The notes under the pieces are model-generated. The model saw only the letters and a program-made list of their open reading frames with translations, had not been told where the DNA came from and did not search any database. Source: Xanthobacteraceae bacterium 501b (GTDB lineage: Bacteria; Pseudomonadota; Alphaproteobacteria; Rhizobiales; Xanthobacteraceae). Taken from it: DNA of 64,000 nt. Positions 1-64,000 of the stretch are shown here, piece by piece. Position numbers and translations under genes: made by a program. The stretch is taken from positions 1,364,001-1,428,000 of the forward strand of contig KB899087.1 of assembly GCA_000378025.1 (NCBI GenBank), given 5' to 3'. The first letter of the stretch is position 1. Every line of letters starts with the position of its first letter.

Positions 1-28
1 TAGCAGAGGCAAGAATGAACTTGCGCAT
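1..28 (-). CDS. Start of an exported protein, cut by the left edge
   Basis: Only the first nine codons are present, read leftwards off the window edge. They encode Met-Arg-Lys-Phe-Ile-Leu-Ala-Ser-Ala, a typical basic-then-hydrophobic start of a signal peptide. A GGAGATG ribosome-binding site lies just upstream of the ATG. The function cannot be judged. Confidence 0.35.
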
Positions 29-193
29 GATGTCATCTCCGTCGTCTGAAAGCTTTTGCTTCTGGATCAGAACATGAAGTCCGATCCGTTCGGACAGACA
101 ACGGCGCACTGCAGGAAATGGTTCCGTTCACATCTTGGCAGGAATGAGTGGATCCAAGATGTCGGCCGGCGAATGCGTAACGTCCGGCCTGCG

Positions 194-778
194 CTACCAG
201 CCGACCAGCCAGTCCGCGAGGCTGCCCGCCAGCAGCGCGGCGGCCAGGCTCACCGCGACGGCGATCACCACCGAACGCCTCGTGCGGCGCTGCAGCTCGC
301 GGTTCTTTAACGTGAAATCCAGCACCGACACGGCCTCGGCCACCGCCTCATCGGGCGACGACCAGACCGTGCGCCCGTCTGGCACGATCATGAGGTTCTC
401 CGGCTTGCCCCAGTCCTCCACCAGGTGCCCCTCCCCGTCCCTGCCTTCTGCCACCGGCGGGTGACGCTCGGTGAGCGGCCGGCGGTCGGCCGACCACAGG
501 AACACCGGCTTTCCGCGCGCCTCGGCATAGCCGATCTCGAAGGCGGTGCCGGGGTCCATATGGACGCCGCGGAACGGGGTGATGTTGGCCACCAGCGCGT
601 CGGCCGTGTCGATCATGTCGATGCAGGCCGTGCGGATATCGACGCCGTCTTCATGCAGGGGAAACAGGCCCTGCGCGCCTGCATCGGCGCAGATGGCGGC
701 AAGCCGCGCGCCTTGGGCCGCGGCATCCGGCCAGAACACCTCGGGTCCGGCGAGATAGAGGCGAAGAAGGGGGGACAT
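194..778 (-). CDS. Nucleoside 2-deoxyribosyltransferase family protein with C-terminal membrane anchor
   Basis: The 194-residue protein opens with LYLAGPEVF, the substrate-loop signature of nucleoside 2-deoxyribosyltransferases, which cleave or exchange the N-glycosidic bond of deoxynucleosides. It continues with DSxA-like DTADALVANITPFRG and a GTAFEIGYA segment that matches the family's nucleotide-binding helix with catalytic Glu. Unusually, the last 30 or so residues form a basic stretch followed by a hydrophobic helix (VVIAVAVSLAAALLAG), so the enzyme may be tethered to the membrane. I use the internal ATG that precedes SPLLRLYLAGP; a longer frame upstream has no family similarity. It is a host gene, next to tRNA-Arg. 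Confidence 0.8.
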   Translation of the reverse strand: MSPLLRLYLAGPEVFWPDAAAQGARLAAICADAGAQGLFPLHEDGVDIRTACIDMIDTADALVANITPFRGVHMDPGTAFEIGYAEARGKPVFLWSADRRPLTERHPPVAEGRDGEGHLVEDWGKPENLMIVPDGRTVWSSPDEAVAEAVSVLDFTLKNRELQRRTRRSVVIAVAVSLAAALLAGSLADWLVGW

Positions 779-867
779 GGGGCACTCGCGGAACAGGCGA
801 AGCAGGCTTAGCCTCGCCCGCCCTTCCCGCGCAAGCATGCCAACCGGCTGCTGCGTGCGGCAAGGGG

Positions 868-944
868 TGGCGACCGCGGCTGGGCTCGAACCAGCGACCT
901 GCCGCTTAGAAGGCGGCTGCTCTATCCAGCTGAGCTACGCGGCC
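868..944 (-). tRNA. tRNA-Arg (anticodon TCT)
   Basis: On the minus strand a 77-nt cloverleaf can be drawn. It has a 7-bp acceptor GGCCGCG/CGCGGTC, D arm with AGCTCAG, anticodon stem CCGCC/GGCGG-type around loop CTTCTAA (anticodon TCT, arginine), T arm with GGTTCGAGCC, and an encoded CCA end. No mobile element is seen attached to this copy. Confidence 0.95.
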
Positions 945-968
945 CGCCTGTGCCCGCCGGCAGGGCGG

Positions 969-1274
969 TCAGTGGGTCCACTGGCCGATGCGGCGGAAGC
1001 TGAAATTGTCGGAATAGGCCATGCGGCGACGGGCCGCTTCCTGCGGCTCCTGCAGCTGGTAGGCGATGCCATGCCGCTCGGCATAGGCCACGGCCTCTTC
1101 CTTGGTGTCGAAGCGCAGGCGCAGCTGGCTCTTCATATCGCCGGAGCTGGTATAGCCCATCAGCGGTTCGACAAGGCGCGGCTGCTCGGGCTCATAGTCG
1201 AGCACCCACAGCTTGGTTCGTGCGTTGCCGGACTGCATGGCGGTCCGGGTCGGCTTGTAGATGCGTGCGACCAT
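969..1274 (-). CDS. ETC complex I subunit, NDUFS4-like accessory protein
   Basis: The 101-residue protein matches the conserved ETC complex I subunit family, the bacterial form of mitochondrial 18-kDa NDUFS4. Diagnostic parts are the N-terminal VARIYKPTRTAMQSG, the WVLDYEP strand, the DMKSQLRLRFDTKEEAVAYAE segment and the C-terminal NFSFRRIGQWTH. It binds peripheral-arm subunits of NADH:ubiquinone oxidoreductase near the NADH-oxidising module. This subunit is characteristic of alphaproteobacteria among bacteria and supports the host assignment. The ATG follows a good GAGGGGAA ribosome-binding site. Confidence 0.92.
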   Translation of the reverse strand: MVARIYKPTRTAMQSGNARTKLWVLDYEPEQPRLVEPLMGYTSSGDMKSQLRLRFDTKEEAVAYAERHGIAYQLQEPQEAARRRMAYSDNFSFRRIGQWTH

Positions 1275-1691
1275 TTCCCCTCGCTCCCTTGCCTCGCCGC
1301 CCCCGCCGCGCCGTGCGCCAGCGTCGAAGCGGGCCAGGCGCCTCGCCCGCCCTGATTAAGGCGGTCACTACGTTCTGGCAATGGCCCTGCGCCCGCTTCC
1401 CCCATCCGCCGGCCTCATCGGCCACGCCACCTGAAACCGTCTTCGCCTGCGGTGCGTGCGTGCCGTGGAATATGCGGCAGCATTCGCGGTTGAGCGTAGG
1501 CAATTCGAGTCCGCGGCGAGAGCATCCGAGGTCGCTGCCCGGCCCGGTCCGGTGCTCATTCGGCCAGCGCGCGCGCATATCAGCGCGTAGAGGCCCCTGA
1601 CTTTTTCTGTCTCTCGTCCTATATAAGAAAAACCTCGTCGTTCGCGACGGCGGCTTTTACCATTCGAATAGACCACAGGATTGGACAGGAT
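1275..1691. other. Intergenic region upstream of rpsU
   Basis: About 417 bases with no convincing gene. The last part (from about 1597) holds a candidate promoter and the leader of rpsU, including a short CGTCG-TTCG-CGACG hairpin near 1640. The rest is GC-rich and shows no structure I can name. Confidence 0.5.
1597..1625 (+). promoter_or_regulatory. Candidate sigma-70 promoter for rpsU
   Basis: A CTGACT -35-like hexamer and a TATATA -10-like hexamer are separated by 17 bases, about 65 bases before the rpsU start. The spacing and the AT-rich -10 box stand out in a GC-rich region. Promoter activity is inferred from sequence only. Confidence 0.45.
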
Positions 1692-1973
1692 TTGCAGGTT
1701 CTCGTACGCGATAACAATGTTGACCAGGCGTTGAAGGTTCTGAAGCGGAAGATGCAGCGCGAAGGCATTTTCCGGGAGATGCGGGCGCGCCGCGCCTATG
1801 AGAAGCCCTCCGAGCGTCGCAACCGCGAAGCCGGCGAAGCCGTTCGTCGCGCCCGCAAGGTGGCGCGCAAGCAGGCGGTTCGTGAGGGGCTGATCGCCGC
1901 CCCGAAGAAGAAGCCCTCCACCCGCCCGGCCTTCGCCCGCCCGGCGACCGCGCCGGCGCCTTCGGCCGACTGA
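1692..1973 (+). CDS. rpsU: 30S ribosomal protein S21
   Basis: The 93-residue protein begins [20 protein letters not shown] and continues with [22 protein letters not shown], the near-invariant core of bacterial S21. S21 binds the platform of the 30S subunit near the anti-Shine-Dalgarno end of 16S rRNA and aids initiation. The C-terminal tail is long, basic and Ala/Pro-rich, as is usual in alphaproteobacteria. The family start maps to a TTG codon, preceded by GGACAGGA, so translation starts at a weak codon here. Confidence 0.95.
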
Positions 1974-2035
1974 TCTCGCGCTGCGACCTCACGCGCCTTG
2001 AGACCGTGCCTGACGACAACAAAAGGAATTTTCCC

Positions 2036-2293
2036 ATGAGCGACACCCTGCCCGCCCCCGCCCTTCCCGTCTCCAAGCCGCCGCTGAGCCGGCTGGAAAC
2101 CAAGGCCGAGGCGATCTCGCGCGCCGCCATGGAGACGATTCACCAGGAAGTCGCCCGGCGGGAGGCCAAGACCGCGCAGCTTCGGGCAGCGCGGCTGGCG
2201 AAGGAGGCCGCCGAGCGCGCGGCGGTGGCAGCCAAGCCTGCTGCGCCCAAGCCGAGCGCGGCCGCCAAGCGCAAGGTCGCCTCCGCACGATAG
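2036..2293 (+). CDS. Small Ala/Lys-rich hypothetical protein
   Basis: An 85-residue protein with a clear AAAGGAATT ribosome-binding site before its ATG. The middle (residues 22-65) is a highly charged predicted helix rich in Ala, Glu, Arg and Lys. The C terminus is a basic Ala/Pro/Lys tail resembling that of the neighbouring S21. No family is recognised; a nucleic-acid-binding role is only a guess from the charge. It lies in host DNA, between rpsU and tRNA-Pro. Confidence 0.7.
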   Translation: MSDTLPAPALPVSKPPLSRLETKAEAISRAAMETIHQEVARREAKTAQLRAARLAKEAAERAAVAAKPAAPKPSAAAKRKVASAR

Positions 2294-2447
2294 GCGCTTC
2301 AGCCTGGCGCGGTGGGCCGGCGTCCCCTGTGGCGCGGGCCTTCCGCCCGCCGCATCTTGCCGAGCGGGATGCTTCTGTGCCATCTGACAGCGGCCCGGCC
2401 CAAGCGGGCGCGAAGACGTTGCCCGTTCATGCGGGCGTTCAAGGTGT

Positions 2448-2524
2448 CGGGGCATAGCGCAGCCCGGTAGCGCGGAAGTTTTGGGTACTTCAGGTCGCAG
2501 GTTCGAATCCTGCTGCCCCGACCA
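2448..2524 (+). tRNA. tRNA-Pro (anticodon TGG), prophage integration site
   Basis: A 77-nt cloverleaf with acceptor CGGGGCA/TGCCCCG, anticodon stem GAAGT/ACTTC around loop TTTGGGT (anticodon TGG), T arm GGTTCGAATCC and an encoded CCA. The last 23 bases, from the T arm to CCA, plus three bases beyond recur at 57355-57380. The large prophage therefore integrated here and left the tRNA intact at its left end. Confidence 0.96.
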
Positions 2525-2527
2525 GCC
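2502..2527. repeat. attL core of the large prophage (26-bp direct repeat)
   Basis: This 26-bp block in the 3' end of tRNA-Pro (TTCGAATCCTG to ACCAGCC) is identical to 57355-57380. The preceding base differs between copies (G here, T at the right), as does the base after the block, so the identity is exactly bounded. It marks the left crossover site. Confidence 0.93.
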
Positions 2528-2767
2528 ATCCTATTGATCTATCATCACTATCTGGTCGCCGTTCTGACGGCGTTCTGACAATCCGTTCTGACGCGTGTTC
2601 GTCACCCGTTCCGGGACAGGCGCGCATGCTTGAGCGCGCCCTCACCTTTGCCTGGCGCATCTGGCGCTGGCTCACACGCCCCGGCTGCGGCCCGGGATGC
2701 CCGCACCGAGGACTGGGCAGCGAAATGTGCCGGGAGTGCTTCGACTGGTGGAGCGCGAAATGAGCCG

Positions 2768-3022
2768 CTACGGCTCTTCACGCTCGAAGCGCTCGCTGAT
2801 CACCCTGTCAATACATATCCACAGCTGACTGGCGGCCGGATCGGCGAAAGGATACGGCCCATTAGGCGCGCGCTCGCCGCAGACTCTGCAGCGCATCCTC
2901 AGCCGGACATCGTGGATTGTCTCGCCGGGTCGAGCGAGCAGATCCATCGCAGTGATGCGCACATACACCGTCCGATGGCCACACCGGCACTGAAATCCGA
3001 CGAGAGGGCTCTGTCCGTTCAT
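2768..3022 (-). CDS. Small Cys-rich (zinc-ribbon-like) prophage protein
   Basis: An 84-residue protein with two cysteine pairs, QCRCGH near the start and MRCRVCGE in the middle, spaced as in a small zinc ribbon. It is the leftmost prophage gene, beyond the lysis cassette and close to attL. No family is recognised. The start is uncertain: the ATG used has no strong ribosome-binding site, and a TTG twelve codons upstream is possible. Confidence 0.6.
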   Translation of the reverse strand: MNGQSPLVGFQCRCGHRTVYVRITAMDLLARPGETIHDVRLRMRCRVCGERAPNGPYPFADPAASQLWICIDRVISERFEREEP

Positions 3023-3063
3023 GAGAACAGAGTGAGAACGAAACGCCGCCGGTGTCAAACAAT

Positions 3064-3099
3064 GAAAAACGCCCCGCCACCCGTGAGGGCAGCGGGGCG
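3064..3099 (-). terminator. Rho-independent terminator after the late operon
   Basis: On the minus strand, stem CGCCCCGC/GCGGGGCG (8 bp) with a 14-base loop is followed by TTTTTC. It lies just downstream of the 3163-3399 gene and would end leftward late transcription. Confidence 0.8.
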
Positions 3100-3162
3100 A
3101 GGTGACAGACAGGCTTTGCCGGGAGGCGTCCCGGCGGCGATCCGCGCGAGGCCGCGCGAATG

Positions 3163-3399
3163 TCAGTCGGCGGGCGTGAAGTCGAGGAAGTAGGATTTCC
3201 CGACCTCAAAGGCATCGATGGCCGAGGGGTTGGTGATCGTCATCCGGCACTCGCCGTTGGGCGTGTACTGCGACCATGTCTTGTTTTCCGGGCTGTCGCC
3301 GTAGACGGGCATGAGCCGGACTTCAGCGCAGGCGCTGTTCGGGTCGCTGGAATGGAATGGCGTGATCGCCATCACCTTCATCTTGGCGCGCACATGCAT
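3163..3399 (-). CDS. Small conserved phage protein
   Basis: A 78-residue protein starting MHVRAKMKVMAITPF after a strong AAAGGAGAA ribosome-binding site. The pattern (KMKV near the start, SENKT-like PENKTWSQYTPNGE, RMTITNP and a C-terminal GKSYFLDFTPA) is that of a small phage protein often annotated as hypothetical, probably a single beta-rich domain. Its function is unknown to me. It is the last gene of the late operon, just before a terminator. Confidence 0.75.
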   Translation of the reverse strand: MHVRAKMKVMAITPFHSSDPNSACAEVRLMPVYGDSPENKTWSQYTPNGECRMTITNPSAIDAFEVGKSYFLDFTPAD

Positions 3400-3449
3400 G
3401 GTCTTCTCCTTTGATTCCTGCCTTGTCCCCGGCAGGTGTGGGGATTGGT

Positions 3450-3677
3450 CTAAAGGTCGGCGATCTGCTTCAGGAATCCGTCCGGCCATTTGCCCTCGTA
3501 GGCGTCCAGCCGCGCGCGGTGCCGGGCCTGCCGAATGAACCGCTCGTTCGCCTCCCACTGCTCCGGGGTGGCGATGCCAGAGAAGCCGGGCCCGTCGATG
3601 ATGAGCAGGCCCGTGGGCTTGTCGAAGGAGGCGCGGAAGGTGCTATCGCTGCTCAAGGCGGTCGATCCGGCTATCAT
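3450..3677 (-). CDS. Hypothetical protein, lysis-cassette neighbour
   Basis: A 75-residue protein whose second half is charged and helical (EQWEANERFIRQARHRARLDAYEGKWPDGFL). It overlaps the end of the preceding membrane-protein gene by 35 bases, so the two are probably translationally coupled. The start is chosen because upstream in this frame the sequence is low-complexity shadow coding. No family is recognised. Confidence 0.55.
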   Translation of the reverse strand: MIAGSTALSSDSTFRASFDKPTGLLIIDGPGFSGIATPEQWEANERFIRQARHRARLDAYEGKWPDGFLKQIADL

Positions 3678-3936
3678 GTTTCTCGACAGTGATCGCGATA
3701 CCCGCCACCTTTTCATCGGTGCGGACCCATCGCTCCATGAGGTCCACTTGCCGCGCCTGCGTCTGAGCTTGCGCGGCCATCTGCACCTCCAGCACGCCAA
3801 TGCGAGCGTGCAGGATTCCATAGGCGTAGCCGGCCGACAGCAGAGCGCCCATGAACGCAGCGATGTTGACGATGTTGATGGTGTAATCGAGCTTGAACCG
3901 CTGATGACCATCCGCCGGGCGGGGCATCCCACTCAT
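3643..3936 (-). CDS. Small membrane protein with coiled coil, lysis cassette
   Basis: A 97-residue protein with a hydrophilic start, one membrane helix at about residues 19-41 (INIVNIAAFMGALLSAGYAYG) and a C-terminal helical, heptad-like region (RIGVLEVQMAAQAQTQARQ to KHDSRIDRLEQR). The layout resembles phage accessory lysis or i-spanin-like proteins. It overlaps the Rz1-like gene by 4 bases. A direct lysis role is inferred from position. Confidence 0.65.
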   Translation of the reverse strand: MSGMPRPADGHQRFKLDYTINIVNIAAFMGALLSAGYAYGILHARIGVLEVQMAAQAQTQARQVDLMERWVRTDEKVAGIAITVEKHDSRIDRLEQR

Positions 3937-4220
3937 TGCGACTTGCTCCCCGCCACACCGGCGCGCACGCCCGCATACCAATCCCGGCCCTCGCCAAGGC
4001 GCCCATTGGCCAGCGCCAGCGCGGTATAGGTCCGCGCCAGCGCGACGCGGGCATCCATGCCGGTCTTGAGATTCGGCACCGCCACCGGCGACAGCCACCC
4101 CGGCGCTTCCGGCAGCACGATCGGCTGCGGCTTAGCGCGCTCCCCCACGCACCCCGCGCAGGTCATCGTCAGTAAGATCGCAGCGGCGATCCGGCGGGCG
4201 CTTGGCGAGCTCGGCTTCAT
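3933..4220 (-). CDS. Rz1-like outer-membrane spanin lipoprotein
   Basis: A 95-residue protein with a lipoprotein signal peptide: basic N terminus, hydrophobic AAAILLTM, then lipobox TCAGC with the acylated Cys at residue 24. The mature part starts with charged and Pro-containing sequence (KPQPIVLPEAPGW). Its start lies inside the larger Rz-like gene in another reading frame, the overlapping arrangement typical of Rz/Rz1 spanin pairs. In lysis, o-spanin and i-spanin bridge and fuse the two membranes. The mature part is longer than lambda Rz1. Confidence 0.75.
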   Translation of the reverse strand: MKPSSPSARRIAAAILLTMTCAGCVGERAKPQPIVLPEAPGWLSPVAVPNLKTGMDARVALARTYTALALANGRLGEGRDWYAGVRAGVAGSKSQ

Positions 4221-4581
4221 AGTCGTCAATCCGATCCTGATTGGCCTGCATGGTTTCGTCGAGGATGAGCGCCCGACGGTTGGCGTCGGCCGTGGCCTTG
4301 AGGGCGAGATCACGCTGCATCCGCATCGCCTCGGTCTCTGCCTGCGCGTCCGCCAGTTGCCGGCGGAGCGCGCCCTCCTCGCACACCGACTGCGCCGAGC
4401 CGATGCCGGCGAGGTAGCAGGCAGCGCCGAGGCAGATGATGCCGCCGGCCGCCGCGAGGATCGGCATGCGGGCGAGCGGCAGCAGCGAATAGCCGAGCAG
4501 CACCAGGCCAAGCAGCGCCGCGCCGCCCGCGCCGAAGGTCACGCTCCATGACGGGAGCCAGGAGAGGATGAGCGCGATCAT
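4132..4581 (-). CDS. Rz-like inner-membrane spanin
   Basis: A 149-residue protein with hydrophobic segments at about residues 1-32 and 38-60, then a long charged coiled-coil region (ALRRQLADAQAETEAMR to ANQDRIDDYEAEL). It ends in a Pro/Cys motif, KRPPDRRCDLTDDDL, frequent in phage i-spanins. The Rz1-like gene begins within its 3' third. It partners the lipoprotein in the last step of lysis. It overlaps the holin-like gene by 4 bases. Confidence 0.78.
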   Translation of the reverse strand: MIALILSWLPSWSVTFGAGGAALLGLVLLGYSLLPLARMPILAAAGGIICLGAACYLAGIGSAQSVCEEGALRRQLADAQAETEAMRMQRDLALKATADANRRALILDETMQANQDRIDDYEAELAKRPPDRRCDLTDDDLRGVRGGAR

Positions 4582-4907
4582 CCCGGGGCACTCCCCGGTT
4601 CGCCCGGCCGGAAGCCTTGCGCCGTATAGGGGTTGAAGTCATCGCGGTCGGCGAGGTGGCGGCGCTTGTCCCGATCATCCCAGTTCGCGCCGAAGACATA
4701 GGCGCCGACGATGGAGGCGATCAGCGCCAGCAGCGCGATCAGCGCTTGGATGAGAAGGGCGTTCTCATCCCACTTGACGATGGCCGCGACGATGATCGCT
4801 TGTGCATTTCCCATCGCCCAGGCGAGGACGATGGACATCCAGCGACGGCGCCTCGGCCAGTTGTCACGAAAGAGCTCTTCCGCGAGCGGCTTCACAGGTG
4901 CGCGCAT
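4578..4907 (-). CDS. Holin-like small membrane protein
   Basis: A 109-residue protein with two hydrophobic helices (about residues 25-45 and 50-73), a charged N terminus and a hydrophilic C-terminal tail. It lies directly between endolysin and spanin genes, the place of a holin, which permeabilises the inner membrane at a set time. No specific holin family signature is visible, so this call depends on topology and position. Confidence 0.65.
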   Translation of the reverse strand: MRAPVKPLAEELFRDNWPRRRRWMSIVLAWAMGNAQAIIVAAIVKWDENALLIQALIALLALIASIVGAYVFGANWDDRDKRRHLADRDDFNPYTAQGFRPGEPGSAPG

Positions 4908-4908
4908 C

Positions 4909-5634
4909 TCACGCCTCGTTCTGCGAAAGGCTGCCGGCGAGCGAGCGGCGCGGCAGCGCGACCACGGGGTCGAGGAAGGTCGACGGCCAGCGCAGCCCGC
5001 CCGGGCGCAGGCGGCTCTTGGCGAGCCGGGTGATCGTCACCGCATCGGACTGGTTGCCGCCGAGCACATGGAAGGCCTCAGCGTCTTGGCCGACCAGGAA
5101 CCCGACGTGCCCCTGCCATCCGGAGGGCGAACCCCGCCAGAACACGGCGACGCAGCCCATCATCGGCTCGGCGAGGGGCTTGCCGAACTTCAGCCAGTTG
5201 ATCGAGCCCCACGGGTTCGCCGGAACAGGCTCTTGCGGCAGCGTCGCGGCGATGCACCAGCCGGCGAAAGTCCCACACCAGGCATCCTCATCGTTACGGA
5301 ACGGTGCCGAGAGGCGGTCGAGCCACTTGATGATGGTCGGGTTGTGCTGCGCACCCTTGACCTCGCGCAGGCCGAGATTGCGCTTCGCCTCTTCGATCCA
5401 CGGCAGGATCTGCTCGATGCCGGACATCGTCGGCGCGGCGGCTGTGGCAACAGCAATTGCGCCGAGGGCGGCAAGCGTTTTCGGCCCGACCTGGCCATCA
5501 GCCACAAGTCCGCGCGCCGTCTGAAATACCCGCACGGCATGGTCAGTTCGACGGCCCCATGATCCATCTGCCCCCGAAGGTCCGAGGTCATAGCCAAGCG
5601 CGATCAATCGCCGCTGAAGCTCAACGGTGTTCAT
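4909..5634 (-). CDS. Endolysin with peptidoglycan-binding and CHAP/NlpC-like domains
   Basis: A 241-residue enzyme. Residues 2-60 form a PG_binding_1 domain (ELQRRLIALGYDLGP, then GSWGRRTDHAVRVFQ, then ADGQVGPKTLAAL). Residues 75-220 match the TIGR02594-type cysteine peptidase, with Cys120 in DAWCGTFAGWC and His176 in GWQGHVGFLVG as likely catalytic pair. It would cleave peptide bonds in murein at lysis. No signal peptide is seen, so export depends on the holin. The ATG is chosen for its GGAGAGAG ribosome-binding site, eight codons inside the longest frame. Confidence 0.87.
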   Translation of the reverse strand: MNTVELQRRLIALGYDLGPSGADGSWGRRTDHAVRVFQTARGLVADGQVGPKTLAALGAIAVATAAAPTMSGIEQILPWIEEAKRNLGLREVKGAQHNPTIIKWLDRLSAPFRNDEDAWCGTFAGWCIAATLPQEPVPANPWGSINWLKFGKPLAEPMMGCVAVFWRGSPSGWQGHVGFLVGQDAEAFHVLGGNQSDAVTITRLAKSRLRPGGLRWPSTFLDPVVALPRRSLAGSLSQNEA

Positions 5635-5659
5635 GGTCTCTCTCCGATGTCGGGACATG

Positions 5660-5681
5660 AAAAAGCCGCCCGGAGGCGGCT
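5660..5681 (-). terminator. Rho-independent terminator between tail and lysis genes
   Basis: On the minus strand, stem AGCCGCC/GGCGGCT with a 4-base loop and a following TTTTT tract. It lies after the tail-fibre genes and just before the endolysin start, so lysis genes may need readthrough (antitermination) or their own promoter. No clear promoter was found in 5682-5810. Confidence 0.7.
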
Positions 5682-5810
5682 GGGGAATGCGGCGGCGCAG
5701 GCGGGACAGATGTTTTCCCCAGCGTCACTTATTTGCGCTATAGCAGCCCGTCCGACCGTCTCCGCCCGGGTCCGGGTCGGACTGCCGGGCGCGGTTGCGG
5801 GCGCGCCCGG

Positions 5811-6836
5811 CTAACTCGCCAGCGGCGGCGCTGTCTTGTTCGGATGGCCGGGCGACAGTAGATCCACAAAGCCCTGCGTCCAGGCGCACCACCCCTCGAA
5901 TTTGGTCTCGTCGTCGAGCGTCATGTACGCGTCGACATAGGCATGCGAGCCTAGCCGGATATACCCGCCCATGGTGTACGTGCCGCCATTGTCGACATAG
6001 GCCGCGACGGCAGATGTGCCGCTGCCTGCAGGCGTTCCGTCAACGCGGAAAGCATGGTCACCAGACGGGCGTTTTGTCTTGGCGGATACGATACAGGCCG
6101 CGTCGTCGGTGATGGCCGGATCGCCGCCATGGGCATCGTTGAGGCCGATTGTGCGGGTGATCCAGAGCACGCGCTTGCCGCTATTGATCCAGCTTTTCAC
6201 CACGCCCCACGCCCCGGCTTGGCTGTTGTAGATCTGGGACAATGAGTTGCCGGGATCGGTCGCAACGAAGGCGAAAAGGCCGATTAATGTCCGCTCCGCC
6301 GGCGCTGGCGGCAGTCCGTTGATGATCCATACCCGATCCCCAGCGTTGAAGAAGCAAGGCCGACCCGCCAGTCCGGTCGGCTCGTAGACAGGGCGGATGG
6401 CTGCATTCGGCTGGGTGTAGCTCATGCCACCGGCGGCGGCAGGCCATGAGGTTGCACCGGAGCTGACACGCCGGATATCGAACACGCCGGCGAGCCCCGG
6501 CATCGCATAGGGCACCCACAAGCGCGGTGAGGCATTCGAGCGCACGCCATCGTCGCGCAGCCAGGAGATTGCTGCCCCGTCCTGCACCAGCCCCGTCGTG
6601 AGCACGCCCGAGGTCTGTGCCGGCGCGAAGTCGGCCCAGCCGCCGCCGGTGTCGTACTGCCAGCGGCCGGCCCCGCCGTGCGTCACCTGATAGATCGAGC
6701 CGGCATATCCGACGCCGGCGAGGCGGGTAAGGAGCGGGTCCGGGCGGGGCCAAACACGGCGCCCGGCAACCCTCAACTCGGCGACGTCACGCCCCGCCAC
6801 CCGCAACGCGGTAGCGGAAGAGAGGTCAACTCTCAT
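5811..6836 (-). CDS. Tail-fibre or surface-exposed structural protein
   Basis: A 341-residue protein. The first 30 residues are Arg/Val-rich (MRVDLSSATALRVAGRDVAELRVAGRRVWPRP). The rest is beta-rich with many Gly, Trp and aromatic residues, such as RWQYDTGGGWADF and TMGGYIRLGSH, compatible with a jelly-roll (LamG-like) carbohydrate-binding domain. It is the most distal gene of the tail cluster, where receptor-binding accessories are common. No exact family is recognised. It overlaps the next gene by 11 bases. Confidence 0.6.
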   Translation of the reverse strand: MRVDLSSATALRVAGRDVAELRVAGRRVWPRPDPLLTRLAGVGYAGSIYQVTHGGAGRWQYDTGGGWADFAPAQTSGVLTTGLVQDGAAISWLRDDGVRSNASPRLWVPYAMPGLAGVFDIRRVSSGATSWPAAAGGMSYTQPNAAIRPVYEPTGLAGRPCFFNAGDRVWIINGLPPAPAERTLIGLFAFVATDPGNSLSQIYNSQAGAWGVVKSWINSGKRVLWITRTIGLNDAHGGDPAITDDAACIVSAKTKRPSGDHAFRVDGTPAGSGTSAVAAYVDNGGTYTMGGYIRLGSHAYVDAYMTLDDETKFEGWCAWTQGFVDLLSPGHPNKTAPPLAS

Positions 6837-7308
6837 CAGCCAGCCTCACATACCAGTTGAGCGGGTTTGCATCGTCCGCCGGCGGCCAGTCGGTGTGGTC
6901 GACCAATATGACATTGATGCCTTGACCCGGCACGCCCTGCGGCGCCCCGGTCGCCACCACGGCCATGGCCGGGCCGAAGAACTGCCCGGGTCCACCAAGC
7001 ACCACCTTGCCGCCCCCGATCGGCTCGCGCACATCGCCAACGGTGCGGAAGCCCGACCAGCGCCCGAAATCGCCGATCTCCAATCCGCTGATCAGTTCCT
7101 CGCCATAGGTGATCACCAGGTCGGTCACCACCTCGGGCACCAGCGCCAGCGCACCGCCCGGCGCGCTGGAGAGCAGGATTGCATCCGCCCCCGGACGCGG
7201 GGTGATCTCGATCTCGGCGAGAGAGCCGGTCCAGTTCAGCCCGGCAATGCGGAGCGTCACCGTGGCGTTCTCAGCCCCGGTGTAGAGGACAAGCGTCGAG
7301 GGGTTCAT
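6826..7308 (-). CDS. Tail-associated structural protein
   Basis: A 160-residue protein that looks like a short chain of beta strands rich in Gly, Val and Thr (NATVTLRIAGLNWTGS to ITPRPGADAILLSS). The C terminus contains NVILVDHTDWPPADDANPL. It has no signal peptide or membrane segment. It lies between two other tail-fibre-region genes and is probably part of the distal tail or fibre assembly. The start is the ATG 15 bases after the preceding stop; a TTG five codons upstream is possible. Confidence 0.55.
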   Translation of the reverse strand: MNPSTLVLYTGAENATVTLRIAGLNWTGSLAEIEITPRPGADAILLSSAPGGALALVPEVVTDLVITYGEELISGLEIGDFGRWSGFRTVGDVREPIGGGKVVLGGPGQFFGPAMAVVATGAPQGVPGQGINVILVDHTDWPPADDANPLNWYVRLADES

Positions 7309-7323
7309 TGCGGGGAATCCCAA

Positions 7324-7797
7324 TCAGAACGAATAAGGACCAGACCAGCCGGAAGCTTCCTTGCGGGTGAGGGTCAGAGGAAATCCCGTCTCCACCCGAA
7401 GCCAGAAAGAGCCGGTCGGCGGCTGGGGGGCCAGCGCGTCGCGCTCCGTCAGCGTGCCGCTGCCATAGGGGGCGATGGCGCACAGCGACAGGTCGCGGAT
7501 CACCTTGACCAGCGCATTGCTGGCAAAGAGCGCATCGGCAGCGAGCGCGCTCTCGCGGGTGATTACGTAAGCCGAACCGGCAACGCCTGGTCCCTGCCAG
7601 GCCACGGCCAGCTTGCCGGCGCCGTCCGCGCTGATCTCGCGGATCGGCGCGCTGTAGCCGGCGCCACCGGACACCACCCAGAGGGTGCCGCCGGCAACCC
7701 CGTTGATAAGCCAGCCAGTGCCAGCGCCGGTGATATCGACCGAGCCGTTGACGAGCGTGATCGTGCCTTCCTCGTAGAGGGAGGGTGAAACAGGCAT
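7324..7797 (-). CDS. Tail-associated protein, fibre region
   Basis: A 157-residue protein opening with YEEGTITLVNGSVDITGAGTGW, a pattern seen at the start of many phage tail-fibre-associated proteins with a beta-barrel N-terminal domain. It ends in a Trp/aromatic segment (SGWSGPYSF). It lies between the fibre-like gene at 7810-9096 and the 6826-7308 gene and is probably a component of the distal tail. Confidence 0.6.
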   Translation of the reverse strand: MPVSPSLYEEGTITLVNGSVDITGAGTGWLINGVAGGTLWVVSGGAGYSAPIREISADGAGKLAVAWQGPGVAGSAYVITRESALAADALFASNALVKVIRDLSLCAIAPYGSGTLTERDALAPQPPTGSFWLRVETGFPLTLTRKEASGWSGPYSF

Positions 7798-7809
7798 TGC
7801 AATGTCCTT

Positions 7810-9096
7810 CTAGAAGTCGGCGACGTTCGCAACGCCGGCATAGGAGGCGATGCCGGAAAACGACACGGATCCGTCTTTCTGCACCCGATACTGGGTCTCA
7901 GTGGCGGACAGCAGGGTGAGCCACTCTCGGGGCGTCGGGCTGGTTCCCGGTTCTCTTACCGCAATGGTGCTAACCCACCCCAGGCCTACCCAGCTACTGC
8001 TGTTCAGGTTCATCTGAAATATGGTGAAGGGGGTTCCCGCTGATGCCTGAGCATCCACCGGATAATCGTACAGACCAGGAGAGAAGGTGTTTGGGTAGAT
8101 GGTGGAATAATCCCGGAACTGCAGGGGCATGCGGTCCGACCGGAAAATCCAGTCGCTCTGCCCGGCCTCGTCGAAGCCGACGTTCTTCTTGGTGACCCCG
8201 ATGCCGAAGTCGTCAGACATGTGCAGTCGGCGTTTCCTGATCGTACCAACGCCCCCCGAGTAGGTGGGATCGCAAGCGATAAGCCCCCACCTATAAGTTA
8301 CTGCTGTGGTTGTGGTAAACGCGAGGCGGATGGAGATGGTGTTGTCGTTTACCCATGCTGCATATACCGGGCTAACCGTTCCGGTATTTGATCGCCACGC
8401 CACAATGGGGGGCCTATCCGGGTATGAGCCGGCCAGGGTGATGTTGATCAACTGGTTGTTAGCGGAAAACTGGACGCCCCGAGTGGCTGTGCCCGTTTCG
8501 TAGAATTGAAAGTAGTTCTTCTGGGTCGAGAGAACCAGGTCGTCATCAGTGGCCGTCAAGACATCCGTTCCTCGACGACTGATAAAGAGGCCAGCCCCGC
8601 GCGTGGGGTGGTTCCCGAACAGCATCGAGTTGGACAGGTTGTCTTCCGTGGGGTCAAACTCGGTCGATCCCACGCTAAAGACCCAGTAGTAGTAGGTGAA
8701 CTGATTTAGTACTCCGGCAGTACCAATATTTGCCATGTAGGGACAGACCCTAAGTCGATCCGTCTCGATCATAGCGGCGCACTGATACCACAAACCGCTA
8801 GTGTGCAAAGCTAAAACAATCGCGGTGTGTGAGGATCGAGCGATGCCTGGGATATCTATGATCTTGTGCAGATAGGTGCCACTGCCGAAGCTGCCTATCC
8901 AGTTTTGAGTGATAACGCTCCCGCTCAGGGTGTTGCCTGGGGCAATCCCCCCGGCATACCAGCGCAGCGCACTGCGCCACGAACTATCGAAGGAGACAAA
9001 GCGAGGGTCTAGCGTGAGGTCTTCCGCATCATAACCGGGACGGGATGACCTAACTCGAGCAGTCCCGTCCACGTTTCCCATCAGATATCGGCGCAT
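7810..9096 (-). CDS. Putative receptor-binding tail fibre, AT-richer than its neighbours
   Basis: A 428-residue, beta-rich protein with many Ser, Thr, Asn and aromatic residues, such as NQFTYYYWVFSVGSTEFD and the C-terminal TQYRVQKDGSVSFSGIASY. Its ATG shares one base with the stop of the tail-tip gene. The DNA is visibly lower in GC and uses codons such as ATA, TTA and AGT that are rare around it, which fits recent exchange of the host-range module. It probably recognises the bacterial surface. No precise family is recognised. Confidence 0.65.
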   Translation of the reverse strand: MRRYLMGNVDGTARVRSSRPGYDAEDLTLDPRFVSFDSSWRSALRWYAGGIAPGNTLSGSVITQNWIGSFGSGTYLHKIIDIPGIARSSHTAIVLALHTSGLWYQCAAMIETDRLRVCPYMANIGTAGVLNQFTYYYWVFSVGSTEFDPTEDNLSNSMLFGNHPTRGAGLFISRRGTDVLTATDDDLVLSTQKNYFQFYETGTATRGVQFSANNQLINITLAGSYPDRPPIVAWRSNTGTVSPVYAAWVNDNTISIRLAFTTTTAVTYRWGLIACDPTYSGGVGTIRKRRLHMSDDFGIGVTKKNVGFDEAGQSDWIFRSDRMPLQFRDYSTIYPNTFSPGLYDYPVDAQASAGTPFTIFQMNLNSSSWVGLGWVSTIAVREPGTSPTPREWLTLLSATETQYRVQKDGSVSFSGIASYAGVANVADF

Positions 9097-12000
9097 CACT
9101 CCGCCTCGATCCAGATGTAATCGTTGGTGAAGTCCCACCCGGACACGCCTGTCGCGCCGCGCAGCGTGCCACTGATGGTGATGTTGTCCGCCTCCAGCCT
9201 CTTGATCCACGCCGCCGCCATGTAAACCGTGCTGGTGTCGGTATCGGCGACGAACAGCGGCTCCCGCGCCTCGGTGAAGGGGTTCACGATGGTGAACTGG
9301 CCGGCATAGTTGGAGATGCGCGAGAACGGCTCACCGCTGGCAAAGCCCGCCTCCCACTGTGTCCCCACCTCGGTCCATGCGTCGCCCGTGCTGGCCCGCA
9401 TGAAGATGACGAGCCGGGTGGAGACATCGCCGCCCTCTACCGCCTGCGCTTCCACCTTCCACAAGCCGCCGGCCGAAAGGTTGCCGACGGTCGCCACCAC
9501 CTCGGTGTAGGATTCCGCGATCGCCGTGACCTGGTCGCCCAGCGTGGTGACCGACGCCGACAAGGCGGTGACCGCCGAGGCCGCCGCGTTCGCCGCCCGT
9601 ACCGCCACCGAGGTCGCCTTGGTCTGGGCGCCGAGGCCGACGGCGATGTCCCGCACCAGCGCGTCGTGGCGGGACCACATGGCGTCGAGATCGCCGCGCA
9701 TCCGCAGCAGCGAGGCGTAGGCGTCCCCGCTGATATTGCCGAGGTCGATCTGAACATTGTCCGCCGACAGAGGCGGCGCGATCACCGGGATCTGCGTATA
9801 GGTGCCCGGCCGCCCGGCCGCATTGGTGCCGGCCACCCGCAGCAGCAGGTCCTGCGGGAAGATGGTGACGTCGAACCCCGCCTCGCGCACCTCCGGCAAC
9901 GGCGTCCAGCTCGCGCCCTCATCATAGGAGACGGCCGAGATGTAGGACGCCGCCCCCGATGTCGGGTTCCACGTCGCCTCAAGCCGTCGCGGGATCTCGT
10001 TGGCGATGATCCGCGCCGACAGGCCGGTGACAGGTCCCGGTACGTTCGGGGTCGAGAGCACCGGCCCGGTCGGCAGCGGCGGCACCTCGGTCGCGTCCTC
10101 ATCATAGATGGTCGGGTCGTCGAGCCAGGTCTCCAGCGCCACCTGCTCGCCGCGCGGCACCCCGCCAATAACGAGGCAGCGCGCCTGCCAGTCGGTGCCG
10201 AGGCCAAGGGCGTAACTCGCGCCGGCCCCGCCCGTGGCCCGCGCCAGCGCCGCGTCCAGCGGCCCCTGCGCCGTCTCCACCACGGCGAGGTCCGGCGCAT
10301 CGAGCACGGCGATGCCGTCACTCTCGCCCCGGGCGCATTTGACCGGCCCCCACTGGCGGCCATGGCGGGTGCGGACCTTGATGTAGTGTTGCCCCGTGCC
10401 CCAGGCCGGCGGCGGCGAGAGGACAAGGCTGCTGCCGCTGCGCCGGGCTATCTCACCGGCGCGGCCCCAGCCCTGCGGCAGGGAGGATTGCAGCGCGATC
10501 GAGGAGCCGATCGCCAGCAGCCGGCCGTCATGCTCGGTCGAAAACCGCACCTTCACCCGGCGCTTGTTGAGCGTGCGCCAGAAATGGTCGCAGATCAGCT
10601 GCGCCTGCGTCCGCTGGACGATGCCGGCCACCCGGCGCCGATCCGGGCGCACAGGCGTCGCACCGCGCGGCGCGGTGACGGTGGCGATCTTCCACGTCGT
10701 CTCGTCGATATATTCCAGCACCACGCCGTCGGGGCCGGTCGCGGGCATCAGGTCGTATTTGAGCGAGAGGCTGTCGCGGACGATCTCATTGTCAGTCAGC
10801 AGCATGTCCGGCATGGGCGACCAGTCCTCGCGCGTCAGCGAGAGGAGGTCGCCGAGCCAGCGCGTGCGGGCCCGGGCCGGCGCGAGAATGGTGTCGAGCA
10901 CGTCGAGGCAGGCCTGCCCGTCGCGGAATTCATGGTCGAAGGTCTCGCCGCGCGCCTCGTTCAGCGCGGCGAGGTCGACAAACCCCTGCAGGTCGACCTT
11001 GGACAGCGGCCGCTCGCCGCCATAGGTGGCGTTCGTCGCCATGTCGAGCGCCGCCCAGGCCGGCCGGCGGGTCGGCTGGTCCTCCCACTCCGTCCCGGTC
11101 CAAACGGGGAGGATGCGGGTCGAGATCACGGAGAGCTGCGACAGCGCCTCATTGCTTAGCTGGTTGGTCGCCTTTGCCCGCAGCGTGATGGTGGCGGAGG
11201 GAAAACTCTGCGGCCCGGTGATGATGGCGCGCAGCCCATACCAGTTCACCTGGTCAACGATCTTCGGGTCGTTGAGCTTCACCGTGGTGCGGCGCGCACG
11301 CACCGCGTGCCGGCCCGGCGGCACGTCGATCGTGCGGGAAAAGCGCAAAGGCGAGGGAATGGCCAGCAACAGCGGCACGGTCACCAGCGGTGCCCACGGC
11401 CCTGTCGCCGCGCCGGCATCGTCGACAGGCTGATATTCCGCCTGCACGGCGAGGGCGCGGATCGTCATCTTGCCTTCGTCATTGAGGGCGTAGAGGCCGC
11501 TCGGCAGCAAGAAATCGAGCGCGAGTTGCGTCGCCGTGGTGCCCGCCGAATTGACGACAAAGCCGCCCGTCCACGTCCCGAATTGCAATTCCTGCCCAGA
11601 CACCTCCGACGAGGTCTGCACATTGAGCGGGAAGTTGGTGATGGTGGCGCTCGGCTCATGGAAGGCGATATCCACCCCGGTAAAGCTCGGGCTCACCCCA
11701 TCCGCCGCCGTCCACAGCACCGTGTCGTCGAGCAGCATCTGCTCCACCTGGTGCCGGCCCTCGCCGAGCGAGAGCACCACATGGCGATATTCCGCCTGGC
11801 CCTCGAAGCTGTTCCACGGCGCCGTCGCATAGTCGAGCGTGCGCTTGATCCGCCCATAGGCGGACGGCACGGTCTGCAGCGGGCGGGCGCTGTTGATGCC
11901 GCGACCCCAGCCATAAATCGGGTCCTGCGCACCATCCGCCTGGCCACCGGGCGCGCTGCGCATCAGCGTCTGCAACGCCGCGCCGGCGCCGACGGCGATG

Positions 12001-12407
12001 CCCACGCCGATCACCGCACCCGCGACGGCGGCTGCGGTTCCTGCGCCCAGCACGCCAGCGGTGACGAGGCTGCCCGCGATTGCCGTGCCGATCCCCGGCG
12101 CCAGCGCCGAAATCGCAACCATGCCCAGCAGGGCGATCAGGTTTTTCGTGCCACCCGCGCCGCCGCGCGGGCGGGAGAGGAACACGATCTGGTCGCCCTT
12201 GCGGATACGCTGGCGCCAGTCCGCCCGCATCACCGGGCCGGTCTCGCCGCCGCGCGTCCGCACGCAAATCGTCGCCCATTCGTTGATCCGCCAGCCGGCG
12301 CGGGCGATGAAGCGTTTGAGGCTCTCGCGGGGCTTCGGCACCAGGCGCGCGACTTCGCCGCCCGGCAGCATCACATGCAGCACCGGGGTCATCGTTGTTG
12401 CGTTCAT
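9096..12407 (-). CDS. Tail tip / central fibre protein (lambda J-like)
   Basis: At 1103 residues this is one of the two largest virion proteins. It starts after an upstream shadow frame, at an ATG followed by a domain with the motif DWRQRIRKGDQIVFLSRP. Then comes a long hydrophobic, Gly/Ala-rich segment (about residues 65-145), found in this tail protein family and in GTA tail proteins. The large middle has the conserved phage-tail (J/gp37-like) features, with fibronectin-like repeats near residues 800-880. The C terminus ends in a fibre-attachment segment. It forms the tip of the siphovirus tail. Confidence 0.82.
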   Translation of the reverse strand: MNATTMTPVLHVMLPGGEVARLVPKPRESLKRFIARAGWRINEWATICVRTRGGETGPVMRADWRQRIRKGDQIVFLSRPRGGAGGTKNLIALLGMVAISALAPGIGTAIAGSLVTAGVLGAGTAAAVAGAVIGVGIAVGAGAALQTLMRSAPGGQADGAQDPIYGWGRGINSARPLQTVPSAYGRIKRTLDYATAPWNSFEGQAEYRHVVLSLGEGRHQVEQMLLDDTVLWTAADGVSPSFTGVDIAFHEPSATITNFPLNVQTSSEVSGQELQFGTWTGGFVVNSAGTTATQLALDFLLPSGLYALNDEGKMTIRALAVQAEYQPVDDAGAATGPWAPLVTVPLLLAIPSPLRFSRTIDVPPGRHAVRARRTTVKLNDPKIVDQVNWYGLRAIITGPQSFPSATITLRAKATNQLSNEALSQLSVISTRILPVWTGTEWEDQPTRRPAWAALDMATNATYGGERPLSKVDLQGFVDLAALNEARGETFDHEFRDGQACLDVLDTILAPARARTRWLGDLLSLTREDWSPMPDMLLTDNEIVRDSLSLKYDLMPATGPDGVVLEYIDETTWKIATVTAPRGATPVRPDRRRVAGIVQRTQAQLICDHFWRTLNKRRVKVRFSTEHDGRLLAIGSSIALQSSLPQGWGRAGEIARRSGSSLVLSPPPAWGTGQHYIKVRTRHGRQWGPVKCARGESDGIAVLDAPDLAVVETAQGPLDAALARATGGAGASYALGLGTDWQARCLVIGGVPRGEQVALETWLDDPTIYDEDATEVPPLPTGPVLSTPNVPGPVTGLSARIIANEIPRRLEATWNPTSGAASYISAVSYDEGASWTPLPEVREAGFDVTIFPQDLLLRVAGTNAAGRPGTYTQIPVIAPPLSADNVQIDLGNISGDAYASLLRMRGDLDAMWSRHDALVRDIAVGLGAQTKATSVAVRAANAAASAVTALSASVTTLGDQVTAIAESYTEVVATVGNLSAGGLWKVEAQAVEGGDVSTRLVIFMRASTGDAWTEVGTQWEAGFASGEPFSRISNYAGQFTIVNPFTEAREPLFVADTDTSTVYMAAAWIKRLEADNITISGTLRGATGVSGWDFTNDYIWIEAE

Positions 12408-12409
12408 GG

Positions 12410-12835
12410 TCAGTCTCGCGGCTCGAAGAACTGCATGCGGCCCCAGCCCCGCGCGCGCAGCGTGGCGACATCTTCGGCGACGACGCCGAGATGCTGGTCG
12501 CAATGGATCACCCGGCGCTCGGGGGCGAGCCACACGCCGATATGCGCGGCGCGGTCCATGCGGCCGAGGCCGACCAGCGCGCCGTCCGGGGCCGTTACGA
12601 GCCCGGCGTGCAGCGGCGCCACCTCGCACCATTTCTGCCGCTCGGCATGCTCGGCGATGGCCGAGATCATCCACGCCCAGGATGGATCAGGCGGCACCTC
12701 CACATGCGGCAGCACGCGGCCGAACAGCCGCAGCTCTACCAGCGCCGCCACATGCCAGCAGGTGCGCTCCGGCGCCCAGCGCTGGCCGAGCAGCGAGGTC
12801 AGGAACGCGGTGCGCTCGCCGGTTTGGCTAATCAT
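12410..12835 (-). CDS. NlpC/P60-like tail-tip peptidase
   Basis: A 141-residue protein with Cys26 in RTCWHVAALVE and His98 in RAAHIGVWL, the expected catalytic Cys and His of an NlpC/P60 (phage cell-wall peptidase) fold. In lambda K-like and GTA proteins this activity opens peptidoglycan during DNA entry. It starts four bases before the end of the DUF1833 gene and precedes the tail-tip gene, the standard order. A longer frame upstream is a shadow of the DUF1833 gene. Confidence 0.8.
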   Translation of the reverse strand: MISQTGERTAFLTSLLGQRWAPERTCWHVAALVELRLFGRVLPHVEVPPDPSWAWMISAIAEHAERQKWCEVAPLHAGLVTAPDGALVGLGRMDRAAHIGVWLAPERRVIHCDQHLGVVAEDVATLRARGWGRMQFFEPRD

Positions 12836-13368
12836 GGCACCAGCCCCGGATAGTCTTCCAGCGTGTAGACCCGGCTCGGCACCTTCCGGTCGCCGAAATC
12901 GACGATGGTCGCCGTGCCCTCCACCCCGGTGGAATCCTTGGTGATATCGGTCAGCACCAGCTCGATCGGCCCATAGCTCGGCGCATCGGGATAGTCGGAG
13001 CGGTAGCCGCGAATGACCACCTTCAGGTCGGCGCGGAAGGCCTTGGCCTTGTCGAGATAGACCACGAGATCGCCGGTCACGTCGTCGAGCCGCAGCCGCG
13101 CCACCGGCGGGCGGCCCTCGGCCATGGTCGGGTGCTCGCACTCGAAGCCGGCAGCGGCAAACAGCACCGTCTCGCCGGCATCGAACGCCGCGCCGCCCTC
13201 GATCGCGAAGGAACGATCCATCACGTCGAGCACATAGCGCAGCGGAATCGGCTGGTCGGCCTCATCGACAAAGCCGGGGTGCTGGAGTTCGACGGTGATG
13301 AACTGATCGCCATCGCTCACGCAGTTCGCCTCGCCCTCGGCCCAGGCGTCGGTATAGGTCGCGGTCAT
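12832..13368 (-). CDS. DUF1833-family minor tail protein
   Basis: The 178-residue protein matches the DUF1833 (phage minor tail) family: FITVELQHPGF near the start, PIPLRYVLDV, then RLRLDDV and a C-terminal VYTLEDYPGLVP. In siphophages and GTAs it lies between tape measure and NlpC genes and acts as a distal tail or baseplate-hub subunit. Neighbour order here agrees with that. Confidence 0.8.
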   Translation of the reverse strand: MTATYTDAWAEGEANCVSDGDQFITVELQHPGFVDEADQPIPLRYVLDVMDRSFAIEGGAAFDAGETVLFAAAGFECEHPTMAEGRPPVARLRLDDVTGDLVVYLDKAKAFRADLKVVIRGYRSDYPDAPSYGPIELVLTDITKDSTGVEGTATIVDFGDRKVPSRVYTLEDYPGLVP

Positions 13369-13371
13369 GGG

Positions 13372-13641
13372 CTATTCCGGGCTCGGGAACCAGTCGGGCG
13401 AAAGGCTCACCACCGATGCGGCGATCTCGTCATTCGTCAGCAGGGCGTCATAGGCGTCTTGCGAGAGGCCGATTTGCGCCTCTTCCGGCGTGCCGACGAT
13501 CATCAGCGCGGCCCGCCCGTCCGGATGCTCGATGCACGGCCAGAGCAGATAGGTCTCGGCCGCCTCATAACCGCAATCGAGCCACGCCTGCGCGTTGCGC
13601 GCCTGCGCTTCCGGCACGGTGTCGAAGATCAGATATCTCAC
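13372..13641 (-). CDS. Small hypothetical tail-region protein
   Basis: An 89-residue acidic protein (RYLIFDTVPEAQARNAQAW, then GTPEEAQIGLSQDAYDALL). It overlaps the 13638-15080 gene by four bases and ends just before the DUF1833 gene, so it is translated within the tail operon. No family is recognised. Confidence 0.65.
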   Translation of the reverse strand: MRYLIFDTVPEAQARNAQAWLDCGYEAAETYLLWPCIEHPDGRAALMIVGTPEEAQIGLSQDAYDALLTNDEIAASVVSLSPDWFPSPE

Positions 13642-15080
13642 GGCATCACCTGTGCGAGGGCCGCGTCAAGAGCGGCAATGTCGAGGGAGGATTGCGCGAG
13701 CACGACGGTGGACACGCCCCCGCTGAAGAAGTTGGCCGTCAGAGATCCCGGCCTGCCGATAGCCACACCCGCCGCCGACGCGATGTCGGCACTTGGTCCG
13801 GGCGTGCCGATCATCGCCGCGCTTGTCGTGGCGCCGTCGACCGAAATATCGGCGGTTCCCGCGGTGTACAGTTGCCGGGCGATGAGCCGGCGCCAGCCCG
13901 CAGCGATTGCCCTGCTGGCGACTGTCGTGGTGTCGGCATTGGCGCGCCGCGCCAACGAGCGCGCGACACCGGTAGCGAAACCGAGCGCGGCACGCTGATT
14001 TACCGTTTCATTGGAGCTTCCGAGCAGGAAGGGCGATGCTGCCGCATTGGTCACAGACGCGACAGACGCCATGGTAAGGGCGGCGACGGCCCGCGAGAAA
14101 CCGGTGCTGTTGTCAACCACCAGGAACGTGCTGCTGCCGTTATAGATATTCACGGGCCGCCCGTTCGGCCCGACGTCCAGCACCCCGGCATTGACGATGC
14201 GAGGCTGTGCGCTGCCGGTGGCCTGCGTCGCATCGCGCGATGCGCCCCTCTGGCCGTACCAGGTCTGGATATAGGCGCTGCCGGCTCCGGCCCACTGCGC
14301 GACGCTCACCCCGAGAGGGTCCACCAGCCAGGGCGCGCTCGATATGGCGTAAAACGCCTTCGTCGCGTTGTCCGATGACCGCCGCGCGAGGATGACCGGC
14401 AGGACCCACGTCGTGAGAAGCCGCGAGGTCGAGTAGATATCAAAGGTTGACGCGGCGAGGGCATCGAGCACGCCGACAAAGGCACTGGCGAGGGTGCGAA
14501 AGGTGAGCGGCCCGTAATTGCTGCCGGCATAACGCACCCGGACGGCGTGCACGCCGGCAATAAGGCCGGCCCCGTCGATGACGAACATGCCGTCCGTCGC
14601 GACGGCGCTGCGCACCACGCCGTCGATCTCGACATCAACGGTCGCGCCCGACGTCGCCTCGCCCATGATGAGCGTGTCGAAGACGTGGATGGTCGGAATC
14701 GGCCCCAGCATTTCGACAGGGAAGACGAGCAGCGAGAGATTGACCGTGAGCCATCCGCCGCCCGGTGTCGTTTCCTCCGGCAGCCCGCCGGTGATCTGCA
14801 CAAGGCGGATCACATAGGTCGAGCCGTCGAGGCAAACCGGCATCAGGAAGCGGTGCGTGCCCTCTCCGATACTGGCGATGAAGGCGAGAAAGGCCGCCGC
14901 CTCGGCAGGGTTAAGCTGTCGCCCCCAGCGCATGGTGGCAAGACGATCCCCCGGCCGGCGACGTAGGCGCACATTGCCGCCCTCCATCTGCGTCTCGGCC
15001 GCATCGCGTACCGGCTTGACGCCCCACATGTCCCGCTCGGGGCGGAAGGGTACGCCCGAAGGCCACTCGGCATAGCTCAT
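13638..15080 (-). CDS. Distal tail protein fused to arabinofuranosidase-like lectin domain
   Basis: A 480-residue protein. The N-terminal 110 residues (WPSGVPFRPERDMW, then QMEGGNVRLRRRPG, then WLTVNLSLLVFP) resemble a distal-tail-type domain. The C-terminal 280 residues carry the motif set SRLLTTWVLPVILARRSSDN, then YIQTWYGQRGASRDATQ, then QPRIVNAG, known from arabinofuranosidase-catalytic-like, concanavalin-fold domains on phage tails. The fusion suggests glycan binding on the host surface. No catalytic claim is made. Confidence 0.75.
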   Translation of the reverse strand: MSYAEWPSGVPFRPERDMWGVKPVRDAAETQMEGGNVRLRRRPGDRLATMRWGRQLNPAEAAAFLAFIASIGEGTHRFLMPVCLDGSTYVIRLVQITGGLPEETTPGGGWLTVNLSLLVFPVEMLGPIPTIHVFDTLIMGEATSGATVDVEIDGVVRSAVATDGMFVIDGAGLIAGVHAVRVRYAGSNYGPLTFRTLASAFVGVLDALAASTFDIYSTSRLLTTWVLPVILARRSSDNATKAFYAISSAPWLVDPLGVSVAQWAGAGSAYIQTWYGQRGASRDATQATGSAQPRIVNAGVLDVGPNGRPVNIYNGSSTFLVVDNSTGFSRAVAALTMASVASVTNAAASPFLLGSSNETVNQRAALGFATGVARSLARRANADTTTVASRAIAAGWRRLIARQLYTAGTADISVDGATTSAAMIGTPGPSADIASAAGVAIGRPGSLTANFFSGGVSTVVLAQSSLDIAALDAALAQVMP

Positions 15081-18000
15081 CGGCTGCGCCCCTTCATGGG
15101 ATTCAGGCCATAGCTCCCCTCGAAGGCCGCGCTGAGAGACCCCCGCCGTTGCGAGACATTGGTGGCCAATTTCCCCTCTATCTGTTCGACGATCATTTCG
15201 ATGTCGAAGGAGTCATCGCCGCGCTGCGTCGCCGCGCCGGCCGAGACGGCCACGCCGGGCGCCTCGTTGCGGACATGAACATTGACGGTGATCCCGCCCC
15301 CCGAGCCGCCGCTGCCCTTGGCGGACTGCCCCGTCGCATGGCGCAGCGCGTCCATCATTCCGACGCCGCCGCCATCGGCGTAGCCGCGCAGCCCCCGGTG
15401 CAGGGCATCGAGGCTCCCCACGCCAGCGGCACGAGTGGCTTCCGACGAGAAGACGTACTCGCCCCGGTGCACGGTGCCGGCCGGCTGGTACTTGCCACCC
15501 GACCCCGTATAGCCGCCCTTGTCATAGAGCGGGCCAAGACCGCCGCCGCCGGCATGGCTGCCGACCCCGGCGCCGGCGCCGCCCGTGAACGCCGACACGA
15601 TGCTACCGAGGAAATTGCTGCCGCCCGTGCCCGGGCCGAACAGGCTGGCCGCGAGGTTCTGCATGGCCATGTCGAGGATGACGTCAAGCGCGCGTTTGGC
15701 GGCGTTCTCCAGCGCCGTCATGGCATCGGCGCCGTCGAGGATGTCACGGGCGAACCCCGACAGCGCCTGGCCGGCAATATCCCGCGTCGTGCTCAGTGTC
15801 GCGTTCAAGCGCAGCGCCGCGGCATCGGCGGAATCGAGGTCGACCGCGAGCCCGGACGAGCGCAGTGTGGCTGCGATCTGCTGATCGACCGGCCCCCGGC
15901 CGAGTTGGTCGCGCTCGAACTGGATGTCCGCCATCAGCTGGGCGCGGGCGGTCAGCTCGACCTTGCGCCCAAGCTCGGCATTCTGCGCCTTGAGCAGTTC
16001 CAGCTGCCGCTGGTCGACCTCAGTGCCGTTGTCGATCGCCTCGCGCTTGAGATCCCAGTACGCCGCATAATTGGCGCGCAGCGTGGCGACCTCGCCGGCG
16101 GTCTTGCCGATGAGCTCAATCTCGAGCCCCTGCGCGGCGATGCCTTCCTGCGCGCTCAGCAGCCGCTGGCGGCCGGCCAGGGTGAGTTGCACCGACGCCT
16201 GAAGCATTTCCTGCTGCGCGGCGGCATTCGCCTTGGCGGCGGCCGTGGAACCGTCGGCGCCTTCGGTCTCTGCCCGGTACCTTGCCAGCGCCGCCGATGC
16301 CGCCGCGCGCTGCGCCGGGGTGACGGCCGTCAGCAGCGCATTCTGCAGTTCCTGCTCGCGGCGGACGATCTCGGCCTGCGGGATGAGAGCCCCGTAGGCA
16401 TCGGTCATCTGGCCGATCTGATTGGTGACACCCTCCAACGCGCGCTGTTGAGCGTCGGCATCGCCCACCCCGGCCTGCAAGGCGCGCTGGAGATCGGCCT
16501 GCTGTGTCCGGAGCCGGCTCAGCTCATCGTAGCGCCCGTCCCATCCGCGCAGGGCATCGCCGCCCGCCGTGGAAATCTTGTTCCTTTGCGCTTCATTGTT
16601 GCCCTGCGCCGACCAGCGGCGCTGCTGCTCCATCGCATCTTCGACGACGGCGATGTCGGCCAGAATCTGCTTCCGCTTCCAGTCCGTCAGAAAACCGGCG
16701 TCAGGTAGCTGGTTGAGACTCTCCTGAAGCTGGGCAAGGCCACGCTGGCTTACCGACAGTTCCAGGCTGTCATTGATGGTGCGACCGACATTGGCGAAGG
16801 CGTCGGAGATCGACCCGCTCAGGGTTTTCCATGCCCGGCCGAGCGCGGTAAGCCGCTGTTCGGCATTCGGCAGGGTGGCGTTGAGGCGGTCGAGCAGCAG
16901 CGCCTGCGCCTCGGTGGTGCGGTTCGCGGCATCGAGCGACTTCACATATTGCAGCGTCGTGTCGTCGAGGAAATTGAGCTTCTTGTTGAGAGCCTCCGCA
17001 CCCTTTCCCGGCTCGGCGAAGGCCTCGGCCAGTTCCTGCCCCGCCTGCCGGACATCGCCCGTCGTGATGCTGGCATAGGCTTCGGCGGCGGCGATCAGGT
17101 CGACATAGAACCCGGTCGCGATCTGGCCCGTGCTGGTGAGCGAGGCCGCGATATCACGGGCCGCCCCTTGCGTGACGCCGCTGGCCTGCGAGGCGGCGGC
17201 GGCAATCGCCATGAGTTCTTGCGCCGTCGCGCCGGTGGCGCGCCCCCGCCCTTGCAGCGCCGCCTGGAGTTCCTTTTCAGCGGTGATCCATGTGCCATAG
17301 GCCGCCGCAGCCGTAACACCGACGGCGGTGAGCGCGGTCACCGCGATGCCCACCGGCGTCACCAGGCCGGCGAGCGATCCGCCGAGCGCTTTCACGCCGC
17401 CGGTGAGCCCGCCCTGCTGATTGGCCAGCACCTGGTACACCTGCCCGGCCTGCGTCGCGAGGATCTGCAACGGCGGCGCGCCAGAGGCGAGCATGGTGAG
17501 CATGTCGTTGACCTGGTAGCCCAGGTTGGTGAGGTCATGCGATGCCAGCCGCAGCCGCCCGCCCGCTTCTTGCACCCCTCGGATGGCCACCACCTGCTCG
17601 GCGAAGGCGGTCTTGGTCCGGGCGACCGCGTCGGCGCGCTGGGCCTCGCTCAGCACACCGAGCTTGGCCGCCGCGTTGATCTCCTGAAGGGTCTCAAGGT
17701 AGCGCCGCTGCACCGCCGCGAGGGGCACGTAGCGCTCGCGCAGCCGCTGGATTTCCTCGCCGACCGCCGCGATGTCGGCAGCCCTGCCGGCCGACCCGAA
17801 ATCGTCGCGGACGCCAAGGTTCTGGTTGATGGCGGATTGAGCCGTCGCGGCGCGGGCGCGCGCCAGTTCCTGTTCGGCATCCTTCGCCGCGACCAGCTTG
17901 GCGATATAGCGGTCATATTCCTGCGCGAACGCGGCGATATCGGCCGCGCGCGCGTCGGTGCCGAAATCGTCGCGGACCCCGAGCAGGGCGTTATAGCGCT

Positions 18001-18418
18001 GCTGGACGGCCGCCGCTTCGGCCGTGGCCTTGGTCTCCTGCTGCAGGCGGCGTGTCATCTCCGCCTGCGCCTGCGCGACGACGCCATGGCGGGCGTGCAT
18101 CAGGTCGAGCGTGCGGGTGTAATCCTCGGCGGAGAGGCGGCCCGCCTGCCGGGCACGATCCAGACGCTGGTGCTCACGCGCCAGCGTCTGCAGGGTGCGG
18201 AATTCCTCATCATATTTGCGCCGCACCGTGTCGGCCGCCTTGCCGGCATCCAGCTGGCGCTTCGTCACCGTGTCGGTAACGGTCGCCATCGTCGCGCCGG
18301 TCTGGGCAACATTCCCCTGTGCGGCCGCGACGGCATTGAGGTCGGCCGCCGACTTGTCGGCGCCACGGCTCTCATACTGCGTGACGACGCGACGGATCTG
18401 CTCGACGGTAACGGCCAT
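15077..18418 (-). CDS. Tail tape measure protein
   Basis: At 1113 residues it is long, helical and Ala/Gln-rich, with extended coiled coils in residues 1-270 and 560-860. A hydrophobic stretch lies near residues 335-385 (VKALGGSLAGLVTPVGIAVTALTAVG in part). The C-terminal part includes a Gly-rich segment (GGAGAGVGSHAGGGGLGPL). Its length sets tail length. It follows the tail chaperone genes as in lambda. The nested element encodes a shorter relative at 32064-34010. Confidence 0.92.
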   Translation of the reverse strand: MAVTVEQIRRVVTQYESRGADKSAADLNAVAAAQGNVAQTGATMATVTDTVTKRQLDAGKAADTVRRKYDEEFRTLQTLAREHQRLDRARQAGRLSAEDYTRTLDLMHARHGVVAQAQAEMTRRLQQETKATAEAAAVQQRYNALLGVRDDFGTDARAADIAAFAQEYDRYIAKLVAAKDAEQELARARAATAQSAINQNLGVRDDFGSAGRAADIAAVGEEIQRLRERYVPLAAVQRRYLETLQEINAAAKLGVLSEAQRADAVARTKTAFAEQVVAIRGVQEAGGRLRLASHDLTNLGYQVNDMLTMLASGAPPLQILATQAGQVYQVLANQQGGLTGGVKALGGSLAGLVTPVGIAVTALTAVGVTAAAAYGTWITAEKELQAALQGRGRATGATAQELMAIAAAASQASGVTQGAARDIAASLTSTGQIATGFYVDLIAAAEAYASITTGDVRQAGQELAEAFAEPGKGAEALNKKLNFLDDTTLQYVKSLDAANRTTEAQALLLDRLNATLPNAEQRLTALGRAWKTLSGSISDAFANVGRTINDSLELSVSQRGLAQLQESLNQLPDAGFLTDWKRKQILADIAVVEDAMEQQRRWSAQGNNEAQRNKISTAGGDALRGWDGRYDELSRLRTQQADLQRALQAGVGDADAQQRALEGVTNQIGQMTDAYGALIPQAEIVRREQELQNALLTAVTPAQRAAASAALARYRAETEGADGSTAAAKANAAAQQEMLQASVQLTLAGRQRLLSAQEGIAAQGLEIELIGKTAGEVATLRANYAAYWDLKREAIDNGTEVDQRQLELLKAQNAELGRKVELTARAQLMADIQFERDQLGRGPVDQQIAATLRSSGLAVDLDSADAAALRLNATLSTTRDIAGQALSGFARDILDGADAMTALENAAKRALDVILDMAMQNLAASLFGPGTGGSNFLGSIVSAFTGGAGAGVGSHAGGGGLGPLYDKGGYTGSGGKYQPAGTVHRGEYVFSSEATRAAGVGSLDALHRGLRGYADGGGVGMMDALRHATGQSAKGSGGSGGGITVNVHVRNEAPGVAVSAGAATQRGDDSFDIEMIVEQIEGKLATNVSQRRGSLSAAFEGSYGLNPMKGRSR

Positions 18419-18439
18419 CGGGTGCCTCGCTTCAGGATG

Positions 18440-18718
18440 TCAGGGTGAGGGAGCACGCGCCGCAGCAGCCTCATTGAGGGCTGCGGTCAGGGCGGCGAGC
18501 AGGTCGTGGAAGCGATCGAACTCATCCGCGCCCCGGACGCCGTAGCGTTCGGCATAGCGGTCGATCGACGAGAACGGGATCGCCGCGTGAGGTCCGGAGG
18601 GTCGGTCGGACAAGAGCGACCAGAACGCACGCCACTCGAATTCGAGATGGGGATGCACCGCCGGCCGCTCGGCCAGGGCTCGGGGAACCTCGCCAGATTC
18701 TTCGGCGAGGTCCGTCAA
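18440..18718 (-). CDS. Tail assembly chaperone, T-like part made by -1 frameshift
   Basis: This 92-residue frame has only a TTG as possible start and no ribosome-binding site. The frame is open upstream to the slippery heptamer at 18769-18775, through 17 further codons (CTG ACC GAC ... ACC TGG). A -1 shift there would join it to the preceding G-like protein, as lambda gpG becomes gpGT. It contains FEWRAFWSLLSDRPSG and a helical end. The fusion would recruit tail tube protein to the tape measure. An independent start is unlikely. Confidence 0.78.
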   Translation of the reverse strand: MTDLAEESGEVPRALAERPAVHPHLEFEWRAFWSLLSDRPSGPHAAIPFSSIDRYAERYGVRGADEFDRFHDLLAALTAALNEAAAARAPSP

Positions 18719-18765
18719 CCAGGTGATTTGCCCGCCCCACGCGATGAGCCAGCGCAGGGCGTCGG

Positions 18766-19176
18766 TCAGTTTTTTGCGTCGGCCTCGAAGGAAGCCACAC
18801 CGCGCTTGGCCACCTCGCTGGCGGCATAGGTCGCCGCACCGCGCAGATAGATCCCGATATCGGGATCGAGCAGCAGGGCCTTGCTACACGGCTCATCGAG
18901 GCTCCAGCCGGTGACGACCGTCGTGGCGAGGATTTCCGCGAAGATGTCATCCGACACCTCCACCGGCAGATTCTCCCGCTGCTCGACAGTCAGGGCGCTG
19001 ACGAGAGCGCTGCGCAGACGCGAAGCATCGGGGTTGCTCAGGGTGCGGGCCCGGATCGAGATGGAGACGCCAAGCTCGTCGAGCCGGATGTCCTTCACCC
19101 ACACGCCGGCATCGGCCTTGGCCTTGGCGGCACGAATGTCCTGCAGGTTGATCACGTTCGACGGCTCAGGCGTCAC
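18766..19176 (-). CDS. Tail assembly chaperone, G-like
   Basis: A 136-residue protein with the tail-chaperone pattern: WVKDIRLDELGVSISIRAR, then VVTGWSLDEPCSKALLLDPDIGIYLRGAATYAA, then a charged end. It lies between tail tube and tape measure genes and ends in a slippery heptamer. It is not a virion component; it coats the tape measure during tail assembly. A relative is present in the nested element at 30816-31247. Confidence 0.85.
   Translation of the reverse strand: MTPEPSNVINLQDIRAAKAKADAGVWVKDIRLDELGVSISIRARTLSNPDASRLRSALVSALTVEQRENLPVEVSDDIFAEILATTVVTGWSLDEPCSKALLLDPDIGIYLRGAATYAASEVAKRGVASFEADAKN
18769..18775 (-). promoter_or_regulatory. Programmed -1 frameshift heptamer A AAA AAC
   Basis: On the minus strand the last sense codons of the G-like gene are GCA AAA AAC, followed directly by TGA. 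The heptamer A-AAA-AAC is in the correct X-XXY-YYZ phase. Slipping back one base gives an uninterrupted frame into the 18440-18718 gene. Position and phase are those of the conserved tail-chaperone frameshift of siphophages. Confidence 0.85.
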
Positions 19177-19348
19177 GGGTTTTCTCCTTGGTGGCCTTGT
19201 CCTCGCGCGCGTGCCCCTTGCCGACGATCAGCTTGGCGAAGTCGAGGGGCACGTCGTCGGGAACGGCGAGGGTCTGGCCGGCGACGAAGTCGCGCCGACG
19301 CTCTTCGGGGTAGCCCGCGAAGGGCTCCACGACGGTGATGGATTTCAT
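19166..19348 (-). CDS. Small hypothetical protein in tail operon
   Basis: A 60-residue protein (MKSITVVEPFAGYPEERRRD, then KLIVGKGHAREDKATKEK) whose end overlaps the start of the chaperone gene by 11 bases. It is charged, with no membrane segment. The close overlap on both sides argues that it is translated. No family is recognised. Confidence 0.65.
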   Translation of the reverse strand: MKSITVVEPFAGYPEERRRDFVAGQTLAVPDDVPLDFAKLIVGKGHAREDKATKEKTRDA

Positions 19349-19374
19349 GGGAAGGGCCCTGATGGAGGGAAGGG

Positions 19375-20304
19375 TCAGGCGACGGCGCGCGTGATCTTCA
19401 CCGAGCAGGCCTCGGTGGCATCGAAGACGGCACGGAACGGGATGGAAACCATCACGTCGTCATTGTTGCCGCCGATCTGCTTGGCGCCGTCGAGGAAGAT
19501 GATCTTCGGGCAGGAGATCGTATACTTCTTGTTCGCATCCTTGCCGATGGTGGCGCTCAAAGCGCCGCCGCCATGGTCGAGCACCGCCTGATAAAGCGCC
19601 TGGCTCTCGAAATAGGCCTCCAGCGTGCCCGTGGCGTCGAAGCGACCGGCGCCGAACTCCTCACTGTAGAGCGCGCCGACAACGGGACGCGCCCGCAGAT
19701 TGTTGTTGAACTCGAAATTGACGCTGCGCAGCTTCGGCACCGGGTTGAGGCCTGCGACCGCCAGCGAGGCGACATGCGCCGACGAGGTGAGGATCGGCTC
19801 CGTGGTCGCCGGCGTGTACGTCGCCCCGACCACGATGGCGGAGGCCAGCGTTTCCTTCTGGCCCATCAGGCCAAGCGAGCCCGTCACCTTGGCGCGCGCT
19901 GCGATAGCGAGCGAGAACGTGTTGACCGCGCAGCCGGTGAAGCGGCTGAAACTGTCGGTGACGCCCAGCTCGAGCGTCTCCTCGACGGTGAAGTATTTCG
20001 GCGTGATGCCGTTCTTCAGCACGTTCGTGGTCCAGGCGCCGCGAAGCGCCGATTCCAGCATCTCGTCGAAGGTGCTGTAGGAGAACTCGAACGGATAGGC
20101 GCCACTGACGTCGAGGCCGAGCAGCCCCTCATCCGGCACGTTCCGGTCGGCGCGCAACTCGTCGCTGGTCTGGGTCGTCTTGTTCGTCCGGACGCCGCCG
20201 CCGGTCGTGCGGAATACCTTGAAGGTCGGGGTGGCAGGCGTGGTGCCGAACGCCGCCTCGGCGACATAGGCGATCCGCGCCTCGCTGGAATTCGCGAAGG
20301 GCAT
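19375..20304 (-). CDS. Major tail tube protein
   Basis: A 309-residue, beta-rich protein starting SSEARIAYVAEAAFGTTPATP, a strong match to the phage tail tube family (Phage_tube-type). It includes repeated TFDEMLESAL, TVEETLELGV and SFSRFTGCAVNTFSL segments. It polymerises into the tail tube around the tape measure. It lies directly before the chaperone genes. The nested element has no counterpart. Confidence 0.85.
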   Translation of the reverse strand: MPFANSSEARIAYVAEAAFGTTPATPTFKVFRTTGGGVRTNKTTQTSDELRADRNVPDEGLLGLDVSGAYPFEFSYSTFDEMLESALRGAWTTNVLKNGITPKYFTVEETLELGVTDSFSRFTGCAVNTFSLAIAARAKVTGSLGLMGQKETLASAIVVGATYTPATTEPILTSSAHVASLAVAGLNPVPKLRSVNFEFNNNLRARPVVGALYSEEFGAGRFDATGTLEAYFESQALYQAVLDHGGGALSATIGKDANKKYTISCPKIIFLDGAKQIGGNNDDVMVSIPFRAVFDATEACSVKITRAVA

Positions 20305-20329
20305 GGCAGGGCTCCGATGTGAGAGAGGA

Positions 20330-20740
20330 TCAGCCGAGGAAGTCGGCGTCGTAAAGGATCGCGCTGCTCATCGACCAGTAATTGCCGTTGTCGTTGCGAT
20401 CATCGAGGACAGGCGGCGAGGCCTGATAGGTACGCACCGGACCGAAGTCCTTCTGGCGGAAATGATGCCGCAGTTCGTCGAGCCATTCGGCTCCGGTGAT
20501 GGTCCCGACGCCGCGCTCGATATGCAGCACGAGCCGGATCACCCCATCTTCGCGCTGCACGTTCGCGCCCGGCGCGCCGATGCTGACCGTCGTCTCGTTC
20601 GCGACGGGGTACTGCACCTCGAGATAGGGCGAGGCATCGGCCGGCGTCTCGAACGTATCGTTGGGATAGACGATCATTGTCCGGGACCAAAAGGCGTCGA
20701 GCCGGGCCTTCACTGACTTCATGACCTCGGCTGATGCCAT
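20330..20740 (-). CDS. Tail terminator-like protein (DUF4128-type)
   Basis: A 136-residue protein. Features are an N-terminal helix (AEVMKSVKARLDAFW), then YPNDTFETPADASPYLEVQY, and a C-terminal WSMSSAILYDADFLG. It lies between neck genes and the tail tube gene, the usual position of the tail terminator or completion protein that caps the tail. Family assignment is by pattern and position. Confidence 0.7.
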   Translation of the reverse strand: MASAEVMKSVKARLDAFWSRTMIVYPNDTFETPADASPYLEVQYPVANETTVSIGAPGANVQREDGVIRLVLHIERGVGTITGAEWLDELRHHFRQKDFGPVRTYQASPPVLDDRNDNGNYWSMSSAILYDADFLG

Positions 20741-20744
20741 GGCG

Positions 20745-21437
20745 CTACCCTAACGTGATGACGATGGCGGGCTGTCTTGTCTCGCGCTCGATCGTCCTCG
20801 CGGCCGATCGGCTCGCGGTCGAGGTGAAGCGTCCGCGCTTGTTTCGTCCGACTGGCGCGCCAGCAGGAATGTAAGGGACAAGGCCGCCGCCCTGAAACGA
20901 GCGGAATGAGAAGCGGATGCGAGCCAAGTTGCCAAACCGGGCCTTCGCCATGGCCGCGACGGCCTCGTAAACACCTTCCGGAGCCTGACGGGACAGCCCG
21001 CGTTCGATCTTCCGCGCATAGGGCACGGTTGAGAGGAACACATATTCCTCTGCCGGCGGCAGCGCCGCACCGGGCGAGACCTCGACGCCATCGGCGAAGA
21101 AGGCATGGCTGTCCTGATAGGCGCCCGTGAGCACCGGCGAGTGCCGAACCAGCATGTCGCCGATCCAGGCGAACAGGTCATTGAGCAGATCGAACTCGAA
21201 GACGATGACGCCGTCGGGCTTCACACTCTCCAGCGAGGCGCCCCGCCGACCATCTACAAAGGTCTCATGCGGCGGCACGACGCCGATGGCGCGACGGTTG
21301 ATCTCCTGCGCATCAGCCAGGGCAGACCGAGCGTAACCCGCGAGCCGCCGGCCGCGTTCAGCCGGCGGCTCGCCGTCGCGTATTGCCAGCACGATGCTGC
21401 GGTCGAGCGGCTCGATCCGCGTCGACACCCGAGCCAT
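20745..21437 (-). CDS. Neck / tail-completion protein with a paralogue in the nested element
   Basis: A 230-residue protein. The middle contains FAWIGDMLVRHSPVLTGAYQ and EYVFLSTVPYARKIERG, and the C terminus is basic. These blocks recur in the 34004-34621 product of the nested element (WIGDMLVQHSPFVTGEYQ, EYVFLSVAPYARRLE), so the two are homologous. The LTGAY-type motif resembles HK97 gp10-like tail-completion proteins. It would act at the head-tail joint. Confidence 0.7.
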   Translation of the reverse strand: MARVSTRIEPLDRSIVLAIRDGEPPAERGRRLAGYARSALADAQEINRRAIGVVPPHETFVDGRRGASLESVKPDGVIVFEFDLLNDLFAWIGDMLVRHSPVLTGAYQDSHAFFADGVEVSPGAALPPAEEYVFLSTVPYARKIERGLSRQAPEGVYEAVAAMAKARFGNLARIRFSFRSFQGGGLVPYIPAGAPVGRNKRGRFTSTASRSAARTIERETRQPAIVITLG

Positions 21438-21751
21438 CAGCCCCGCACCTGTATTTCGATGCGCACGACCTCGCCGGCCGCGCGGATAAGATCGACCGCC
21501 ATGGCCGCGCAGACCCGCCCGCCGATGATGGCCTTGTCGCCAACCCTCGGATGCCAGTCAGGCGGCAGGCTGGTCGGCGAAAGCACCAGGCGCCGGTCAC
21601 CTTGCACGACGCCGCCGCCAATCTCATCGGCGAGATAGCCCCGGACGACCGCGCGCGCGGCGATGTCGTCGGATGCGCGGCGCAGGACGATGGCCTCGCC
21701 ATAATAGGCAACGGCACGGTCGAGAACGGCAATGAGCGTGGCCGGGTTCAT
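21437..21751 (-). CDS. Head-tail joining (stopper)-like protein
   Basis: A 104-residue, mostly beta protein (YYGEAIVLRRASDDIAAR, then GYLADEIGGGVVQGDRRLVL, then GDKAIIGGRVCAAMAV). The barrel-like pattern and the position between the adaptor and gp10-like genes fit the stopper of siphophage necks. Its start shares one base with the stop of the preceding adaptor gene. Confidence 0.65.
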   Translation of the reverse strand: MNPATLIAVLDRAVAYYGEAIVLRRASDDIAARAVVRGYLADEIGGGVVQGDRRLVLSPTSLPPDWHPRVGDKAIIGGRVCAAMAVDLIRAAGEVVRIEIQVRG

Positions 21752-22389
21752 CAGAGGTAAATCCGATAAGGGCGAAGCAGGCGCTCGATCGTATCCTGCA
21801 TCAGCTTCTCCGCCTGCATCGACACCGCCCATTCCTTTTCCGCGATACCTTCGGCGCTTTCGCGCTTCAGGAAGATGTCCTCCCGGGCGAGCGAGCGCAG
21901 GGACTGCACGGAAAGGGCGACGGCATGCTTGGCCGGCAACAACTCCGGGCTGTCATCGGCATAGCCGGCGATGAAGCGGATCTTCACGGCGTCCGGCGCG
22001 CAGGAGGTGGCCGGCCAGGACAAGCCCGCCGCCGGTCGAACGCCGCAATAGATGCCGACCAGCGAGGCGCGGTAGTTCTCCGGAGGAAGGGTTTGCACCA
22101 CGCCCGCGCGGTCCTCATAGGTGATCGAGACGATGCTGGTGATCGGCGGATAGGGCAACGGGATCACCCCGCGCTCGTCGATCACGCAAAACCCATCGGT
22201 CACGCTTTCCAGCGTCTGCCTGCCGAAAGCGCGACCGACCCAGCTGTCGGGCGGCTCGATCATCTGCTGCGCGGTTCGGATGAGAAGGTCGAGATGACCG
22301 GCGTCGACCCCGTCAAGCCCAGGCACCAGCCCGCGCAGCGTAGCCGCATCGAGGATAGCCTCCGGCGGGACGACGACAATCACCGACAT
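21751..22389 (-). CDS. Head-tail connector (adaptor, gp6-like) protein
   Basis: A 212-residue protein matching the phage gp6-like connector family. It has an N-terminal helical part (LRGLVPGLDGVDAGHLDLLI, then QQMIEPPDSWVGRAFGRQTL), a central beta domain typical of alphaproteobacterial phages (VIPLPYPPITSIVSITYED), and a C-terminal helix that starts KHAVALSVQSL. It forms the adaptor ring on the portal. The start is the ATG before SVIVVVPPEA; the longer upstream frame is shadow. Confidence 0.8.
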   Translation of the reverse strand: MSVIVVVPPEAILDAATLRGLVPGLDGVDAGHLDLLIRTAQQMIEPPDSWVGRAFGRQTLESVTDGFCVIDERGVIPLPYPPITSIVSITYEDRAGVVQTLPPENYRASLVGIYCGVRPAAGLSWPATSCAPDAVKIRFIAGYADDSPELLPAKHAVALSVQSLRSLAREDIFLKRESAEGIAEKEWAVSMQAEKLMQDTIERLLRPYRIYL

Positions 22390-22391
22390 CG

Positions 22392-22808
22392 TCACTCGCC
22401 TGCCAACGCTAGTTCGATGGCGGCGACGATGTCGGCCTTTTTGGTGATGTCGGCCGCGATCTCGATGCCATTCGCTTCGGCGTGCTTGCGCAGCTCGGCC
22501 ACGGTCATGGTGTCGAGGCCCGGCCCGGCCGTTTCGGCCGCCACAGCAGCCGCGATCTCTTCCGGCGTGCTGCGCGACACATAGCCTCGCGGCGGATAGT
22601 TCGCCGCCTTGTACCCCGCCGCAACGAACTCGCCGACGGTCGGGCCGTCCTGCCGAAGGGCAGACAGATCCAGCTCGACTCCGGCGAGACACCCCGCCTT
22701 CATGAGGCGGTCAATCTGGTCCTGGTCGAGCGGCGGGTCGATCTCGGCGCCGGGCAGGTAGCGCCTGCCATTCCGCTTGTCGACAAATTCAGCGATGACT
22801 TTGAGCAC
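22392..22808 (-). CDS. Small protein with C-terminal SAP/Rho-N-like motif
   Basis: A 138-residue protein started by GTG after a perfect AGGAGG ribosome-binding site. The first 40 residues (LKVIAEFVDKRNGRRYLPGA) are those of a small phage beta domain. The last 40 (TMTVAELRKHAEANGIEIA, then KKADIVAAIELAL) form a helix-extended-helix motif as in SAP or Rho-N domains, which often bind nucleic acid. It lies between capsid and connector genes. Its exact role is unknown. Confidence 0.7.
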   Translation of the reverse strand: MLKVIAEFVDKRNGRRYLPGAEIDPPLDQDQIDRLMKAGCLAGVELDLSALRQDGPTVGEFVAAGYKAANYPPRGYVSRSTPEEIAAAVAAETAGPGLDTMTVAELRKHAEANGIEIAADITKKADIVAAIELALAGE

Positions 22809-22873
22809 GTGGACCTCCTGAGAAAAGCGAGAGAAAGGGTGTCGAGCATGGCTCGACACCCCGCGTTGCGGGA

Positions 22874-23305
22874 TCAGACGGGCGGGTTGGGCGTCGGCGC
22901 GTAGCGGGCGCCGAACAGCAGGGCGACGGCGTCGACAAAGATATTGCCCGCATCATTGCCCGCCGGGGTGATGGTGAGGCGCACATACGGCTTCGGGCCG
23001 ACATAGCCGATCTTGCGCACCTTGTTGTCGTCGTCGGCGGCGGTGAAGCCGGCCAGAGCCTCGGTGCCGCTCAGCTGCGCATGGGGGACGGCGGCGGCGT
23101 CCGACAGGTTCGCCTGGTCGCCATGCTCGACCTGCACCGCAAAGGTGGCGTTGGTGTCGGTGTTCGCGCCGATGTTGATGGCGAAGACGAGACCCTGATA
23201 GCCAAGAACACTGATGATCTGGCTGACGATGGCGGTGTTGTCGGTGCGTGCGGCCTGCGGGCTGATCGCCCGCGCGACATGCATGCGGCTCAGATAGTCC
23301 TGCAT
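22874..23305 (-). CDS. Capsid-associated (decoration-like) protein
   Basis: A 143-residue protein with a mixed Ala/Val/Thr/Asp composition and beta strands (YQGLVFAINIGANTDTNATF, then YVRLTITPAGNDAGNIFVDA). It directly follows the major capsid gene, where head decoration or auxiliary proteins are found. No exact family match is claimed. Confidence 0.6.
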   Translation of the reverse strand: MQDYLSRMHVARAISPQAARTDNTAIVSQIISVLGYQGLVFAINIGANTDTNATFAVQVEHGDQANLSDAAAVPHAQLSGTEALAGFTAADDDNKVRKIGYVGPKPYVRLTITPAGNDAGNIFVDAVALLFGARYAPTPNPPV

Positions 23306-23376
23306 CTGCGGACCCTTTCAGTCATGAGGGAGGGGAGACAGGGCGGCCCGGCACCCGGCCGGGTCGCGAGCCGGCA

Positions 23377-24669
23377 TCACGCCGGGACGTCGAGGCCGAC
23401 GAAGGGCGAGACCTGGTAGCCGTTCTCTTCCTTGATCGGCGCGGTGAGCCAGGGCGCACCGTCGACGTTCCAGAAGATCTTGATCACCGTCTTGTTCGAG
23501 GTGAACTTGACGTGCTCGGAGGTCGCCACGAACGGGCCGGAACCATCCTTGATCAGGTAATAGGACCAGTCGGCGAGGAAGATGTCGCCCTTGCCGCCGA
23601 GGCTCGGAGCCCGGTTATTCCAGCGCACAGGATAGCCGAGCAGCGTGCCGGCGAACCCGTCGCGGGCGCTGGCCTGCCAGATGAAGTTGTTGTTGTCGTC
23701 CTTCAGCAGCGCAATCTGCGTCAGGGCCGACTGTGGCATCGACCACACCGGAGAGGTGCCGCCGCGCATCAGGAGACGCGCCACCATGCCCACCAGATCG
23801 CGGTAGGAGACCTGGTTGGCTACCGCCCGGTTGACGAAGAAGGCAGCACCGGAATTCAGTGCGCCGAGCGGCTGGGTGACGCCGTTGCCGCGCAGAAACG
23901 CATAATCCTCGGCAGCGGTGACCGCGCCGCGCAGCAGACCTTCGATGAAGGTGCTGGAGGCGCGCCAATTGCGCAGCAGCTTGTCGGTGATCGTGGTGAT
24001 GCCGGCCACCTCGTGCGGCGTGAGGGTGACCTCGCGCAGCTTCGCGTCGGTTTCGGGCTTTTCGTCACCCTCGGCGATCCACTTCACCTCGACGCCGCCA
24101 TACATATTGCCGGGGTTGGCGCCGGTCTGGTCGAGAGCGGGGAAGGTCACGCCGGCGTCCGGCGGGTCGCCCGCCTCGATCACCTGCGCGCGGGGGCGCA
24201 CCAGCGCATCCTGCGCGGGGACCGACAGGAGGGTCGCGCGCAGCTGGGGCGGCACCATGAAGCCGCCCTGCGCGTTGCTGTCCATGCGCATCTCGGCGGA
24301 CAGATTGTCAGCATTGGCGCCGGCACTCTCGACGAAGTTCAGGCGCTGGTCGTTAGGGGTGAAACGAACGGCATGCATGAACTGGCCGAAGTTCTCGAAC
24401 TCACGGGAAGCTTCCGGACCAGCCGGGCGGATGATGCCATTGCCACGGGCGGCGGCGGGGCGAACCTGCGTGAGGTTTGCCTCTTCCTGCTCCAGGCGCT
24501 CGGCGCGCTCGATCTGCGGCTTGAGCTTTTCAAGGTCCGCCTCGAGCGCATCGTAGGCCGTCGCCTCCTCCGCCGTCAGATCCCGGCCATTGTCGTTCTC
24601 GGCGCTGGTGAGGATCGCGCGCATATCCGCGACCAGCTTGGTGCGCTTTTCGCGCAGTGCCTTCAGCAT
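23377..24669 (-). CDS. Major capsid protein, HK97 family
   Basis: A 430-residue protein with the HK97 layout. Residues 1-110 are a charged, helical scaffold-like delta domain (LKALREKRTKLVADMRAIL to EREAEQEEANL-type sequence) that would be removed by protease. It is followed by the capsid core, with MDSNAQGGFMVPPQLRATLL, TLTPHEVAGITTITDKLLRNW and a C-terminal LGYPVRWNNRAPSLGGKGD. It forms the prophage's own head. The nested element encodes another, divergent capsid protein. Confidence 0.92.
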   Translation of the reverse strand: MLKALREKRTKLVADMRAILTSAENDNGRDLTAEEATAYDALEADLEKLKPQIERAERLEQEEANLTQVRPAAARGNGIIRPAGPEASREFENFGQFMHAVRFTPNDQRLNFVESAGANADNLSAEMRMDSNAQGGFMVPPQLRATLLSVPAQDALVRPRAQVIEAGDPPDAGVTFPALDQTGANPGNMYGGVEVKWIAEGDEKPETDAKLREVTLTPHEVAGITTITDKLLRNWRASSTFIEGLLRGAVTAAEDYAFLRGNGVTQPLGALNSGAAFFVNRAVANQVSYRDLVGMVARLLMRGGTSPVWSMPQSALTQIALLKDDNNNFIWQASARDGFAGTLLGYPVRWNNRAPSLGGKGDIFLADWSYYLIKDGSGPFVATSEHVKFTSNKTVIKIFWNVDGAPWLTAPIKEENGYQVSPFVGLDVPA

Positions 24670-24773
24670 GAATGTTCTCCATATGCTGACGCCGGGCGTG
24701 AAAAAGCCCACGCGACGCCCCGGCGCGCGTGTGGGTCGAAACCGCCGGTCGGCGGAACTCGAAAGGGGATCGG

Positions 24774-25676
24774 CTAGAAGGCGCTGAGCGCCAGGGCCCG
24801 CTTTTCGCGCTGCAACGGCCGCCGAGAGGGGGCCGGCGCCGCAGTAGCGCCGAAGCGGTTCAGGGTTTCTTCAAGCGTGGCGATGGAATCGGCCATCCTC
24901 TCGCCGATCGCCGCTTCGGCGGTGACCGTGCGGCCCATCCCGAAGCCCTCGCGAACGGCCGCGAGGGACACGTTCCGGTTCGAGGCGACCCGGCGCACGA
25001 AGACATCGTAATAGTGGTCGACGCGGCTCTGACGATGCGCGACCGCCTCTTCGCTCATCGCCGCGAACGGCGATCCCTCGGCCTTGTACTTGCCGGCCGA
25101 AATGATCGTCTTGCGCACCCCAGCCATTTCCAGCGCGGCGCTCACATCCTCATAGATGCCGAGAACGCCGATGGAGCCAACCTCGGCGGACGGGCTCAAC
25201 ACCATTTCGTCGGCGGCCGTGGCGATCCAGTAGCCGGCACTCGCCGCAGTCGCATTGACATGAGCAACTATCGGCTTGGTGCCGCGCGCAGCGAAGATTT
25301 TCGCCGAAAGCTCGTCTGCTCCCGACACCACCCCACCAGGCGTATCGACGTCGAGCACGATGGCCTTCACGCCGCCGTCGGCCACGGCCATATCGAACGC
25401 GCGGCCGAAACCTTCCGAACTCGTGCCGCCCGAAATGTCGTTCATCAGGCTCATGCGGTTCGCGATCACACCGCGCAGCGGCAGGACGGCGACGGTGCCA
25501 TCGCGTCGCGCTACGTCCCGCTGCACCTGCTTGGTAAGGCGCGCCTCCAATTCGGAGGCGGACAGTTTGTCGCCGGCCGCCTGCAACGCGAGAAAGGCGA
25601 CGATCTGCTCGATCTTCTCTGGCTGGATCGCCCAGCACTCACTGGCCACCGCCATCAGGATATTGGCGTATTTCAT
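24774..25676 (-). CDS. S49-family prohead protease (SppA/ClpP-like)
   Basis: A 300-residue serine peptidase of the S49 type. Visible motifs are VLDVDTPGGVVSG (about 108-119), NATAASAGYW with likely nucleophile Ser146, and SAGKYKAEGSPF with Lys198 as general base. It would remove the capsid delta domain, as lambda C or similar proteins do. It overlaps the portal gene by four bases and precedes the capsid gene. The nested element uses an unrelated U35-type protease. Confidence 0.88.
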   Translation of the reverse strand: MKYANILMAVASECWAIQPEKIEQIVAFLALQAAGDKLSASELEARLTKQVQRDVARRDGTVAVLPLRGVIANRMSLMNDISGGTSSEGFGRAFDMAVADGGVKAIVLDVDTPGGVVSGADELSAKIFAARGTKPIVAHVNATAASAGYWIATAADEMVLSPSAEVGSIGVLGIYEDVSAALEMAGVRKTIISAGKYKAEGSPFAAMSEEAVAHRQSRVDHYYDVFVRRVASNRNVSLAAVREGFGMGRTVTAEAAIGERMADSIATLEETLNRFGATAAPAPSRRPLQREKRALALSAF

Positions 25677-27106
25677 TCGATCACCTGCTCGGGTTCAGTC
25701 GTTGCCTCCGGCGCCGGATCCACATCAGGCGCTTCGGGCACAGGCGGCGCGTTCACGGGCGAAGGTTCAACAGGATTGAGCGCATCCGGCGCGTCAGGGG
25801 GTGCCTGCACAGGCGGCGGTGCAGGCGATGTGCGCACGGTCGGCGGTTCAGGCGGATTGAGCGCATTCTCCAGCGATTGCAGGTTCGCCGATACGAAACG
25901 CGCATCGCCGCCGGGGCCGGCGGGCTCCATATCTTCGAGCTCGCATATTTGGTCCGGTGAGATGGCCGCGACCTCGAAAAGAGCCTTGTAGAAAGCAGCG
26001 CGCGCGGCCATGTCGCCACGAAGCAGCGCGTTCATGTTGAACTTGACGTAGTAGCCGCGCTCGCGCTCCTCTTCGGTGAAGAGCTTCCAGTTGAGCTCCT
26101 GCTCCCAGGCAGCAACCCACGGCTCGATGGTCTGGCGCACGAATCCGATCATCAGCTGCTCGATGCCGGCGCCCCACGAGGGCACGCCATCATGGCTCTG
26201 CAGCAGGATGAGCGGCACATCATACATGCGCGCGATCTCGCCTATCTGCGCCACGCGCGTGCCGAGGAACTGCGCATCCTCCGGCGGGATCGTCGTCTGA
26301 ACAAACTTCATGCCCTCTTCGAGCACCTTGACCCGGTGCGCGTTGTCGAGCCCGCCCTGCACATCGACCCGGGAAGCCGGGTTGGCGGGATCTACGCGCC
26401 TCTCGCCGTTAGGTCCCCTCAAATTCTGATGCGCATTCGGCGACAGCTTGCCCGGATGCAGCAGAAAGCCGCCGCTCTTGGCGTCATTGGCGAAGAACTT
26501 CCCGCCAAAAGTCTCCAGCGCTTTGGCGAGGCCCAACGCCTCGCGCGCCATGGCAATGGGCGAGAGGCCGACATAGCCGTCCTGACTGATGTCCATGATG
26601 TGCAGGACGTCACCCTGGTCGATCCGGAATTGCTGACCGCCAATGGTGGTTCGATAGAACAGGCGGTCGTCTTCGCGCTGCGGCGAAGTCGCCCATGGCA
26701 GGAGCGGCCAGAAGCCGACACCCTGCCCTTTATTGTTGCGCTCGATCTCGATGTAGCCGTTACCCCAGAGCAGAGCGTGGGCTTGGACTGTCTTGCGTAC
26801 CGTGCGCGACGACATGAAGTCGTTCGGGCGCAGACCGATGCGCAGAGACATCGGATGATCCGTCGCCTCTTCCACGCCGCCGCCCTGCTTCGCCCGCATG
26901 ATCTTCATGGGGAATCGGGCGATGGGATTCGTGATGCGGTTCACGCAGGCATAGACCACCGGCAATTGCAGCGCGGTGCTTTCTACCACAGTGACACCGG
27001 CCGCCGTCTTCCCGCCACCGACGGCCCGGATCAACCAGTTATCGGGAGCGCTGACCGGCTGAGACTGGCCAAACGCCGCCGCCACCAGGTTGCCGAAGTA
27101 CCCCAT
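25673..27106 (-). CDS. Portal protein, HK97-like
   Basis: A 477-residue protein of the HK97-type portal family. Features are ALQLPVVYACVNRITNPIARFP near residue 45, HALLWGNGYIEIERN, and a central PLILLQSHDGVPSWGAGIEQ block. The tail after residue 395 is extended and rich in Pro, Ala and Glu. The portal is the DNA entry ring on the head vertex and docks the terminase. It starts three bases after the terL stop, within the same transcript. The nested element lacks a portal. Confidence 0.92.
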   Translation of the reverse strand: MGYFGNLVAAAFGQSQPVSAPDNWLIRAVGGGKTAAGVTVVESTALQLPVVYACVNRITNPIARFPMKIMRAKQGGGVEEATDHPMSLRIGLRPNDFMSSRTVRKTVQAHALLWGNGYIEIERNNKGQGVGFWPLLPWATSPQREDDRLFYRTTIGGQQFRIDQGDVLHIMDISQDGYVGLSPIAMAREALGLAKALETFGGKFFANDAKSGGFLLHPGKLSPNAHQNLRGPNGERRVDPANPASRVDVQGGLDNAHRVKVLEEGMKFVQTTIPPEDAQFLGTRVAQIGEIARMYDVPLILLQSHDGVPSWGAGIEQLMIGFVRQTIEPWVAAWEQELNWKLFTEEERERGYYVKFNMNALLRGDMAARAAFYKALFEVAAISPDQICELEDMEPAGPGGDARFVSANLQSLENALNPPEPPTVRTSPAPPPVQAPPDAPDALNPVEPSPVNAPPVPEAPDVDPAPEATTEPEQVIE

Positions 27107-27108
27107 AG

Positions 27109-28505
27109 TCAAACCTCGATCTCAAGGATGCCGTGCGCCTCATAGACCGAAGGTCCTTCGACCTCCTGCGTCATCGCCAGGCCAATCGCCATCACACCGG
27201 CAGCGATGCCGTCGATCTTCTCGCGGCTCTTCTTCTTGGCCACGCAGTAATTCAGGTTTTCATCGAAGCGAACGACCGCATTACCGGCCATCCACTTGAG
27301 CACCGGGTGTCCGCCGTGATTGAGTGCACCCGACATAACTAGTCGCTCAAAATGCTTGGTTGGCTCGGCAAGCGTCGGGATGCCTTGGCGCATCTCACGG
27401 AACAGATCCGCATCGGCGCCCTCTTCCTGCAGATCGGTCAGCAGCTTCGTCGAATTCCACGGGTCGTATCCGATGGCCTCGACGCCAAATTCCTCGATAC
27501 CCTTAAGGATCGACCGCTTGAGGTAGTTCTGATCGACGACATTCCCGGGCGTCGGCGTCAGAGCGCCTGCGGCGGCCCACTGGTCATAAGGCACACTGTC
27601 GTTTCTCACCCGGGCGGCGAGCGTGTCCTCCGGCACCCAGAATTCGCAGAGCACCTGCCATTCCAAGTGATCGTCATCGGGCGGGAAAACCCAGATGAGT
27701 GCGGTCACATCCTTTGTCGACGAAACGTCGAAGGCGGCGAAGCACCTCCGCCCCCGGAATGCGGAACGGTCGGAGTTCCAAGTCTTCCAGGCATTGGCAT
27801 TCTTGGCGCACCGCGCCCACACCTTCGGGTCGATCCATCGAACGACAGCGTCGATCCATTGGTTCAGGTGATAGCACTTGAAGTGAGCCTCGGCCCGCGG
27901 GTTGTTCTTCGCTGCCGCCGCCTCACGGCGAAGGAAGTCAATCGTTGGCGAAAGGCCCAGCGACGGGTTGGCCCGCCGCCATACCGCCTCGTCCGCCCAA
28001 TCATCGTCCTTACCGGCGGCGAACAGCACCACCAGCGTGGACGGATCGTCGATCCGACCGTCGAGAATGGCGAGGCTCTTCTCCCAAAGCCCGTAACCGA
28101 CTTCGTTGGACCTGACGCCGGCCGTGGACGCATAGAGCTCGATCGGCTGGAGCCGGGCGCCCGTCCCTTGGCGAAGCGTATCGGCAAGCTCGGTGCTGAT
28201 CCATTCGTGCATTTCGTCGCCGGCAATGACCGTCGGCGAGCGCCCGTGCTTTCCCTCCGGCTTCCCGGACAGCAACTCGAAGGTCGAGCGGATCTGCGGA
28301 ATCCAGATGCTCTTCTTGAACGGAGTGACGCGCCCAGCCAACGGCGGCGAGAGCGCAATCATCGCCTTCATCTTGTCGAAGACGACTTTCCCCTGCTTCT
28401 CATCGCGGGCGAAGGCATACCCCTGCCCGCCGATGGTGCCGTCAAGCACGAAGAACAGCAGCGCGAGCGCCGATAGGAATTCGCTCTTGCCGTTCTTCCG
28501 GGGTA
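27109..28505 (-). pseudogene. Terminase large subunit, 3' part, split by the nested element
   Basis: This is the C-terminal part of TerL, starting at the codons after the inserted element. It reads KSEFLSALALLFFVLDG and continues 446 further residues. Visible parts are the Walker B-like VIAGDEMHEW (about residue 220 of the intact protein) and the nuclease-type AFDVSSTKDVT. The 5' part is at 38951-39346. Excision between the 16-bp repeats would give one 587-codon frame with Walker A PRKNGKS restored. As it stands, this half lacks a start and an ATP-binding loop, though an internal GTG could give a nuclease-only fragment. Confidence 0.92.
28490..28505. repeat. att core, left end of the nested element (16 bp)
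   Basis: The plus-strand sequence CCGTTCTTCCGGGGTA is identical to 38964-38979. The bases on both sides differ between copies. In terL it encodes (minus strand) the Pro-Arg-Lys-Asn-Gly of the Walker A motif. Confidence 0.93.
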
Positions 28506-28564
28506 GCTAAATTTTATGCAGATATTTCCATCGCTTATAGCTGCTTGTCGCGCTCATGTCGCAC

Positions 28565-29743
28565 TTACGACACCAGATCAGCGCCGAGCTTGTCCATCAC
28601 GCCAGCAACCAAGTCCGGATTTTCGAACAGATGGCCGTACCGGTCAAAGGTCATCTGGATGCTGGAATGCCCCATGATCGTCTGCACCCGCTTCGGCGGC
28701 AGGCCGCTTTCAATGAGCAGGCTCGCGCACACATGCCGGAGGGCATGGAAGCTATATTCACCCGTGAACTGTTGAGTGCGCCCTCTGCCGCCATTTGCCG
28801 CTCGATATTGCAGGCGGTGCCATGATTCCAGAATGGACGGGCCGTCGATCATTTGGCCGCCGCGCGTAGTAAAGAGCAAGTCTTCGCCGCGCCCGCCGCT
28901 CCTCAGGCGCCACTCCTTGAGAACACCCATCAAAACGCGAGCGATAGGCACGTCGCGGATGCCGGCGCGCGATTTCGGTTCATCCACGTTGCCGAGGTTG
29001 TCCGCCGAGCGCCGAACCTTGATTATCTGCCGCTCGAAATCAATATCGCACCAGCGCAAAGGTCGTATCTCGCCCTTCCGCAGGCCAGCGTAGAGTGCAA
29101 TCATCACCATGGGCTTGAGGTAGGGCGCCACACCACCCCAATGCTTCCGCTCGAACTCAGCAAGGAATGCTGCAATCTGGATCTTCTGCGGGATTTCACG
29201 AGGAGCCGCCTTCCGGCCAGGAAGGCGGAACGTGTGATCCCTGAGCACGTTGCGCCCCACCTTCGCGCGAACGAACGCAAACTGTACTGCCAGCCGCAAG
29301 CACCCGACAACATGGCCAAGACTGGCTCGAGAGAGCGGGCGATCCTCTCGATAGGCGAGATCGTCAATCCACGCTTGTATCAAGGAGGGATTAAGGTCCG
29401 TGAGCTTTTTGTTCCCGATAGTTGGGCGGATATGGTTTTCCACCCATGAAGTCATGCTGCGCAACGTATGCATGCGCAGATGATCCTTGGCTCGCACCCG
29501 CTTATCGTTATTCTCCATCCACATATCGAGGGCCTGAGAAACAGTTATGGAATCTCGGCGCGCCACATGCGTTCCATTATTAACGTCGATATGCACTTTA
29601 GACCGAAAGTCGTCTGCATCCTTTTTCTTTTGAAACGTCTCGGTCTTTCTCTTCCCGAACGCGTCGGCATATGACACCTGCCAAGCCGTCTTAATCTCGC
29701 CGGTCTTCGGATTCGTCCAGCTGCGCTTGCGAACGCTCGCCAT
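28565..29743 (-). CDS. Tyrosine integrase of the nested element
   Basis: A 392-residue tyrosine recombinase. There is an N-terminal arm-binding region, a SAM-like core-binding domain (about 65-165) and a catalytic domain with Arg222 (ALYAGLRKGE), His333-x-x-Arg336 (FHALRH), His359 (MGHSS) and the nucleophile Tyr369 (FDRYGH). All catalytic residues are present, so it should be active. Its stop lies 59 bases from the left att core. The start follows a CAGGAGAG ribosome-binding site. The DNA is lower in GC than the neighbouring phage genes. It is not closely similar to the integrase at 56028. Confidence 0.95.
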   Translation of the reverse strand: MASVRKRSWTNPKTGEIKTAWQVSYADAFGKRKTETFQKKKDADDFRSKVHIDVNNGTHVARRDSITVSQALDMWMENNDKRVRAKDHLRMHTLRSMTSWVENHIRPTIGNKKLTDLNPSLIQAWIDDLAYREDRPLSRASLGHVVGCLRLAVQFAFVRAKVGRNVLRDHTFRLPGRKAAPREIPQKIQIAAFLAEFERKHWGGVAPYLKPMVMIALYAGLRKGEIRPLRWCDIDFERQIIKVRRSADNLGNVDEPKSRAGIRDVPIARVLMGVLKEWRLRSGGRGEDLLFTTRGGQMIDGPSILESWHRLQYRAANGGRGRTQQFTGEYSFHALRHVCASLLIESGLPPKRVQTIMGHSSIQMTFDRYGHLFENPDLVAGVMDKLGADLVS

Positions 29744-29808
29744 GGCCTTGCTCTCCTGTTCTGTGGGGGAAGGCCGGCCGCACCTCCCGGGCACGGCCGG
29801 CGAGCGCG

Positions 29809-30036
29809 TTAGCGCAGACGCGCTTGAATTATCTCAAGGTTTTCCTTGGCTTCATTGAGATCTTTCATAGTGTCTATGCAGAGTATAGAGAAGGAATTAC
29901 CCGTCTCATTATCGTGCGTGTGACAGAGATAGCCCGCCATCATTGACAATGCACCGAGGCGCATCCTTGCATTCTCTAGATCATCCAAGGCGCGCGCCGC
30001 GATAACAGCGCCACACCTTTCCATCGCGTCATTCAT
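29809..30036 (-). CDS. Small hypothetical protein beside the satellite integrase
   Basis: A 75-residue, mostly helical protein (NDAMERCGAVIAARALDDLE to DLNEAKENLEIIQARLR). It starts at an ATG with a GGAGG site inside the end of the preceding S24-like gene (8-base overlap). It has no recognised family. It is AT-richer than the surrounding phage DNA. The coupling to the S24-like gene suggests a regulatory or accessory role. Confidence 0.6.
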   Translation of the reverse strand: MNDAMERCGAVIAARALDDLENARMRLGALSMMAGYLCHTHDNETGNSFSILCIDTMKDLNEAKENLEIIQARLR

Positions 30037-30457
30037 GGGCTTCACCTCCGAACGGGATGAAGACGCCCTGCACCCGACCGATCAGTTTCGCGGCGATGTG
30101 GTCTCGCGTCATCGGGCCTTCGGCCCATACAGGCCCGTAGAGACCATGCCGCGCGAACCATCCCTCGATCTCCCCTTCTGGCGTCCGCACCTGCCGAGCG
30201 ACGGTGCCGCACAGACGATAGGTGACGCCAGAGAAGTCGTCGGAGGCGCCGTAGGCGATCAGGAAGAGTTCGCCGCGCTGGGGCTCTCGGTCGCTGAGGT
30301 AGATCACCGCGAACTCGCCGCGATCTAGGTGAGGATAGAACCGATCGTCCGTGATCGGGAACGTCAGGTGTCCGCTGGGAATCTCGGTGAACGAAGGAAG
30401 GGCCCTCAGGCCGGGCTGGGGCGCGCTCGGCACCGATGGAGTGGGATGGATATACAT
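30029..30457 (-). CDS. S24/LexA-like domain protein, no HTH
   Basis: A 142-residue protein whose core resembles the S24 peptidase fold of LexA and CI: FPITDDRFYPHLDRGEFAVI, then REPQRGELFLIAYG, then KLIGRVQGVFIPFG. The usual catalytic Ser is not evident (the DDRFYP segment replaces the (G)DSM-type motif) and there is no DNA-binding domain before it. It may act as a partner or decoy for the prophage repressor, but that is speculation. Confidence 0.55.
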   Translation of the reverse strand: MYIHPTPSVPSAPQPGLRALPSFTEIPSGHLTFPITDDRFYPHLDRGEFAVIYLSDREPQRGELFLIAYGASDDFSGVTYRLCGTVARQVRTPEGEIEGWFARHGLYGPVWAEGPMTRDHIAAKLIGRVQGVFIPFGGEAHE

Positions 30458-30815
30458 GGGTGTTCTCGCGGTTTGAACCGGATTTCTAGGTCCGGGGTTT
30501 GCGCCACGATGGGGCAAACCTCACCAGCGTCAGGCTGGCACCGGGAAGCTAGAAACACCGCCGCGAGACGATGCGCCACGACCTTTCCCCCAAAGGGGTA
30601 TTGTATAGCCGTGGCCTTCCCGGCATAGTGAGCCGGTCACGCCCACGGCTGGGCGCGTCAAACTTTCGGTGTCCTCGGCCGGCAAGCCGATTTCACCTAT
30701 CGCGGCTGAAGCGCAAACCCCGGCAAGGGTCCGCTTCGGGTGTTTCTAGGCACCGCGCACAACTTCACCCTATTCGCCATTTTGTGCAAGCGAGCCCCGC
30801 AAGGGGAGCGCGCGC
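30458..30815. other. Noncoding region of the nested element with inverted repeats
   Basis: About 360 bases with no supported gene. It contains GGTTTGC/GCAAACC around an 11-base loop near 30497-30521, CCAGC/GCTGG near 30523-30537, and an 11-bp inverted match of GGGGTTTGCGC (30494-30504) with GCGCAAACCCC (about 30711). Such structure could be an operator, promoter or small RNA region between the structural genes and the S24-like gene. Nothing more can be said. Confidence 0.4.
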
Positions 30816-31247
30816 CTAGACGGGCGCCGCAGCGTCCACCAGGTCGCGCACGCTCTCGCCGGCACGGCCCTTGCCAACCTCGCCGGCCGCCCACAGGATC
30901 GCCGCCCGCAGCGCCACCAGGTCCGGCGCATTCACCAGCCGTGCGGCCATCTCCGGCGAATAGGCGATCACCTCGCCCTCGTCGCCGGTCAGGTTTTCCC
31001 AGCCGAGCAGGATGCCCCCGAGGATCGTCGCGCCCGTCACGGCCGACGCCTGCGCCTCCGTGAGCCCATCGGATGGCGTCGGTACTTCCGACCCCATCCC
31101 GGCCAGAGCCTCCTTCTGCGCGGCGCGTGCGTGGGTGCTGGTGATGCCCCGCACCTTGAGCCGAAGGTCGCCGAAGCCGGGAATATCATCCACCCAGCCG
31201 CCACCCTCGATGCGGGCGGCGTGGGTGCGTATGGTAGAAAGGTTCAT
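30816..31247 (-). CDS. Tail assembly chaperone-like protein of the nested element
   Basis: A 143-residue protein. GGWVDDIPGFGDLRLKVRGI, then ILGGILLGWENLTGD, then SPEMAARLVNAPDLVALRAA follows the same layout as the prophage chaperone at 18766-19176. Two differences stand out: it lies after its tape measure gene rather than before, and no slippery heptamer or T-like frame follows its stop. It might modulate assembly of helper tail tube around the satellite's short tape measure. Confidence 0.7.
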   Translation of the reverse strand: MNLSTIRTHAARIEGGGWVDDIPGFGDLRLKVRGITSTHARAAQKEALAGMGSEVPTPSDGLTEAQASAVTGATILGGILLGWENLTGDEGEVIAYSPEMAARLVNAPDLVALRAAILWAAGEVGKGRAGESVRDLVDAAAPV

Positions 31248-31365
31248 TGGCGGCTCCTTTCGATATCGTTGTGCCGAGGTCGGAATTCCGACCCCGGACG
31301 CGAAAGCGCCCCCGCGACGATCTCGCGAGGGCGCGGGGTTTGCGTAGTGAGCACATCCTTGCCGG

Positions 31366-32061
31366 TCAGGTGAGAAACTTGGGTGCCGGCGCCGCCAGGG
31401 CGCGCGCTGCGACGGCCTCGGCCGTGTCGCCGATGGCGTCAGGCCAAACGAGGATATTCTGGCGCTTCACGCCATCGTCGGTGATCGTGACGAACTCGCC
31501 CGCCCCTCCCGAAATGCACCTTCCGTCATGGAGAGCGTGGGCGCGTCGCCGGGCGTTCAGCACCCGGCGGGCGAACTCCACCGGCTTCAGGATCGCGATG
31601 TTCTTGAGTATCTCCGCATCCGTGAACGGGCGGATGGCGCCACCGATGGCGCACGGCCCGATGCAAACCCCGGCATCGGCGATGTGGAGGGCCGGGCGGC
31701 CGGGCGCCTCCATCGTGTCGATGATCGCTCCAGCCCATTCCCGCCGGCTCTCCGACCAGCCGGCGAACAGCACCTGAATATGGGCATTTTCGCCGAGCCG
31801 CGCGGCCCCAAAGGGCAGCCAAAGCCGCAGGATGTCCGGGAGCGCAATTACAACGGAATCGAAGTCCGCATGAGGTGGCAGCCACTCGGAGATAAACCGC
31901 GCACCATCCCCGGACCCCATGGCCATCCATCCGAAGAGGTGGCCGTTGGGCGTGTGTATCTTCGACGCGAAGCGGGACAAACGCCCGGCTTCATCGGCGA
32001 TGGCGGTATCGGCGAAGAGGATCACGCCGCCCCGATGCACAACCTGATTGATGATCGTCAT
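31366..32061 (-). CDS. Unknown protein, possible Ntn-hydrolase-like fold
   Basis: A 231-residue protein with GGVILFADTAIADEAGRLSR, then KIHTPNGHLFGWMAMGSGDG, and a long beta/alpha remainder. The early strand-turn-strand pattern and the FADT/FASKIH segments recall proteasome-like Ntn-hydrolase proteins, but no catalytic N-terminal Thr is exposed. The start has a GGAGG site and lies just after the tape measure stop. Function is unknown. It is found between two tail-assembly genes. Confidence 0.6.
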   Translation of the reverse strand: MTIINQVVHRGGVILFADTAIADEAGRLSRFASKIHTPNGHLFGWMAMGSGDGARFISEWLPPHADFDSVVIALPDILRLWLPFGAARLGENAHIQVLFAGWSESRREWAGAIIDTMEAPGRPALHIADAGVCIGPCAIGGAIRPFTDAEILKNIAILKPVEFARRVLNARRRAHALHDGRCISGGAGEFVTITDDGVKRQNILVWPDAIGDTAEAVAARALAAPAPKFLT

Positions 32062-32063
32062 GA

Positions 32064-34010
32064 TCAAACCTCCACAGCGATCATCAGGGCGGCTTGCGGC
32101 GCCACTGGCAGGGGCGAACGCGCCGTCTGCGCCCGGTCAAAGGCGATGTCGTCCATCAGCTGCTTGCGGGCATATTCCGCCGTCAGGCCGGCGATGGCCT
32201 CGGCGTTGCCACGGATCTCATCGGCCTCGGAGGAAAGCAGGCTGATGCCCCGCGAGCGCATATCCTGCTCGGCCTGAAGCCGGGCGACGAGCTTGCCCCG
32301 CTCCGCCTCGTTGGTGCCGATCAGCCGGGCTTCCAGCTCCAGCGCCTCGATCTGCGCCCGCTGGTCCTGCAAGAGGTCCGCCGCGCCCTGTCCCCGCCGC
32401 AGCTTGTTGCCGTCCGCGCCGTACTGGCTGCCGATGGCGGCAAGGCTGCGCTGGTGCGCTTCGTTGGCAAGGTCGTAATCGGCCTGCGCCGCGTTCGCTT
32501 CCTTCAGCAAGGCGATCTGCCTGCCGTAGGCGTCATTCTCGCGAGCGATTGCCGCCTCGCGGGGCGACAAGCCGGCAACGATCGAGGACCGGGTGTAAGC
32601 CTCGAGCGAGGTCTTAGCCTTGTTCTGCGCGTCGGTCAGTCCGGTGACGGCATCGCGGGCGCGCTGCGCATTCGCCTCAAGCTGCGCGGCGCGGGCGGCT
32701 ATGGCGCCCTCGGAACCGCCGAGGGCGGCGCTCTTTGCCAGAGCGTTGGCCAGGTTGCCGTCAATGGCGGCGAGCGAGGAAATCACCTTCTGCTGCGCCG
32801 CCAGGGCGGGCACCAGGTCGGTGATGGCCTTCACGCTGTCGGCATAGGTGCGCAGGGACGGCACGCCGTCGCTCGCCGCCCCGGAGAGGGCTTGGAGCGC
32901 CGCAGCGGCGCCGGGGAGCGCGCGGGCCGTCTTGCTGGCCTCGTCGGTCAACGTCAGGAGTTCGTCCGCCAACTGGCGCATCCGGCCATTGCCGGGGTTC
33001 GCTGCGGCAAGGGCGTTCACCGCCTCGCGAAACTCGGTGATCTTCGGCGTACCGGCCGCGATGGACGTCGTCAGGTCGTCGATCTGCTGTTTGAAGGGTG
33101 CGAAGCGTGCGTCCGCGCTGAAAAGCGGCTGATCGAAGCCGTTGGCGATCTGGCCATAGGCTTCGGGGCGCTGCGCCTGCACGCTGGTGCCGAGTTGACT
33201 GAGCAGCGCCTGAGACTGGTTTGCCAGCTGCTCCCGCAGCGCGGCGGCGCTCTGCTCGGCCGCGCGGCGAAGGATGGCTGTCGATTCCTCGGCGTAGTCA
33301 CGGGCGGCCGCCGTGGCATCGCCGTAGCGGTCGCCGATCCGGCCAATGATATCCTCGTGCGCCTTGAACACGTCCTCGGTGGACTTGGCCCCATCGCCAA
33401 CCGTCGAGAAGAACCACGTAGCCGCCGCCCCGGCGCTGGCGAGGCCCAGAACGGCGAGATTGAGCGGGTTGGTGACGAAGGCCATCAGGCCGGCGCCGAG
33501 GGCGCTCACGGCCCCCTTGAGGCCCCGCTCGCCAAGCTGGCCGGCAAGCTGCCCGCCCTGCTGGATGATCGGCAGGAACAACCCGCCGCCGCCGGCGATC
33601 TGCGTGCCCAGATCCATGAACTGCGCGCCCATGAGACCGACCTCATGAGTGGCAAGTTTGGTGTTGTCGTTCACCCCCTTGATCTGGTCGGAGACGCCGC
33701 CATAGCGGGTGTGCGCCATGGCGAGCAACTGGTTCTGCCGCTCCACTGTTATGAGGCCGTCCGCCCGCGCGGCGGCCAGGTCGCGCGTTGCCTTCTCCAG
33801 CTGCTTGCTGGCGGTATAGCCAGCGTCGAGCGTCCGGTTCCAGCGCTCCAACGAGCGGCCAATGCTCGCCGTGGAACGCTCCAGCCGCTCGCCCGCCGCA
33901 ACGACGGCATCATCCGCTCTGGCCAGCCCGTCCAGCTTATCCTTGGCCTGATCGACGCCGTTGACGGTCGCCTTGATATCGATCTCTCGAACTTCCCGAA
34001 GCGCTACCAT
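32064..34010 (-). CDS. Short tape-measure-like protein of the nested element
   Basis: A 648-residue protein starting DIKATVNGVDQAKDKLDGLA, followed by coiled coil. A hydrophobic stretch is at about 120-190 (with GLMGAQFMDLGTQIAGGGG), then a long Ala/Gln-rich helix. It is homologous in layout to the 1113-residue protein at 15077. It ends soon after ARKQLMDDIAFDRAQTARSP, which aligns with QLMADIQFERDQLGRGP of the prophage protein, so roughly the C-terminal 250 residues are missing. If used, it would specify a much shorter tail; alternatively it is truncated and dead. Confidence 0.82.
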   Translation of the reverse strand: MVALREVREIDIKATVNGVDQAKDKLDGLARADDAVVAAGERLERSTASIGRSLERWNRTLDAGYTASKQLEKATRDLAAARADGLITVERQNQLLAMAHTRYGGVSDQIKGVNDNTKLATHEVGLMGAQFMDLGTQIAGGGGLFLPIIQQGGQLAGQLGERGLKGAVSALGAGLMAFVTNPLNLAVLGLASAGAAATWFFSTVGDGAKSTEDVFKAHEDIIGRIGDRYGDATAAARDYAEESTAILRRAAEQSAAALREQLANQSQALLSQLGTSVQAQRPEAYGQIANGFDQPLFSADARFAPFKQQIDDLTTSIAAGTPKITEFREAVNALAAANPGNGRMRQLADELLTLTDEASKTARALPGAAAALQALSGAASDGVPSLRTYADSVKAITDLVPALAAQQKVISSLAAIDGNLANALAKSAALGGSEGAIAARAAQLEANAQRARDAVTGLTDAQNKAKTSLEAYTRSSIVAGLSPREAAIARENDAYGRQIALLKEANAAQADYDLANEAHQRSLAAIGSQYGADGNKLRRGQGAADLLQDQRAQIEALELEARLIGTNEAERGKLVARLQAEQDMRSRGISLLSSEADEIRGNAEAIAGLTAEYARKQLMDDIAFDRAQTARSPLPVAPQAALMIAVEV

Positions 34011-34621
34011 GAGCGATCTCCTGCGATGACGATGGCGGGAACGCGGGCGGCACGCTCACGAGCGCGGGCACGGGAGCGCCCCGAGGAAACGGGCGGATGC
34101 AGGCCGAATTCCTGCGGCGTCCGAAATGTGAACTTGACGGAAGCGACGTCGCGAAACCGGGCATTGGCAAGGGCCGCGACAGCCTCATAGATGCCAGCCG
34201 GCTCATAGTGCTTCTCCAGCCGGCGCGCGTAGGGTGCGACCGACAGGAACACGTACTCGTCGGCCGGGGGCACATTCCCGCCAGGCTCGATCTCCCGTCC
34301 GCCGGCATAGAACCTGTGCGAGCGCTGATACTCGCCGGTCACGAAGGGCGAGTGCTGCACCAGCATGTCGCCAATCCACTCGAACACCCGGCCGAGCCCG
34401 CCATCAAAGCGGAAGATGATCCGGCCCGGCAGGTTGACGGCTTCGAGCGGCGCGCCGGTACGGCCATCCACGATCTGCTCATAGGTCGGTTCGCGCCCGG
34501 TGGCCTGCCGGTTGGCTTGCACGCCATCAGCGAGCCGCTGCCGCGCGAAGTCCGCCACCATCCGCTTCTGCGTGGCTGGCGCCAGGTCTCGCGCCACGAT
34601 GGCCTCAACGATGGATCGCAT
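34004..34621 (-). CDS. gp10-like neck / tail-completion protein of the nested element
   Basis: A 205-residue protein homologous to the prophage product at 20745-21437. The shared blocks are the WIGDMLVxHSPxxTGxYQ-type motif, EYVFLSxxPYAR and GIYEAVAALANARF. The C terminus is basic (GRSRARARERAAR). It overlaps the tape measure start by seven bases. The start is the ATG at MRSIVEAI; an in-frame start 20 codons upstream is possible. It is the only neck gene kept by the element. Confidence 0.75.
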   Translation of the reverse strand: MRSIVEAIVARDLAPATQKRMVADFARQRLADGVQANRQATGREPTYEQIVDGRTGAPLEAVNLPGRIIFRFDGGLGRVFEWIGDMLVQHSPFVTGEYQRSHRFYAGGREIEPGGNVPPADEYVFLSVAPYARRLEKHYEPAGIYEAVAALANARFRDVASVKFTFRTPQEFGLHPPVSSGRSRARARERAARVPAIVIAGDRSW

Positions 34622-34792
34622 GGAGCGGGACACGCATACCCCCGATGTTGAAAGGTGCAGCTGCGGGAACCTTGAGCCCATAATGCTAGTGGGCGCCGAG
34701 CAGGTTCCCTTCCCGTTGTTCGCCGAGCTGCGGCGGCGTCATGGAGAAGGCGCCCGAAGGGGAAGGCGGCGACCTAAGCCGCCGCCCCCTAA

Positions 34793-36055
34793 TCAGCCGG
34801 AAACCGACATCTTCAGGAACTTGATCGCCCGCGTATCCTGCGGCGAGCCGCCGACGCGCTTGGTGGCGTAGAACTTCACGAAACCCTTCTTGGTGAAGGG
34901 ATCGCGCAGGATGCGGACGTCAACGCGGTCCACGATCACATAGCCACGGGCGAAGTCGCCGAAGGCGATGGGACAGGCGCCGCTCGCCACGTCGGGCATA
35001 TTCTCGTCGGCGACGACGGGATAGCCGAGCAGCAGCGGAGGCACACCCTGAGCAATGCTCGGAATCCAGATCGGGCGATCCTCGCCGTCGCGCAGCTTCG
35101 CAACGTCCGCGATGGTGGTCGAATTCATCAGCCAGGACGCGCCGGAGCGGTAGCCCGCCTTCAGGGTGTACACGATGTTGATCAGGGCATCGCAGCTAAG
35201 CTGGTCCACGCTGCCGGCGGCAACGTGCTGATAGAATTCGATAGAGCGATCATCATCGGCGAGGGCGCTGGTCGGCTTGGAGAGGAATCCGAGGGGCTTT
35301 TCCACGCCATTGCCGGTAACGAACGCCACGCCCTCCATTTCCGCGAAGGTGGTTGTGATCTCGCTTTCCAGCCAGCCGGCGACATCAATCATGGCGTCAT
35401 CGAGCAGCTTCTGCGTCGTGATCGGCATGGCGTAGAGCTCATTCGCCGGCACGGAAAGCATCCCCAAATCGGGGCCTTCGGTGTCGTTCCGGTCATCCTT
35501 CTCGCCAACCCAGCCCGCGGCGGTGCCGCCCTTGCTGATCGGCTGCTTGTAAGCCGACGAAGTGGAGGTGACGATGCGGGCCAGGCGACGGATCGGACTG
35601 ACGTTGCGCTGCAGGGTGAGGATTTGGCGGCTGACCTCGTCGGGCACAAGGAAGCCGCCGGACGGGTCGTCATCCGTGGAAAGAACACCGGCCGCCTTGT
35701 TGTCGACACGCAGGGTCGCCTCATCACCAGTGCGCATGTATCCGACCAGGGCAGCGCGGTGCCGCTTAACACGCGCCGGATCGCCATGGTCGTCAGCCTG
35801 ATTGGGGCTTGCCGGGCCGATGCCACGGCCGACAGCAGGCCGCACGGCGGTGCCCAGCCGCTCCACATCGTGACGAAGGGAGGCGTTCTCAGCGCGCAGC
35901 GTCGCCATGGAGGCATTCACCGCCTCATTGTGCTGCTCGAAGGCTTCGGTGAGCTCATCAACGGTCGGGGCGGCATCACCGGCCGCCGCCGTCCGAAGGA
36001 TCGCCGAGGGTGCCGGGCCAGCCGCAGCGGTATTGAGGGCATTTTTCAGGGACAT
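34793..36055 (-). CDS. Major capsid protein of the nested element, HK97 family
   Basis: A 420-residue HK97-type capsid protein. Residues 1-90 form a helical, Ala-rich scaffold region (VDELTEAFEQHNEAVNASM). The core has DDDPSGGFLVPDEVSRQIL, then TTQKLLDDAMIDVAGWLES, then EGVAFVTGNGVEKPLGFLS. The end, starting DFARGYVIVDRVDVRILRDP, is typical of the family. It is distinct from the prophage capsid at 23377. The ATG follows a TAGGAGG site. Nothing suggests decay of this gene. Confidence 0.92.
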   Translation of the reverse strand: MSLKNALNTAAAGPAPSAILRTAAAGDAAPTVDELTEAFEQHNEAVNASMATLRAENASLRHDVERLGTAVRPAVGRGIGPASPNQADDHGDPARVKRHRAALVGYMRTGDEATLRVDNKAAGVLSTDDDPSGGFLVPDEVSRQILTLQRNVSPIRRLARIVTSTSSAYKQPISKGGTAAGWVGEKDDRNDTEGPDLGMLSVPANELYAMPITTQKLLDDAMIDVAGWLESEITTTFAEMEGVAFVTGNGVEKPLGFLSKPTSALADDDRSIEFYQHVAAGSVDQLSCDALINIVYTLKAGYRSGASWLMNSTTIADVAKLRDGEDRPIWIPSIAQGVPPLLLGYPVVADENMPDVASGACPIAFGDFARGYVIVDRVDVRILRDPFTKKGFVKFYATKRVGGSPQDTRAIKFLKMSVSG

Positions 36056-36065
36056 GGAAAGCCTC

Positions 36066-36755
36066 CTAGGGCTTGATCGCCGCTGTCGCGGCACGGACGC
36101 GGGCCAGCAGGTCGCTTGCACGAGCCGGATCGCCGTCCAGATTGAGGGGGTTGCCTTCACGGAGTGTCGACCAGCCGCCAGCTGCCAACTTCACCGAAAC
36201 ACTCTTGGAGAAGCCCGCCGTATGCAGAAGGCGGGCGAACTGACGCTCGCTGGAGACGGAGGCGACATCAAGGATGCGCGCCCGCTCGTTCGCGGGGATG
36301 GTGCAGACTGAGATTTCCCTCAGATCCACCCGCAAGTAGTCGATCCCGCCATCGGCATGGCGGCGAATGTCGGTCGGAAACCGCACACTCCAACCAATAG
36401 ACAGGCCGTTGAAGTCGCCCGCCTTGAGGTGGGCCATGATATCCCGGCCACGGGTGGTGGCCATGTTCACCTCGCCGACGACATGGAGGCCCCGGTTATC
36501 CTCTTCCATGTGCACCCACTTGCCGATGGGCATCCGGCTGTCGTGAGCCCAGAGCATGGATGGCATCGTTCCGGCCTTCTTATGGGCCAGGAGTGTACCG
36601 GCGAAGGCGCCGGCCTCGATGATCCGCCCCATGCAATCTGGCGGGCCGCCAAACATGCTGCCGTAGCCCTCAATGCGCCCGGAAGCAGATCCAGCCTTGG
36701 CAAGATGCAGCGACAGGGGGAAGCCAGTAAGCGACGTAACGGGATTTGCCGACAT
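36066..36755 (-). CDS. HK97 prohead protease (U35 family) of the nested element
   Basis: A 229-residue protein with the U35 signature: GRIEGYGSMFGGPPDCMGRI, HDSRMPIGKWVHMEED with the likely catalytic His, NGLSIGWSV with the likely catalytic Ser, and LREISVCTIPANERARI. It matures the adjacent capsid protein. It is unrelated to the S49 protease of the surrounding prophage, so the head-building pair came as a unit from another phage lineage. The start has a GAGGTG site. Confidence 0.9.
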   Translation of the reverse strand: MSANPVTSLTGFPLSLHLAKAGSASGRIEGYGSMFGGPPDCMGRIIEAGAFAGTLLAHKKAGTMPSMLWAHDSRMPIGKWVHMEEDNRGLHVVGEVNMATTRGRDIMAHLKAGDFNGLSIGWSVRFPTDIRRHADGGIDYLRVDLREISVCTIPANERARILDVASVSSERQFARLLHTAGFSKSVSVKLAAGGWSTLREGNPLNLDGDPARASDLLARVRAATAAIKP

Positions 36756-36929
36756 AAGACACCTCGAGCGGAAGCAAAGCGAAAGTGCCGGGAGAACCGG
36801 CATTTGGCCTTGACCGGGCATCCCGCCCGCGCCGAGGTGCTTGGATCTAGCTCCCGGCATCCCGCCGGGCGCTGTATTGATCAGCAGCACGACGACGATA
36901 AGCAGAGCGCGCCGGCCTTGGCAAGGGGG

Positions 36930-37175
36930 TCACTGCGTCGGCGCTGTGGATTTCCCGAACATTTCCTCGATGCCGGCGGCCGGGTCGCTGCGCAGGCGCT
37001 GGGCAAGGTTATCGAGCATCACGGCCGCGCCCTCGGCGCCGTAGATCGTGAACCAGAGGCTCACTCCGGCGACCGTGAGATGGGTCGCCACCAGGTCCGG
37101 CGGCGCGCCCTGTTCGACCACCTCCGATGCGATCCGGATGAAGGGATTTTCCAGTGCCATATCTATCTCAACCAT
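36930..37175 (-). CDS. Small protein in the terS position of the nested element
   Basis: An 81-residue, helical, acidic protein (ALENPFIRIASEVVEQGAPP, then VSLWFTIYGAEGAAVMLDNL). It begins just downstream of the cos-like block at 37193-37287, exactly where terS sits relative to the matching block in the prophage. It has no visible HTH. Whether it modulates the helper terminase or capsid is unknown. No family is recognised. Confidence 0.6.
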   Translation of the reverse strand: MVEIDMALENPFIRIASEVVEQGAPPDLVATHLTVAGVSLWFTIYGAEGAAVMLDNLAQRLRSDPAAGIEEMFGKSTAPTQ

Positions 37176-37192
37176 GACCTAACCCGTTGACC

Positions 37193-37287
37193 AAAAAAAA
37201 TAATTCCGCCAATTTCGCGACGATGCACGCGCTCTTGAACAAGTGGTCCGCCCCTTAAAGCCCTAGACTTTTGACCCCCCCCCTACC
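37193..37287. repeat. cos-like block of the nested element, matches 39967-40058
   Basis: A noncoding block that begins with eight A's and TAATT, contains GCCAATTTCGCGACGA and CAAGTGGTCCG, and ends with a run of nine C's and TACC. Hand alignment with 39967-40058 gives about 77 identities in about 95 columns, with small gaps. The rest of the two elements is not similar at DNA level here, so the block is under selection as DNA. The likely role is a packaging (cos) site. Confidence 0.75.
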
Positions 37288-37750
37288 TGTCGCGCGAGCG
37301 CATCCGGGGGTCGATGCTCGATGCATCAAGGCTGCGCATCGCCTCCTCAGTCCTGAGCCTCACGCGCTCCCGCTCTTCGGGCGTGCGCTGCTGGCGAGAG
37401 GATCGCCTCTCCTCCATCTCGCGCATCATCCGCTGCTCGCGCATCCGGCGGCTGTACTCGGTCACACGCTCGTCCTTGACTTGGTCGCACACCCGCCGCA
37501 GCTCCGGCGGAGACGGGTGGAAGCCATGCCCCAGGGCGCCGGAGATAATCCGCTGCGTCGCGATGCGCAGATCGTCCGCAGCCACCACCACGCGCCCGCC
37601 CCGCTCATCCTTGAGGGCGAGCGTGAAGACGGCTTCCTCGATGCGAACGTCGGTCAAAGCCCGCCGAGGCAGAGCCCCCAACATGGCCAGCGCCTCGAGC
37701 AGATCCTTGAGGGCCGCCATGCGGGGCGGGTCCGAAACGAGGTCATTCAT
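37283..37750 (-). CDS. Hypothetical protein with charged C-terminal helix
   Basis: A 155-residue protein. The first half is a small alpha/beta domain (ALKDLLEALAMLGALPRRAL, then ERGGRVVVAADDLRIATQRI). The C-terminal 60 residues are a very basic and acidic helix (EYSRRMREQRMMREMEERRS). Its ATG overlaps the end of the replication-type gene by eight bases. It lies where the prophage has the HNH and 40552 genes. No family is recognised. Confidence 0.65.
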   Translation of the reverse strand: MNDLVSDPPRMAALKDLLEALAMLGALPRRALTDVRIEEAVFTLALKDERGGRVVVAADDLRIATQRIISGALGHGFHPSPPELRRVCDQVKDERVTEYSRRMREQRMMREMEERRSSRQQRTPEERERVRLRTEEAMRSLDASSIDPRMRSRDR

Positions 37751-38558
37751 CGGCATCACCATTCCGAAGGTCAGCCAGGCGCCGCAGCGCGTGCTCGCCA
37801 AGAGACACGCGGCGCTCTCGGTCATGCTGCGGCGATGCCGCAGGCCATGAGACATCGAAGCCCCGCCATCCGCGCAGCATCATCAGATCGGCGGCCGCGT
37901 TCGGGTCGGGTGCCTCAGCCAGCTTGCCGGCCAACAGGCGGGCCGCGTGAGGCGTCAGGGGGCAGCGGATGCGCTGGCGATGTTCGATCACCGCCTTGGC
38001 CCGCTCGGCGTCCAATACGGCCGCCAGCGCGGCCAAGGGGGTGTGCCCTGCGCACGTCCCTTTCTTCCTCGAAGGCCCCTTCTGCTCCGCTGGCGCCGTC
38101 AGCGAAGCGCCGGTTGCGCTACTGTCGTTAGACAGTGGTCGTTCTAAAAAGAGGTCGTTATCTTCCGAAGGAAGAAGGGGTGTCTGGCTGGTCACCCTAT
38201 GAGGGGCCGGCTGGTCACCCTCCCCGGCACCCTCGAAGCCGTCTTCGTCATCGACGGCGTTGTCATCCTGCGGCGCTCGATCAGGGATATGCACACGGTA
38301 ATGGTTCGCCATCTGCGTGCCCCGTTCAGAGAAACGCGGGCGGACCGAAACGTACCCTTCGGCCTCAAGCTGCCGCAGCGAGCGAGCGATAGAGCGCGGC
38401 GCGGCGCTCAAGCGCTTAGCCAATGTATCGCGGCGAATAATGCACCAGCCGTTATTATTGGTATGAGAGCCTATTACACAGAGAACTCTCAAGGCAAAAT
38501 CGGTCAAAGCTGTGTCGTAGACAGCTTCACCGGGAATAATACTGTAGCGCGGGCTCAT
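37743..38558 (-). CDS. Helix-turn-helix replication-type protein of the nested element
   Basis: A 271-residue protein. Residues 1-95 form a winged HTH of the replication initiator / primosomal type (TDFALRVLCVIGSHTNNNGW, then RRDTLAKRLSAAPRSIARSL, then LEAEGYVSVRPRF). A variable acidic linker follows, then a C-terminal domain ending RGWRGFDVSWP. It parallels the prophage protein at 41163-42215 in layout and position. It likely helps start replication of the element. It is overlapped by the excisionase-like gene by four bases. Confidence 0.75.
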   Translation of the reverse strand: MSPRYSIIPGEAVYDTALTDFALRVLCVIGSHTNNNGWCIIRRDTLAKRLSAAPRSIARSLRQLEAEGYVSVRPRFSERGTQMANHYRVHIPDRAPQDDNAVDDEDGFEGAGEGDQPAPHRVTSQTPLLPSEDNDLFLERPLSNDSSATGASLTAPAEQKGPSRKKGTCAGHTPLAALAAVLDAERAKAVIEHRQRIRCPLTPHAARLLAGKLAEAPDPNAAADLMMLRGWRGFDVSWPAASPQHDRERRVSLGEHALRRLADLRNGDADE

Positions 38559-38791
38559 TTATTACCACCCGCCTCCGGCCCGCCCAAGGTGGGCGCCTTG
38601 GCCTTGGCCTCCTGCTCAGCAAGCCATGCGGAAAGAGAGGCGCGCCGAGAGCACACCTTCTTGCCGATCTTGAACGTCGGTATCTGCCCTCTGGCGTGCA
38701 GGTGATAGACCTGCGCCGTCGTCATGTTGAGGCACTTCGAAATCGCCTCAACGCCGTAGAGCAGATCGGTAGCATCGGAGCTATCGACCAT
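38555..38791 (-). CDS. AlpA/excisionase-like HTH protein of the nested element
   Basis: A 78-residue protein with a MerR-like winged HTH: LLYGVEAISKCLNMTTAQVY, then HLHARGQIPTFKIGKKVCS, then RRASLSAWLAEQE. This is the layout of HTH_17/AlpA proteins that act as recombination directionality factors or activators in satellites and prophages. The ATG follows AAGGGGCC. Three 10-bp-phased GGCTA repeats lie just upstream (38835-38861), between this gene and the right att core. Confidence 0.82.
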   Translation of the reverse strand: MVDSSDATDLLYGVEAISKCLNMTTAQVYHLHARGQIPTFKIGKKVCSRRASLSAWLAEQEAKAKAPTLGGPEAGGNK

Positions 38792-38834
38792 GTTGCTGGC
38801 CCCTTCATTGTTGCGCCCATGTCGCGCCAAGATG

Positions 38835-38861
38835 CGGCTAGCACCGGCTAGGACGGGCTAA
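38835..38861. repeat. Three GGCTA repeats at exact 10-bp spacing
   Basis: GGCTA occurs at 38836, 38846 and 38856, within GCGGCTAGCA, CCGGCTAGGA and CGGGCTAAGC. Helical-pitch spacing in the right arm of the element, beside an excisionase-like gene, fits cooperative binding of a small directionality factor. This is an inference from pattern. Confidence 0.55.
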
Positions 38862-38893
38862 GCCCTTGAAAACGCTGTTGCCGTGAATGCAAC

Positions 38894-38928
38894 AAAAAAC
38901 CCGCCTCGGAAGGCTTCCGAAGCGGGTT
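38894..38928 (-). terminator. Rho-independent terminator at the right end of the nested element
   Basis: On the minus strand, arms AACCCGCTTCGGAAG and CTTCCGAGGCGGGTT (15 bases each, one mismatch) are followed by TTTTTT. It stops transcription coming from terS and the 5' terL fragment from entering the element, so the element's genes would be insulated from prophage late transcription. Confidence 0.85.
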
Positions 38929-38950
38929 AAGGTATTGTCATTGTTCAATT

Positions 38951-39346
38951 TTATTCTGTATGTCCGTTCTTCCGGGGTACCCAGAGCATCAGCCGCCTGA
39001 ACAGACGGACATGCTCTTCGCGCGGCTCGCCGGTTTCCTCGTCGAGCACCTCGACCGGCACTTTCCAGCCCACTAGCAGGCGGACAATGATCTCCTGCCA
39101 GCGGTTGAGCCGAAACGGCTTCCCGGCGAACCGATCCTCAGTGAGGCGAAACACCTGCGGCCACATGCGGACGGCCGCGTCGGCCTTTCCCGTATCGAAC
39201 CAGGCACCCTTGACCTGGCTGGCGCGCGCCCAGGCTATTTTGGCCCAGGCATAAACCTCCTCTTCCGAGACCGCCGTGAGCCAATCGGGCTCGGGAAACA
39301 GCAGATGCGGCGCGGCAGCGCGAACGGCCGCCTCCGCGACATCCAT
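38951..39346 (-). pseudogene. Terminase large subunit, 5' part, split by the nested element
   Basis: The first 128 codons of terL: PHLLFPEPDWLTAVSEEEVY, then RFAGKPFRLNRWQEIIVRLL, then RLMLWVPRKNG. After this the element supplies His-Thr-Glu and a stop. The normal continuation (KSEFLSALALL...) is at 28505 downwards. The start is ten bases after terS, in the usual terS-terL order. A 131-residue product lacks most of the ATPase and all of the nuclease and should be inactive. Confidence 0.92.
38964..38979. repeat. att core, right end of the nested element (16 bp)
   Basis: Identical to 28490-28505. Minus-strand reading gives TACCCCGGAAGAACGG, the codons of the Walker A loop up to the Gly. The insertion splits Gly from the essential Lys-Ser. 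Confidence 0.93.
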
Positions 39347-39355
39347 AATCGGTGC

Positions 39356-39952
39356 CTAGTTCGGACGCGACCCCGGCGGCACGGCATCCAATCGGGCCAG
39401 CGCCCCGATCGGATCAGCTTCGGCGGCCGGAGCGGGAGCGTCAGGGACCGACGATGGGGGAGCGTGCGGAACCTGATCGCCAAACAGCGGCAGGCCTCCA
39501 TAGCCGCCGAGCGCCGCCGACTGATCGCGCAGTATCTTGAAGCGGGTATCGGCGCGCATGCCGTAAGACGCCTCGAGCTCGGTGAGCGCCTTCTCCAGCG
39601 TCTGCATGGCCTTGAACGCCGGGTGCTGCCGCTTGGTGCTGTTCCCGTTGGTGTCGGTCGCGTCGTACCAGGTACCTTCCTTCCGGATGGCCTCGTCGGC
39701 GACGATCCACTCGACGACGTACCGGCAATAGCGACCGAGCGGCTGGGCATCGAGCGCATTGACGAAATTGAGCCGAGCCAGCAGCGGCACATACTCGCGC
39801 CAGACGTCCATAGCCTTGCGGCTCTTCGTCAACCATCGCGGCGGCTTGATCTCGCCCGGGTTGATGACGGCGGCTGCCGCCTTCGAGGGCCGTCGTCCGG
39901 GATTCCCCTTCGCGGCCTGCAGGCCGGCGTCGTCCGGTTTCCTGCCCCGCAT
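39356..39952 (-). CDS. Terminase small subunit, P27 family
   Basis: A 198-residue protein that begins MRGRKPDDAGLQAAKGNPGRRP and continues with PRWLTKSRKAMDVWREYVPLL, the hallmark of P27-type TerS. It recognises the packaging site and loads TerL. The C terminus is Pro/Ala-rich. Its gene starts just after the cos-like block at 39967-40058. It is intact, unlike terL. The nested element has no TerS, so this protein could recognise both cos-like blocks. Confidence 0.92.
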   Translation of the reverse strand: MRGRKPDDAGLQAAKGNPGRRPSKAAAAVINPGEIKPPRWLTKSRKAMDVWREYVPLLARLNFVNALDAQPLGRYCRYVVEWIVADEAIRKEGTWYDATDTNGNSTKRQHPAFKAMQTLEKALTELEASYGMRADTRFKILRDQSAALGGYGGLPLFGDQVPHAPPSSVPDAPAPAAEADPIGALARLDAVPPGSRPN

Positions 39953-39966
39953 CTAAGTCACTCCCG

Positions 39967-40058
39967 AAAAAAAATAATTCGCCAATTTCGCGACGACACA
40001 CGCGACCTTGCCCAAGTGGTCCGGGGCCCAAAGCCGTGGACTTTTAGGCCCCCCCTAC
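39967..40058. repeat. Candidate cos / packaging site of the prophage
   Basis: This noncoding block lies between the HNH endonuclease gene and terS, the standard cos position in HK97-like phages. It starts with A8-TAATT, has GCCAATTTCGCGACGA and CAAGTGGTCCG, and ends in a C7-TACC run. A block about 80% identical lies in the nested element at 37193-37287. The exact nick sites cannot be read from sequence. Confidence 0.75.
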
Positions 40059-40060
40059 CC

Positions 40061-40468
40061 CTACTCGACGGGCATCATCGCGAGCGTCGCGGCAATGGCG
40101 ACGCGACTGTCGAGGCGGAGATCCTCGACCCGAAGCTCGCCCCGGTCGAAGCGCGCCTCGAGGTGCTTCTTGACGACGTCGTGGTGGCGGCGGCAGGAGG
40201 GCTGCCACATCTCGACCACCCAGAACTTCACCATGTCGAAGCGATGGGGCTCGACATGGTCGACGAGCGCGGCCGGCTTGAGACGACCAACGGCCGAACA
40301 ACCGAGGCAGAGCGGGTGTTCATCCAGATAGGCTTTCGCCGCCCTGTCCCATTCGGCCGTGTAGCCACGATCGCGAGCCGAGCCGCGCCGCCTGTCGCGT
40401 TCCTGCGCATCCGACGGACGTGGCGCCCGTGCGTGCGACGGCCTGAACATCGGCGGTCGGACGGGCAT
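40061..40468 (-). CDS. HNH endonuclease, cos-cleavage partner
   Basis: A 135-residue protein with the HNH fold: GYTAEWDRAAKAYLDEHPLC, CLGCSAVGR giving Cys ligands, ALVDHVEPHR as the central His motif, and WQPSCRRHHDVVKKHLE with the final His/Asn-type residues. HK97 gp74-type HNH proteins, coded beside cos, are needed with terminase for cos cleavage. It directly borders the candidate cos site. Its start follows GAGGTGTTGA. Confidence 0.9.
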   Translation of the reverse strand: MPVRPPMFRPSHARAPRPSDAQERDRRRGSARDRGYTAEWDRAAKAYLDEHPLCLGCSAVGRLKPAALVDHVEPHRFDMVKFWVVEMWQPSCRRHHDVVKKHLEARFDRGELRVEDLRLDSRVAIAATLAMMPVE

Positions 40469-40551
40469 TCAACACCTCGGAAACGACAACGCCCGACCTC
40501 ATGTGAATGGGGCCGGGCGCAGGAAGGTCAGCTTCTATTTCGGAAGAGATA

Positions 40552-41151
40552 TCACTTCCGAAACCCCGTCAAGTCGAAATGCGCTAGAAGGGCATCCAGA
40601 CCGCGCACAAGGTGTGGACGATCCCACGCGTTTATCGGCTCGTCATAGACGGCCACGCTGCGCACCAGCCGCCACGCGCGCTCCCCAGCCTGTAGAAGGG
40701 CCTTCTGCGCAGCCTCATGGTTGACCACGATGCGCACCAGCACCCGCATCCGGGCATTGCTCTTCGCCAGCTCGCGCACGTTCCCACCGTTGCGCAGCAG
40801 GGCGGCGACGATGGCCTCGTCTTCGGCATCATTCCCGCCGGAGCGGCCGACCCCGGCCTGGTAGGAAGGGCTTGCCGCCGTGCGGCGCGGAATGCCCTTG
40901 ATGCGGTCATGCTCGGCGCACATCTCGGCGTAGCGCATGCCGGCGCTCATCTGCTTGGTGGTGATGTGGTCGGCAAGCCGCAGCCTCCCCAGCACCGAGC
41001 CGATGGCAGGGTCCGCCGCGCCGCGCAGCGCCATGTCGAGGATACGCTGCACCACGGCGGGCGAGGCGATCTCCGGCTTGGCCTTGGGCTTGAGCTTGCC
41101 GCAGGCATAACGGTCCCGTGTATTGTCTCGGCTGCGTCCAATCTGGCTCAT
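40552..41151 (-). CDS. Hypothetical prophage protein (199 residues)
   Basis: A helical, basic protein with a Lys-rich start (KLKPKAKPEIASPAVVQRIL), RLADHITTKQMSAGMRYAEM in the middle and RAWRLVRSVAVYDEPINAWD near the end. Such proteins occur between replication and packaging genes in alphaproteobacterial phages. Function is unknown. The start is the ATG at SQIGRSRDN; the longer frame upstream is the shadow of the next gene. Confidence 0.72.
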   Translation of the reverse strand: MSQIGRSRDNTRDRYACGKLKPKAKPEIASPAVVQRILDMALRGAADPAIGSVLGRLRLADHITTKQMSAGMRYAEMCAEHDRIKGIPRRTAASPSYQAGVGRSGGNDAEDEAIVAALLRNGGNVRELAKSNARMRVLVRIVVNHEAAQKALLQAGERAWRLVRSVAVYDEPINAWDRPHLVRGLDALLAHFDLTGFRK

Positions 41152-41162
41152 CTCGCTCTCCC

Positions 41163-42215
41163 TCACCCGCCAATGCCCTGCTCTGCACGCCCGTCCGCCG
41201 CCGCCCCGCCCGGAGGCCCGGCGCCCGGCTTGGGCGGGTAGCGCAAGGGGAAGCTCCGCCCGGCCAGCCGGCCCCATGTGCCGTCCGCCAGCTGCGCCAT
41301 CTTCCGCGTGCCGCTGCTGAAACGGTGCCCATAGCCGGCGGCGACAAAGGCCGCGTGCCACTCGCGCCAGGCGTCGGTGCCTTCCTCGACGAAGGTCCAT
41401 TGCTCGCCGCGCTCGCCGTTGATCGCCCACAGCACGGCCCGGGCGACGGGGTCGGTCTCGACAGGCCGCACGGCCTCCGCCTTGGCCGGGGCTGGCAGGG
41501 AGGCAAATCGCTCCCAACGCCGTTCGCTCAGATAGGTCGCCGGGTCGCAGATCCGCCGCTTCACGGTGCGGCAATGGTCGACATACCGCGCCGCCATGGT
41601 CAGCGCCCCTGCCCGGTCGGCCGGCGGGAGGCGAGACCATGCCCGCAGGAACTTCACCTTGCTGGCGGCCGGGTCGGGGGCGAGCGTCGTCCACAGCGCA
41701 TCGGCCTGCGTGTCGAGCGTCTCGGCCGGGCTGGCCTCCTGCTCCCCTTCCCCATCGGAATTCAAATCACCCGCCCCGGCCCCCTGGGGGGCTTGGGGGG
41801 ATTCTTCTTTCAAGTGATGGTTAGGATGATAGTTATGGGCCTCTTCAATTTGAGGAGGGGCACTCCCCGAAACTGAGGAGGGGGCCTCCTCAATCTGAGG
41901 AGGGGGGCCTCTCCAATTTGAGGAGGGGGGCGACCCTCCGGCAGCCGGTTTCATCATCAGCCGGATCATGTCGGTGGAGCGTGAGCCATTGTCGCGCAGC
42001 CGCTCCTCCCGGGCGATCAGCCGCCCGGCCTCCAGCGCCGCCAGATGGCGCGAGACAGAGCCCGGCGCCATCTCGGTATCGTCGGCAATCTGCCGGCGCG
42101 AAGGCCAGCAGCACCCATCCTCGTCGGCATAATCGGCGAGCGCCCGCAGCACGCTCTTCGCGCCCATGGAGCCCGTCTGCTGCCGCTTCGCCCATGCCAT
42201 GGCCTCGACACTCAT
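41163..42215 (-). CDS. Winged-HTH replication protein with internal iterons
   Basis: A 350-residue protein. Residues 1-85 are a winged HTH (AMAWAKRQQTGSMGAKSVLR, then WPSRRQIADDTEMAPGSVSR, then LAALEAGRLIAREER). Residues 95-130 are a Pro-rich linker with repeated PPQIEEA, coded by four DNA iterons. The C-terminal part holds LYLSERRWERFASLP-type and WREWHAAFVAAGYGHRF segments. The layout, a DNA-binding initiator with the origin inside its own gene, is like lambda O. Its end overlaps nothing; its start overlaps the methyltransferase stop by four bases. Confidence 0.8.
   Translation of the reverse strand: MSVEAMAWAKRQQTGSMGAKSVLRALADYADEDGCCWPSRRQIADDTEMAPGSVSRHLAALEAGRLIAREERLRDNGSRSTDMIRLMMKPAAGGSPPSSNWRGPPPQIEEAPSSVSGSAPPQIEEAHNYHPNHHLKEESPQAPQGAGAGDLNSDGEGEQEASPAETLDTQADALWTTLAPDPAASKVKFLRAWSRLPPADRAGALTMAARYVDHCRTVKRRICDPATYLSERRWERFASLPAPAKAEAVRPVETDPVARAVLWAINGERGEQWTFVEEGTDAWREWHAAFVAAGYGHRFSSGTRKMAQLADGTWGRLAGRSFPLRYPPKPGAGPPGGAAADGRAEQGIGG
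41846..41931. repeat. Four iterons, candidate replication origin
   Basis: TGAGGAGGGG-type units start at 41851, 41874, 41896 and 41919 on the plus strand, spaced 23, 22 and 23 bases (about two helical turns). Three of the four are preceded by CAATTT or CAATCT. They lie inside the HTH replication gene, in a region coding for a flexible linker. Iteron phasing within an initiator gene is the pattern of lambdoid origins. Confidence 0.7.
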
Positions 42216-44308
42216 TCCGCCGCCTCCTGAAAGAGCGGCATCTCGCGGCGCTGCCAAGCATCCGGCACCTCCACGTCGCGGGGGCGGTAGTTCGCCCGCA
42301 CCAGCGCGGCCGCCACCGGCGGGCACACGGCGTTGCCGCACATGTAGCCCTGCTGCTCGAGTGTGAAGTCGATCCGCTGGCCGTTCTCGTCGATGCCGTG
42401 GTCGATGATGTAGTCGCGCGGGAAACCGTTGGCGGTGAAGCGCTCGCGTGGCGTGAGCATCCGCATGCCGATATCGACGATGACATAGATCACGCCGCCG
42501 ATATCCAGCGTCACGAACTCGCCGCCGTCCCAGCACCCATGCGCGCGTAGGAAGGTCGCCACCTCGCGCGCCCTCGCCTCGTGTTCGGCGGTGAAGGGCG
42601 GCACGTCCGCCAGCGCCTCCACCAGCCCGAAGCGCGGCTTGGCCGTCTCGGTGCGGCCCGGCTGGTCCACCGGGGCGCCGTCATCGTCGGAGCCGTAATA
42701 GACCGTCATCAGCGGCAGCGAGACGAGCGCCTCGTGCTGCCCCTTGGCCGAAGATGTTCGGCCCGGTTCCTCGGCGCTCGCGTCCCGCCGGTCGCTGCCA
42801 CGCAGGGTCAGCATATGGGCGGCAACAAGCTGCTGCTGCGCGCCGCGCGTCGAGATCGTCGAGGCCGGGCTGTCGGCGGCATGGCCCGGCGCGCCGGGGC
42901 GCGGCCCGTCATTGTGCTGCGCGATGTAGGTGGCGACGACGGCGGACTTGCCGCTTCCGCCGGCCATCTCGGTGCCAGCAGGAGCTACGGCCTCGCCGCC
43001 GACGGAACGGCTAAACTGCCGTGCCATATGCACCGCCGCGAGGCTTCCCTCATTCCCGGTCGGCACAGGCGTCGGCCCGGGCTTGTCGCAGGCGATGGTG
43101 CGGGGAGCCTGCCCCGTGCGTTCGCCATAACGCGGCACGAGATAAGGCGCCAGCAGCACGTTCTGGTCCTTCGGCGAGGCCGTGAAGGTGTGCGCCGGCA
43201 ATTCCGGCGAGCGCACGGCGCCGCCATGCTGCGCATAGGCGAGAACCGGCGCGACGATGCCGATGGGCGCCGCCCCGCCGCCATGGGTGTCGCTCGCATG
43301 CGCGGTAATGGTGTGCGAGGGTTCGGTGGCGGGGTGGCCGATAGAGCCGTTGCGGAACTTGGTGACGAAGGGCGTCACCAGCGCGTCATCCCGCTTTCCG
43401 GTCATCGCCGGCAGCGGCAGTCCCGCCTCGCGGTCGCGAGGCTCGTCACGCGCCGTGTGATTCACCTTCACCAGAAACGGGCGGGGCGCATCGAGCACGT
43501 AGCGACGCACGCCCTTGGCCACGCGCGCCAGCGTCTTCGGCGCCAGCGGGCGCTTGGCCCGCACCCCATGCCGGGCCTTGATCTCGGCCGCTGTCGCGAG
43601 GATCGACGGACACGGCAGCGTGAAGTCGAGGCAGTCCGCCACCGGCACCCATGGCTCCAGCTCGCCGGCGGCTATGCGTGCCGCGTCGGCCGGGTCGTTC
43701 GGGTTGCCGTGCGTCGGCTCCGGCCATGTGATGGGTTCGTCGTCGCGACGCACCACCATGTAAAGCCGGTTGCGGATCGTGCCGGCGCCGTCGCGCCAGG
43801 CGCGGCGCACCCGCCATTCGATCTTGCGAAAGCCGAGCCGGCGCCACGCGGCCACGAACTGCTTGAAGGTCTCGCCCTTCCGCAGCGGGCAGCGCTTGCC
43901 CTCCGCCGTCAGGGGGCTCCAATCCTCATATTCCTCGACATTCTCCAAGATCACGACGCGCGGGCGCTGCCAGGGCGGCAACCGTTCCACCCAATGCACG
44001 ATCGCCCAGCCGATCCCGCGTGTGTTGACCCCGTCCCGGTTCGGCGCCGCGCCCTTGGCTTTGCTGTGGTCGGTGCAGTCCGGACTCATCCAGAGCATGC
44101 CGACAGGGCGGCCGGCGCAGATGCCCACGGCGTCCACCGTCGCCACGTCCTGCACCATGTGCCGCGTGCCGGGGTGGTTCACCCGGTGCATTGCCAGGGC
44201 AAAACGGTCATGGTTCACCGCGATATCCGGGTCGCGCCCCATCGCCATGCGGATGCCTTCCGAGGCGCCGCCGCCACCCGCGAAACTGTCGATCACGAGC
44301 TCGCGCAT
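42212..44308 (-). CDS. DNA (cytosine-5)-methyltransferase, phage type
   Basis: A 698-residue C5 methyltransferase. Motif I is DSFAGGGGASEG (7-18). The catalytic loop is MSPDCTDHSKAKG with Cys78, in which the usual PPCQ is replaced by SPDC. ENVEEY (122-127) is motif VI, and a late MCGNAVCPPVAAAL is motif X. The target-recognition region is very long (about 250-560) and contains several repeats of a short x-P-x-x-T-I/F-T-A/S pattern. Such enzymes can protect phage DNA from host nucleases. It overlaps neighbouring genes by one to four bases. Confidence 0.9.
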   Translation of the reverse strand: MRELVIDSFAGGGGASEGIRMAMGRDPDIAVNHDRFALAMHRVNHPGTRHMVQDVATVDAVGICAGRPVGMLWMSPDCTDHSKAKGAAPNRDGVNTRGIGWAIVHWVERLPPWQRPRVVILENVEEYEDWSPLTAEGKRCPLRKGETFKQFVAAWRRLGFRKIEWRVRRAWRDGAGTIRNRLYMVVRRDDEPITWPEPTHGNPNDPADAARIAAGELEPWVPVADCLDFTLPCPSILATAAEIKARHGVRAKRPLAPKTLARVAKGVRRYVLDAPRPFLVKVNHTARDEPRDREAGLPLPAMTGKRDDALVTPFVTKFRNGSIGHPATEPSHTITAHASDTHGGGAAPIGIVAPVLAYAQHGGAVRSPELPAHTFTASPKDQNVLLAPYLVPRYGERTGQAPRTIACDKPGPTPVPTGNEGSLAAVHMARQFSRSVGGEAVAPAGTEMAGGSGKSAVVATYIAQHNDGPRPGAPGHAADSPASTISTRGAQQQLVAAHMLTLRGSDRRDASAEEPGRTSSAKGQHEALVSLPLMTVYYGSDDDGAPVDQPGRTETAKPRFGLVEALADVPPFTAEHEARAREVATFLRAHGCWDGGEFVTLDIGGVIYVIVDIGMRMLTPRERFTANGFPRDYIIDHGIDENGQRIDFTLEQQGYMCGNAVCPPVAAALVRANYRPRDVEVPDAWQRREMPLFQEAAE

Positions 44309-44631
44309 CAGGCCCCCTCCCCGCCATCCGCCCGCAGGGCGAGGTGGTCCACCACGGCGCCGATCGGCCCCAGGGGCACGCCGCTGCTGTCGCGCTGCAC
44401 GGCGGTGCGGAAGGCGGCGGGCGGTACGCCGTACTGCATGGCAATGGAGAGGATGGCCGCCGCGTCGCGGGCATTGGTCTCGGCGTCGGAGCCGCTCTTC
44501 GGCCCGCCGACAAACACCTCGCCCACGCGCCCGTCATCGAAGTAACCGAGCGTGACGGTGTAGAAGATATTGGCGAGCATGAAGCTCATGCTCTCGGCAT
44601 AGCGCCGCACGGGAAGCATTTCGCGCGTCAT
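44308..44631 (-). CDS. TSCPD-domain protein
   Basis: A 107-residue protein with YTVTLGYFDDGRVGEVFVGG, then AAILSIAMQYGVPPAAFRTA, then GPIGAVVDHLA. This is the TSCPD domain, found at the C terminus of B12-dependent ribonucleotide reductases and as stand-alone phage proteins. The usual Thr-Ser-Cys-Pro-Asp is not conserved here. A link to nucleotide supply is plausible but not shown. It sits between two methyltransferase genes with short overlaps. Confidence 0.8.
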   Translation of the reverse strand: MTREMLPVRRYAESMSFMLANIFYTVTLGYFDDGRVGEVFVGGPKSGSDAETNARDAAAILSIAMQYGVPPAAFRTAVQRDSSGVPLGPIGAVVDHLALRADGGEGA

Positions 44632-45827
44632 TCGGCGGCGTCCTTTGTGGTGAGATATGCGAAGAGGCCATCGGTGGGCGCGGCGGAAGGAACGAACGCC
44701 TGCGGCACGCGCCATTCGCGTTCGATCCGCCGGCGGGCGATGTCGGCATATTCAGGGTTGAGCTCGATCAGCACCGCCAGCCGGCCATGCCGCGCGGCCA
44801 CCAGCCCCGTGGTGCCAGCCCCGCCGAACGGGTCGAGCACCAGCCCGCCCTTGGGGCAGCCGGCGAGAATGCAGCGCTCCGCCAGTTCCGGCGGAAAGGT
44901 CGCGAAATGCGCGTCGGAAAAGGGCCGCGTCGCCACCGGCCACACACCCAGCGGCGCCGGCTCATAGTTCCGCAGGTTGCGGCCCTCGCCGCGCGGCGTC
45001 GCCTCGATTCCGGTGTGATTGATGCCGCCGGCGTGGCGCGGCCCGGCTATGTCGGCCGCGCGCAGCTTCTCCGCGACGCTCTCGCCCTTCTGCCGCCCCT
45101 GCCGGTGCCGCGACCCGTGACCGCCAGACCCCGTGTCCCAACCGTCCGGCGTCTTCCAGACGCGCTTGTTGCCCGTGTCCGCCCGACGGCCTGGCTCACC
45201 CCCGACATAGGAGCCGCCACGGAACCCGTTCGCGTCTTCGGTGGACGAACGCCCCTGCCGTACCGCCTCGGCGTCATAGAAATAGCGCTCGCTCTTGGAG
45301 AGCAGGAACACCTTCTCATGCGCGGTCGCCGGCCGGTCACGGATGGACTCCGGCATCGGGTTCGGCTTCGCCCAGATGATTTCCGAGCGCACCCACCAGC
45401 CATCTTCCTGCAGCGCGATGGCAAGCCGGTTTGGAACCATGCAGAGGTCTTTGGGCTTCAGCAGGCCGCCAATGGTCGAGAACGGCTTGTCGCGAAACGT
45501 CCGGTCGTCGCCACCCGCCGCCTTGCAGTCGGCCGCGCTGCGCCCGTTCGGCGTGGTGGCATAGCAGTCGCCATAGTTGAGCCAGAGCGTGCCCGTGGGC
45601 TTCAGCACCCGCCGCACCAGGCGAAACACATCGAGCATCACCTCGATATGCTCGCCCAGCGTCCGCTCCAGGCCGATCTGCCCGTCGACGCCGTAGTCGC
45701 GCAGGCCCCAATAGGGCGGCGAGGTGACGACGCAATCGACGCTATCCGGCTCCATGGCCGCCAGCCGCGCCCGCACATCGCCAAGCAGGATCGAGACGCG
45801 CCCGTCGAGAATGACAATGTCGTTCAT
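44628..45827 (-). CDS. DNA N4/N6-type methyltransferase
   Basis: A 399-residue beta-class methyltransferase. The catalytic TSPPYWGLRDYG is at 35-46, AKPNPMPES is typical of phage and CcrM-like enzymes, and the AdoMet-binding DPFGGAGTTG is at about 332-341. SPPY is used by both N4-cytosine and N6-adenine enzymes, so the modified base is not certain. With the cytosine-5 enzyme it would give the phage two modification types. A long upstream frame is shadow; the start is at NDIVILDG. Confidence 0.9.
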   Translation of the reverse strand: MNDIVILDGRVSILLGDVRARLAAMEPDSVDCVVTSPPYWGLRDYGVDGQIGLERTLGEHIEVMLDVFRLVRRVLKPTGTLWLNYGDCYATTPNGRSAADCKAAGGDDRTFRDKPFSTIGGLLKPKDLCMVPNRLAIALQEDGWWVRSEIIWAKPNPMPESIRDRPATAHEKVFLLSKSERYFYDAEAVRQGRSSTEDANGFRGGSYVGGEPGRRADTGNKRVWKTPDGWDTGSGGHGSRHRQGRQKGESVAEKLRAADIAGPRHAGGINHTGIEATPRGEGRNLRNYEPAPLGVWPVATRPFSDAHFATFPPELAERCILAGCPKGGLVLDPFGGAGTTGLVAARHGRLAVLIELNPEYADIARRRIEREWRVPQAFVPSAAPTDGLFAYLTTKDAAE

Positions 45828-46165
45828 CGCACTGCCTCCGCCACGAAGTCCGCGCGACGGCGGGCATGCGCCAGCTTCATGTTGCGCGGCTGGAACATGG
45901 GGCGCAGATGCGCCGGGTTGCAGCAGCGGCGCGCCCGGCACTCATGGTCCAGCTGCTCGCCCTTGCGCAGCACCCGGCCGCCGGCGATCTGCCACACCAC
46001 CCTGTGCACGGCCTGCGTCACGCCACGCCATTTCACCCGGCCATAGCCGCCGCCCCGGCCGCTGCCGCTGTCGGCGCCCTGCCACAGCCAGCAGCCCCCA
46101 CCCGGATGGATGGCGATCAGCGCGGCCAGGCGTGGCGGAAGGTCGTCGAAGGGGAAAGGCTTCAT
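45824..46165 (-). CDS. HNH endonuclease (HNH_3-like)
   Basis: A 113-residue protein with GGGCWLWQGADSGSGRGGGY, RVVWQIAGGRVL, the catalytic GEQLDHECRARRCCNPAHL and a final NMKLAHARRR. This is the compact HNH_3 form frequent in phages. Its role (homing, recombination or DNA processing) is unclear. It sits between the DnaA-like and methyltransferase genes, with one-base and four-base overlaps. It is distinct from the HNH gene beside cos. Confidence 0.85.
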   Translation of the reverse strand: MKPFPFDDLPPRLAALIAIHPGGGCWLWQGADSGSGRGGGYGRVKWRGVTQAVHRVVWQIAGGRVLRKGEQLDHECRARRCCNPAHLRPMFQPRNMKLAHARRRADFVAEAVR

Positions 46166-47403
46166 CACCTCGCCCCCCGTATCGCGCTCACCAGCGCCTG
46201 CACCTCGGCGGCGAGCGCGGCGTCGGTGGCGATCAACTTGTCGATCTTGCGCACCGCATGCAGCACGGTGGTGTGGTCGCGCCCGGCGAAGCGCCGGCCC
46301 ACTTCGGGCAGCGAGCGCGGCGTGAGCGTCTTCGCCAGATACATCGCGATCTGGCGCGGCTTCACCACATTGGCGGTGCGCCGCTGCGAGAGGATGTCGG
46401 CCACCTCAACCTTGTAATGCCGCGCCACGACGCGGATCACCGTATCCACCCGTACCGGCGCCTGTTCGCAGCGCTTCAGGTCGCGCAGCGCCGTCTCCGC
46501 CATGTCGAGCGTCACCGGCGCCACGCCCATGCCGCTATGCGCCAGCAAGCGGTTAAGCGCCCCCTCCAGCTGCCGCCCGCTGGCGCCGCAGCACTCCACC
46601 ACATAGGCCAGCACCTCGGCCGGCAGGGCAAAGCCGGGTGCCTCGGCCGCCATCTCATTGGCGCGGGCCTCCAGCACCGCCCGGCGCGTAGGCGGGTCCA
46701 TCGCGCCCAACTCGATCGCCAGCCCGCCGCCGAGGCGCGAGGCCAGCCGCTCATCGGCAAGCTCAGCGTCACCAGGCGCGGCATCCATCGCCAGCACCAG
46801 ATGGTGCCCGGCCCCGGCCATGTCCTGCATCACCCGCAGCAGCGCCGCCTGCGCCGTGCGGCTGCGAACGCCCTGCACATCGTCGATCGCCAGCAGCGCG
46901 ATGCCGCCGAGCCCGTCGAGAAAGCGCCGCAGCCCCGCACCTTCCATGGCCCGAACAAGAAAGGCCTCGGCGGAAAGATACAGCGCCGCCCGCCCCGCCT
47001 CTCGCGCCTCGCCGACGGTCGCCTGCAAAAGGTGCGTCTTCCCCAGCCCGGCGCCACCATGCAGCACCAGCGGGTTGAAGCGCGGGGCGCCATCCTGTGC
47101 CTGCGCCACATGCCAGGCGCAGGCCTGCGCGACCCTGTTGCAGTCCCCGGCCTGAAAGCGCGCGAAACTCAGGCGTGGATCGAGCGGCGATCCCGCATCC
47201 GCCAGCACCGGGAGAGGCAAGGCCGGCGCGCCAGCCTGCACGCCATCCATTAGCGAGGCGCCAGGTGCTGCCGCGCGCAGTGCCACCAGCCGGGGGCGAA
47301 CCTTCTGCCCCAGCATCCGGGCACGCAATTCCTTGTAGTGCCGCATCAACCCGGCGGCGTCAGTCACGCCGGGGGGCAGCGCGTCGCCTGCATCAATCAG
47401 CAT
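46165..47403 (-). CDS. DnaA-like AAA+ replication protein encoded by the prophage
   Basis: A 412-residue protein with DnaA architecture. The N terminus is reduced. The AAA+ domain has Walker A GGAGLGKTH (116-124) and Walker B LLAIDDVQG (170-178). The C-terminal DNA-binding domain contains VADILSQRRTANVVKPRQIA and the DnaA signature GRDHTTVLHAVRKI (374-387). It is shorter than host DnaA and diverged, so it is a phage paralogue. It could open the prophage origin or interfere with host initiation. It overlaps the 47393 gene by 11 bases. Confidence 0.9.
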   Translation of the reverse strand: MLIDAGDALPPGVTDAAGLMRHYKELRARMLGQKVRPRLVALRAAAPGASLMDGVQAGAPALPLPVLADAGSPLDPRLSFARFQAGDCNRVAQACAWHVAQAQDGAPRFNPLVLHGGAGLGKTHLLQATVGEAREAGRAALYLSAEAFLVRAMEGAGLRRFLDGLGGIALLAIDDVQGVRSRTAQAALLRVMQDMAGAGHHLVLAMDAAPGDAELADERLASRLGGGLAIELGAMDPPTRRAVLEARANEMAAEAPGFALPAEVLAYVVECCGASGRQLEGALNRLLAHSGMGVAPVTLDMAETALRDLKRCEQAPVRVDTVIRVVARHYKVEVADILSQRRTANVVKPRQIAMYLAKTLTPRSLPEVGRRFAGRDHTTVLHAVRKIDKLIATDAALAAEVQALVSAIRGAR

Positions 47404-47962
47404 GGCCCGCCTCCTGTGAAATCAAGCTGTTACAGTGGGTGTTTCCCGTGGAACCGGGCCGCCCCAGCAGGGCGGGCGCGGTGTAGGCGTGCGGGTGCTG
47501 GCCGACATAGGCGGCGAGCCGCGCCAGCCCGTCGAAGGAAAGCGCGCGGCCGTTCTCGCAGCGGGAAACGGTGGCGACGGAAACACCGGCCACCTCGGCG
47601 GCGGCCCGGCCGGAATGCCCGCGCAGATCGCGCGTCACCCGCACCCCGGCGCCGAGCGTCGCCCAGCAGATAGGACCGGACAGTGGCGGCACGAAAAACA
47701 TGGTGCCGGACGCATCAGGCCAGCTAAGCCCGTTGAACATGCATACCGGCTCCATGCCGAAGGCTGCACAAATTGCCATGTGCGCGGCGGCGCTCACCGG
47801 GTGGCCTCCGATGGCGCGGCGCAGGTCTTTCCCGGCAATGCCTAGATTGGGTGGAACGTCCCTCCACCACTCGGCCGAATGGCCTTCGCATTCCTTCACG
47901 ATCGCCGAGAGGCGTTGGCGGCGCAGATCTGGTGATGGCCACGCGGAGCAAGGGGGCAGCAT
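47393..47962 (-). CDS. HTH (XRE-type) regulatory protein
   Basis: A 189-residue protein. Residues 1-85 are an uncharacterised helical region (RLSAIVKECEGHSAEWWRDV, then IAGKDLRRAIGGHPVSAAAH). Residues 100-160 contain an XRE-type HTH (VRVTRDLRGHSGRAAAEVAG, then VSVATVSRCENGRALSFDGL). It follows the cro and cII-like genes in the leftward early operon and is likely a regulator. The start is the ATG at LPPCSAWP. Confidence 0.72.
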   Translation of the reverse strand: MLPPCSAWPSPDLRRQRLSAIVKECEGHSAEWWRDVPPNLGIAGKDLRRAIGGHPVSAAAHMAICAAFGMEPVCMFNGLSWPDASGTMFFVPPLSGPICWATLGAGVRVTRDLRGHSGRAAAEVAGVSVATVSRCENGRALSFDGLARLAAYVGQHPHAYTAPALLGRPGSTGNTHCNSLISQEAGHAD

Positions 47963-47966
47963 GGCG

Positions 47967-48449
47967 TCACGCCTCCCCACTCGTCTGCATCAGCAGTGCG
48001 CGGCAGGTGGCGCGGGCACTCTGCACCTGCGCATCGAGGTCGGCGAGATCGCACTCGATCTCCTGTATCTCGCGGCGCGTCAGCTTGCCGTCGGCCAGGG
48101 CAGCGGCGAGCCGGCTCATCACGTCGCCGCACTCGCGCGCCAGCCCGGCCATGTGCTGCGCCATGCTGTCGGTGACAACGATCGTGCCGGTCGGCACCAG
48201 GTCGTAACCAAGCCGCTGCGCCAGCGCCCGGGTGATCACCGGCTCGCCGGCCAGGCTGTCGAGATCAAGTGCCACATCCAGCGGGGCGGATTGCTCGCTG
48301 GTGAGGTCGCCGAAGCGTGACAGCTGCGCAGCAGAAAGCCGCGTCATGCCGGAAAGCTCGCGCAGCCCGCCGCCGGCCTGCTGGCAGGCGCGCCGCACGG
48401 CGTTTTTCAGCGCGGCATAGTCGGCGGAAGTGAAGATGCGCCCCATCAT
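47967..48449 (-). CDS. Early regulatory protein, CII-like position
   Basis: A 160-residue protein with a helical, DNA-binding-like N-terminal half (LKNAVRRACQQAGGGLRELS, then MTRLSAAQLSRFGD, then NITSEQ-like LTSEQSAPLD). The C-terminal half is a charged helix (LTRREIQEIECDLADLDAQV). It matches phage regulatory proteins of the CII type in size, layout and place after cro. It overlaps cro by four bases. Direct evidence of activator function is lacking. Confidence 0.7.
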   Translation of the reverse strand: MMGRIFTSADYAALKNAVRRACQQAGGGLRELSGMTRLSAAQLSRFGDLTSEQSAPLDVALDLDSLAGEPVITRALAQRLGYDLVPTGTIVVTDSMAQHMAGLARECGDVMSRLAAALADGKLTRREIQEIECDLADLDAQVQSARATCRALLMQTSGEA

Positions 48450-48742
48450 GCAACGGCTCCCTTGGAGGTTTCATGGTGTTCCTGGGCGGCGGAGGTACAT
48501 TCTTGCTTGCAAGATCGGCCGTAGCTCGGCCGGCCCTGCGACATGGCGAGGCGCTGCTGGTGAAAATCTTCGAGGGAAACTGCGCCGCACGTTTCGGCGA
48601 TCACCCGCTCCTTCATCTCGGCGGGCACTTCCACTGCGCCGATCGCGTAGCGTCGGGCGTGCGTGGCCGATGAAAGCCCAAATCGCAGGGCGAGCGCGTG
48701 GAAGGACAGGCCTTCTCGCCGACGCCATTCGTCCAATGTCAT
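48446..48742 (-). CDS. Cro-like repressor
   Basis: A 98-residue protein that starts TLDEWRRREGLSFHALALRF and continues GLSSATHARRYAIGAVEVPA, a compact HTH of the Cro/YdaS type. It is transcribed divergently from the CI-type gene, with three operator copies between them, the canonical lysis-lysogeny switch. Its start has a GGAGG site. It would repress the CI promoter after induction. Confidence 0.82.
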   Translation of the reverse strand: MTLDEWRRREGLSFHALALRFGLSSATHARRYAIGAVEVPAEMKERVIAETCGAVSLEDFHQQRLAMSQGRPSYGRSCKQECTSAAQEHHETSKGAVA

Positions 48743-48769
48743 GGGAAACCTCCAAAGCGGAGGTGAATA

Positions 48770-48842
48770 TGTCGGATTTCGACACGTTACGTCAAGCGAC
48801 CCCGTCGAAATCCGACATGGCGTCGCGTGTCCAAATCAGACA
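48770..48842. promoter_or_regulatory. Three operator copies in the cro-cI switch
   Basis: TGTCGGATTTCGACA at 48770-48784 is a near-palindrome. CGTCGAAATCCGACA at 48803-48817 is its inverse with one change. TGTCCAAATCAGACA at 48828-48842 is a weaker copy. Centres are 33 and 25 bases apart. They lie between divergent cro-like and CI-type genes. The same operator recurs twice at 50063-50111. Confidence 0.88.
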
Positions 48843-48852
48843 TGCTGTTGAT

Positions 48853-49503
48853 ATGGCTACAAAAGATGATCTTCCGAACCGCATCCGGGAGCTGCGCGAG
48901 CGCCTCGGCTTGTCCATGGCGCAACTCGGCGTTCGCATTGGCGTGGAAGGATCGACAATCAACAAGCTGGAGAAGGGCGAGACCCAGCTCACCACGCGAT
49001 GGATGACCCGGCTCGCGCCTGCACTGGAGATCGACGACCCAGTCGAGATTATTCGCCCCATCTCAAACCTGAGAACCGTCTCGGTTGTCGGTTATGTGCA
49101 GGCGGGCCAGTGGCGCGAGGCCATCACATGGGACGACGAAGAGCGGTACGGCGTCATAGTCCCGAGAGATAAGCATCTCGACGGCGTGCGCCTGGAGGGC
49201 TATGAAGTGCGCGGCCCTTCGATGAACAAAATATATCCCGAAGGCACAGTCGTCATCATAGCAAGCATTATTGACACCGAAGAGGCATTCATCCCCGGCA
49301 AGCGCTACGTGATCAATCGGCAGCGCGGTGACGAGGTCGAAGGAACTGTAAAGACCTATCATGTCGACGAGAGCGGACGCCGTTGGCTGACGCCCGAATC
49401 GACGATGATGGAATTTCAGCCGATATCCCTCGACGATGGCCATAACGAAGACACGGAAATCCGTGCGCTAGGTCGAGTCATGTACTCTGTACGTAGGGAA
49501 TAA
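48853..49503 (+). CDS. CI-type repressor with S24 autoproteolysis domain
   Basis: A 216-residue repressor. Residues 8-55 are an XRE HTH (LRERLGLSMAQLGVRIGVEG, STINKLEKGE). The C-terminal domain has cleavage site Ala84-Gly85 in YVQAGQW, nucleophile Ser123 in GPSMNKIYPEG and Lys167 in TVKTYHV. It keeps lysogeny by binding the TGTCGGATTTCGACA operators and should be inactivated by RecA-promoted self-cleavage. It is transcribed rightwards, opposite to cro. All key residues are present, so the prophage is probably inducible by DNA damage. Confidence 0.93.
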   Translation: MATKDDLPNRIRELRERLGLSMAQLGVRIGVEGSTINKLEKGETQLTTRWMTRLAPALEIDDPVEIIRPISNLRTVSVVGYVQAGQWREAITWDDEERYGVIVPRDKHLDGVRLEGYEVRGPSMNKIYPEGTVVIIASIIDTEEAFIPGKRYVINRQRGDEVEGTVKTYHVDESGRRWLTPESTMMEFQPISLDDGHNEDTEIRALGRVMYSVRRE

Positions 49504-50013
49504 CTAATCAGACTTAAAAGGGTTTTCCATTTTAATTTTCTGACATTCATCATAATTCGTATAGGTTGCGGAGACGAATACAGCGCTCTTGTCGTACATC
49601 GGCAATAGGCGACTTACTCCGATTATTTTTATGTCTCCGTCCGTAGTCCATTTCCACATGCCGTACATCGATGCCGGGACAACAGGCTCCCCGTAGGCAT
49701 CTGTAAGCTGAGAGATAATAGTTGAAGCCACCCGAGATGCTTTTTCTTGCGTCAGCAACCCCGTCGACCCAACGATAGAGCAGACACCATCTTCGGGCGT
49801 TGCTGTCACACTATACTCTTTGAGCAGGGGGTGAGGAGCCGGCACCGTCTTCAAGTCATAAACCGTATCTGACTTCTTGTTCTTTTTGGCTGCGATGTCC
49901 TTTAGTCGCGCGCCCATCGGCACACCGAACATCTGATTGATGTCGGACGCCATCGAACTCGGCGCTTCAATCGCGAGAGCGACAAGAACACATATGCCAA
50001 TCATAGTTCGCAT
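49504..50013 (-). CDS. Secreted protein, candidate lysogenic conversion gene
   Basis: A 169-residue protein with a signal peptide (MRTMIGICVLVALAIEAPSS, then MASD) and a mature part with ARLKDIAAKKNKKSDTVYDL and two late cysteines. Its gene is flanked by the CI gene and the rightward early operon but faces away from the latter. The DNA is strikingly AT-richer than any neighbour, a mark of recent acquisition. Genes at this place are often expressed from the prophage and alter the host. No family is recognised. Confidence 0.75.
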   Translation of the reverse strand: MRTMIGICVLVALAIEAPSSMASDINQMFGVPMGARLKDIAAKKNKKSDTVYDLKTVPAPHPLLKEYSVTATPEDGVCSIVGSTGLLTQEKASRVASTIISQLTDAYGEPVVPASMYGMWKWTTDGDIKIIGVSRLLPMYDKSAVFVSATYTNYDECQKIKMENPFKSD

Positions 50014-50062
50014 GCTTACGGCCCCCCGGAGCCTACTGTAACGAGTAGCAGCCATTGGGCCA

Positions 50063-50111
50063 TGTCGGATTTCGACATATCGCGCTTGACACACTATGTC
50101 GAAATCCGACA
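50063..50111 (+). promoter_or_regulatory. Early-right promoter flanked by two repressor operators
   Basis: TGTCGGATTTCGACA at 50063-50077 and its exact inverse TGTCGAAATCCGACA at 50097-50111 flank a consensus TTGACA -35 box at 50086-50091. A -10 box would fall in the second operator, although no strong hexamer is visible (ACATGT at 17-base spacing). Repressor binding would block the rightward operon from 50149 on. Confidence 0.82.
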
Positions 50112-50148
50112 TGTTGCGCCCCATCACCCCGCTGATGGGAGCACCGCG

Positions 50149-50424
50149 ATGCACAGTCCCTTTTCTTCCTCGACCTCCGCCCTCAACCTGCCGCCCCATG
50201 AGGCTGGCGCCATCTGCGACCGCGTCTCCGCCGCCGTGCGGGCCGAAGCCTATGGCGACACGGTCGAGCGCCTCGCCCGCGATGTCGAAGCCATCATCGC
50301 CCGCCAGGGCAGCATGCAGGAGGAAGACCTCCTGACGCTCGGCTGGTCCAAGCCCGCGCTGGTGGAAACCCTGCCGGACGCGCTGGACCTTGTCCGCGCC
50401 CGCGCCAGCCGCTCCCTTTCCTGA
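50149..50424 (+). CDS. First gene of the rightward early operon, unknown
   Basis: A 91-residue, mostly helical acidic protein (AGAICDRVSAAVRAEAYGDT, then RLARDVEAIIARQGSMQEED, then GWSKPALVETLPDALDLVR). The C-terminal half resembles a small wHTH-like helical bundle found in other phage early regions. It starts 38 bases after the second operator. A longer frame starting inside the operator is not used because it would need translation of operator DNA. Confidence 0.65.
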   Translation: MHSPFSSSTSALNLPPHEAGAICDRVSAAVRAEAYGDTVERLARDVEAIIARQGSMQEEDLLTLGWSKPALVETLPDALDLVRARASRSLS

Positions 50425-50676
50425 GATCCCTCCCAGGGACGCCCGGCGGTTTCCTCCTGCCGGGCACTCGCCGGGGCGCGTGCATCCAGCCCCCAGCCCG
50501 CACGCGCCCCGGCCTTTTCGTTTCGAGCAGCGAGAACACGTCCCGTTCTCAGCGTGAGCCCAGAAGCAACCAAGGCTGTTCGCGGCCTCGGCGGCGAAGA
50601 GGGCAAGCAACAGCGCAACACCTTGGGCGTGACAGCCGGAGAGACGGCAACCTTTCAGCCACAGTGGAGCGGAACC

Positions 50677-50955
50677 ATGTCTGGGCCGTCGTCTACCGAG
50701 ATCAAGGGCATCGCCAACGTCGCTTTTCAGGCGCTGTGCGGCGAGACGGAACGCCGCGAGGTGCCGCCCGAACACGCCATTTCCACCATGATCATCGCCA
50801 TGGCGTTCATGGCCGGCACCTACGCCGCCACGGTGAGTGGCATCGCCGGGCGGTCTGTCGAGGAGATCATCGACGACATCACGGAAGGCGCCAGATGCGC
50901 CGCCGATGACGCGAAAGAACTGATGCGCGAAGCGGCCCGGGGGACGGTGCAGTGA
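50677..50955 (+). CDS. Small hypothetical early protein
   Basis: A 92-residue protein, with a helical middle (IANVAFQALCGETERREVPP, ISTMIIAMAFMAGTYAATVS) and an acidic end (EEIIDDITEGARCAADDAKE). The central stretch is hydrophobic but interrupted. It overlaps the next gene by four bases. The 250 bases before it, after the 50149 gene, hold no supported gene. Confidence 0.6.
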   Translation: MSGPSSTEIKGIANVAFQALCGETERREVPPEHAISTMIIAMAFMAGTYAATVSGIAGRSVEEIIDDITEGARCAADDAKELMREAARGTVQ

Positions 50956-51257
50956 CCCTCTACGCCCCCGCCTCGCCCCGGCTTCCGTCCTCGGCCGACT
51001 TCCGCTGCTGCGGTTGCGGCGCCGCGTCGCTCGACGGCGTCAAGCCCTGCGGCTGCCCCTCGATGGTCGGCGCCCGGGGCAACCCGCCCAAGCGTGAGTA
51101 CGTGGTCTTCAAGACCCAGACGCAGGCCCGGCGGCTCGCGCTTTCGGGTCTCATCAAGACGCGCCTGCTTGGGGTTCGCCCGGAAGATCAGGATCTCGTG
51201 CTGGACGATCACGACTGGATCGAGATCGTCGCCGCTCTCGAAGGGGTGGCACCATGA
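50952..51257 (+). CDS. Cys-rich small early protein
   Basis: A 101-residue protein that starts with GTG at a four-base overlap. It has a CCGCG and CGCP pair (FRCCGCGAASLDGVKPCGCP) that could bind zinc, followed by a basic region (KREYVVFKTQTQARRLALSG) and an acidic tail (DLVLDDHDWIEIVAALEG). No family is recognised. It is in the middle of the tightly packed early operon. Confidence 0.6.
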   Translation: MTLYAPASPRLPSSADFRCCGCGAASLDGVKPCGCPSMVGARGNPPKREYVVFKTQTQARRLALSGLIKTRLLGVRPEDQDLVLDDHDWIEIVAALEGVAP

Positions 51258-51793
51258 TCCACCTCCCCGCCTGCCTCCGCCGGCGCCTGCTGCGCGCCGC
51301 GCTGCGCGTCATGGCCCGTCGCCCGCCGGATATGCTGATCGGCGGGGTGGAGCGCCCCTATATGCGCCGCTGGTGGCTGCTGCCGCGCAATCGCTGGTTC
51401 AACGTCTACCTGCACGATTTCCGCCGTCCGGACGATGACCGCGCTTTGCACGATCACCCATGGCCCTCGCTCTCGGTGCTGCTGCAGGGCGATCTGATCG
51501 AGACCTACGCGCCCATCCCGGCGCTGGCGGCAGAGCTCGCGCACCAGCGCACGCGGTTCCTCACCCCGGGCGCCATCGTCTGGCGCGGCCCCCGCTTCGC
51601 CCATCGCCTCAGCCTCACTTGGCACCCGCAAACGCTGGAGCCGGTGCCGGCCATCACCCTCTTCATCATCGGCCCGCGCGTCCGCCTTTGGGGTTTCTGG
51701 TGCCCGAAGGGGAGCCCGGCCGACGGCTGGATTCCGTGGACCCGTTTTGTCTCGAAAGACGATCCCGGTGCCGTCGGCCCGGGCTGCGAGTGA
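51254..51793 (+). CDS. Cupin-like phage protein
   Basis: A 179-residue protein with the sequence ALHDHPWPSLSVLLQGDLIE, then FLTPGAIVWRGPRFAHRLSL. These two blocks, with HDHP and a later His, are the metal-binding strands of a small cupin barrel found in many phages. The N terminus is basic and hydrophobic. The substrate is unknown. It overlaps the preceding gene by four bases. Confidence 0.72.
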   Translation: MIHLPACLRRRLLRAALRVMARRPPDMLIGGVERPYMRRWWLLPRNRWFNVYLHDFRRPDDDRALHDHPWPSLSVLLQGDLIETYAPIPALAAELAHQRTRFLTPGAIVWRGPRFAHRLSLTWHPQTLEPVPAITLFIIGPRVRLWGFWCPKGSPADGWIPWTRFVSKDDPGAVGPGCE

Positions 51794-51801
51794 GGCCCGC
51801 C

Positions 51802-51924
51802 ATGCACCAGCCCGCCCCCATCACCGCCCGCGATATCGGTCTTGCCCTTCGGCAGGCCGGGCACCTCGCCGCCATCCTCGGCTCCGTCGCCGTCGGCCTC
51901 GTCTGGGCCGGCATCCTGTCCTGA
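51802..51924 (+). CDS. Very small membrane protein (40 residues)
   Basis: Starts eight bases after the cupin gene stop. It has the hydrophilic start [20 protein letters not shown] and one hydrophobic helix ([18 protein letters not shown]). It is too short for usual gene finders, but the packing between genes favours translation. Function is unknown. Confidence 0.5.
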
Positions 51925-51938
51925 AAGGGGAGGTTTCC

Positions 51939-52046
51939 ATGCGTGCCCGCCGCCTCTCGCCGTCCGCCCGCCTCGCCGTCGCGCTCTGGTTCATCGCCAT
52001 CGGCTCGGCCGGCGCCCTGCTGATAGCCGCCGGCATGGGGAGGTGA
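51939..52046 (+). CDS. Very small membrane protein (35 residues)
   Basis: A strong AAAGGGGAGG ribosome-binding site precedes ATG. The protein is basic at the start ([13 protein letters not shown]) and then forms one membrane helix ([19 protein letters not shown]). It lies between the 40-residue membrane protein and the GapR-like gene. The ribosome-binding site makes translation likely. Function is unknown. Confidence 0.55.
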
Positions 52047-52048
52047 GC

Positions 52049-52453
52049 ATGGCGAAATCACCCGTTGATCGCTGGGGCAGCGAGCCGCCCCGCCCGCGCA
52101 AATCCACCAAGGCGGCCGAGACCACGGCCGCGCTTGAGGCGGCGGATATCCCGAACGACGAGCCCCTGTCCGACGCCGCCGCCGGCTTCGCCAAGGAACA
52201 GCTGAAATCCTTCATCGAGCGCGTCGAGCGGCTGGAGGAAGAAAAGAAGACCATCGCCGACGACATCAAGGATGTCTTCGCCGAGGCCAAGGGCACCGGC
52301 TTCGACACCAAGGCCCTGCGCGCCATCATCCGCCGCCGCAAGGCCGACCCGGGCCAACTGGCCGAGCACGAGGCCATCGTCGATCTCTACGCCCAAGCCC
52401 TCGGCATGATCCCATTCGAGCGCACCCCGCTCGGCCAGACGATGGAGGGGTAA
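52049..52453 (+). CDS. GapR-family (DUF2312) DNA-binding protein
   Basis: A 134-residue protein with the DUF2312/GapR core: [20 protein letters not shown], then [20 protein letters not shown], then [15 protein letters not shown]. Host GapR is an alphaproteobacterial chromosome protein that clamps overtwisted DNA ahead of moving replication and transcription machinery. This phage copy has a longer N terminus (about 50 residues). It may assist phage replication or displace the host protein. It lies upstream of the phage beta clamp. Confidence 0.9.
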
Positions 52454-52456
52454 GCC

Positions 52457-52750
52457 ATGCGGCGTTATTTCCACATCCCGCACGGGCGCGAAGACGAGCA
52501 CGCGGCGGCGTTGACCGCCGGGCTCTCCTGTCTTCCCGTCGGCTTCATTGCCACCGTCTGTGGCGTCTGCTCGGGGCGTGGCCAGTACAGGCAAACCTAC
52601 ACGGCCGGCTGTGGCGGCGGGCACTTCAGCATGCCCGGGCCTTGCGACTGCTGCGAAGAGACCGGCCTGCTGCAGGGCGGCCGCCCGGCGCCGATCAGCG
52701 TCGTCAACCAGGTGCTCGTCGCCGCCTCCGATGGAGAGGTGGCGAAATGA
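52457..52750 (+). CDS. Cys-rich protein with DnaJ-like zinc-finger repeats
   Basis: A 97-residue protein containing CGVCSGRGQYRQTYTAGC and CDCCEETGLLQGG. The CxxCxGxG-like spacing resembles half of a DnaJ zinc-finger domain and is seen in small phage proteins. It starts three bases after the GapR-like gene and overlaps the next gene by four. Its role is unknown. Confidence 0.65.
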   Translation: MRRYFHIPHGREDEHAAALTAGLSCLPVGFIATVCGVCSGRGQYRQTYTAGCGGGHFSMPGPCDCCEETGLLQGGRPAPISVVNQVLVAASDGEVAK

Positions 52751-53223
52751 AAGCTCCCCGCGCAGTCGATCTTGAAGAACAACACGACGATCACCTCGCC
52801 CCATGGGTGGAGGCGAAGGTGCAGCAGGCTTTCGAGGAGGAACTGACTGTCATTCTCGGTCAGGCAGAGGCCGATCTGCGCGAGGGTTTGCCGATAGATT
52901 GGCGCGCCCTGCTTGCTGATATCGAGAGCGCGGCGGAAGGCGCCGATTTCGAGGATCGGCGCTGCTGGTTCGTCATTGATATCGACTGCCCCCCCATCGT
53001 CGAGACGATCATCGGCGAGGCGTGGGATCTCGCCCGCGCGGGCGAGACGGCCGATGCGCTGCATCGCCTGTCGCTGCTCACTCGCCCGAAATGGCCGAGC
53101 GAGGCGGCGTGCCGCGATCAATACACCATCGCCATGGCCGAGACCCGGCTCGCCCGGCTCGCGCCGCTGCGCGCGGCCCTTGGTCCCTTCGCCGACACGC
53201 CGCTTGGCGCCACCCTTCTGTGA
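52747..53223 (+). CDS. Hypothetical early protein (158 residues)
   Basis: An acidic, helical protein (LAPWVEAKVQQAFEEELTVI, then QAEADLREGLPIDWRALLAD, then FEDRRCWFVIDIDCPPIVET). It lies between the zinc-finger protein and the beta clamp with tight spacing. No family is recognised. It may be a clamp or replication accessory, by position only. Confidence 0.62.
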   Translation: MKAPRAVDLEEQHDDHLAPWVEAKVQQAFEEELTVILGQAEADLREGLPIDWRALLADIESAAEGADFEDRRCWFVIDIDCPPIVETIIGEAWDLARAGETADALHRLSLLTRPKWPSEAACRDQYTIAMAETRLARLAPLRAALGPFADTPLGATLL

Positions 53224-53230
53224 GGCAATC

Positions 53231-54442
53231 ATGAAGCTCATAGCCGAGCGTACCCATCTACTCGCCGCCCTCAAGGCGGTCGGCCATCTGGCGAAGGCCA
53301 AGGCCAAGATCCCGATGCTCGCCTTCCTGCGCCTGCGCACGGAAGGGGATCGGCTCTTTCTCGCCGCCACGGACCACGATGCCTTTGCCGAAGCGGAAAT
53401 CCCGGCCGACGTCGCCCGGCAAGGCTCCATCTGCGTCGATGCCGCCACGCTGCTGAAGCTGGTGAACGACTTCGCCGAAGGCGCGCAGGTGAGCCTCGAC
53501 GCCAATGACAAGCTGGCGACCCTCAAGGCCGGGCGCTCGCGCTATCAGCTCCATGTGCTCGCCGCGAACGACTTCCCATCCATGTTCGAGCCCAATGGCT
53601 CGATCGCCAAGTTCATGCTGATGCCGGAAGAGGCGCGGCGATTGCTGGACTTGCCGCGCTCCGCCGCCGCCAAGGGGCGTGCAGACCTGTATTATCTGGA
53701 AGGCATCTATCTCCATGCATCGGAGGACGGCGCCACACTCTGGAGTGCCGCCTGCGACACACATGTTCTTATTGTCGCTGACGTCGACGCGCCGGAGGGC
53801 GCGCAGGATCTGCCCCGGAAGGTGGAGGCCGACGACACACGGGCCGCCCGCCCGCGCGGCCTTATGCTGCCGCTGGACAGCGTCGCCCACATCCTGCGTC
53901 TTGGCGAGGTGCCGCTTGAAATCCATGCCGGCGAGAACGTCGTGGCCGTGCGCGCCGCCGCCAGCGGGGTGAAGCTGCATTACGTCACCCGGCTGATCGA
54001 GAACATCTTCCCGCCCTACGAGCGGATCGTTCCGGCGGCCGAGGGCACCTGCCTCACCGTCGCGGGAGATCTCTTCGCCGCCGCGCTTCGGCGCCTTTCC
54101 AGCGTCGCCGGCAGCGAAGAGCGCGCCGTCGGCGTGGAATGGGGCGAGGAGGGCGACCTTTCCCTCTGGCTCGACAATCATGCCGAAGGCATCTATGGCG
54201 CAGAGTCTATCCCCATTGTGGCGTGCACCGGCCCGGGGCGGATAGGCATTCGCCCCGCACTGGCCCTCAAGGCCATGGACGCTCTCGGCGGCGGCAATAT
54301 CGAGATCTGGTCGACCACTGAACTCAAGCCCGTTCGGCTGCGCAGCATCGCCGATCCCGGCCTAATTGCCGTCGTCTGGGTGGCCCGCCTCACCCGCCGC
54401 CCCGAGCACGGCGCCCTCTTCGGCGAGGGAGAGGCGGCATGA
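53231..54442 (+). CDS. Prophage-encoded DNA polymerase III beta subunit (sliding clamp)
   Basis: A 403-residue protein with the three-domain layout of DnaN: MKLIAERTHLLAALKAVGHL, then LRTEGDRLFLAATDHDAFAE, then ITIRLIENIFPPYE-type VTRLIENIFPPYERIVPA near residue 255. The end (LIAVVWVARL) replaces the usual MPMRL, so clamp-partner binding could differ. A phage-owned clamp could recruit host polymerase to phage DNA or give polymerase selectivity. The start follows the previous gene by seven bases. Confidence 0.9.
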   Translation: MKLIAERTHLLAALKAVGHLAKAKAKIPMLAFLRLRTEGDRLFLAATDHDAFAEAEIPADVARQGSICVDAATLLKLVNDFAEGAQVSLDANDKLATLKAGRSRYQLHVLAANDFPSMFEPNGSIAKFMLMPEEARRLLDLPRSAAAKGRADLYYLEGIYLHASEDGATLWSAACDTHVLIVADVDAPEGAQDLPRKVEADDTRAARPRGLMLPLDSVAHILRLGEVPLEIHAGENVVAVRAAASGVKLHYVTRLIENIFPPYERIVPAAEGTCLTVAGDLFAAALRRLSSVAGSEERAVGVEWGEEGDLSLWLDNHAEGIYGAESIPIVACTGPGRIGIRPALALKAMDALGGGNIEIWSTTELKPVRLRSIADPGLIAVVWVARLTRRPEHGALFGEGEAA

Positions 54443-55044
54443 GCATCTCCTACGTCGCCAAGGGCGCGACCGTCTCCGCATGCGGTCGCTTTCGTTACCG
54501 CCTCTGGCGGGAATGGCGCCTGCATCCCGCCCCTTCCCTCTGGAGTATGTGGACCGATGACGACGGTTCGCCGCTCCTTGATGGCGAGGGAGATCCGGTT
54601 GGCTGGCCCAAGGCCTGCATCTTCGTCATGCTCAACCCGTCGACCGCTGATGGCGAACAGGATGACCCGACTATCCGCCGGTGCGTCGGCTTCGCCCGCG
54701 CATGGGGCTATGACCGCATGGAGGTCATCAACCTTTTCGCCCATCGCGCGACAGACCCCCGCGCGCTGCTCGCCCTGAACGATGCCGACGACCCTGTCGG
54801 CCCTGACAACAGGGGCGCCTTTGCCAATGTCCTGTTCGGCAGCTGCCCCGTTGGTCTCGTCGTGTGCGCGTGGGGCGCCCACGGCGGGCATCTCGGCCAG
54901 GACGAGACCGCACTTGGCTGGATCGGCAGTCACAAGCGCTTTGCGCTCGGTCTCACCAAGGCCGGCCATCCCCGCCACCCCCTCTATGTCGGCTCGGCCG
55001 CTGATCTGGTCGAGTTTCGCCCTGCGCGAGGGTGTGCCGCATGA
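54439..55044 (+). CDS. DUF1643-family protein
   Basis: A 201-residue protein with the DUF1643 signature: FVMLNPSTADGEQDDPTIRR, then GFARAWGYDRMEVINLFAHR, then ATDPRALL, and later VVCAWGAHGG. These proteins are common in phages and islands; their biochemical role is not established. It overlaps the clamp gene by four bases. Confidence 0.85.
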   Translation: MSISYVAKGATVSACGRFRYRLWREWRLHPAPSLWSMWTDDDGSPLLDGEGDPVGWPKACIFVMLNPSTADGEQDDPTIRRCVGFARAWGYDRMEVINLFAHRATDPRALLALNDADDPVGPDNRGAFANVLFGSCPVGLVVCAWGAHGGHLGQDETALGWIGSHKRFALGLTKAGHPRHPLYVGSAADLVEFRPARGCAA

Positions 55045-55187
55045 CCGCCAACCCCTCCCGCCCCATCACCATCGTCCTGCTCGGCTTCCTCGCGCTCTGC
55101 CTGGCCGCGATCGACATCCAGCACTTCGGCCTGATGCGCGCCGCGCTCGGCGCCCTCGCGTCGTCCGCTTTCGGAGCAACGCCATGA
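55041..55187 (+). CDS. Very small membrane protein (48 residues)
   Basis: Four-base overlap with the DUF1643 gene and four-base overlap with the next gene. One hydrophobic helix (ITIVLLGFLALCLAAIDI) lies near the start. The overlaps on both sides support translation. Function is unknown. Confidence 0.58.
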   Translation: MTANPSRPITIVLLGFLALCLAAIDIQHFGLMRAALGALASSAFGATP

Positions 55188-55636
55188 CAGACTGGAAGAC
55201 TGTCCCGATCGAGCCAACGACCGTGCAGCTTCGTGCGGGGCAAGATGCTTGGCTTAAGGACCCGCTGCGCCTGTCCAGTACGCTCTACCGTGCAATGGTC
55301 GCCGCCTCTCCGGCGGCGCCGGGCGATGAGGTGGAGCCGGCGGCGCGCTTCTGGATCATCGCCCAGGAAGTAGGGATGTTGCCTGACCAGAAAGGCCCAT
55401 TCCCTGTCAGCCGCTCCGCCGAGATTATCCGAGAATTCATGACCGCAAGGCGGTCGGCCCGCTTGACGTATCTGACTGTGGGGCGCGATGGAACCCCCAT
55501 GGTTGATCACGCGCCGGAGGTACTTCAGATACTCGATGGCCGATCCATGTCGTCGGCGCGAAAGCACAATGACCGTGTTCGAGCGGCAGAAGCCTCCTCG
55601 CCCACCGGGTTGCCCAAGGATGAAGGGGATGCTTGA
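55184..55636 (+). CDS. Hypothetical early protein (150 residues)
   Basis: A protein with an N-terminal region (TDWKTVPIEPTTVQLRAGQD) and a helical middle (RLSSTLYRAMVAASPAAPGD, ARFWIIAQEVGMLPDQKGPF). It overlaps the neighbouring genes on both sides by four to eight bases. No family is recognised. Confidence 0.6.
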   Translation: MTDWKTVPIEPTTVQLRAGQDAWLKDPLRLSSTLYRAMVAASPAAPGDEVEPAARFWIIAQEVGMLPDQKGPFPVSRSAEIIREFMTARRSARLTYLTVGRDGTPMVDHAPEVLQILDGRSMSSARKHNDRVRAAEASSPTGLPKDEGDA

Positions 55637-55787
55637 CCTCGACGACGACCCCCGGGCCGGCAATGACAACCTGCCACCGCCGGTGCGCGGCCGCCTTCCC
55701 ATCCGTTTCTGGCTGATCTTCGTCGGCCTTATCGCGGCGATTGCCTTCGCCTCGGCATGGTGGGCTTTGAGAGGGGTCGCGTCATGA
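55629..55787 (+). CDS. Small membrane protein (52 residues)
   Basis: A charged, Asp-rich start (MLDLDDDPRAGNDNLPPPVR) leads to one membrane helix (FWLIFVGLIAAIAFASAWWA). The start is chosen for an AAGGA site eight bases upstream; an earlier ATG at 55620 is possible. It is the fourth single-helix protein in this operon. Confidence 0.55.
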   Translation: MLDLDDDPRAGNDNLPPPVRGRLPIRFWLIFVGLIAAIAFASAWWALRGVAS

Positions 55788-56095
55788 CGGATGAATCCGC
55801 CAACCTGCGCGCTGCGCCGCCGCTCTATCTCACCGATCACCAGCTGCGCGACATCGTCGCCCCGCATATCGGCGTCGATCGCTTCCGCTCCATCCTAAAG
55901 GCGCTGGAGGCCAAGGGCTTCCCGCGCCAGCACACACTGTTCCGGGGGCGCTACTACCCCGCCGTGCGCACATGGCTGGACGCCAGCAACGGTCTGGGCA
56001 AGACTGCAACCATCGGAATGGCCGAGGATGGCGAAGAAAACTGGGATGCCCCCAAGAAGCGACGCCCCGGGCCTAAAATGGCGGACGCGCACTGA
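55784..56095 (+). CDS. Excisionase-like winged-HTH protein
   Basis: A 103-residue protein with YLTDHQLRDIVAPHIGVDRF, then LKALEAKGFPRQHTLFRGRY, then YPAVRTWLDASNG. This is a small winged HTH of the excisionase/AlpA type. Its gene ends inside the integrase gene (68-base overlap), so the two are co-translated. It likely steers the integrase toward excision. The start follows GAGAGGGG. Confidence 0.75.
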   Translation: MTDESANLRAAPPLYLTDHQLRDIVAPHIGVDRFRSILKALEAKGFPRQHTLFRGRYYPAVRTWLDASNGLGKTATIGMAEDGEENWDAPKKRRPGPKMADAH

Positions 56096-57263
56096 CGCGC
56101 GCCGCACCGCCTATTGGGTGGCCTCTCAGGTTTGCCGCGACTGCAAGGGTTATCCCGATCGCACCGTGCGCCTGGCCGATGGCCTGACCGAGGAACAGGT
56201 CGCCGCCGCTTGCCGCGACCACACCGAGCGTCTTCGGGAATGGATTGCCACTTTCTCCGGCGGTGACAGGCCGTTGACCGTCTATGACGGCACCATCACC
56301 AGTCTTTCCCGGCTCTTTCAGGAACACCCGGACAGTTCCTTTCGCGAGGTGAAGGCGAATACCCGCAAGAGCTATGGCGACAGCCTCAAGGTCATCGAGG
56401 CGACGGTCGGCTCGCGCGTGGTGCCCGGCATCACCGTCCTCGACATCAAGCGCTGGTTCCGCAATTGGGGCGCGCCGGCGGAAGAGGGCAAGCCCCCGCG
56501 CCCCAAGCGCGCGCATGACGCCGTCTCGATGCTCCGCCAGCTGCTGCGCTTCGGCCACGCCCTCGGCTATGACGAATGCGGCACCCTGGCCGAGCGGTTG
56601 AAGAACCTGCGCTTCCAGCGCCCGGGCGCGCGAGAGGAAGAGATGGGGCTCGGCCAGGCCGTCGCCTTCATCGCCAAGGCGCTGGAGCTTGGCGAGCGCG
56701 ACATGGCGATCGGCGTCGCGGCGCAGTTCGAGCTCATGCTGCGCCAGAAAGACATCATCGGCGAATGGGGGCCGGCCAACCCGGAAGCCGCTGGCGCTGT
56801 CCATCATGGCGACGAGACATGGACCGGCGCCTTTCGCTGGGAAAACCTCCCCGGCTGGCGTCTGCGCCTGCGCACCTCCAAGACCAAGGCTCGCACGGTC
56901 TTCGACTTGCAGTCCTATCCCCTGCTCTTCCCTTTGCTGGAGTCGGTGCCGCATGACGAGCGCGTCGGCGCCATCGTCAAGGGTGAGCACGGCCTGCCGG
57001 TGCGCGAGCGCAGCTATCGCAAATGGTACCGGCAGATCGCTCGCGCGGCCGGCATCCCGGACTCGGTATGGTCGATGGACAGCCGCGCCGGCGGCGCCAC
57101 CGAGGCTTTCGAGGCCGGCGCCGACATCCGCGCCATCGCCGCCCACCTCACCCATTCCAACCTGTCGACGACGCCGCGTTACATCCGCAAGACGGAGAAG
57201 CAGACAGCCGAAGTCGCCCGCCTCCGCGCCAGCAGCCGCCCGGTCGAGGGGCCGAAAGACTAG
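56028..57263 (+). CDS. Tyrosine integrase of the large prophage
   Basis: A 411-residue tyrosine recombinase. Residues 85-200 are a SAM-like core-binding domain. The catalytic domain has Arg in FELMLRQKDIIGEW, and the C-terminal part has MDSRAGGATEAFEAGADIRA, then HLTHSNLSTTPRYIRK with the likely nucleophile Tyr. The usual H-x-x-R is changed to D-S-R, a variant found in related phages. It ends 91 bases before attR. It differs strongly from the nested element's integrase. Confidence 0.9.
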   Translation: MAKKTGMPPRSDAPGLKWRTRTDARRTAYWVASQVCRDCKGYPDRTVRLADGLTEEQVAAACRDHTERLREWIATFSGGDRPLTVYDGTITSLSRLFQEHPDSSFREVKANTRKSYGDSLKVIEATVGSRVVPGITVLDIKRWFRNWGAPAEEGKPPRPKRAHDAVSMLRQLLRFGHALGYDECGTLAERLKNLRFQRPGAREEEMGLGQAVAFIAKALELGERDMAIGVAAQFELMLRQKDIIGEWGPANPEAAGAVHHGDETWTGAFRWENLPGWRLRLRTSKTKARTVFDLQSYPLLFPLLESVPHDERVGAIVKGEHGLPVRERSYRKWYRQIARAAGIPDSVWSMDSRAGGATEAFEAGADIRAIAAHLTHSNLSTTPRYIRKTEKQTAEVARLRASSRPVEGPKD

Positions 57264-57354
57264 CAGAACAGCGCGGCATCACGGCCGGAAGGAAGGGAAG
57301 GCGAATGAGCGAACGTCAGAACGGCAGCGAGCCATATCAAGGGGTTGAGGGAGT

Positions 57355-57380
57355 TTCGAATCCTGCTGCCCCGACCAGCC
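57355..57380. repeat. attR core of the large prophage
   Basis: Identical over 26 bases to 2502-2527. Here it is only the 3' end of the tRNA, without the rest of the gene. It lies 91 bases after the integrase stop. Confidence 0.93.
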
Positions 57381-57396
57381 TCGATCCGGCCATCCC

Positions 57397-57837
57397 TTAG
57401 CGGCGAATCAGTGCCAGCCCGCTCTGAGGGTCGATCTGCTTGTGCAGATGAGCCGGCGTTTCGGTGACGATGATTTCGAGCGTGGGGCGGACAAAGCCCT
57501 TGGAAAGATGGCCCGCCAGCGCGCTGCCGTCGCGCCGGCCCAGCACCACATGCACATGCACCGTCGGCGTGCCGTCAGGGTTCAGCGCCACGTCGCCCGA
57601 GAGCGAGGCCACTTCCACCTGCTCGTCGACCGCGATGTCGCGATACGTCTTCGACTCCCAGTCGAAATAGCTGATGACGCCATGGCTGAAGGCGCCGATG
57701 GCCGACAGATGCGCGCCGGTGAGGTCCTCAGCGCGGGCGAACTCCTGCAATGCCGCCATCGTTTCCTCGCCGGTCTCCAATATGACCGCGAAGGTGCGCA
57801 GCTCGCCTGCGTCCGCGAGTTTCTTGATGATGGCCAT
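57397..57837 (-). CDS. PPC/DUF296-domain protein (PD1-like)
   Basis: A 146-residue protein of the PPC (plants and prokaryotes conserved) family: FAVILETGEETMAALQEFAR, then AHLSAIGAFSHGVISYF, then GRRDGSALAGHLSKGFVRPT. The conserved HVHVVLGRRDG includes metal-binding His residues. Bacterial members are small trimeric proteins of uncertain role. It is host DNA and ends 16 bases from attR. Upstream (57849-57869) is the hairpin GTTGGTGC-GGTCT-GCACCAAC, perhaps an operator. Confidence 0.88.
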   Translation of the reverse strand: MAIIKKLADAGELRTFAVILETGEETMAALQEFARAEDLTGAHLSAIGAFSHGVISYFDWESKTYRDIAVDEQVEVASLSGDVALNPDGTPTVHVHVVLGRRDGSALAGHLSKGFVRPTLEIIVTETPAHLHKQIDPQSGLALIRR

Positions 57838-57942
57838 AAGCGCCTCCTGTTGGTGCGGTCTGCACCAACGGATGAGCGCCCTCCCCGTTCCGCCGAGAGC
57901 GCGCGCCGATCAACCTGCATCGCAAGCGGATCGGAGGGCGCT

Positions 57943-58488
57943 CTAGCCGCCGCCGAACAGGCGGTGCTCGATGCGGTCGCCGACGGCGATGCCCTTGGCG
58001 CGCACCGTGCCGGCGGGCAGCTCCAGCACCGCCTTGACCGGCACGCCGGACGAGATCGTCGCCGTGGACAACGGCACCGTGTCGGTGGCGATGCTGGCGA
58101 TGCGCCCATCGGAGCGGATGAACAGCATGTCGAGCGGGATATAGGTGTTCTTCATCCACATAGAGATCGGCTGATCGACGCCGAAATCGAACAGCATGCC
58201 GGCATTGGGCGCCAGTTCGGTGCGATACATCAAGCCCTTGGAGCGCTGGGCCGGCGTGACCGCCATCTCGATCTCGACCCCGAGCGGACCCGCCTTGGTG
58301 AGGATGGTCAGCTGCTCGGCAGTGGCGCCGGCGGGCACAAGGCCCGCGACCAGAAGCTGACTCGCGAACAGCACGGCCGCAACGGCAAGCGCGAGACCCC
58401 GTCCGCAGCCCCGGAAACCGCGCAGTTGCCGGCTCGCCGCGACGAAGGCGGATGCCGTGCGATCGAATGTCATGCTGGCTGAACTCAT
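57943..58488 (-). CDS. DUF192-family exported protein
   Basis: A 181-residue protein. After a basic, hydrophobic N-terminal export signal (about residues 25-55) it carries the DUF192 core: EIEMAVTPAQRSKGLMYRTE, then GMLFDFGVDQPISMWMKNTY, then IPLDMLFIRSDGRIASI. The family is common in alphaproteobacteria and is probably periplasmic. Its function is unknown. The start may be five codons later, at MTFDRTA. Confidence 0.88.
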   Translation of the reverse strand: MSSASMTFDRTASAFVAASRQLRGFRGCGRGLALAVAAVLFASQLLVAGLVPAGATAEQLTILTKAGPLGVEIEMAVTPAQRSKGLMYRTELAPNAGMLFDFGVDQPISMWMKNTYIPLDMLFIRSDGRIASIATDTVPLSTATISSGVPVKAVLELPAGTVRAKGIAVGDRIEHRLFGGG

Positions 58489-58507
58489 GCTCTGGAAGTC
58501 TCACCGT

Positions 58508-58552
58508 CGGGATTCTTGCTATCGGGATTCTTGCTATCGGGGTTCTTGCTGC
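58508..58552. repeat. Three 15-bp tandem repeats between two host genes
   Basis: CGGGATTCTTGCTAT occurs at 58508-58522 and 58523-58537, with a third, slightly changed copy at 58538-58552. It lies in the gap between the cold-shock gene end and the DUF192 gene start. It may vary between strains by slippage. No function is evident. Confidence 0.75.
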
Positions 58553-58587
58553 CGCGATTCACGCGACGACGATGGCAGGCACCATCC

Positions 58588-59190
58588 CTAGTGAGACGAG
58601 GGAGTTGCGGCACCATCGGGCCGCACTTCGGCAGCCATAAGGCCTTTCGGCCCCGGCCCGAAGCGCACCAGCACGATCTGTCCCGGGCGCAGCTCCGCCA
58701 GGCCGTGGCGACGCAGCGTCTCCATATGGACAAAAATGTCCTCGGTGCCCTCGCCGCGCGAGAGGAAGCCGAAGCCACGCAGCCGGTTGAACCACTTCAC
58801 CCAGGCCCGCTCGAAGCCGCCGACCGGCTGGACGGTCACATGGGTGCGCGCCTGCGGCAGCTGCGAGTGATGCAGGGCGGTTGTCTCGTCCATGGAGAGC
58901 ACGCGCAGCGCCTGGAAGCCACGCTCGCGCGCCACCACCTCGCACACCACCCGGGCGCCTTCCTGGGCGGTGGTGAAGCCGCCGCGCCGCAGGCAGGTGA
59001 CATGCAGCATCACGTCGCCGCTGCCATCGTCGGGGACGACGAAGCCGTAGCCCTTGGACAGGTCGAACCATTTGATGCTGCCGGCGATCTGTAGGACCTT
59101 GCCATCCTGGCGCTCGCCGTCCTCGGCGCCCTGATCCAGCTCGTCGCGGGAGCCCGTTCCCGTGCGTGGCAGAGACCCGTCCGACACCAT
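58588..59190 (-). CDS. Tandem cold-shock-domain protein
   Basis: A 200-residue protein with two cold-shock domains. The first has [19 protein letters not shown] and [13 protein letters not shown]; the second has [18 protein letters not shown] and [13 protein letters not shown]. Both retain the aromatic RNP motifs, although RNP1 is more diverged in the first. Double-CSD proteins are typical of rhizobia and relatives. It likely binds RNA or single-stranded DNA. The start is set by a TGGAGG site; upstream codons are non-conserved. Confidence 0.9.
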
Positions 59191-59317
59191 CGGCTGCCTA
59201 CCTCCAGGAAAACCCTTTTCGCCCCAGCTGGCGAAAACCATGATTCCGAAGCCGAAGCATAGCACCCGCTGCGGTCACGAAAACACCCAAATTGATTCGG
59301 TGCGCGATTCCCGCCCG

Positions 59318-60085
59318 TCACCGGGCCATCGCCGCCTCCAACACATCGCCAATATCGGCATGGATGACGAGGTCGGCCAGATCGTCCAGCTCGGTCGGTT
59401 CGCGATTGACGATGACGAGGGTAGCCCCGGCGCGCTTCGCCTGCACGGGAAAGCCGGCCGCCGGCCATACCACCAGCGAGGAACCGAGAACGAGGAAGAC
59501 ATCGCAGGCGCCACTGAGGGCCGCGGCCCGCGCCATCGCCGCCGCCGGCATCGGCTGGCCGAAGGAGATGGTGGCGCTCTTCACCGGGCCTGCGCAGGTT
59601 GCGCAGTCCGGCGCCCGCCCCTGCCCGGCTTCGAAACGGGCGCGGACCCACTCCAGCTCATAGCGCGTGCCGCAGTCGAGGCAGGTGGCGAAGGTGCTGT
59701 TGCCGTGCAGTTCGACAAGCCTGTCGTCGGGCACACCCGAGGCCTGGTGCAGGCCGTCGATGTTCTGCGTGATGATGCCCTGCAGTCGCCCCTCGCCCGC
59801 GAGCGCGGCCAGCGCCCGGTGTCCACGCCCCGGCACCGCGCCGCCCAGCGCCGGCTCCAGGGCGAAGCGCCGCCGCCAGGCCTCGGCCCGCATCTCCCTG
59901 CTGGCGAGGAAGTCCTGGTAGTCGATCGGCCGGTTGCGGGACCACAGACCGCCGGGCGAGCGGAAATCGGGAATGCCGCATTCGGTGGAGATTCCCGCGC
60001 CGGTGAAGGCGACCCCGGCCCGCATATCGGCCAGCACGGCGGCAAGCGCGTCGGCCGCCGCCTTGATGTCATCGCCACTCATCAT
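59318..60085 (-). CDS. cobB: Sirtuin-type NAD-dependent deacylase
   Basis: A 255-residue sirtuin. [20 protein letters not shown] binds [15 protein letters not shown] is the second NAD motif, ELHGN supplies the catalytic His, and CLDCG with CATCAG form the zinc tetrad. It removes acetyl or other acyl groups from lysines, coupling to [16 protein letters not shown] is the third family motif. It is transcribed away from the glyoxalase gene. It is a normal host gene of usual length. Confidence 0.93.
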
Positions 60086-60139
60086 ATGTTGCGCTCATCC
60101 GATCCGCGGACACCCCGGCGGCAGCCTTTGAGAGGACTC

Positions 60140-60562
60140 ATGAAGTACCTTCACACCATGGTGCGCGTCACCGATATCGACGCCTCGCTGGATTTCTACT
60201 GCAACAAGCTGGGGCTCACCGAGGTGCGGCGCAAGGAATCGCCGCAAGGGCGCTTCACGCTGATCTTCCTCGCCGCCCCCGGCCAGCAAGGCGTCGCCGA
60301 GGTGGAGCTGACCTATAATTGGGACCCGGAACCCTATGGCGAGGGGCGCAATTTCGGCCATCTCGCCTTCGAGGTCGACGACATCTATGCCGCCTGCCAG
60401 AAGCTGCAGGATGGCGGCGTGACCATCAACCGCCCGCCGCGCGACGGCCGCATGGCCTTTGTCCGCTCGCCTGACAACATCTCGATCGAGCTGCTGCAGA
60501 AGGGCGACGCGCTGCCGCCGCTGGAGCCGTGGGCGTCGATGGCGAACACCGGCAAATGGTGA
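60140..60562 (+). CDS. gloA: Lactoylglutathione lyase (glyoxalase I)
   Basis: A 140-residue VOC-fold protein. It starts [20 protein letters not shown], with metal-ligand His5, followed by [20 protein letters not shown] with a ligand Glu. The second half has [20 protein letters not shown] with ligand His, and the terminal [13 protein letters not shown] with ligand Glu. It converts methylglyoxal-glutathione hemithioacetal into lactoylglutathione. The start follows GAGAGGA. It is divergent from the sirtuin gene. Confidence 0.92.
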
Positions 60563-60875
60563 TGCGGCCTTGAGTTCGTGGGCCGGCGCGCCTTGCCGGC
60601 CCATGGGCGGCGCAAGGCGGCCGGTTGCGGCAGGGCTGCGGCAGGGCCCGGCCGGGGCCGATGTCCCTTGGGTGAGGGACTTGCTTGCATTGCCTGCTGT
60701 CTCTGAGTCGCCAGCGGCCCCGCGCTTCAGACCGCCGCCTGCCCCGCTCGCGGCGACCCAGCACGGGGCATGGCTGCGGAAGGCGTTTCGTGCGCACGGG
60801 CGCCATGCCTGTGGATGACGCGCATGGTGCCATCTTGCGCGCCGCCGCGTGTCACCCTATAAGGCCCCGGCCTGC
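60563..60875. other. Intergenic region between gloA and tRNA-Glu
   Basis: About 310 bases, GC-rich, without a supported gene or clear terminator. The last bases before the tRNA (TATAAGG near 60858) could hold its promoter. Confidence 0.4.
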
Positions 60876-60950
60876 GCGCCCTTCGTCTATCGGTTAGGAC
60901 GCCACCCTTTCACGGTGGAGAGAGGGGTTCGACTCCCCTAGGGCGCGCCA
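60876..60950 (+). tRNA. tRNA-Glu (anticodon TTC), target of a second island
   Basis: A 75-nt cloverleaf with acceptor GCGCCCT/AGGGCGC, anticodon stem CCACC/GGTGG around loop CTTTCAC (TTC), T arm GGGGTTCGACTCCCC and an encoded CCA. On the opposite strand the serine recombinase frame runs into it and stops at 60894. The tRNA itself is intact. Confidence 0.95.
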
Positions 60951-62558
60951 CTTCCGTACAAAACCGCGAACACCCGGCTGGGTGGCGCGGTCGGCGAGTA
61001 CGGCTCTCTCCAGCACCGTCCTTAATCCGTGGATGCGCACGACGTGCTGGTCGACTTCGACGGCGTCGATAAGCGACCGCAGATACGCTTTGCGGAACGG
61101 CACCTCGCCCTCGGTGATGTTTGAGCGCATGAGCTGCCCGAAGCGGGCAAGCTTGTCCGGGTCAAGCCGGCTGGCGGCAGCACCCTGATTCTCGATCCGC
61201 TCCAGCGCCGAATGTGCACGGTCCCGATCTGCCTTGAGCTTGGCAATCTGCTCCTTGAGCATCTCGTCGGGCTCAGTGATGCCGTCGGCGACAAGCTGGT
61301 AAAGACGCCGGAGCTTGTCTTCCGCTGTCGTCCTTTCGCGGGAGAGTTCATCGATCCGCGCCTGAACCTCGGCATCGGCTTTCACCCGCCGGTCGACGAC
61401 AGACTGCAGCAGCGCCTCCAGCCGCTCGGGCATCAGAATGCGTTCGGCCACATGGCGTGTGACCAGATGGTCGAGCTTCTCCATCGGCACCGTTCGCCCT
61501 TTGCAGGCGGACTTGCCGACCCGGCCGGAGGTCGAGCAGCTGTAATAGCGATAGACCCTGCCGCTCTTCGAGGTGCCGGTGCGCAGCGTCATGGCGCTAC
61601 CGCAACAGGCGCAGTAGGCCAGCCCGGTCAGAAGGATCGGACCTGAGATGACCCGGGGCGGACTGTTGTGCGGGTTCTTCGCCCTGAGCGCCTTCTGCAC
61701 CTTGTCGAAGGTGCTTCGATTGAGGATGGCCGGCACGGAAATCGGGATGACTTCGTGCTGCGGCTTCACCTGGCCGGTCTTGGAGCTGCGCTTGTTGAAG
61801 CTCCATTCCCCGACATAAACGGGATTGGTCAGAATGCCGTGGATGGTACCGACGCCGTAACGGGCACCGAGGCGGGTGCGGTGGCCCTTCGCATTGAGGT
61901 GCTTGGTAATCTCCTTGATGCCCATGGGTCCAGATGTGCCGTCTCCCTGCAGGTAAAGATCGAACATCAGCCGCACGAGCTCGGCCTCTACGGGATCGAC
62001 GATGATCCGCTTCTTCGTGCGATGGCCGCGCTTCTCCACCTCTTCGAGAGTGAAACCAAGCGGCAGGCGGGAGCCGTTATAGAAACCCTGCCGGGCATTC
62101 TCCTTCATGGCCCGCAGCACATGCTTGGCGTTCTCGCGGGACTGGTATTCGTCAAACAGGGCGATGACCTGCCGCATCATGACCTGGGCCGGATCGTCCC
62201 CGAGCTCCTGGGTGATGGAGACGAGCCGCACGCCGTGCTTCGCGAGGCGGCGGATGTACATCTCCAGCCCAAAGGCATCGCGGAAGAACCGGCTGAAGCT
62301 ATGGACGACGATGACATCGAATGGGCGATCGTCATCGGATGCCCGTTCAATCATCCGCTGGAACTCGTGCCGGCTGTCGTCCATCGCCGACGCACCCGGC
62401 TCCACATACTCCGCCACAACGGACCAGCCCTGCCGCTCGCAATAGGCGGCGGTCTGGAGGCGCTGATCTGGGATGGACAGGTCAACGTCGGCCTGCCGCG
62501 TGGTGGAAACGCGGAGATAGAGGGCGGCCCGGCTGGTGATAGGCAAGGTTACGTTCAT
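60894..62558 (-). CDS. Large serine recombinase (site-specific integrase)
   Basis: A 554-residue protein. Residues 10-160 are a resolvase domain with nucleophile Ser18 in ALYLRVSTTRQ and VIVVHSFSRFFRDAFGLEMY. This is followed by a recombinase domain (GPMGIKEITKHLNAKGHRTR, LTNPVYVGEWSFNKR), a zinc ribbon (YCACCGSAMTLR and a later Cys pair) and a coiled coil. It catalyses integration of the island that starts at tRNA-Glu. Its last 19 codons (60894-60950) lie in the tRNA on the other strand, so its C terminus is coded by the target site. The start at NVTLPITS is preferred to a GTG 14 codons upstream. Confidence 0.93.
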   Translation of the reverse strand: MNVTLPITSRAALYLRVSTTRQADVDLSIPDQRLQTAAYCERQGWSVVAEYVEPGASAMDDSRHEFQRMIERASDDDRPFDVIVVHSFSRFFRDAFGLEMYIRRLAKHGVRLVSITQELGDDPAQVMMRQVIALFDEYQSRENAKHVLRAMKENARQGFYNGSRLPLGFTLEEVEKRGHRTKKRIIVDPVEAELVRLMFDLYLQGDGTSGPMGIKEITKHLNAKGHRTRLGARYGVGTIHGILTNPVYVGEWSFNKRSSKTGQVKPQHEVIPISVPAILNRSTFDKVQKALRAKNPHNSPPRVISGPILLTGLAYCACCGSAMTLRTGTSKSGRVYRYYSCSTSGRVGKSACKGRTVPMEKLDHLVTRHVAERILMPERLEALLQSVVDRRVKADAEVQARIDELSRERTTAEDKLRRLYQLVADGITEPDEMLKEQIAKLKADRDRAHSALERIENQGAAASRLDPDKLARFGQLMRSNITEGEVPFRKAYLRSLIDAVEVDQHVVRIHGLRTVLERAVLADRATQPGVRGFVRKWRALGESNPSLHRERVAS

Positions 62559-62596
62559 GGCCCAATCGCCTCCCTCAAGCCCCTTCGGCAGCACCG

Positions 62597-62884
62597 TCAC
62601 CTCAAGAGCGCGTCGATCTCCCGCCTGAAGAAGGCCTCGATCACATCGACTTCTTCAGGTGCGATCGGAACGCTCGATGGCCAGTCGTCGGTGACATGCA
62701 CGACCTTGGAATCATGCTCGACGGAGTCAGCGGGCGCAAGGTTTTGCTCAGCATCTCGAATGACGCGCGCATCGCGGCGCGGGATCTTTGAGAGTGGTGC
62801 GCCAGCCAAGCTCGAAGCTGGCGATGGAGCATCGCTGCCGACACGGAATATTTTCTTCGGACGAAACGGACGCGAGTGGCGCAT
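62597..62884 (-). CDS. Small hypothetical protein before the recombinase
   Basis: A 95-residue protein. The N-terminal half is basic (RPFRPKKIFRVGS) and the C-terminal half acidic, ending PEEVDVIEAFFRREIDALLR. Its stop lies just ahead of the recombinase start, so they are probably co-transcribed. No ribosome-binding site precedes the first ATG, so the real start may be later. Such small genes accompany serine recombinases in Hyphomicrobiales islands. Confidence 0.55.
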   Translation of the reverse strand: MRHSRPFRPKKIFRVGSDAPSPASSLAGAPLSKIPRRDARVIRDAEQNLAPADSVEHDSKVVHVTDDWPSSVPIAPEEVDVIEAFFRREIDALLR

Positions 62885-63321
62885 GCGCGGAGGATCAAGG
62901 GCATCCCCCCACTCGCCAAGGGGCCGATTCTACGCCGCAGAACAACCGCGTGCAGCAGGGCGAAAATACTTGCCAGATGCGGCGCGGGAGTCTTTCCCGG
63001 GATACGCTTGGTGGAGCGGTCTGGCGGCAACGACCCATACTTGGCGTTCGCCTGCCCTTGCAGCGAAGTCTACTTTGCGCCCCCATTCGGCCATTGCGGA
63101 AAAAATCACCGATCCCGAAACCCGCCCTTCGTTCATGCTGCACTAAACACCAGGCTTGATGGAAAGCAGCCCGTTCAATTCCGGCAGAATTGGTGTAATC
63201 GGACGGCCGCTCGTACCGATCGCCTTAGACTAAGAGCTGATCGACTTAACCCGCTTCAAAAGAACTGCATTCTTCCTCCTCCCCGCTGGACACCGGATTT
63301 GATCTGCGCGACGATCTCCAG
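62885..63321. other. Intergenic region within the island
   Basis: About 440 bases between divergent genes, with lower GC in 63150-63270. No gene is supported; short minus-strand frames here are shadows. Promoters of both flanking genes probably lie here. Confidence 0.4.
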
Positions 63322-64000
63322 ATGGCTGGTCAAGATCAGAAACTCACAAGCATTCCTCTCCCGATCATCGCCCAGTTGGACGGCCGAGACGCAGCGCTCT
63401 GGCTAGTTGACGACGGCTCCACGGATGCACGCGCCGCCGCCTCGCTCTGCCGCCTACCATGGAGCGTTGTGCTCTCTGAACGCTCGGACAAGCCCTTTAC
63501 AACCGAAATCGAGACTCCCGAGGCGATTGACGACCCATTGGTTCTTCGCCGAGGCCTGATCCACCTCGTCGAGACGGATCCCGCGGATGTGGTTTTGCCA
63601 CGGCGGCACCTGGCTGTGCTCCTTCTTAACGGACGGCAAAGTGAGCGACGAACCGGCCTCACCGCACTGACGCGCCGGCTAACGATGCTTCAAGCGCTCC
63701 GCCGTCGCCCAGCCCACCACCTGATCGTAGTCGTATCTGGGCGCTTCGCCATACCAGAAGACCTGGACGCACTATGGGAAGACGGTTTCAGGACCCTCAT
63801 TACGTTCGTATCGGACGACGCAGACGCGGACGGAACGATTCGTCAGTGGCAGCGCGACCGGGGCGGAACGCCTGTTGGTCTGCTCAGGGCATCGATCTCC
63901 GAGTTCGCCGCCTCGCTGCGGGGAGAGTACCTGCGCGGCCGGGACGGCGCCCTCTTGGTCAGGATTCGCGACGAGCAAGGGAAATTGCGCGACGTTGTCG
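63322..64000 (+). CDS. Long open frame of unknown function, cut by the right edge
   Basis: An ATG followed by 226 open codons to the window end. The start is IPLPIIAQLDGRDAALWLVD. Further on there is DVVLPRRHLAVLLLNGRQSE, then HHLIVVVSGRFAIPEDLDAL, then LITFVSDDADADGTIRQWQR. It alternates beta and alpha segments like a Rossmann-type or nucleotide-binding fold, but no P-loop is seen in this part. As cargo next to a serine recombinase it could be a defence gene; that is a guess from location. Confidence 0.65.
   Translation, partial: MAGQDQKLTSIPLPIIAQLDGRDAALWLVDDGSTDARAAASLCRLPWSVVLSERSDKPFTTEIETPEAIDDPLVLRRGLIHLVETDPADVVLPRRHLAVLLLNGRQSERRTGLTALTRRLTMLQALRRRPAHHLIVVVSGRFAIPEDLDALWEDGFRTLITFVSDDADADGTIRQWQRDRGGTPVGLLRASISEFAASLRGEYLRGRDGALLVRIRDEQGKLRDVV

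Follow-up and report, generated by a model that had tools for sequence, protein, structure and literature searches.

A candidate capsid-encoding satellite at the Walker A codons of a prophage terL gene, with relatives in other helper late genes

The window (the whole stretch of 64,000 nucleotides that was analysed) contains a composite prophage (2502..57380, with a repeat-to-repeat length of 54,853 bp) integrated in tRNA-Pro, where a 26-bp repeat (2502-2527 and 57355-57380) overlaps the 3′ end of the tRNA gene (2448-2524) and has its right copy directly after the helper integrase (56028..57263, plus strand, Phage_integrase 2.6e-7). Its large terminase subunit gene, terL, is interrupted at the Walker A by an insert of 10,474 bp bounded by a 16-bp direct repeat; without the insert this prophage, hereafter the helper, is about 44.4 kb. 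A repeat search places one att identity block on the side of the terL N-terminal half (38964..38979) and the other on the side of the C-terminal half (28490..28505), both on the minus strand, as the first-pass annotation had them, and they are the only such pair in the window at two or fewer mismatches (2 matches against 0.03 expected; 0 of 100 shuffles reached 2). Both halves are open frames on the minus strand and both match the PHROG terminase large subunit. The N-terminal part (38980..39346; PHROG 9, E 9e-8) has 122 codons before the VPRKNG block, enters the repeat and stops three codons past it (RLMLWVPRKNG-HTE-stop), and the C-terminal part (28489 to 27109; Pfam TerL_nuclease 2e-34 and TerL_ATPase 4.6e-13) emerges from the repeat as PRKNG-KSEFL with 459 codons from the Walker A Lys, which bears out the rejoined frame described earlier. 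Interruption of a late gene is among the features by which PMC10111431, in its description of the class, recognises a helper-embedded satellite, and here the N-half of terL ends inside the element. When 25 viral homologues of the C-terminal half are aligned, 23 show an uninterrupted terL across the junction, the two halves being separated in those 23 by exactly six codons (18 nt; VPRKNG or close). Because intact homologues span the junction, the halves are open and two relatives share the Walker A site, sequence comparison supports terL as a genuine att site. The earlier placing of the split exactly between Gly and Lys stands as to the Walker A, but the crossover is somewhere within the 16 bp and not necessarily at that boundary; in the relative G433 a 7-bp core, TGCCGAA, lies at the preceding V/L-P-K codons (this core comes from a separate junction analysis, the end-analysis script having taken a different 9-bp word). 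Full-length TerL cannot be made from this terL copy until the element leaves.

All listed genes of the element share the minus strand with terL, the co-orientation that marks helper-embedded satellites, and many of their functions are named from remote homology. First inside the left (5′) end is a gene for a Xis/AlpA-like HTH_17 protein (38555..38830, start probably near 38788; Pfam HTH_17 E 2e-5 and TIGR01764 E 1e-3, both under the curated cut-offs; PHROG 66, E 1.6e-4), 90% identical to its G433/L054 counterpart. It is followed by genes for a replication-initiation (O-like) protein (37743..38558; PHROG 270 E 5e-16, PHROG 678 E 3e-12) and a conserved small protein that matches no NCBIfam or Pfam family (37283..37855), and then by an HK97-type prohead protease (36066..36890; Peptidase_S78 3e-22, TIGR01543 1e-28) and major capsid protein (34793..36160, start probably at 36055; Phage_capsid 7e-78, and TIGR01554 1e-105 from the 36055 start). 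Next come a neck/tail-completion-like protein (34004..34681), a tape-measure protein of 648 aa (32064..34010; PHROG 8892 1e-27), a protein without Pfam, PHROG or NCBIfam match (31366..32067), a tail assembly chaperone-like protein (30816..31247; PHROG 313 6e-8) and two small proteins without assigned family (29809..30517), of which that at 30029-30517 has no match in Pfam, PHROG or NCBIfam and that at 29809-30045 none in Pfam, the one database with which it was compared. A complete tyrosine integrase (28565..29794; Phage_integrase 6.5e-26, Phage_int_SAM_3 2.6e-9) lies nearest the right (3′) end, so that the integrase and the excisionase-like gene lie at opposite ends, as previously annotated, and the Phage_integrase domain, direct-repeat flanks and xis-like gene together identify a tyrosine integrase element. 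The neck-like protein is 50% identical to that of the helper (20745-21437), PHROG 16336 being common to both and the helper copy also matching PHROG 169 (tail completion/Neck1). Searches of Pfam, PHROG and NCBIfam with the element's proteins gave no match to a terminase or portal family and none to a primase. With virion genes present, a point that the first-pass annotation had passed over, and no terminase found, the element is therefore likely to be a satellite dependent on the gene it interrupts, and the gaps in its gene set (terminase, portal, tail genes) lead us to infer dependence on the surrounding prophage for mobilisation.

Counting that of the window, thirteen related elements occupy helper late genes, either within the gene or at its end, namely terL (four positions), terS, portal, ClpP protease, capsid and a tail-region gene. 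Nine of them, again with the window's, are seen from both sides and have the common order late-gene 5′ part, xis, other genes, int, late-gene 3′ part, all co-oriented; G434, G441, G442 and G443 are known from the right side only, their left sides not being found in their records. The two-sided cases are those in terL at the Walker A (window and G433), in a protease-capsid fusion at about PAJU2 residue 380 (G436, G437), at the 3′ end of terL (G439), in terL near Bcep176 residue 467 (G304) and in a lambda-type portal near residue 418 (G285), the last two with their sides on different contigs, and in terS and a tail-region gene (G016 elements 1 and 2). From the right side, G434 is in terL at the Walker A, G441 in ClpP protease, G442 in capsid and G443 in terL. 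Other insertions at the same codons, which the first-pass annotation proposed to look for, are found in G433 and, from one side, in G434; the terL genes of these two are clearly different in sequence, yet both are occupied at the Walker A. The view of terL as an att site stands, but the Walker A is not uniquely privileged, since the relatives are spread over nine further sites (in terS, terL, portal, protease, capsid and tail-region genes), of which three are known from the right side alone. Of the 7 elements that a single contig or record covers in full, 6 measure 9.1-10.5 kb and G439 measures 16.0 kb. Among viral contigs no second copy of the exact element was found, barring IMG/VR record L053, which is apparently from the same genome. 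It may be noted that the G439 insertion leaves terL nearly complete, unlike the other late-gene splits.

The ends of the elements also recur. An intrinsic terminator (hairpin and T run) is predicted just inside the left end of the window element (38892..38927, minus strand, 52 bp from the core start), and by the same rule one is predicted in 8 of the 9 left ends, at +52 to +64 bp (random windows, 29 of 900). Tandem arm motifs flank the cores, with GCGACA-N5-GCAACA on the left (38806..38825, minus strand, about 153 bp inside the core) and GCGACA-N5-GCGACA on the right (28543..28562, minus strand, about 58 bp before the core). The tandem GCGACA motif is present at 8 of 13 right ends, being absent from the other 5 by the motif rule used, and at 8 of 9 left ends (controls, 5 and 15 of 650 windows). 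The identity blocks at G433, G304 and G016 elements 1 and 2 are only 7-8 bp, and equally long blocks occur in control windows for the three so compared (129 of 200 for G304, 35 of 200 and 127 of 200 for G016 elements 1 and 2); the four junctions accordingly rest on gene continuity.

In the integrase tree (13 late-gene rows, counting G440 and without the integrase of G016 element 1; L255 and L258 excluded beforehand, L244 dropped as a duplicate) the late-gene integrases fall outside a 43-row clade comprising nearly all other relatives and do not form one single clade, the bootstrap of the careful tree being not fully settled. Against annotated phage proteins the window integrase stays below 60% identity in all records, the 20 matches listed lying at 25.6-28.9%.

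We consider it quite probable that the insert is a helper-embedded, capsid-encoding phage satellite of about 10.5 kb, residing in the 44.4-kb helper prophage at tRNA-Pro, and it is apparently a new lineage of a known lifestyle that has arisen by convergence. Its integrase would use the conserved helper terL codons around the Walker A as attB, integration would split terL, and the left-end terminator probably also halts late transcription before the satellite and the helper portal, protease, capsid and tail genes. Upon helper induction Int and the Xis-like protein would excise the satellite precisely, which would restore terL and the late operon to the benefit of both elements. The excised satellite may then build particles of its own from its protease, capsid, neck protein, tape measure and tail chaperone together with helper-derived terminase, portal, tail tube and adsorption parts. 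The genome has three further HK97 capsid loci besides these, whose packaging genes might substitute for, or confuse, helper functions. A fuller account, which we offer tentatively and with slightly less than even confidence, is that an independent satellite lineage converged on helper late genes, its integrases having changed target repeatedly among packaging and capsid genes and been exchanged between satellite backbones; that the left-end terminator makes a double lock of split gene and silenced operon; that excision is a late-expression switch for both partners; and that hybrid particles combine the satellite's capsid and tail-length ruler with the terminase, portal and tail of the helper.

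A small and defective prophage, inserted by chance into a second one and by now in decay, could also have phage structural genes with no terminase, portal or tail-tip genes found, and an att repeat alone is compatible with any integrative element. Yet the integrase, capsid and terL frames are all open, and G016 element 1, located in the terS gene of a different genome from the same genus, shares xis at 83%, rep at 86% and the 37283-37855 protein at 72% identity with the window element, the integrase at only 32%. Recurring size, ends and backbone are unexpected from decay, and we regard this origin as unlikely. The insertion might instead serve the helper or the host as an excisable packaging silencer that keeps the prophage dormant, in line with the absence of TerL from this locus before excision and with regulated gene integrity, a known category that PMC10111431 takes up in its discussion of helper-embedded PICIs (HE-PICIs). 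The element's own virion genes and the varied target genes and helpers point to selfish transfer, and a role of that kind seems highly improbable.

An equally slight probability is given to transfer into this host of a member of the HE-PICI clade of Enterobacteriaceae, described in 2023 by Tommasini, Mageeney and Williams (PMC10111431), although the likeness is considerable. By the account in that paper, HE-PICIs too are small satellites co-oriented within a prophage late gene, often have their own capsid gene, have related integrases that repeatedly target late genes and a tandem arm motif flanking attP on both sides, and may occur as two in one helper; an HTH/AlpA-like gene is a further common trait, and the G441 split is close to the published site C:CLP_protease:110 (position interpolated, right side only). 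For these enterobacterial satellites the same source has the helper late gene off until satellite excision and includes data on excision after composite replication. As for differences from what is described there, the window element lies in another bacterial lineage, has protease, neck, tape-measure and chaperone genes beyond the capsid, and carries the GCGACA-N5-GCGACA arm motif in contrast to the HE-PICI tandem TGTATTGC (PMC10111431). The 11capE type, which resides in E. coli NRG857C (PMC10111431), supplied the one HE-PICI integrase compared, which is 21.9% identical to that of the window over 302 aa and sits on a very long branch of the tree. The upstream end of 11capE has both int and the HTH gene, whereas the window has xis upstream and int downstream, in place of the HE-PICI zone order (int/AlpA, Bro, primase, late). 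Moreover, 11capE has an annotated primase where the window has an O-like replication protein, and by the same rule no left-end terminator. Clade membership was rejected on the integrase identity, the opposite gene topology and the lack of a primase match.

Capsid-forming PICIs (cf-PICIs) have terminase, portal and head genes of their own. They resemble the satellite proposed here in having their own capsid genes and borrowing helper tail parts, but the window element has protease and capsid with no terminase or portal found, and is helper-embedded. SaPI and PLE satellites integrate at bacterial chromosomal sites. In these satellites, as is proposed here, capsids are made or redirected for a smaller genome, but unlike here it is the helper capsid protein that is redirected (PMC8569155, PMC12409344, PMC10945586).

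These comparisons suggest that helper-embedded satellites are not peculiar to lambdoid prophages of enteric bacteria, different integrases, a different arm motif and an opposite gene order having led to the same solution. It can now be asked why late genes suit satellites, whether for their conserved codons, a guaranteed helper or control over the helper's late operon. Prophage annotation is also affected, as a terL, portal or capsid gene found in two pieces is not necessarily decayed and may be excisable. Both the suggested terminator lock and a particle of mixed origin, with capsid and tape measure from the satellite and terminase and portal from the helper, lend themselves to direct tests.

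In the window, the satellite tape measure of 648 aa against the 1113 aa of the helper's (15077-18418, TMP_2 7e-44) fits a shorter tail. A general rule that the satellite shortens the tail was rejected, as the tape measures of helper and satellite in G016 are homologous and similar in length. Some other relatives were left without a call as embedded or not (L058/G435, with a 19-bp repeat whose left copy is beside a tRNA; L068/G440, whose integrase lies immediately upstream of a capsid gene that is not interrupted; and L004). L066, which is integrated at a tRNA with a 51-bp repeat and has capsid and protease genes, represents a related but non-embedded satellite.

An IMG/VR search with the C-half of terL alone gave 26 loci; one is apparently the record of the window's own genome, and in each of the other 25 the N-half and the C-half were placed separately. 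Uninterrupted homologues run across the junction in 23 of these as a single open frame, with exactly 18 nt (six codons, VPRKNG or close variants) left between the two halves as projected, and this spacing argues that terL was almost certainly intact until the element inserted. The two loci without an N-half match (L220 and L222) are both distant. In the window, the first-pass annotation had correctly placed the 16-bp repeat at 28490-28505 and 38964-38979, no other such pair is present, and both terL halves are open on either side of the insert. Its split between Gly and Lys of Walker A holds for one edge of the identity block, but the related element G433 suggests that strand exchange takes place in the V/L-P-K codons just ahead of Gly/Lys.

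In nine elements the interrupted gene could be recovered on both sides, its 5′ part adjoining the xis gene and its 3′ part the integrase gene. For G285 and G304 the two sides are on different contigs, so their pairing rests on the homologue residues matched (12-422 and 415-508 for the portal parts of G285, 3-470 and 465-569 for the terL parts of G304). The identity core at the element ends is 16 bp in the window and G439, 12 bp in G285, 11 bp in G436 and G437, 8 bp in G016_1 (one of two elements in genome G016), and 7 bp in G016_2, G304 and G433. Equally long words were counted for all but G433 in 200 control windows, some of which may overlap true sites, and were found in 3 (window), 5 (G436), 1 (G437), 0 (G439), 1 (G285), 35 (G016_1), 127 (G016_2) and 129 (G304). 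Therefore, cores of 7-8 bp are not significant by themselves.

Two further features of the ends were first spotted by eye, and their counts confirm a pattern rather than provide a blind test. The tandem motif GCGACA-N5-GCGACA, which repeats with a period of 11 bp, is present in 8 of 13 right (integrase-side) ends, some 49-58 bp short of the core, and in 8 of 9 left (xis-side) ends, 153-166 bp past it, as against 5/650 and 15/650 control windows from the same records. Eight of the 9 left ends have a hairpin, followed by a T run, that starts 52-64 bp inside the core (29 of 900 random windows); by the same rule, none of nine right ends has one. The ninth left end, that of G433, has by eye a similar hairpin with G-U pairs.

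The integrase search of IMG/VR gave 21 loci, including the window's own record (L055). Late-gene placement was established for 9 of the 21 and not for the other 12; in these nine the integrase lies directly before, on its 3′ side, terL Walker A (L055, L056 and L057, so that other insertions at the same codon region do exist), the capsid part of a protease-capsid fusion (L060, L061), the terL 3′ end (L067), a ClpP protease (L069), the capsid C-terminal part (L070) or the terL nuclease region (L071). In L054 (11315-13069) the reading frame of the terL C-part stays open into an N-acetylmuramidase with a peptidoglycan-binding domain, which is either a fusion of terminase and endolysin or an artefact of assembly. 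An integrase-profile survey covered 397 genomes of the order, 30 of which contained 31 matches, and 385 of the class, 9 of which contained 9, the window's match being included in each. Besides the window, 37 loci were retrieved (29 order, 8 class; one match gave no locus, and some are truncated by contig ends), among which two late-gene insertions were found, G285 in portal and G304 in terL. Among named genomes, the nearest that carry this kind of integrase belong to an alphaproteobacterium and to Roseibium.

The integrase tree has 59 rows, 13 of them labelled late-gene (the label of G440 being provisional). None of the late-gene rows belongs to a 43-row clade (support 100/99) that takes in every other row except L004, L058 and 11capE, a helper-embedded PICI of E. 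coli NRG857C. On this tree the late-gene label requires 4 changes; shuffled labels average 11.9, and none of 500 shuffles is as low. A single late-gene clade appears in 0% of 200 bootstrap trees; these rows look like a grade. Within the 43-row clade tRNA integration is demonstrated for L066 (G444), a free-standing 9.2-kb satellite with HK97 capsid, protease and related integrase, and for most of the remaining rows our guess, from the flanks, is integration in a tRNA or chromosomal site. The L066 type could be the ancestral state.

A smaller search, of 61 genomes, turned up G016, which belongs to the window's genus. Its first element is 83% (xis), 86% (replication protein) and 72% (the small protein at 37283-37855) identical to the window's satellite and only 32% identical in the integrase, and it sits in terS of a helper whose terL is intact; judged by these identities, this is a natural integrase exchange. 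A second satellite in the same helper lies inside a tail-region gene that has no Pfam family and whose best phage matches are weak tail-fibre ones. A small gene present in both satellites (L192, L193) is 97% identical to its L054 homologue.

On the minus strand the window's satellite encodes a Xis/AlpA-like HTH protein, an O-like replication protein, two small genes, HK97 prohead protease and major capsid protein, a neck-type protein, tape measure, one unknown gene, a tail chaperone, small genes and the tyrosine integrase, so that integrase and excisionase-like gene lie at opposite ends, as had been noted. Family searches of its proteins gave no terminase or portal match. Its capsid shares about 26% identity with that of the helper and about 40% with those of the best-ranked annotated phages; the neck proteins of satellite and helper share 50%. 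The helper's late genes look complete (terS, terL, portal, S49-type protease, capsid, adaptor, neck, 1113-aa tape measure, J-like tip). The sequences show that the element is inserted in terL and interrupts it, which genes it carries, that these are co-oriented, and that arm motifs and a terminator recur. Before excision TerL would be absent, and the portal-to-tail genes would be silent as well because of the left-end terminator; induction would lead to excision and restore terL, after which the satellite's own head and tape-measure genes would be combined with borrowed helper parts.

Helper-embedded PICIs were described in 2023 (PMC10111431), and their sites may include Walker A. Among the open-literature matches listed, with subscription papers and preprints mostly outside, no title or abstract start concerned the present lineage. 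The arm motif is TGTATTGC in helper-embedded PICIs, unlike the GCGACA tandem here. In 11capE no terminator was found by the same rule in 500 bp of the left end, and passive read-through has been proposed for it, the opposite of our reading of the left-end terminator. In G441, of which only the right side is seen, the split in ClpP corresponds to residue 151 in a homologue of 294 aa; this interpolates to about 108-114 of the CLP_protease profile, close to the published site C:CLP_protease:110. The helper ClpP of G434 and G441 (L177/L186) is 97% identical over the shared part, with the satellites in different genes, terL and ClpP.

The helper is integrated in tRNA-Pro with a 26-bp repeat and shares genes with a Bradyrhizobium phage; the host is probably an alphaproteobacterium. 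It encodes two DNA methyltransferases (42212-44308 and 44628-45941), one of C5-cytosine type and another, and a DnaA-like protein (46165-47403) with ATPase and C-terminal DNA-binding domains, an unusual kind of replication gene for a phage. On the minus strand, a gene for a serine recombinase (60876-62600) ends within tRNA-Glu, so another integrative element may start there.
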